From positions 1 to 22,752 of IMG/VR virus record IMGVR_UViG_3300030380_002033: DNA of 22,752 bases, one strand, 5' to 3'. Source of the DNA: a virus. Of this stretch, positions 1 through 22,752 are shown piece after piece (position 1 is the first letter of the stretch; every line of letters starts with the position of its first letter). Made by a program: the position numbers and the translations under genes. The notes beneath the pieces were generated by a model that did no database searches, was not told where the DNA came from, and saw only the letters and a list, made by a program, of their open reading frames with translations.

Positions 1-349
1 TGATTTTAAAACCCGTGCGACGTAGCCAACCCGCATCGTATTGTGCGTTATGCATGATTTTATCAGCGGGGCTTTCGCAGACCTTCTTCATCCAGTTGTT
101 GACGATACGTTCATCAAGATTACCGCCACCAAGATGTTTGATGGGCACATAACATTTAAAGCCATCGACAGCTACGGCGTAACCTACAATCTCTCCATTA
201 CCTGTAGGCCAACCTGGACCGCTACCTTTGATATCGGGATCTTTAGTCTCGACGTCGATTGCGATCGTCTTGGCTGAAGACAGATCAGGAAGTTGCTCAG
301 GTGGTATCCATTCGCTCTTCGGTGTAAACATTGCCATTTGTAGTGTCAT
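1..349 (-). CDS. Family A DNA polymerase, N-terminal 3'-5' exonuclease part (partial)
   Basis: Partial gene that runs off the left edge; about 116 N-terminal residues are present. They read as a DnaQ-like 3'-5' exonuclease domain as found at the N-terminus of phage family A (Pol I-type) polymerases. The segment AIDVETKDP (about residues 29-37) carries the Exo I Asp and Glu metal ligands, and MHNAQYDAGWL near the end of the visible part is the Exo II motif with its Asp. The polymerase domain itself is not in the window, so a stand-alone exonuclease is possible. The ATG at 349 is preceded by AGGA at a good spacing, and this site overlaps the stop codon of the gene upstream, which suggests coupled translation. 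It is the last visible gene of the leftward replication operon. In-phase Met codons at residues 5 and 7 are alternative starts but lack as good an RBS. Confidence 0.85.
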   Translation of the reverse strand, partial: MTLQMAMFTPKSEWIPPEQLPDLSSAKTIAIDVETKDPDIKGSGPGWPTGNGEIVGYAVAVDGFKCYVPIKHLGGGNLDERIVNNWMKKVCESPADKIMHNAQYDAGWLRRTGFKI

Positions 350-356
350 AATAGTC

Positions 357-557
357 CTATAGTTTGTTAACTTTAATACATTCGCCTAATACAATGTTGT
401 GATAATGTGGTAATTCTTTTGCCCGATAGTGAAGCAGTCTAATCTGACATTCTCGTTTTGTTTCAAACTCCCATTCAAACATATGTGTGAAACACGCTTG
501 TTTGGCCTCTCCGTTTGCTATCCATGCAGCACATATAAGTGCCATTGCTTTAAACAT
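357..557 (-). CDS. Small Cys-containing protein with signal-like N-terminus, unknown function
   Basis: Encodes 66 residues. The N-terminus (MFKAMALICAAWIANGEA) has one or two Lys-proximal positions followed by a short hydrophobic stretch and small residues, like a weak signal peptide or membrane anchor. The rest holds three more cysteines (in KQACF, KRECQ and LGECI), which could form disulphides outside the cytoplasm. The start is set by a GAGG at 567-570, nine bases before the ATG at 557; a TTG at 566 is also in frame but would touch the RBS directly. It overlaps the end of the DUF3310 gene by 8 bases and is followed closely by the polymerase gene. I do not recognise a named family. The real open frame and the tight packing support it being a gene, but no function can be read from the sequence. 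Confidence 0.6.
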   Translation of the reverse strand: MFKAMALICAAWIANGEAKQACFTHMFEWEFETKRECQIRLLHYRAKELPHYHNIVLGECIKVNKL

Positions 558-843
558 CGCTTTCAACCTCTATTAATTTAGCCAAGTACCACTGAGCTTT
601 TTTTAAATCCTCTACACCGTTTTTATGTTTATAACGTATAAGATATTTCATTATATTACCTTTTAGATAATCTGCAAACCCAGCACCCAACCCAGCTTGT
701 ATGACATGGATAGCTTCAACAGCGTTCTGCTTATAATGTGGTGGATGGTTTACCGTTTCATCTTGTTTTCGTATCATGTCTCCTACCTCTTTGTACTTGT
801 CCCGTATCATTTCTCTATATGGTTTATTGTCATCATACTTCAT
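550..843 (-). CDS. DUF3310 (SaV-like) phage protein
   Basis: Encodes 97 residues. The C-terminal two thirds match the DUF3310 signature common in phages: VNHPPHYKQ (31-39), EAIHVIQ (43-49), then GNIMKYLIRYKHKNGVEDL (62-80) and KAQWYLAKLIE (82-92). The family is sometimes labelled nucleotide kinase, but it has no P-loop here and its biochemical role is not established; it usually sits among phage nucleotide-metabolism and replication genes, as it does here. The first 30 residues are charged and probably form a helix outside the core domain. The start ATG overlaps the stop of the SF1 helicase gene as ATGA, and AGGAG lies 9 bases upstream. Family assignment is firm, function is not. Confidence 0.88.
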   Translation of the reverse strand: MKYDDNKPYREMIRDKYKEVGDMIRKQDETVNHPPHYKQNAVEAIHVIQAGLGAGFADYLKGNIMKYLIRYKHKNGVEDLKKAQWYLAKLIEVESDV

Positions 844-2351
844 ATGTGATAGCTCCTGTTGTTGTCATCAGGTTCAATGATGTAAAGATTTTGTTTGGCC
901 CGTGTAACGGCGACATAGAACACGCGGTGTACGTCATCGTTACCAATCCGCATGGCATCGTCAGCCGCGGGCGATAAGTCGGTGAATATCACAACATTTT
1001 CAGACTCACCGCCCTTGGACCCGTGTATCGTGGATACTGTAATGCGAGGCTCGCCATTAAACTTCTCACCTCTGCGTAACAGGGCTGTAATGTATACTCT
1101 TGACTCTTCGGGCAGTCTATCGAGTGCCTTGTGCCATATAAGTTCATCCCCTACAACAAGTCCGTGACTGTTCTGTAATGTTGCCATGTCTAGCAAATCC
1201 TGATCATCAATGCCACTTAATTTTTTAAAACCTCGCTTGACCCGTGTGCCACTGGACATGAAGCTGTAGACGTCTCTTGCTGTATCGAGTGTAATCTGTT
1301 TACCTTTACGCAGTTGTTCCCAGCCATTCACAGCTGAAGATATCTTCGCAGATATAGAACGGTGGCCTTTGTGTGAAAAGAGCAGACCCATAGACTTGAG
1401 CGTTTCTGCGACTGGGTTTAAGATGTACCCCGCCTGAGCTAGGATCAGCCATTGTCCCTCTGTGAGATCAATATCATCCAGCCGTGCCATGTGTTTGACT
1501 GTCCCCTCTTCTTCTTTAGGCTGGTAGCGTTTCGGATACCTATGCTTTATACGATCGACAATAGATTCAGCGATCTTGTGTATTTGTCTTGGTACTCTGA
1601 ATGACTGGTCTAGTGTTTCAGAAGTGCCCTCTAAATTAATAAACTGATCGACGTCAGCACCGGCCCACCTATAGATAGCTTGGTCATCATCTCCAGCTGC
1701 ATACATGGCTTTGCTTTTCTTATCCAAGGCGTGGGCTATGTCCCACTGTAGAGGCGATAAGTCCTGTGCTTCATCAAGAAATGTAATCTCAAAGGTCGGG
1801 CAGATGCGGTCATAGTCTTTGACAAACATCTCAAGCATATCTGTAAAGTCATAAAGGTTACGTTGTTTCTTATATTCGATGTAGCATTTGTGGACATAGT
1901 TCACTGTGTTCCAGTCATCTTCTATATATGATTCATTGTATTGTTCTCGCAGTGAGACTTTTCGCAGCCGTGCTAAATTGATGATGTTTAATATGGGATG
2001 ATCGGTATTTTGTTTATCAATTACATCATCGTCCATACCGCTGATACGCCCAAACGATATACCTATCTTCTGCCCCAGCTCTAGGAAATGTTCTCGTGAC
2101 AAAACTTGCTCCGGCCTTATTTCTGACAAATTTAGTGCAAGGCTGTGTAAAGTCCTGAAGAAAAACAAATCTTTTTCAGGATCAAGTTTAAACCTAGCCG
2201 CTGCTCTTTCTTTAGCTTCATTGGCTGCTTTCTTTGTAAACGCAAGAAAGGCAATGTGGTTTGGATGTACACCTTTGCTAAGATGATCATCGACCATATT
2301 GAGTAGCGTTGTTGTCTTGCCCGTTCCTGGGGGCCCGAATATGCGAAACAT
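840..2351 (-). CDS. UvrD/Rep-type superfamily 1 DNA helicase
   Basis: Encodes a 503-residue ATP-dependent DNA helicase. All the SF1A motifs are visible in order: Walker A GPPGTGKT (6-13), Ia with AFTKKAANEAKERAA (37-51), RTLHSLA (66-72), motif II FLDEAQD (191-197), motif III AAGDDDQAIYRWAGAD (218-233), motif IV around DQSFRVPRQI (248-257), motif V VSTIHGSKGGESENV (439-453) and motif VI VFYVAVTRAKQNLY (477-490). It is shorter than bacterial UvrD or Rep (roughly 670-720 residues), so an accessory subdomain is probably reduced. A role in unwinding during phage DNA replication or recombination is expected because primase, SSB-like and polymerase genes flank it. It shares one base with the preceding gene (TAATG) and has no clear Shine-Dalgarno of its own, so translation is probably coupled. 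Confidence 0.93.
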   Translation of the reverse strand: MFRIFGPPGTGKTTTLLNMVDDHLSKGVHPNHIAFLAFTKKAANEAKERAAARFKLDPEKDLFFFRTLHSLALNLSEIRPEQVLSREHFLELGQKIGISFGRISGMDDDVIDKQNTDHPILNIINLARLRKVSLREQYNESYIEDDWNTVNYVHKCYIEYKKQRNLYDFTDMLEMFVKDYDRICPTFEITFLDEAQDLSPLQWDIAHALDKKSKAMYAAGDDDQAIYRWAGADVDQFINLEGTSETLDQSFRVPRQIHKIAESIVDRIKHRYPKRYQPKEEEGTVKHMARLDDIDLTEGQWLILAQAGYILNPVAETLKSMGLLFSHKGHRSISAKISSAVNGWEQLRKGKQITLDTARDVYSFMSSGTRVKRGFKKLSGIDDQDLLDMATLQNSHGLVVGDELIWHKALDRLPEESRVYITALLRRGEKFNGEPRITVSTIHGSKGGESENVVIFTDLSPAADDAMRIGNDDVHRVFYVAVTRAKQNLYIIEPDDNNRSYHI

Positions 2352-2656
2352 TAGTTGTCATTACTGGGATTGATAGGTGGTTCAAAGCCAAGGTCTTCCA
2401 AAAACTCATCAACCTTTTGATCAGATGGTATCTCATGGACAAAGATTGGTGTGGTTTCTCCTACCCAAGCACCCACGACATTGAACTCCATCCACTCTAT
2501 GGCCTCTTCACGGGTCATGCCGTCTCGTTCCATAAAAATTTTTAGACATTTATTATAGCTGTAAACTAATACGTCAGGCATATTGATGCGACTACCTGTG
2601 CCTATGATAGCATCTTCTAGTCCATCGGCTTTGACCATTCTCTCATCATCTTTCAT
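2351..2656 (-). CDS. Conserved phage protein of unknown function
   Basis: Encodes 101 residues, mostly acidic. Notable segments are ADGLEDAIIGTG (10-21), LVYSYNKCLKIFMERDGMT (30-48), EEAIEWMEFNVVGAWVGETTP (50-70) and a Pro- and Asn-rich end. Small proteins with the pattern of a DG-containing start, a 'RDGM(T/S)xEEA' helix and a 'FNVxxAxVGExTP' strand occur in many tailed phages close to replication genes. I know of no assigned activity. The ATG is preceded by AAAGGAT at suitable distance, inside the end of the upstream small gene, with which it overlaps by 11 bases. It ends in a one-base overlap with the SF1 helicase gene, so the pair is likely co-translated, and a helicase accessory role is possible but purely inferred from position. 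Confidence 0.75.
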   Translation of the reverse strand: MKDDERMVKADGLEDAIIGTGSRINMPDVLVYSYNKCLKIFMERDGMTREEAIEWMEFNVVGAWVGETTPIFVHEIPSDQKVDEFLEDLGFEPPINPSNDN

Positions 2657-2828
2657 GATTTATCCTTTCTAAATGTTTCTTTAATTGTTCCTTCCAATTT
2701 GGATGCCCATGAAGCTCATAATAAGTAGGCTCTCTACCATTCTGTTTAATAAACAGTTGTCTAGCTTTTTCTTCTTCGTTTTCCATCCATTCTATAGACC
2801 CATATTCTATTTTATCTTCATCAGACAT
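2646..2828 (-). CDS. Small charged hypothetical protein
   Basis: Encodes 60 residues: an acidic N-terminal half (MSDEDKIEYGSIEWMENEEE) and a basic C-terminal half ending in KEQLKKHLERINHER. There is no signal peptide or membrane segment. The middle part, REPTYYELHGHPNW, is the most family-like region, but I cannot assign it. The ATG shares one base with the stop of the primase gene (TAATG) and has GGAG 8 bases upstream, which is good support for real translation of such a short frame. It lies between the primase and the 101-residue conserved protein, so it probably belongs to the replication module. A binding or regulatory role would be a guess. Confidence 0.65.
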   Translation of the reverse strand: MSDEDKIEYGSIEWMENEEEKARQLFIKQNGREPTYYELHGHPNWKEQLKKHLERINHER

Positions 2829-4357
2829 TAAAAAGGCTCCTTTTCTGTTTGTAAATTTGGTGTATTAAACTCGTGATCCGTGTTACGGTATGCGGGTATT
2901 GCCCAAACGCGTACGGATCGGTTACTGATTTTCATAACCGTACTGGACCCGTTAATATCCCGTAAGCGTTGGGCAATCTTGTGCGACTTGTACTCAAAAA
3001 ACTTATTCTTCTTGAGAAAGTTTTCAAAGTCTCTTAGTCGAAAGTAAGTTAAGTGTGCCTCTTCATCGGTCCAAGGCCGTCTTAACAATATCTCTTCTCT
3101 TTCCTGAGCTTGCTGTAAATGTCTGCAAAACTCTTCTAAGTAATCGTAGAACTGTCCGCTTGTACTTGCATCTTCTGCTACTTCTATAATAGCGGCATCA
3201 TTCTCTTTCATCTCATTAAGCAAAGCACTGATCCGTGCCTCCCAAGTTTCTTTCCGTACAGAGCGTGGCATGAAGTTAAGCTGTTCCATGCAAGCTTTCT
3301 GAAACGTGGGCTGTGATAGCAATGCTTCTGTGTCTAGCTCCAAAGGCTCGCCTGAGACGTCCAAAAACCAAACTGGCGGTGTTGAGTTATATTTTCTTAA
3401 ATTAGCGACTGTAGCCCCTTGTACGGCCGATCCTACACCATGTAAACGCGTTCTGCACAGTTCTTTGTTACAATGTGCGTTAATTGGACTATCTGTGCAT
3501 TTGTAGGCATAGTCTTTCTTCTTGGCTTGGTTGGCAACAAGGTTGACCTCACTTAATGGTAGTGGTGGATCAAGGTAGGTCATGTTATAAGTTAATATCT
3601 CTGTCTCCCAGCTGTCAGGAAAAGCTTTGCGTAAGTAAACAGCAAGGTTAAACAATCCATTGTTACGTCCACCCTCACTGATTTTACTTTCACATAAAGT
3701 CTGTAAACATGGTGGACCATCTTTGATTGGTGTATCTTTTATATCTTCTACTTGTAATGCTAGTATCTGCTCGTTATTGAGCTTATATTGATCGTACAAG
3801 GCGATAAACTCTTCTAAGGTGGCAGAGGTGCCGTCATCCTTTATCGCGTATCTAAGGCCACTTTCTGCGTCATAATACGGTAAGTTTAAAAAATTACCCA
3901 CATCGCCACGATCTAAATGTAATTTGATTTGTTTTGGAAATATCTCGCTTTGACCGTAGCCAAGAGCAGCTGATATATGTTGTAAGGTTTGTTGCATATC
4001 TTTTGCTTCTACCCAGTCTTCGCTAAATAGAAAGCAATGTGCCCCACCACTTTTGGAACGACACACAACCAGTGGTAATTTTACTTTTCTGATCTTCTCG
4101 ACAAGAACTTTATGGTCAAGAGGATAGGTATCAATATCAATACAACCCCACTTACACTGTGATTGTGCATTAATTGGTATGATACCTAGAGAGTCCCCTT
4201 TACCTGACAGATGACCCACCCAATGATCCTTGGTCCGTGGCTCCCTAATGAGAGCCGCTCTACCGGACTTCTTACCGTTGGTTTGGGTCTTATCTATCTT
4301 ATAAGTGCCAAACGCCTCTTCTAGTCCGTCAAATATTGAACTAAAAGCCTCCCACAT
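2828..4357 (-). CDS. AEP-type primase-polymerase (PrimPol) with C-terminal cysteine cluster
   Basis: Encodes 509 residues. The N-terminal 190 residues fit an archaeo-eukaryotic primase fold: the metal-binding DxD in CIDIDTYP (Asp74 and Asp76), the SGGAH motif (Ser103-His107) that contacts the nucleotide, and EIFPKQ (138-143) followed by GNFLNLPYYD (154-163), a version seen in phage and TOTE-type AEPs. It would lay primers and may extend them on the phage template. A second region (about 212-305) has GPPC (Cys217), a GRNNGLFNLAVYL helix, and Cys287, Cys296 and Cys301, which resembles the layout of the PriL-type metal or Fe-S domain. The last 200 residues are charged and unassigned; no helicase Walker motifs are seen, so this is not a T7 gp4-like fusion. 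It shares one base with the SSB-like gene upstream (TAATG) and lacks a strong RBS, pointing to coupled translation. Confidence 0.85.
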   Translation of the reverse strand: MWEAFSSIFDGLEEAFGTYKIDKTQTNGKKSGRAALIREPRTKDHWVGHLSGKGDSLGIIPINAQSQCKWGCIDIDTYPLDHKVLVEKIRKVKLPLVVCRSKSGGAHCFLFSEDWVEAKDMQQTLQHISAALGYGQSEIFPKQIKLHLDRGDVGNFLNLPYYDAESGLRYAIKDDGTSATLEEFIALYDQYKLNNEQILALQVEDIKDTPIKDGPPCLQTLCESKISEGGRNNGLFNLAVYLRKAFPDSWETEILTYNMTYLDPPLPLSEVNLVANQAKKKDYAYKCTDSPINAHCNKELCRTRLHGVGSAVQGATVANLRKYNSTPPVWFLDVSGEPLELDTEALLSQPTFQKACMEQLNFMPRSVRKETWEARISALLNEMKENDAAIIEVAEDASTSGQFYDYLEEFCRHLQQAQEREEILLRRPWTDEEAHLTYFRLRDFENFLKKNKFFEYKSHKIAQRLRDINGSSTVMKISNRSVRVWAIPAYRNTDHEFNTPNLQTEKEPF

Positions 4358-5199
4358 TAAAATGGCAACTCATCTTTGACAACTTCAGCCTCTGCTTTAA
4401 CTGATGGAGATGGTTTAGCATCTTCATTTGACGCCGGTGCTTCTTGCTCATATTTAATGTCAACATTATTTTGCTCCACAGACATTGCAAATGCCTTAGC
4501 TTCATTGTAAAGGTTAAGATCACCTAACTCGTCATCAAGCTTCATGTCCCAAACAAAATAGTCACCTTTACGTCCACTTTCCATGTAAGTACCAAGCTTA
4601 TAAGTATATAAAAATCTTGGTGGTATAAACATAGAACCGTCAGCTTTCTGCTTACGTCTTGTGGATATAATGCTATTCCATTTACGACTTGCTTTTAAAG
4701 ACGTACTTTTCATAGCGATCATAACAGCATCTGTAGCTCCAGTCGGCTTACCTTTATCATCAGTCTTGATAATTAAACAGTAATGCTGATGAGTGTCCTC
4801 GATGTAGTGACCTGATCCATCGGTAAGATATTCTTTATTATCTTCCTTAGATCTTTCTGTAGCTGGACATTCTTCTTTCGTTGAATAAATAGCTATTGGT
4901 GCACTTTGCTCATCACCAAGAGGAGACCATTGAATAAAACGTCTTTGAAATACACAAGGTAAAACCAACACGCCTTTGTCTCTATCGTAAATCTCTCCAG
5001 TGACTGTATTATACATATCGCCTGAGACCGCTCCACGATTAGCTTCAAGTATCTGCTTTGATAAGTTCGTTTTCAAAAACGGAATACTTAAAGTCTCTTG
5101 ATCGACTTCTTTATTACCTAGACCTGAGTCGGCTTCAACCATACTGAAATCTAGTGTTGCAACTTGCTGTTGCTCTTTTTTAACTACTGAGTCTGCCAT
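4357..5199 (-). CDS. Probable phage single-stranded DNA-binding protein
   Basis: Encodes 280 residues. The last eight residues, VVKDELPF, form an acidic tip ending in Pro-Phe like the C-terminal tail that bacterial and phage SSBs use to recruit partners, and it follows a flexible Ala/Pro/Ser/Glu stretch (252-272). The body (about 36-245) contains conserved-looking blocks LSIPFLKT, LVLPCVFQRRFIQWSPLGD (78-96) with many aromatic and basic residues, and IAMKSTSLKASRKWNS (161-176). The family is recognisable as a replication-associated protein of marine phages rather than as classical OB-fold SSB, so the assignment leans on the tail and on position between the primase and the promoter-proximal gene. 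The ATG directly abuts the upstream stop codon (TAAATG) with AAAGGAAA upstream. A recombination annealing protein is the main alternative. Confidence 0.62.
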   Translation of the reverse strand: MADSVVKKEQQQVATLDFSMVEADSGLGNKEVDQETLSIPFLKTNLSKQILEANRGAVSGDMYNTVTGEIYDRDKGVLVLPCVFQRRFIQWSPLGDEQSAPIAIYSTKEECPATERSKEDNKEYLTDGSGHYIEDTHQHYCLIIKTDDKGKPTGATDAVMIAMKSTSLKASRKWNSIISTRRKQKADGSMFIPPRFLYTYKLGTYMESGRKGDYFVWDMKLDDELGDLNLYNEAKAFAMSVEQNNVDIKYEQEAPASNEDAKPSPSVKAEAEVVKDELPF

Positions 5200-5769
5200 T
5201 TACTTTCCTTTCATAATTTTAGCTCTACGGCCTGTCCACGCACCAAATACTGGCGGTATCTCTTGACCGGCTTCAGTTTGTTCTCTTATCCAAGATTTAA
5301 GTGTACTGCTGTGTACGGTTTCTTTCTTATCGACAGAAAAACCTTTTGACAAAGCAGCTTCATAGAAATCTTTGGCGATGTTGTCTTCACCCATACCGAA
5401 CTCAGCCGCTACAGATGATTTAATTAAATCACCAAAGCCATTGCCTCGCAGCCAATCATGTGCTTGTGGGCGATCAGCTACTTTAATTGACCCGCCATAG
5501 GTAGGTACAATCTCGACCTTAGAACCATCTGACAAAGTAAAACTTTCTAAGTTGATCTCTTCCATCAACAAAGGCATATCTTCATCAGTTAAGGCAAGAA
5601 GTTCTTTCTTCGCAGTCTTGAGTTTATCCTCAAGCTGTGAAACCTCGTCTTCTTTTAAGGCTATCTTATGTGCAATGTCAGCTACGCTTTTTAATTTATC
5701 TGTGCTAACATCACTGATAGAATCTACACTAGTAGCGTCAGCTTCTATCTGTCTTAATAAATCACTCAT
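5200..5769 (-). CDS. Conserved phage protein with coiled-coil N-terminus, unknown function
   Basis: First gene of the leftward replication operon; 189 residues. Residues about 25-65 are rich in Lys, Glu and Leu with heptad-like spacing (KEDEVSQLEDKLKTAKKEL), a likely coiled coil. The C-terminal half has SFTLSDGSKVEIVPTYGGSI, a WLRGNGFGDLIKS segment and the end part VHSSTLKSWIREQTEAG followed by IPPVFGAW. Proteins of this design occur next to SSB or recombination genes in several phage groups, but I know of no function. A TTG at 5775 is in frame, but GGAG at 5778-5781 would sit only two bases from it, whereas it is 8 bases from the ATG at 5769; the ATG is therefore chosen. The promoter just upstream (5825-5853) would drive this gene and the eight that follow. 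Confidence 0.75.
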   Translation of the reverse strand: MSDLLRQIEADATSVDSISDVSTDKLKSVADIAHKIALKEDEVSQLEDKLKTAKKELLALTDEDMPLLMEEINLESFTLSDGSKVEIVPTYGGSIKVADRPQAHDWLRGNGFGDLIKSSVAAEFGMGEDNIAKDFYEAALSKGFSVDKKETVHSSTLKSWIREQTEAGQEIPPVFGAWTGRRAKIMKGK

Positions 5770-5813
5770 GTTCAAATCTCCGTTGTTCGTGATTAAAAGT
5801 CGTTATTATTGAC

Positions 5814-5843
5814 TTGCATATAAGAAGATATGCGTTATATAAT
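5814..5843 (+). promoter_or_regulatory. Rightward sigma-70-type promoter for the SNF2 helicase gene
   Basis: The plus strand has TTGCAT (5814-5819), an 18-base spacer and a perfect TATAAT (5838-5843). The predicted start near 5850 leaves a leader of only about 14 bases, just enough for the AAGGGAG ribosome site at 5852-5858, five bases before the ATG at 5864. A better -35, TTGACT at 5809-5814, lies 23 bases from the -10, which is too far. The AT-rich region could create TATAAT by chance, so the call is less certain than that for the leftward promoter. Confidence 0.5.
5816..5833. promoter_or_regulatory. Perfect 6-bp inverted repeat, candidate operator
   Basis: GCATAT and ATATGC form a perfect dyad separated by AAGAAG. 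It lies inside the spacer of the rightward promoter and covers the -10 of the leftward one, so a bound dimer would hinder both. The half-sites are short and AT-rich, so chance occurrence is possible. No repressor gene is seen in the window. Confidence 0.35.
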
Positions 5844-5853
5844 ATATTGTCAA
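5825..5853 (-). promoter_or_regulatory. Leftward sigma-70-type promoter for the replication operon
   Basis: On the minus strand the sequence reads TTGACA (5848-5853), a 17-base AT-rich spacer, then TATCTT (5825-5830). The -35 is a perfect consensus and the spacing is optimal; the -10 matches four of six positions. Transcription would start near 5818 and give a leader of roughly 50 bases before the ATG at 5769. No other non-coding gap upstream of the replication genes could hold their promoter. This implies use of the host RNA polymerase for early or middle expression. It overlaps the opposing rightward promoter. Confidence 0.7.
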
Positions 5854-5863
5854 GGGAGTAATC

Positions 5864-7315
5864 ATGAAAATGCCATATTTATTTAAAACAAAACCATTTA
5901 AACATCAGGAAGAAATATTAGACCTGAGTTGGAAACGTAAGTACTACGCCCTGTTCATGGAGATGGGACTAGGTAAATCTAAAGTAATTATTGATACAAT
6001 TGGTAAGTTAAAATTAGAGGGCGAGATCGATGCAGCTATGATTGTTGCACCGAAAGGCGTGTATGATAACTGGGTTAAACAGGAGATACCAAACCATTTA
6101 CCTGATGAATTTGAACGATTCGTGGTCCGTTGGCAACCGTCTAAGTCTAAAGCTTTTCAAGACGATATGAAAAAAGTAGTGTTTGAGATCATGGCTGGCG
6201 TAAAGTTCTTTATTATAAACGTAGAGGCGTTTAGCACCTTGCGTGGTAAAAAGGCTGCGTACTTTTTTCTGAAGCAAAACCCTGACAACATCATGGTTAT
6301 TGATGAAAGCACGACTGTTAAGAACAGAAAGGCTATGCGTACCAAGAACCTAGTGGAGCTAGGTAAGTTTGCTAAATACAAACGTATATTGACAGGTTCT
6401 CCTGTAACTAAGTCACCGATGGATTTGTATTCCCAATGTCAGTTCCTTGATCCGCAAGCTTTGGGCCAGTCTTCTTATTTCACATTTCAAAACAGATATG
6501 CCATTATACAGCGTAAAACATTTGGTGGTCGTAGTTTCAATGATATAGTAGGATATAGAAGATTAGATGAGCTGAATGCCAAGCTCGTCAGCTTTTCAGC
6601 TCGTACACTAAAGAAGGATTGTTTGGACTTACCTGATAAAATATATGTAAGAAGAAACGTAGAGCTTACAGCACAACAAGCTAAGGTTTATGAGGAAATG
6701 CGGCGATTCGCACTAGCTAGACTGTCTAAGGGCGAGCTTGCCACGACGGCCAGTATTTTGACCCAGTTGATGAGATTACAACAGATATGTTGTGGCTATC
6801 TTGAGAGTGACGAGGGCCGTTTAGAAATATTAGACAACCGTAGACTAGATGAGCTGATGAACATCATAGAAGAGACGAGCGGTAAGGTTATTATATGGTG
6901 TAACTATGTCTACGGTATAGCTGAGATTAGGAGAAGACTGTCTGAGGTATATGGTAAAGATAGTGTAGCTACATACTATGGCGAGACCAAACAGGATGAC
7001 AGGCAAGAGATTGTGCAAAGGTTTGAAGATCCTAATAGTTCGCTGAGGTTTTTTGTAGGTCAACCTAAGACGGGTGGTTATGGTATTACACTTAATCAGG
7101 CGTCCACTGTTGTGTATTATAGCAACAGCTATGATTTAGAGAGCCGATTACAGTCCGAAGATAGAGCACATAGAATAGGACAGAAGAAGTCTGTGACGTA
7201 TGTAGACCTTATATCACCGGGTACTATAGATGAGAAGATCGTCGAAGCACTGCGTAATAAAATTAATCTTGCAGACCAAGTATTAAAAGAAGATACGAAA
7301 AACTGGCTTGCTTAA
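5864..7315 (+). CDS. SNF2-type superfamily 2 helicase/ATPase
   Basis: The only plus-strand gene; 483 residues. SNF2-family motifs are in order: a FKHQEE start typical of motif Q (12-17), Walker A EMGLGKS (33-39), motif Ia MIVAPKGVYDNW (59-70), Walker B VIDEST (145-150, a DEST form in place of DEAH), motif III ILTGSPV (175-181), and in the second RecA lobe KVIIWCNY (341-348), GGYGITLNQAS (404-414) and motif VI QSEDRAHRIGQ (430-440), which is diagnostic of SNF2 proteins. It would translocate on double-stranded DNA and displace proteins or remodel forks; no nuclease or DNA-binding domain is fused to it. AAGGGAG lies 5 bases before the ATG. Its stop codon overlaps that of the opposing endolysin gene. 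Similar stand-alone SNF2 proteins are common in phages, and their function is mostly untested. Confidence 0.92.
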   Translation: MKMPYLFKTKPFKHQEEILDLSWKRKYYALFMEMGLGKSKVIIDTIGKLKLEGEIDAAMIVAPKGVYDNWVKQEIPNHLPDEFERFVVRWQPSKSKAFQDDMKKVVFEIMAGVKFFIINVEAFSTLRGKKAAYFFLKQNPDNIMVIDESTTVKNRKAMRTKNLVELGKFAKYKRILTGSPVTKSPMDLYSQCQFLDPQALGQSSYFTFQNRYAIIQRKTFGGRSFNDIVGYRRLDELNAKLVSFSARTLKKDCLDLPDKIYVRRNVELTAQQAKVYEEMRRFALARLSKGELATTASILTQLMRLQQICCGYLESDEGRLEILDNRRLDELMNIIEETSGKVIIWCNYVYGIAEIRRRLSEVYGKDSVATYYGETKQDDRQEIVQRFEDPNSSLRFFVGQPKTGGYGITLNQASTVVYYSNSYDLESRLQSEDRAHRIGQKKSVTYVDLISPGTIDEKIVEALRNKINLADQVLKEDTKNWLA

Positions 7316-7770
7316 CCTATGAGGCCTTGTCTATAGCCGTTGGCCTTGTCGTAGGTAAGTAGTTGCTTTCTTGGTGTCTCAGCTATTGAGCAATGCACCC
7401 AGCCTGTGTTACCGCCTGTGTAGCATTCTAAGATCAGCTGATCGAAGTCTAGGTTTTCACTGACCCACACAGCTAAGTCCATATTAGATACACCTGGAAC
7501 CTCAAAGTCTACCGCAGCTTCGCCTTTTACTTTGCAGCAATGCTGACTTTTTGCAGATGACCCTACTGCTATGCACAGCTCAGGGCTACGGAAACCTGAA
7601 CTTGGTGTAAACGGTATGTCGTAGTGATCGCGTACGGGCTGTAGTATTTTCTCAGCTATAAGCTTGAGTGATTGTTCTTGTAGTTTTGTAGGCGTGTTTG
7701 GTATGCCTTTGCGTTCAGCTGTCTGAGACTTTGTCAGTTCAGCTAAACTAAAATTTTCTGTAAGTTTCAT
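7312..7770 (-). CDS. M15-family peptidase, probable endolysin
   Basis: Encodes 152 residues resembling the Peptidase_M15_3 group (zinc D,D-carboxypeptidase or L-Ala-D-Glu endopeptidase-like), which cut peptide stems of peptidoglycan. Visible features are FSLAELTKSQTA (7-18), SSGFRSPEL (57-65), the metal motif starting SQH (His77) and ending in GEAAVDFE (Asp88), and the second ligand block GWVHCS with His126. The His to Asp spacing is 11 residues in place of the usual 7, an insertion in the active-site loop. There is no signal peptide, so release would need a holin, which is not identified here. As last gene of the late operon its start overlaps the stop of the 1584-residue protein gene as ATGA; its own stop overlaps the opposing SNF2 stop in TTAA. 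Confidence 0.82.
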   Translation of the reverse strand: MKLTENFSLAELTKSQTAERKGIPNTPTKLQEQSLKLIAEKILQPVRDHYDIPFTPSSGFRSPELCIAVGSSAKSQHCCKVKGEAAVDFEVPGVSNMDLAVWVSENLDFDQLILECYTGGNTGWVHCSIAETPRKQLLTYDKANGYRQGLIG

Positions 7771-10700
7771 TGAATATCCGATCTTTTTCTTTGTTTGGGA
7801 CTAATTATGTTATCACCAAATAATCTGCTAAAATTACTGCTTAAATAATCTCCAGTTTTTCTTACTAAACCCATGATGCCCATGTCCATTGCTTGTTCCA
7901 CAATTCCGGGTAAATATTGTTGTAATACCTGTTCGCCACGAGAATTGAACATCACTTTTTTACCATCTATTTCACCCTCAATTTGTGGACGTAAATTAGA
8001 CGGTACAGGCAAACCACCAATCATTGGTTGATTACTAACACCTAAACCACTTATTCCATAAGAGGGATTATTTGTAGGGTCTAATCCTCTTGATATACTT
8101 AGTGCAGCTGCATATTGTGGATCAAAATTTGCCATGCCTCGAATATTAGATCTGTTCAATCCGACTTGTGGCTGTGCAATATAATTAGCTATAGATTGAG
8201 CTGTATTGTCATCTCCAAAACCACCTGTCTGTTGACCTACGTTGGTGGCAAAATCAAAATCCTCTTGGGTCATACCGTAGTCAGAGGGATCTCCGTAGTC
8301 ATCGACAAACCCACCGTCTTGAAAAGGAATTATACCACCAATTTTAATTCCTCCGCCCTCTGGCATACTGATAGAAGGTGAAAAGTTTGTGACAAAATTT
8401 TGAAGATTTCTTGCTATTTCTCCCGCATAGCCGGGAAGATTTATAGATGTAATACCCGTGGACCGTCTTCCTTGAGGTCTTGGTTTTAAAGAGCTTGGTA
8501 ACCTAGCTGCTTCTCTTGGTGTATTATCGTTATTAGACCCTGTATCCTGTAAAGCAGATTGTATAGCTTCTTGAACAGATACAGGAGCTGTTTCAAGTCC
8601 CATGTCATATGAAGGATCGCCAGCTACACCACCATATTGCATAAATTGCGTAGGCTGTTGAGCGTTAATTAATCCTGATGTTATATCATCAGGAAACAAC
8701 GATGCAAATTTGTTTCTATCAATAGACGCGGCTGGTGGGGGTGTCCCCACTTTAGCCGCGAGGCGGTTGTTCACACCGCTACTTAGTCCTTGTCCAATCT
8801 GGGTGGTGGGAGACCCCTCTTGATTGGGCTGGACAGAACTCTGTTCTTGAAATTCTGGTCCTGTAACTTCCTCGTCAACTTCTCTTATGACAGTTGGTGT
8901 AATTCTTTTTAAAGGCTTGAAACCACTTGAGTACATCCATCCAATTAAAGCATCCCCAATTTGTTTTGCTTCTTCTTTTGTTCTAGCTTTTTGTAACATT
9001 TGAGATAGTCTCACTGGGTCGGCCATGAGTTCTGCCATGACGTCAATTTTCATACTCTGAGGAACATCTCTGAATATGTTTTCCATTATTCGTACACCGG
9101 CCTGTGATTCAATTAGACCTGTACCCATGCCCCTTGAACCAGGTAAAGGCATTTTTGCAGCAATAGCTTGACCAATTGAGGCACCTGATATTTTTAAATA
9201 GAAACCAAGGACACCATTAACGTCATCGGCTAAATCTCCAATACCAAACTTACCAGCAGCTTCCATAGCTTCAAACTTAACTAACTCTGTAACAAATCTT
9301 TTGACACCATTCATTTGTTTTTCTGTGGCTATGCCGTTTTTTATCATTAATTCTGCTAGGTTTGTTGACCTTAAAGCTTTAGGCATTTCAGAAAAGACTG
9401 TGTCGTAAAAGGCACGAGGACTAAAAGATTGACTTGTTCCTCCCGCTTTTGTCATGGCATACTCAAGGATTGATGTATATAACCCGTCTAAAGCTTTTTT
9501 TGGATCTGATGAAGCATTAGCGATACGAGCTAAATTTCTAATATCTCGTGTTGGGTTTCTACCTACGATGGCTTCTCCAGCTGTAATGACGGGGCTTTCC
9601 GCTGATTTGCCCCCAGAAACATTTTTAAAGAAGAGTTGATTGTCTAATTTTTTCTGTAAGTTTTTGTTTTTATCTTTAACATTTGAAAGTAAAACTCTGG
9701 CTGTATTAAAGTCAGTTAAATCATCTCTTAGTCCTTGAAAGGCTTGAGAGTCTAAAAGATCTTTATTTGTTTCCATCCATCTTGCTAAAGCCTTTTCATT
9801 TAAAGTTCCTGTCGTAGGATCTAAAGCAGCTGCCTTAGCATTTCTTAATATCTTCGTAAGTACACCTGTAACTGAGTTTGGTAAATCTGCGGCACCTTCT
9901 AAATTGTTTTCATCTGCAAACTTGCCGAGGTTAAATATTTGCTTAACTCTTAAATTTGTCGCGTCTGCACTACCAGAAAAAAGTTTGTCAGCTAAAGTTT
10001 CAGGATTATTTTTTATAACACCTGTTGATGTTTTTTGTAAAACATCTCCTGCAAAAGTATTTGTATAAACTTTGTTAAATGCTTTGGAGTACGCTCTTGC
10101 TGCATCATAATCAACATTTAAACCCTCTTCATAAGAATCTAAATCATCTAAAATAGCCTTGGCAAACTTCCCTGCAAAGCCTGCTGCTTTGGAATTACCG
10201 TTATTTCCTGACAATCCTCTTTGAAGGCTCAGAGCCAAACTTCTCATTTTAATAAGTTCTTTAGATGTTATAGTGCCTGTTGCTTCTTCCGCTTCATCTG
10301 CCACAGCACCTTTTGGTGTGGCATCAAGTTTTCGTAGTAAATCTTTGAAAATGGATTTAGCTGTATTATATTGAAACATTCTAGCGTCTCTGTTCTTCTT
10401 AGCTATTTCACCTTCTCCATACTTTTGTGGTTTATTATTACCTTCTACAAAATGGCTTTGTATTCTAAGAAGATCGTCTCTAGAAAATGTATTAACGTCT
10501 TTAAGTTTATCTATTTCATCTTTACCTATCTCAGGTAAGTTTAAATATCGCAACTGTTCATTTACCATATTTAAAACTAGATTATCTGTGCGTCCCTTTA
10601 ATGATCCTCTTGCTAAAAACGAATCTATGTTTTGATCAAATTTACTTAAATCTGGACCAGCTGCTGCTGTTTCATCTAATAACTTAGGATCAATTATATC

Positions 10701-12521
10701 ACCAAAACCAAGTTCTCTTGATTTTGCGTTTGCAAATGAAAACAAAGGTCTTAAATTTTTTGCAAAAAACTCTCTATATGCTTTTGGAATATCGGGACCA
10801 GTAAATTCGTCTTTGAAAACTTGTATAAAATTTGGCAAGGGTACTTCCTGTCCAGCATCATTTTTAAAATTTTCTAAATTGACGGATCTTACTTTATTCC
10901 ATAAAGCTTTTTCTTGACCACGGCCAAGGACAAATTGGTTTTGTATCATTTTAAATAAAGTTTCACCAAGCTCTGCGTTTGAAGCTGGGTCTTTACCCTT
11001 TACTGTTTCAAAAGAATCTAACACTAACTTTGTCGCATTGTGTAATCTGTGTGTCAAGGCATCTGAAAAAAGAGCTTCTGATAATTTCATTGCTTCTTTA
11101 ATGGCACCTTTATCACCTGTCTTGATTAACGCCAAAATAACATTTCTGAGGGCTGTACCTTGTTGCGACATTGCTGATTTCTGTTGCTTGCCTAAACCTC
11201 TGTTGGTTTGTGCTAAAGAAGCTTCAATGGCCATAAGCACCGGACTATCTGCTTTTAATCCTGCGGTCAGCTGTACTGAAGGATCTAATTTACCACCAAC
11301 CTCACTCAATTTTTCTATAAGAGCATTAAATTTTGTTTGATCTTTAAAATAAGACGGATCAATTTCGCCTTGTTCTTCAAGTAACTCTAAAATCTTTTTT
11401 GCACCAGCCATCTCTCTTTTTTCTTTTAAAAACGAGATCCCCTCTTTTGCACTGGTGTAAAGTCCTTTATCCTTTGCAGCTTTAGCTCGACCAAACATAT
11501 TAACAAGAGCGTCTTTTATTGCACCAATACGGTCAATTAGTAAAGTTCCTGCTACACCTGGGACAATAGATCCACCAAGCTCATACCCTACTCTTGGCAA
11601 GGCTTCGCCCGGTTGTGTCTGTTCTGCATAACCACCAAAGCCTGTTTGTGATACACCTACCATTCCTTCAATAGCTAAAGTAGGAATAGGACGTTTTACT
11701 GCAAACTTCTTTGATGAGGTCAGCATTTTTTCTATACCGTTAATTAAACGTATGACATTAGGTCCTTTGCCTTTAGCTAAACTTTTTACTAAATCTTTGT
11801 TTTTGTAATCCGCAGGAGTTAAAGGTCCTTTTTTTAAAGTTTCTACTAAATTATCTAAATACTTAGCAGAGCCAAAATCTACATTTTTTGATATTAAAAA
11901 AGGTGTTGGCAACCATGCAAAGGCACCAGCTGCTGTTTTACCAGCGGCGTATGCTTTACGAGTGCCCGGTAATATAGTTTTTTCATCCCCAAATAGTTGA
12001 GACGTTAGTAACTCGCCACCTTCCCAACCACCAAAAGCTCCTAATACAGTTCCACCAACAACTGTTCCAAATTTGCCAATTACACTAGGGACATTTTTTG
12101 CAGCTTGTGAACTTAATTTAGCACCAGTCACAGCTCCTGTTAGCGATAAACCTTGTGGCAAAATATCTCTTTTAAACCCCTCAAGCATCGTGCCAAATTC
12201 AAGTTCCTCCCCCTGTGATGTTCTAGCTAAAAAATTAATAATTTCATCGTTTGTTTTAAATCTTCTTTGACCGGGAGTTTGAGCCTTGAACGCAGGTACT
12301 TGATCAAAAAAAGAAGCTGTGCCATCTTTTAAGGTATCATATGTAAATAATCCCGGTGACTGAACAACAGATTTTGATACAACATCTCTTGCAATAATCT
12401 CTTCGATTGGCATATACTTATCTACGCCGTCAATTATTACGTTGTCCCCTGCCCCATAATTTTCATAAAACTCATTAATTTGAGGTTGATCTAGTATTAC
12501 AGGTTTTAATTCTAAACTCAT
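7767..12521 (-). CDS. Giant internal virion/ejection protein (T7 gp16-like by size and position)
   Basis: Encodes 1584 residues, the largest protein in the window. Three Gly/Ala/Val-rich hydrophobic stretches lie near the N-terminus (about 144-166, 192-210 and 312-328), the long middle part (about 350-1180) is mainly charged and helical in character, and the last 290 residues are low in complexity with MQYGGVAG (1294-1301), FQDGGFVDD (1400-1408) and a basic tail KQRKRSDIQ. Size, solubility with embedded hydrophobic patches and position as last large gene before the endolysin fit an internal virion protein ejected with the DNA, as T7 gp16 is; no lytic transglycosylase motif was recognised. It shares one base with the preceding gene (TAATG), with GGTGA just upstream. 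This rests on architecture and context, not on a recognised domain; an unusual tail protein is the alternative. Confidence 0.65.
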   Translation of the reverse strand: MSLELKPVILDQPQINEFYENYGAGDNVIIDGVDKYMPIEEIIARDVVSKSVVQSPGLFTYDTLKDGTASFFDQVPAFKAQTPGQRRFKTNDEIINFLARTSQGEELEFGTMLEGFKRDILPQGLSLTGAVTGAKLSSQAAKNVPSVIGKFGTVVGGTVLGAFGGWEGGELLTSQLFGDEKTILPGTRKAYAAGKTAAGAFAWLPTPFLISKNVDFGSAKYLDNLVETLKKGPLTPADYKNKDLVKSLAKGKGPNVIRLINGIEKMLTSSKKFAVKRPIPTLAIEGMVGVSQTGFGGYAEQTQPGEALPRVGYELGGSIVPGVAGTLLIDRIGAIKDALVNMFGRAKAAKDKGLYTSAKEGISFLKEKREMAGAKKILELLEEQGEIDPSYFKDQTKFNALIEKLSEVGGKLDPSVQLTAGLKADSPVLMAIEASLAQTNRGLGKQQKSAMSQQGTALRNVILALIKTGDKGAIKEAMKLSEALFSDALTHRLHNATKLVLDSFETVKGKDPASNAELGETLFKMIQNQFVLGRGQEKALWNKVRSVNLENFKNDAGQEVPLPNFIQVFKDEFTGPDIPKAYREFFAKNLRPLFSFANAKSRELGFGDIIDPKLLDETAAAGPDLSKFDQNIDSFLARGSLKGRTDNLVLNMVNEQLRYLNLPEIGKDEIDKLKDVNTFSRDDLLRIQSHFVEGNNKPQKYGEGEIAKKNRDARMFQYNTAKSIFKDLLRKLDATPKGAVADEAEEATGTITSKELIKMRSLALSLQRGLSGNNGNSKAAGFAGKFAKAILDDLDSYEEGLNVDYDAARAYSKAFNKVYTNTFAGDVLQKTSTGVIKNNPETLADKLFSGSADATNLRVKQIFNLGKFADENNLEGAADLPNSVTGVLTKILRNAKAAALDPTTGTLNEKALARWMETNKDLLDSQAFQGLRDDLTDFNTARVLLSNVKDKNKNLQKKLDNQLFFKNVSGGKSAESPVITAGEAIVGRNPTRDIRNLARIANASSDPKKALDGLYTSILEYAMTKAGGTSQSFSPRAFYDTVFSEMPKALRSTNLAELMIKNGIATEKQMNGVKRFVTELVKFEAMEAAGKFGIGDLADDVNGVLGFYLKISGASIGQAIAAKMPLPGSRGMGTGLIESQAGVRIMENIFRDVPQSMKIDVMAELMADPVRLSQMLQKARTKEEAKQIGDALIGWMYSSGFKPLKRITPTVIREVDEEVTGPEFQEQSSVQPNQEGSPTTQIGQGLSSGVNNRLAAKVGTPPPAASIDRNKFASLFPDDITSGLINAQQPTQFMQYGGVAGDPSYDMGLETAPVSVQEAIQSALQDTGSNNDNTPREAARLPSSLKPRPQGRRSTGITSINLPGYAGEIARNLQNFVTNFSPSISMPEGGGIKIGGIIPFQDGGFVDDYGDPSDYGMTQEDFDFATNVGQQTGGFGDDNTAQSIANYIAQPQVGLNRSNIRGMANFDPQYAAALSISRGLDPTNNPSYGISGLGVSNQPMIGGLPVPSNLRPQIEGEIDGKKVMFNSRGEQVLQQYLPGIVEQAMDMGIMGLVRKTGDYLSSNFSRLFGDNIISPKQRKRSDIQ

Positions 12522-14782
12522 TAGTTCACCGGTTTAATTATATTTTTTAAAATTTGACTTCTGTTAACATCTGGTGAACCACCTCCTGAGGTTACATCAA
12601 ATCCACCTAACAAGAAGACAAGTCTATCTATTTCACTATTATTACTTATTAAATCATTTTCTTTACCTCCTGTATCTCCTGAGGCTAACTTAGATAGATT
12701 AAAACCTTTTTGAGCTATTAAAGTGTCTCTTAATGTTTTAATTTTTGTAAGTTCTTGTTGAGGATCATTTAACAAAGTATCAGGGTCTATGAATAACTCT
12801 GCTACAAACTGCATCTCTCTAACTGGAAACTTGTTGTTTTTCACAAGAGCTGATCTTCCTAAAGCTATTATAGTTTTAAGATATTGTCGTGCCTGTGTTG
12901 TATCTGTGCCTCTACCGAAGAAGTCTTTTAACTGCACGGTATCTGGTAAAAATCCATCTATTACCATCAAACCGGCTCTTACGTTTGAGTAAAAACCCGT
13001 TCCATTAAGAACCATTTTCTGTACTTCATCAAAATCTTTTTTAAGCTCCGCTGGTATACCCTGACTGAACACTTCATAATTTTTAGATTTCATGTCCTTT
13101 AAAGCTTTTTTAGCGTCAGCTCTTCTTTTTTCTGATATATAAACAGCATAAGACTTGTCAGCACTAATAGCAAAACCTGAGCCCGGAGCTATATTAACTT
13201 TCTGTCCATCATCATCTGTATATGACTTACCACCATCATAGCTCATTACAACTTTGTTGCTACCAGTGTCCTTGTAGTTTTTTATTAACATCGGTGTAGG
13301 GTCTGGTGTTTTTTCTTTTCCAATCTCAAACACCTTAGAACCTGAAGGTGCACTAGTTACAGCGTTTAAACCGCTTTCACTATTAACGTCAACAATTGTT
13401 TCTGTACCGGCAGGGTCTATTATTCTATGTAAGTTTGGTTTTTCTTGTGTTCGATCACCAAAAATTGCTGTGCTTGTAAGTTTACCGTCAGCATTTTCTG
13501 ATGTTTTAACTATTTGACCTTTTACAACAGTAAATCTGTCTTTATCAGGAACTTTAAATAGAAGTTCATTAGTTCCCTCTTTATATACATATGATCCGGG
13601 AGTATAAGCTTTATTTTTGCCTGGGCCTTTATAAACCACTTGACCTGAAACATTTTTTATAACAACATCGCCCACGACAGTTGTTTTTGCTTGAATATCA
13701 GCTAGTTTACTTTTCATAGTAGTCTCTGCTTTTTTCTCAGCCGCTTGTGTAGTTTCAGCTGCTTGTAAAGCGGCAAGGTCTAACTTACGTTTGTCAGCGG
13801 ATAATTGTGCTGCTCTTGCCCCTATAGTTGGAGCTAACTTTGTGGTAGTAGCTGCCATAGCCAATCTTTCAGCAGGAGACATACCCGGCTTTTCACCAGG
13901 CATCGGAGCTGCAAAAGTCAAAGCTGTATTAGCTATGTCAAATAACATTTGAGCCTGCGTTAGTCTTTTTTGTTCTTCTGAGTCACCAAGTAGACTACCG
14001 TATAAATCTTTCTTTTCTTCAAATATAGTTTTTAAATCTCTAGCGGGCGTTACTTTTGGCAAGGCACTCAAAGCTTGAAGTTTTTTTTGATTTTGAGCTA
14101 AAGCCATGTTTTGTAAATACAAGTTATTCAAACGGTCCTCCGTCGTAGGTATTCTTGAAAAGCCACCAACAGGTGGTACTCCCTTGCCCTTGCTAAATTT
14201 TAAAACTGGGTCCTCGTCTCCACGGCGGCGAACCTCACCGCCATACCTAAAATTTTCGGGTGGTTCGTTTCCAGCCCCCGTCATGCTCATTATTCCGCCA
14301 GCCATATCGCCTTGAACTGGTGTATCCATTGCCTCGCGAGCCATCGGTGCAATGCCTTCTTCTGCCATGCTTATCTGAACTACTGGAGTGACAAGAGCCA
14401 AAACACTATCTGGTGTTTGAGCCGCGTCCTCTGGTCCAACTATACTTGCTAAATCATCTCTTCTTTCTTCTTCTGATTTATTCTCACCAGAAAACTGGTT
14501 CATCATAGATTGAAAGTCTGGTGCTTGTTCCAAGTCCCCTGTATCCTGTGCAACATCTCCTAAAGTAGCAGCTAACATATTAGGATCAATTTGTCCTTGA
14601 GGTTGAGCAGGCATTCCAGCCATGCCACCTTCTTGCATAGGTTTGAAACCCATTTTTCTCACAACATCTGGTCGTTTTTGAGCTAACGACTTCAAACCAG
14701 TGTTGTCTGCTGGAATTGTTTTCATACCAGCTGCTCCGCCATCACGGAACATTTGTCTCTGTAGTAATGCTCTATTCATCAT
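12521..14782 (-). CDS. Internal virion/ejection protein (T7 gp15-like by size and position)
   Basis: Encodes 753 residues. The N-terminal 190 residues are disordered in character and carry the short motif FRDGGAAGM (12-20), MQEGGMAGM (49-57), a DMAGGIM segment (159-165) and RYGGEV (179-184). A helical Ala/Gln/Lys-rich region follows (about 210-365, including LAALQAAETTQAAEKKAET), then beta-rich sequence with Gly/Ser turns (about 370-540), and a helical C-terminal part with RQYLKTIIALGRSALVKNN. A structural role inside the capsid or tail is inferred from its place between two other large virion proteins. The two first codons are both ATG; 14782 overlaps the preceding stop as ATGA, and a start at 14779 would be equally coupled. 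No enzymatic motif was seen. Confidence 0.62.
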   Translation of the reverse strand: MMNRALLQRQMFRDGGAAGMKTIPADNTGLKSLAQKRPDVVRKMGFKPMQEGGMAGMPAQPQGQIDPNMLAATLGDVAQDTGDLEQAPDFQSMMNQFSGENKSEEERRDDLASIVGPEDAAQTPDSVLALVTPVVQISMAEEGIAPMAREAMDTPVQGDMAGGIMSMTGAGNEPPENFRYGGEVRRRGDEDPVLKFSKGKGVPPVGGFSRIPTTEDRLNNLYLQNMALAQNQKKLQALSALPKVTPARDLKTIFEEKKDLYGSLLGDSEEQKRLTQAQMLFDIANTALTFAAPMPGEKPGMSPAERLAMAATTTKLAPTIGARAAQLSADKRKLDLAALQAAETTQAAEKKAETTMKSKLADIQAKTTVVGDVVIKNVSGQVVYKGPGKNKAYTPGSYVYKEGTNELLFKVPDKDRFTVVKGQIVKTSENADGKLTSTAIFGDRTQEKPNLHRIIDPAGTETIVDVNSESGLNAVTSAPSGSKVFEIGKEKTPDPTPMLIKNYKDTGSNKVVMSYDGGKSYTDDDGQKVNIAPGSGFAISADKSYAVYISEKRRADAKKALKDMKSKNYEVFSQGIPAELKKDFDEVQKMVLNGTGFYSNVRAGLMVIDGFLPDTVQLKDFFGRGTDTTQARQYLKTIIALGRSALVKNNKFPVREMQFVAELFIDPDTLLNDPQQELTKIKTLRDTLIAQKGFNLSKLASGDTGGKENDLISNNSEIDRLVFLLGGFDVTSGGGSPDVNRSQILKNIIKPVN

Positions 14783-15687
14783 CCGAATAACCCCGCTTTG
14801 TTTGCTCCTGCTGCCGCTGATAATCCAGCGATACCAAGACCTAAATATTGTTGAAATGGTGATACATTAGGTGTACTTGACTGAGTAATAGTAGACTGGG
14901 AGGTCGGAGTCTTGCTATATATGTCAGACAAGAACCCTAATCTTTGATACGGCTCATATAGTTGTGCTAAATCACTTTTATACTGAGCATCTAATTTTGC
15001 TTGATCGTAACCTTGTTCAAGGCCACCCATCTTGAAGGCACCTTCAACATCTCTTTGTAATAAATTTTGACCTGCTTCTCCTAAAGCGGCTTGTCTTAAA
15101 CCAAGTTGTCCTTGAGCATCTGCTAGACCTGCAATTCCTTGACCCAAAGTTGTCTGTCTGCCAAGTTCTCTCTCAGCAGCAGCTTGAGCCTGCAAAAAGT
15201 TTTCAGCTTGAGATCGAGCTAAAGCAGAGGCTCTATTTCGTCCTACTTCGGAGCCCACGATTTGTCCCCTTGATCCACCGAAGGCACCTGACCCTATAGC
15301 ACCTGCGTTAGCTTGATTTAGCTGCATATCATAAGAACGATTAATCTCATCTTGAATGGCCTGTTGATAAGGGTTCATATACCTTTGCAACATTTCATCT
15401 GTTACAGGACCAGCTCCAGCTCTAAGTGCTTCTTCAACCCCGCCCATTGTTTTGCTTGCATCGGCTAGTGTAGCTCCTGCTTGATCAATATAGGGCAGAA
15501 AAGCTCCTAAACCTTCTTCGGATTGAGCTAAAGCAGCGAGCTGCAAATCAGTCATATCTGCTATTTCTTGTGTGGGCAGATCTATTTCTTGATCAGCAAG
15601 ATCTTTTGCTGAATCAAGTAAACCTATTCGGTAGGCTTCTATTTCAGGACTTTCCCTAACGGTTTGAATTACTTCTTCTGTAGCCAT
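14779..15687 (-). CDS. Virion structural protein, Ala/Gln-rich, probable ejection protein
   Basis: Encodes 302 residues. The block YMNPYQQAIQDEINRSYD (about 106-123) followed by GAIGSGAFGGSRGQI, GRNRASALARSQAENFLQAQ and repeated LGQ/LRQAALGEAG helices is a recognisable pattern in many marine phage structural proteins (MNPYQ, then a GAFGGSR turn, then Ala-rich helices). The C-terminus is a short Gly/Ala-rich hydrophobic patch (YLGLGIAGLSAAAGANK). Long amphipathic helices with a hydrophobic end suit a protein that inserts into or crosses a membrane, such as T7 gp14, but no experiment on this family is known to me. It shares one base with the preceding gene (TAATG) and overlaps the next as ATGA, so the three-gene set is probably made in a fixed ratio. 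Confidence 0.68.
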   Translation of the reverse strand: MATEEVIQTVRESPEIEAYRIGLLDSAKDLADQEIDLPTQEIADMTDLQLAALAQSEEGLGAFLPYIDQAGATLADASKTMGGVEEALRAGAGPVTDEMLQRYMNPYQQAIQDEINRSYDMQLNQANAGAIGSGAFGGSRGQIVGSEVGRNRASALARSQAENFLQAQAAAERELGRQTTLGQGIAGLADAQGQLGLRQAALGEAGQNLLQRDVEGAFKMGGLEQGYDQAKLDAQYKSDLAQLYEPYQRLGFLSDIYSKTPTSQSTITQSSTPNVSPFQQYLGLGIAGLSAAAGANKAGLFG

Positions 15688-17717
15688 TATGCCATCGCCT
15701 TTCCTTTTTTCTCTAAGTTACTCATTACACTATACATATTTTTTATGCCAGTGTTAAGATTTCCATTACCTAAACCTCTCACAGCATCTGTTGTCATTAC
15801 AAACTCACCCGGCATAAGCATTGCTCTTACGCTATCTTTGCCCGGTGTACCTTCATTTGGTCCTATACCGCCATTTCTTCTTGGAAATACATCACCGCCA
15901 TCAGCTAAACCTAAAGCCCCAATCCCTGTCATAAAGTTTTGTAAACCAGATTGTCTGGCACCTCCACCACCAAAAGCACCTGTTCCACTTTGAGTTACAC
16001 CCTGTCCAAAAGCTGATTTAAGCATATTTAAACGCTCTACGTCAGTCATTGCTGAACCTGTTTGTTCGTTTGTTGGCATCGCTTTGCCAAACTGATCTAG
16101 TCCTTCACCTTGATCTATAGGCAAATACGCCTGAAAAATATCAGGAAAATCTGATTTAGGCAATCCTTCCAGTATTGTAGTAGCAGGACCGGAAGATCCT
16201 AGTTGAGTACCCCCTAAGCTTGGTGTTGGAATGCCTACATTTCCGGGAGGCATACCTAACCCAGAAGGCCTTTCACCAAAAGCTGGTATATCTATACCAA
16301 ATTTAGTTTCTGTCATTGTCTCTACTTCTTTTAAAAAGTTTGGTATCTCTTGTGCTTTCATACCAGCAGGTTCTTGTAACTTTTGGTTTATAGTTGATCC
16401 AAGGGCAGCTAGTCCGCCTTCTCTTGCATAAAATATGCTAGGGTCTTTAAATTTGTAAGGCTCGTAGATAAAATCTCTTTCTTTTTCTGTCTTATCTCTG
16501 CGTGTTGCTCGTCTTGGTATCATGTTTGCAACCCTATATAAGTCAGGGTTCTGTTTAAATAACTCCATACCACTAATAGGTATATTTAGTTTTTCTTGCT
16601 CAGGTGCATCAAACGCACCAGCAGCATACAGGCCAAGACCAGCCAGACCAGCTGTGGGACCATATTTTCTTATAATTCCTGGAGAAGCGTCTTTTGCTTT
16701 TTTTACTGCATCTAAATATAAAGCACTATTCTTATTAACTTTAGATAAATCAATATTAGGGTTTTCTGCTTTTAAAATATCGGCGGGTGTTACGTCAGGA
16801 CCTCCAAACATAAACTCTTTTGTCTTGTCATAAAAAGTAGGAGTTTTTTGCAAATTTACAGATTTAAGTTTATCTAAAGCGACATCATCCGCTGAAGTAA
16901 AAACTTCTCCTGTATCCTTAAAAGATACGTCACCTGTTTTATTTAAAAGATTAGTTGAAGTTTCTGTGGGGGTAAAAGATTTAAAAGGGTCGGTCAAAGA
17001 TAATTGTTCAAACCTTGCACCGGGACTAGCTAAAGCTTCTGAAACACCTGTACCAAAGCCTTTTCCAGCAATAGCTCCGCTTGCACCACTGTAGATAGCA
17101 CCCACTCCACCAGCCAAGGCTGCACTTTTAACCGCATCACCTAAATCACCACCTTGCATAAGAGTTGATATACCTGAACCTAAAGCTGCACCATAGATTG
17201 GCCCGAGAGGCGTGGCTGCTAATACCATAGGCAAAACTATTGGAGCAATTTTTTTAAGAGCTTTACCAACACCACCTAGTGCCCTTGATACGCCTTTACC
17301 TATAGAGCTTATACCTTTTGACACACTTTTAAATAATTTTTTAAGAAAGAACTCAGGTAAACCTGTATCAGGATTGATACTGTTTTTCTTTGCTCCTACG
17401 ACATATCTCTCTGGATCTTCAACTCCCAGCTCTTTTAAATGAGAAAAAATACTTTCTTTGAGTTCTGGATTATTTTCTATCAAGGCCCGTGGCACGATAA
17501 GCTCGCCTGTTTCAACATGAGCAACTGTATCATCACCATAACGACCATAGGTCGCTATTTTTTTACCAACCTCTTTAAATTGTGCAATACCGCCCTTACC
17601 AAACTCTTGTTCAACCTCTTGGTTTTCTAAGGTCTGTAGCTCCTCATCCGTGTAAATAAAGTCAGCTATACCGCCAGATGGTATTTTTTCTTCCTTAATT
17701 GCCAGATCCATAGACAA
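15687..17717 (-). CDS. Large virion protein with duplicated GD-V-GE motif and membrane-active-looking segment
   Basis: Encodes 676 residues. A motif block GDDTVAHVETGELIVPRAL (61-79) near the N-terminus is echoed at the C-terminus by GKDSVRAMLMPGEFVMTTDA (626-645) and then an NLNTGIKNMYSVMSNLE helix. The C-terminal form is common in virion proteins of marine phages. Residues 124-156 are Lys- and Gly-rich and amphipathic, followed by a hydrophobic stretch (158-215), a possible membrane-inserting unit. Short Gly-Gly motifs occur at 40-47, 432-438 and 605-618. The exact role (tape-measure-like, ejection or head-tail protein) is unclear. The start at 17717 is TTG, five bases after GAGGT (17723-17727); an ATG at 17711 is 11 bases from it and gives a protein two residues shorter, so both are possible. 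Confidence 0.66.
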   Translation of the reverse strand: MSMDLAIKEEKIPSGGIADFIYTDEELQTLENQEVEQEFGKGGIAQFKEVGKKIATYGRYGDDTVAHVETGELIVPRALIENNPELKESIFSHLKELGVEDPERYVVGAKKNSINPDTGLPEFFLKKLFKSVSKGISSIGKGVSRALGGVGKALKKIAPIVLPMVLAATPLGPIYGAALGSGISTLMQGGDLGDAVKSAALAGGVGAIYSGASGAIAGKGFGTGVSEALASPGARFEQLSLTDPFKSFTPTETSTNLLNKTGDVSFKDTGEVFTSADDVALDKLKSVNLQKTPTFYDKTKEFMFGGPDVTPADILKAENPNIDLSKVNKNSALYLDAVKKAKDASPGIIRKYGPTAGLAGLGLYAAGAFDAPEQEKLNIPISGMELFKQNPDLYRVANMIPRRATRRDKTEKERDFIYEPYKFKDPSIFYAREGGLAALGSTINQKLQEPAGMKAQEIPNFLKEVETMTETKFGIDIPAFGERPSGLGMPPGNVGIPTPSLGGTQLGSSGPATTILEGLPKSDFPDIFQAYLPIDQGEGLDQFGKAMPTNEQTGSAMTDVERLNMLKSAFGQGVTQSGTGAFGGGGARQSGLQNFMTGIGALGLADGGDVFPRRNGGIGPNEGTPGKDSVRAMLMPGEFVMTTDAVRGLGNGNLNTGIKNMYSVMSNLEKKGKAMA

Positions 17718-17743
17718 ATACTACCTCATTTTTTTTGTTAAGT

Positions 17744-18127
17744 CTATATTCCACTTATAGCACTTGTTGTTATTCTTGTCTTTGCAAATTCTTGTATACT
17801 TGCAACAACGGCCAACCTGTCATTATTTGCTGCTTCAACTTTAAGTATTTCACCTTCGTTTAGTACAAGATCTTTTGTCAATAATTCTATTGTTGTGTTT
17901 GCTGCGACCGCTTTAGCTTTAAATATAGGCAAAGTATCTATAAAAACATCAATCGTTGAAGCACTTCCACTGTCGTTAGAAACAAGTATAGAACTAATAA
18001 CTGACGCATTGAAGTCTGCATCTGCCGGTACGGTATAAACACTTTGTAATCCATTGTTTGCTGTTGTTAGATCAACTTTTTCGTTTTTTAAATTTTGTAA
18101 ATATTGTGGTATACCACTAACTAACAT
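17744..18127 (-). CDS. Small virion-associated protein, unknown function
   Basis: Encodes 127 residues, mostly beta in character. The section GLQSVYTVPADADFNASVISSILVSND (about 26-52) followed by STIDVFIDTLPIFKAKAVAANTTIELL looks like an immunoglobulin-like or jelly-roll beta sandwich, and similar small proteins with 'TVPA..A.VISSILVSN' occur beside tail hub genes in marine phages. A head-completion, decoration or tail-accessory role is likely from that position. It shares one base with the tail hub gene upstream (TAATG) and has GGGAGA at good distance from its ATG. The 26 bases after its stop hold an A-rich run but no hairpin, so transcription should continue into the 676-residue protein gene. 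Confidence 0.6.
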   Translation of the reverse strand: MLVSGIPQYLQNLKNEKVDLTTANNGLQSVYTVPADADFNASVISSILVSNDSGSASTIDVFIDTLPIFKAKAVAANTTIELLTKDLVLNEGEILKVEAANNDRLAVVASIQEFAKTRITTSAISGI

Positions 18128-20331
18128 TATCTTCTCCCGTCTGGTCGCATATCAACACGAGGTGTTCCAAGTTTATACTTAACACCCGTGCCCGTTGATT
18201 CTACTTTTATAGCAAAAGATCGTCCTCGTACACGATAATCTATTTTATCTGTGAATTGTTCTATTGGAGTGGTTGTGCTTCTTGTTGTATCTTTTGATTC
18301 TGTTTGAAGAAAATTACCCCCAGAAGAATTTTTTGCTTTTAAAGTAAATGAAACACTTGGTGTTGAACCAGTTGATCCGTTAAATGTAACATCTGGTAAC
18401 ATTTGTTTTATAGATATAAATTTATCTCCGTCACTTATATCAATTGGTCCCGACTCAATAAACGAAGTCATAGCTGATCCATCATCGTCATTTGTTAATT
18501 CGTGGTTATATAGAAGAGAATTACCAGTAGCAATTGGAAATGTCCTAATACCACGATCAATCCAAGCATCTCTATTTAATGTTCCATAATACCAAACTTT
18601 TTCTGCATAGTTATAAACAACATAGGCATTAACAGTTGAACTACCTTCTTTTGGATAAAACCAAATAACTTCACTAAACTCTGAATTTACACCTACATGG
18701 ACTTTATCTCTTTCATCAAAGTTAAAATCTAAAAAAACTTTATCTTTTACGGTGCATGGTAGTTGTTGTGTGCCTCCACCATAAACATAAAATGTATCGA
18801 CGCCCATCCAAAACACAACATCTTCAACGGCCACCGCAGAAGCTGGGCTCATAATCGTAATGTTTTTTGATAATTCTTGCAGGCCAAAAGTAAATGGCGG
18901 TCCGATAAATTTCATAGAGTGTAATGTTTTGTTTGTAAAAATTAATATTTGTTGTTTTGTTTCTACTGCCTGAACAAAAGTAGATCCACCACCAAGCCTT
19001 AAATCACCAGCTGTGTTTGTTGCAGTCGGAAACCAATCTACTGGATTTTCTTGTGAACTAAAACGTATAAGCAATGGATCTTGTACACCGTTGCCTTGTG
19101 GCGATGTAGATAACGTACCAAACCCATCACAACCAAAAGCAATAACATGACGATCTTGGTCAGAAACCAAAACTTGTTTAGCTATCGTAGGTATACTCGA
19201 TTTACCAGAATATAGAGAAGTAGTACTTAATTCTTTTGCACGAACACTAAACCCAGTTGATTTATCCCAATAATATATAGCACCGTCTCTTGGATTTATA
19301 ATTAAATCTTCGCCAAAATTGTCATGTGACCAAGTTCTTATCTCTGCTCCAGGAGCCGAGATTGATGCTGCCAGACCCCAACCTACAAAATCATTTGCAG
19401 AATCTGTATTTCCTTTTACTAATCTTACAAGCGTATTGTCTGCGTGTGTAGCTGCGTCTGTTGCCGCGTTACTACTACCATGATTTGCAGTATTTACATT
19501 AGAAGCAGCTCCCGTTCCAGCATACGCTCTTGTAACTGTTAAAGTATCATCATCAGTAGTTGCAGAAACTAACATTAATTCGTTATCTATTAAAATAACA
19601 TCTCCTGTGTCAGTTATTCCTGTTTCCTCATCAACATCAACATCAGTTTCACTTGCATCTAAAGCTTCGTTAAGTTGAGTGGCTAATGCTCCGTCAGTCG
19701 TGCCACTCCATTGACCAGCACCCCACCCTGTACCACCAACCGTGGCATCAAGACCTGTGTTTATTTGATAAGTACCCACTACACTCGATCCACCGTTACC
19801 CGTGTCAGATGAGTTAGCTGCTACACTTGATGTAATTGTATAAGAATTAGAACTTATGATAGATACAATTTGAAACTCTGCTTGTAAAATTGTTTGTGTA
19901 ATATTACCACCTGATCCAAGACCATTAGAATCTACACCAGAAAATGTAACAAAATCATTTACATTTGCTCCATGTGCCGCATCTGTAACAGTAATAGTTG
20001 TTGAGCCATTAGTGGCAGCGAAAGTTATGTCACCAGCCGCAGTAGGATCTTTTTCTGGAGTGATATCATTGAACTGTCCACCTTCTTCAATATAATATTT
20101 AAGATGAGTTCCTATTCCTAACAAATCAGAACCATCTAAAGCAACCCAATTATGTAATCTTCTAGCAGATCCAAGATAGGTGTTACTATTTTGTTTCACC
20201 CAACCACCAAACTTTTCTGGAAAACCATTACGAAATCTTATTTTATCCCCATCAATATAACCACCCTCATTACTGTAAGCTGTTACATCTGATATAATCC
20301 CTGGTCTAAATTTTAAACTTGTATATGCCAT
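18127..20331 (-). CDS. Tail hub/nozzle-type protein (P22 gp10 or T7 gp12-like)
   Basis: Encodes 734 residues from the ATG at 20331. The N-terminal AYTSLKFRPGI opening and blocks KIRFRNGFPEKFGGW (about 30-44), RRLHNWVALDGSDLLGIGT (58-76) and KYYIEEGGQFNDITP (79-93) belong to a family widespread in marine phages, which resembles P22 gp10 and T7 gp12 tail hub or nozzle proteins with beta-propeller cores. Later blocks (VVFWMGVDTFYVYGGG, VIWFYPKEG, YVVYNYAEKVWYYGTLNR) look like propeller blades. A middle insert (about 100-305) has two Gly/Thr/Asp-rich units, one with the sequence GDVILIDNELMLVSAT, found as an inserted module in many phage tail proteins. A TTG at 20334 would start three bases earlier; the ATG overlaps the preceding stop as TGATG and is preferred. 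Confidence 0.8.
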   Translation of the reverse strand: MAYTSLKFRPGIISDVTAYSNEGGYIDGDKIRFRNGFPEKFGGWVKQNSNTYLGSARRLHNWVALDGSDLLGIGTHLKYYIEEGGQFNDITPEKDPTAAGDITFAATNGSTTITVTDAAHGANVNDFVTFSGVDSNGLGSGGNITQTILQAEFQIVSIISSNSYTITSSVAANSSDTGNGGSSVVGTYQINTGLDATVGGTGWGAGQWSGTTDGALATQLNEALDASETDVDVDEETGITDTGDVILIDNELMLVSATTDDDTLTVTRAYAGTGAASNVNTANHGSSNAATDAATHADNTLVRLVKGNTDSANDFVGWGLAASISAPGAEIRTWSHDNFGEDLIINPRDGAIYYWDKSTGFSVRAKELSTTSLYSGKSSIPTIAKQVLVSDQDRHVIAFGCDGFGTLSTSPQGNGVQDPLLIRFSSQENPVDWFPTATNTAGDLRLGGGSTFVQAVETKQQILIFTNKTLHSMKFIGPPFTFGLQELSKNITIMSPASAVAVEDVVFWMGVDTFYVYGGGTQQLPCTVKDKVFLDFNFDERDKVHVGVNSEFSEVIWFYPKEGSSTVNAYVVYNYAEKVWYYGTLNRDAWIDRGIRTFPIATGNSLLYNHELTNDDDGSAMTSFIESGPIDISDGDKFISIKQMLPDVTFNGSTGSTPSVSFTLKAKNSSGGNFLQTESKDTTRSTTTPIEQFTDKIDYRVRGRSFAIKVESTGTGVKYKLGTPRVDMRPDGRR

Positions 20332-21488
20332 CAACTAAACGCCTTTGCTGAAAAAGTTCCTGTATAACTTTGTGTAGATGTGTCAAGACTACCTGTACCA
20401 TTATTAACGTCTGCTAAAGCATAAGGCAGATTGTTTCCATCATTACCACTAATTGTCATCGTAACATCAAATGAGCCATCAGCACCATAAAGTATTTTTT
20501 GTGTTGTAGCACCTGCGTTCACAGTCACACCATCAAAAGGATCAGCACCACTTAAAACGCAACTAATAGCTAAATTATTTGTAAAAGTTAAAGTTCTAGC
20601 ATTAACAGTTACAGATTCTAATCTTCCACTTGCTTGAAAATTACTATAAGCATCATGGTCATTACCACTATCTCTACTGCCTTGAGGTGAATAATATTGT
20701 CCACTATAAGGATTAGTATGAGGACCTACAATAAAATCAGGCTTAGTCAAATTTGTATTAACCACTTGTCCACTAGCACCATCAACGTCTTTTTTAAACA
20801 TTCCAGTACTACACCAAACATAAACCTTATAAGCCATGTCATGTCTACTTCTTCTAGCATCAGTCATTCTATAAAATTGAAAACTTCCTACTGAACCTGC
20901 TATTCCAATCATAAGATTTCCTGCATTGTTAAAACTAAAACCGTTAGCAGTTAACCCACTAATATTTGCACCGTTAGTGCCTGTAAGTCCTGTCCAACTT
21001 TCTCCAGAAGGTATGTTGTCAGGTGTTCTAATTCCATGTTTATCTCTATAAGGTTCATTTGCTAAAGTATAATTTTCATTAAATGTAATGTCAAAACCAT
21101 CATCTCCTACAACTACTGTTGAAGAATTAGAGTCACCAAAAGTTGTTGTGCCAGAATAACTTGTTGAAGCTTGAGTACCAGTTGATGTTTTTAAAGTAGA
21201 TTGTATATTACCAGATCCTTTTAGCTCCATCGCAGTGCTTGAATTTTGTGTTAAAGGAGAACCAGAGGGATTAAGTAAAGTTTTACCATCTGTATCTAAT
21301 ATAATTTTTTTATTAGTAGCAACATTATTTAAAGTTAAATTACCACTAATATTTTCACCTAATTTAAAGTATTGTATAGGAAGATTAATTCTACTTCCAG
21401 CTATGTCGTTTAAAACACCAGAATTACTATCAACTAAAGATTGAGTTACTTCTGTAAAACCGACATTTGATACTAAAGGTATAGCCAT
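20331..21488 (-). CDS. Probable tail fibre or spike-like protein
   Basis: Encodes 385 residues, rich in Ser, Thr, Asn and Gly, with beta-character throughout. Early sequence includes INLPIQYFKLGENISGNLTLNNV and repeated short strands (KGSGNIQSTLKTSTG, SYSGTTTFGDSNS), like a fibrous shaft. The centre (about 175-285) has an unusual aromatic and Cys-containing region (FYRMTDARRSRHDMAYKVYVWC, PHTNPYSGQYYSPQGSRDS) that could be a receptor-binding head, and the C-terminus is again a Gly/Thr beta-rich domain. No named family was recognised, and this gene is visibly more AT-rich than its neighbours. It lies between a fibre-like protein and the tail hub, which supports an adsorption role. ATG at 21488 follows an AGG site in the preceding stop region. 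Confidence 0.55.
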   Translation of the reverse strand: MAIPLVSNVGFTEVTQSLVDSNSGVLNDIAGSRINLPIQYFKLGENISGNLTLNNVATNKKIILDTDGKTLLNPSGSPLTQNSSTAMELKGSGNIQSTLKTSTGTQASTSYSGTTTFGDSNSSTVVVGDDGFDITFNENYTLANEPYRDKHGIRTPDNIPSGESWTGLTGTNGANISGLTANGFSFNNAGNLMIGIAGSVGSFQFYRMTDARRSRHDMAYKVYVWCSTGMFKKDVDGASGQVVNTNLTKPDFIVGPHTNPYSGQYYSPQGSRDSGNDHDAYSNFQASGRLESVTVNARTLTFTNNLAISCVLSGADPFDGVTVNAGATTQKILYGADGSFDVTMTISGNDGNNLPYALADVNNGTGSLDTSTQSYTGTFSAKAFS

Positions 21489-21495
21489 TTAAAAC

Positions 21496-22434
21496 CTAAA
21501 ATTTAACTGTTTCTGAAAACGAAAAGCTAGTCCCATTATACACTCCAACAGCAAAATCTACGCTGTCACCTAAAGTTAATCCTGTTGATACGTTTCCTCC
21601 AGTTAAAGCTGTACTACCATCACCAGCATTCCAATTTATTGTCATTTTATTTGCTGAAGTTTTTTTATCAATAATAACATATTGTCCAGCTACCAAATTA
21701 TCGGTCTGTACATTTATTGTTTGAGTGCCACTAGAAACTACGACTTGTTGATAAACAGAAGTTGCTCCACCTGCTATAACATTTAATGCACCAGAAATTG
21801 TAGCAAGTGATTTTACTTCAACTAAATTTTGATTAAAGTATGTAGAAAATGTAGCAGCAGTAGTTTGCTTCATTGTACCACCATCATTTGTTACGATACC
21901 ATCACCTGCTGCAACTGCATCTGTTCCTGCTGTTGTTGCACTACCGTCCATTAAATTTAATTCTGCTGTTGTTGCAGTTACAAGACCACCTCCAAAAACT
22001 ACATTTGATAACAAATCAACTACGGCTGCACCACTATCTTTTCCGTCTGCATAAATAAAAGCTTTTGCTAGATTAGGCACTTCTACTGCACGACTATTAC
22101 CAACAGTGCCACCAGTACCTTGTTTAAAAGTAATAGTTTGTCCAGTTTTGTTGTGAACAATATAAAAAGCTTCTCTTGTTGCAGGTGTTATAGTTGCATC
22201 GGCTCCAGAACCTAAACTACCTGTTAATACTAAAACTCTTGTATGTCCATTTGATGTTTTATCACCGTCAGTGACACCTATATTCATGTTACCTGCTACG
22301 GCTACATCTGTTACACCATTAAGAACTTTGTCAATAATCTCTAAATTGTTATTAGTTGTTGTACCCCAAGTTCCCGATTGTTCGCCAACTCCTATGAGTT
22401 CTATTCCACTATTATCTGTATATGAACTTGCCAT
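21496..22434 (-). CDS. Tail-fibre-like structural protein
   Basis: Encodes 312 residues. The N-terminus SSYTDNSGIELIGVGEQSGTWG (3-24), followed by NNLEIIDKVLNG, is a typical opening of marine phage fibre proteins, where it is thought to attach to the tail. The middle has TTAELNLMDGSATTAG, a Thr/Ala/Gly repeat-like region also common in fibre shafts, and the C-terminal 90 residues (QQVVVSSGTQTINV to SFSETVKF) look like a beta-sandwich tip. No enzyme motif was seen. The ATG has GAGGT about five bases upstream, the site overlapping the stop codon of the rightmost gene. Probable function is host adsorption; the partner fibre gene downstream may supply a second receptor specificity. Confidence 0.68.
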   Translation of the reverse strand: MASSYTDNSGIELIGVGEQSGTWGTTTNNNLEIIDKVLNGVTDVAVAGNMNIGVTDGDKTSNGHTRVLVLTGSLGSGADATITPATREAFYIVHNKTGQTITFKQGTGGTVGNSRAVEVPNLAKAFIYADGKDSGAAVVDLLSNVVFGGGLVTATTAELNLMDGSATTAGTDAVAAGDGIVTNDGGTMKQTTAATFSTYFNQNLVEVKSLATISGALNVIAGGATSVYQQVVVSSGTQTINVQTDNLVAGQYVIIDKKTSANKMTINWNAGDGSTALTGGNVSTGLTLGDSVDFAVGVYNGTSFSFSETVKF

Positions 22435-22441
22435 TTTTACC

Positions 22442-22752
22442 TCATGCGTTTATTTCTTCGTATATTTCTGTTGTTGGTGACGTAATTTCTGTATAACTTT
22501 CAGAGCCACTTGGTGATATTTCATCAAAAGTTTCAGAGCCACTCGGAGTAATTGGACTGTAACTTTCGTTTGCACTTGGTGTAATCTCATCAAAAGTTGC
22601 AACATTTAAATTTAAAGCTCTCCTTCTGCTAACAACAGCATCATCTTTATCAATAACATCTTCGTATAATAACTCACCTAAAGTTGATTTTACAAAACTT
22701 AACTCTTGGCTTGATATACCTACACCTATCTTAATACTATTTGCCGTCTGTG
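22442..22752 (-). CDS. C-terminal part of a structural protein with 11-residue repeats (partial)
   Basis: Gene enters from the right edge; 102 C-terminal residues are visible in an uninterrupted frame up to TGA at 22442-22444. The first 50 residues are helical and mixed in charge (ISSQELSFVKSTLGELLYE, then RRRALNLNV). The final 50 residues are a tandem repeat with the unit [FY]-x-E-I-[TS]-P-S-x-x-E-[ST], four copies and a partial fifth. Acidic, Pro/Ser/Thr-rich repeats of this kind are typical of flexible stalks or adhesive tails on phage structural proteins. Position directly before fibre genes suggests a virion role such as a neck, tail-accessory or capsid-associated protein, but the N-terminal part that would identify it is outside the window. 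Confidence 0.7.
   Translation of the reverse strand, partial: QTANSIKIGVGISSQELSFVKSTLGELLYEDVIDKDDAVVSRRRALNLNVATFDEITPSANESYSPITPSGSETFDEISPSGSESYTEITSPTTEIYEEINA
22445..22594 (-). repeat. 33-base direct repeat array coding for 11-residue units
   Basis: On the minus strand the coding units start at 22594, 22561, 22528 and 22495, each 33 bases long, with a truncated last copy ending in NA and the stop. Translated units are FDEITPSANES, YSPITPSGSET, FDEISPSGSES, YTEITSPTTEI and YEEINA. The second and third are the closest pair, sharing the coded PSGSE block. It is an in-gene coding repeat, not an origin or CRISPR. Confidence 0.75.

Follow-up and report, generated by a model that had tools for sequence, protein, structure and literature searches.

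Introduction

The control region of phage lambda carries the divergent promoters PR and PRM together with operators for CI and Cro, and lambda cI mRNA is leaderless. Steric exclusion between RNA polymerases has been documented at overlapping opposed promoters, where simultaneous binding is precluded (PMC12825309; PMC4207663). The bidirectional promoters of Escherichia coli described by Warman et al. (PMC12825309) produce divergent mRNAs from a pseudo-symmetric sequence, with possible steric competition. They share one -10 element, their start points lie most often 10, 18 or 23 bp apart, and basal activity at the five shared -10 promoters tested was too low for real competition. The Pc/Pr pair of the Bacillus plasmid pLS20, which has been compared with lambda PR/PRM, consists of opposed promoters on one stretch of DNA that admits one polymerase at a time, with one promoter starting near its partner's -35 (PMC4207663). 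Pc/Pr combines a strong and a weak promoter with the regulator RcoLS20 and DNA looping, and a rule cited in the same paper holds that a switch requires that its promoters differ in strength and that a regulator act on them unequally.

Here we examine a 94-bp divergent gap in a 22.7-kb marine phage record (IMGVR_UViG_3300030380_002033; the whole 22,752 nt are referred to as the window). As in pLS20, two opposed promoters appear to lie on one stretch that would accept one polymerase at a time, the predicted start of one lying near the -35 of its partner, although their scores differ less than the strong and weak promoters of the plasmid. Divergent mRNAs (predicted for the phage), pseudo-symmetric sequence and possible steric competition are shared with the E. 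coli type, from which the phage pair differs in having separate -10 elements (7 bp between them) and predicted starts about 30-35 bp apart. The locus resembles lambda PR/PRM as a divergent promoter pair in a phage control region, and the leaderless cI mRNA resembles what we predict below for the leftward gene of one related clade; lambda has its CI/Cro operators and pLS20 its regulator, whereas neither operator nor regulator is established for the phage gap. We conclude, with a probability of about 0.7, that the gap holds two mutually exclusive sigma70-type promoters that co-express an SNF2 gene and a set of replication genes. The pair was not recognised among the matches listed from open-access literature on phage overlapping or bidirectional promoters and on phage HTVC027P; an HTVC027P infection transcriptome is described in PMC12753301, and the passages of PMC9599517 covered do not contain the word "promoter".

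Results and Discussion

Genomic setting of the gap

By family matching, the gap separates an SNF2-family helicase gene (phrog_62; 5864-7315, plus strand) from a run of genes on the minus strand. The first of these (5200-5769) encodes a DUF7307, Pam3 gp33-like protein, whose counterpart Pam3_33 is annotated as a host-nuclease inhibitor, and it is followed by a Pam3 gp34-like gene, a primase with an AEP-type domain, a small phrog_13182 gene, a UvrD-type helicase, a DUF3310 gene and the start of a DNA polymerase gene. The left gene is instead Pam3 gp32-like in the relative G004, as it is in MW574966, HTVC027P and DSL-LC04. Likely ribosome-binding sites can be read for both genes that flank the gap, GGAGAT (5776-5781, minus strand) for the leftward gene and GGGAG (5854-5858, plus strand) for SNF2.

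No near DNA match to the window was present in the phage collection, and no relative was confirmed in the bacterial and archaeal genome collection. In G001, a relative whose SNF2 protein is 98% identical, simple ORF calling placed 79 of 86 ORFs on one strand and left SNF2 as the sole long ORF on the other. The gap had been described as the sole control region between genes in 22 kb, which is true of the likely genes of the window (a further gap, of 79 bp, lies beside a doubtful ORF) but not of the phage: within 60,000 of the 60,501 bases of G001, the same ORF calling gave 14 gaps of at least 40 bp, 5 of them divergent.

As an aside on gene content, phage DSL-LC04 has between its UvrD and primase genes a gene annotated "RNA polymerase sigma-G factor" (2391-2648 of that locus); at the comparable place in the window, the gene at 2351-2656 matches phrog_13182 alone, a family of unknown function.

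Two superposed promoter-like sites

On the minus strand the gap contains TTGACA (-35; 5848-5853), identical in all 19 distinct aligned sequences (the window and L002-L031), and, 17 bp from it, TATCTT (-10; 5825-5830). On the plus strand TTGCAT (-35; 5814-5819) is followed after 18 bp by TATAAT (-10; 5838-5843). These hexamers, their spacings and their coordinates, as well as the dyad considered below, agree on reading the sequence with the original prediction. From hexamer to hexamer the two stretches (5853-5825 and 5814-5843) overlap by 19 bp within a span of 40 bases, so that the pair is physically overlapping in the sense used for divergent sigma70 promoters, albeit with a rightward -35 that matches the consensus at only three of six positions; the -10 elements occupy different positions and are not shared, as they are by definition in the E. 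coli type (PMC12825309). Transcript starts are predicted at about 5817-5819 leftward and about 5849-5852 rightward, and the -35 of each promoter would thus cover or adjoin the start point of the other.

Single promoter matches carry little meaning in this DNA, since a consensus scan returned 40 promoter-like sites in positions 1-20000 as compared to 50.2 (sd 8.1) in shuffled sequence. That scan reported the minus site (10/12) and omitted the plus site. Scoring was also done with a matrix of E. coli sigma70 base frequencies, possibly not those of the host, which gives 12.3 to the minus site and 10.3 to the plus site, the maximum being 16.5. When the 94-bp gap was shuffled 5000 times with dinucleotides preserved, p was 0.014 for the minus site alone, 0.067 for the plus site alone, which by itself is weak and not significant, and 0.0022 for both jointly. 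The minus site ranks third and the plus site seventh on their own strands in the window, and together (5814-5853) they form its best-scoring overlapping antiparallel pair. The motif TTGACA-N16-18-TATNNT occurs once in the 60.5 kb of G001, at the gap, a rarity that is weak evidence because the backwards control also gives one.

Elsewhere in the window, a near-equal second overlapping antiparallel pair lies at 12525-12567 (10.23/12.22, against 10.29/12.29 at the gap) with a gene boundary near 12521, and the top minus-strand promoter-like site (14.5) is at 21066-21094, inside the gene at 20331-21488.

The higher p of the plus site, its half-matched -35 and its absence from the consensus scan are what would be expected if the leftward promoter alone worked, with the rightward match a chance product of AT-rich DNA and SNF2 either weakly transcribed or served by a promoter inside the left gene. 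We regard this as unlikely, in part because the SNF2 gene has no other non-coding DNA upstream of it, and in part because of what relatives have preserved.

Conservation among relatives

Five scans of relatives yielded 378 loci, 373 with an SNF2 start and 351 with a divergent left ORF starting at ATG. Counting the window, 333 regions had a gap of at most 150 bp and enough flank, and clustering at 85%, which removes contigs found by more than one scan, reduced them to 82 non-redundant junctions; 19 loci related through the left gene are excluded from the counts. A junction was scored as holding a strict pair when its best plus and best minus scores were both at least 9 and overlapped by at least 12 bp. 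Such pairs occur in 28 of the 82 junctions, as compared to 1.4 expected (200 shuffles each) and to 1/82 in each of three controls (reversed, SNF2-coding and left-gene-coding sequence), although the junction representatives are related and the 28 are not independent events.

With groups assigned by best-matching query, the strict pair is present in 3/3 of the nearest junctions (the window clade at 80% identity or more) and in 18/18 of the L035 clade at the same identity, hereafter clade B. It fails in 54 junctions, being found in 1/11 of the L035 group below 80% identity, 1/11 of the L025 type, 4/17 of the L056 type, 1/15 of the HTVC027P type (where the reversed control also gives 1/15, 9 of the 15 rows show an 8-bp overlap between their best promoters, and HTVC027P itself, with SNF2 as gp87, has the layout of smaller overlap) and 0/7 of the relatives at about 50% identity to the window. 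The layout is thus firmly retained in two clades and altered or lost elsewhere. Comparison with related phages had been put forward as the check on both promoters and on the dyad; it upholds the promoters, which the closest relatives and a further clade keep as such or as equivalents, but not the dyad, which is not kept, and the strict pair is mostly absent from groups that share the gene order but are farther removed (the last two above).

Where the layout persists, its hexamers and spacers have turned over. The plus site TTGCAT-18-TATAAT is rewritten as TTGATA-17-TATCTT in the L014 group, and the minus site TTGACA-17-TATCTT as TTGACA-16-TATATT in relatives L008 and L014, each with the layout intact; the rightward -10 of L006 is TATACT, and the L022/L024 subclade retains TTGACA with no well-spaced leftward -10. 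This pattern argues against a solitary leftward promoter, since the plus hexamers of the nearest relatives are either retained or exchanged for others of equal score. In the relatives at about 50% identity it is the plus promoter (TTGACA-17-TATTGT and similar) that is the better supported, at p 0.05 or less in 6 of 7 rows.

The sequence and its conservation in two clades thus favour divergent promoters that overlap physically and are hence mutually exclusive, as was originally proposed. On this reading of two superposed sigma70-type promoters, the gap would be a compact divergent control region where host RNA polymerase binds facing either left, to transcribe the replication genes, or right, to transcribe the lone opposite-strand SNF2 gene, but not both ways at once. 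We infer that both promoters are active, that they start where predicted, that the host enzyme serves them and that they compete in vivo; no phage RNA polymerase is named among the families listed for ten window proteins and 24 G001 ORFs (for G001, 25 of 41 families). Steric exclusion between the two orientations suggests that hexamer quality would set the ratio of the transcripts and would not create a two-state switch.

Symmetry elements and the question of a switch

An inner dyad, GCATAT (5816-5821) and ATATGC (5828-5833) separated by 6 bp, lies within the pair. In shuffled gaps, 37% hold at least one 6-bp inverted repeat (gap 3-20) and 16% hold two, as the real gap does; when the window is cut into 50-bp tiles, 12% of them also hold one. 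The dyad is therefore statistically unremarkable (p 0.16-0.37), such repeats being common in so AT-rich a gap. Among 12 distinct clade A sequences (31 in total) it is complete (6/6) in three, 5/6 in three and 4/6 or less in six, and it is missing from relatives whose promoters stay intact. A role as operator was rejected on this chance-level frequency and poor conservation, and the dyad is most likely incidental.

The axis of the pair itself was tested in 38 overlapping pairs selected for scores of at least 8.5 and an overlap of at least 12 bp. No symmetric operator was found on it: spacer-only positions were self-complementary in 67 of 204 cases as compared to 63.6 expected (4/7 against 2.3 in the window itself). 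Outer-flank positions paired in 104 of 281 cases. Hexamer-touching positions paired in 250 of 445 cases, a symmetry that is partly built in because the axis is defined by the two -35s and the pairs were selected by score. The most likely reading is that this symmetry simply follows from having two opposed promoters.

A second dyad, AAGTC-9-GACTT (5797-5815, minus strand), could form a 5-bp hairpin near where the leftward mRNA is predicted to begin. By reading, and without a shuffle control, its five pairs are retained in all 16 distinct clade A leaders (31 sequences), with one two-sided, compensatory change (T-A to A-T), while three leaders have a G-U variant. The hairpin appears in the minimum-energy fold of 12 of the 16, and those 12 leaders fold at -2.7 to -4.8 kcal/mol. 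The pattern AAGNC-N9-GNCTT occurs 2, 2, 4 and 0 times in the relatives G001 to G004 (backwards control 0, 1, 3 and 1), and one of the two places in G001, one of the four in G003 and neither in G002, where the spacing is 10, are at the gap. The bare pattern thus occurs at about the control rate and is not special by itself. Slight evidence suggests that the element may stabilise the mRNA as an RNA hairpin or mark a site on the DNA.

These elements bear on the proposal that the layout is a simple genetic switch, in which a phage or host protein would bind the gap, favour one promoter and so choose between SNF2 and the replication genes. pLS20 builds such a device from unequal overlapping divergent promoters and a regulator (PMC4207663). 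The scores here are likewise unequal, the second dyad is a possible operator conserved in clade A, and a Pfam scan of 24 of the 86 G001 ORFs gave one match to a ribbon-helix-helix family (RHH_5, E 6.8e-05). We nonetheless consider a regulated switch quite improbable. The inner dyad is not conserved and the axis has no symmetry beyond the hexamers; clade B, with its ATG too close to the -10, has no leader room for the second dyad, whose pattern recurs elsewhere in relatives at about the control rate. Moreover, the functions on the two sides look linked and not opposed: an SNF2 helicase, a nuclease-inhibitor-like protein, a Pam3 gp34-like protein, a primase, a UvrD helicase and a DNA polymerase would more plausibly be co-expressed than chosen between. 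With no operator established on the axis of the pair or at the two dyads, and no cognate regulator established among the proteins covered (10 window proteins and 24 of 86 G001 ORFs), the cautious interpretation is that the two sides are divergently co-expressed and mutually exclusive. The part of the switch proposal that stands is the mutual exclusivity of the promoters; its regulated choice is unsupported.

That the gap element is instead an origin of replication, or a different protein site, was rejected as very improbable, for, although the gap is AT-rich (the share of 100-bp windows with equal or lower GC is 0.8% in G004, 12% in G001 and 6% in G002) and lies beside replication genes, three long relatives show no genome-wide turn of cumulative GC skew there, only a shallow local dip that tracks the strand of SNF2, and the positions conserved in clade B (in a consensus of score-selected pairs) largely coincide with the -35 and -10 elements.

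Predicted leaderless mRNAs in clade B

In 18/18 clade B junctions the left gene has an in-frame ATG 6-11 nt past the leftward -10 (L178 has a further in-frame ATG at 0 nt), and by reading there is no purine-rich site between the two. With transcription starting about 7 nt past the -10, the leftward mRNA of this clade would be leaderless or nearly so, which we consider probable. In 9 of the 18 junctions the longest left ORF has its initial ATG within the promoter or farther upstream; an ATG in or before the -10 would be unusable by a transcript from the clade B promoter.

A broader possibility, offered tentatively, is that throughout the lineage the superposed pair sets a ratio with no regulator, the orientation in which polymerase lands fixing the proportion of SNF2 to replication proteins and lowering noise. 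In clade B this device would have near-consensus -35s on both strands and a pair fused with the start codon, the leftward mRNA beginning at or a few bases from the AUG. Across the relatives, superposed promoter pairs with differing hexamers and spans form a natural series in which regulator-free competition for polymerase could be measured, and the clade B layout predicts leaderless mRNAs in uncultured marine phages. Aside from the series and this prediction, the gap is an ordinary compact phage control region with a layout of a known kind.

The distal end of SNF2

To the right of SNF2, a leftward M15-type endolysin gene overlaps the SNF2 3' end by 4 bp (7312-7315); the genes beyond it, also leftward, are probably structural, judging from size and order. 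No known RNA family was detected in the window at gathering threshold. Folding of the SNF2/endolysin junction gave one weak plus-strand terminator candidate near 7331 (-5.6 kcal/mol) and no minus-strand terminator in the stretch folded, and a scan placed another plus-strand candidate at 7107-7128, within SNF2. Given the 4-bp convergent overlap and the lack of a convincing terminator, late transcripts may read antisense through SNF2.
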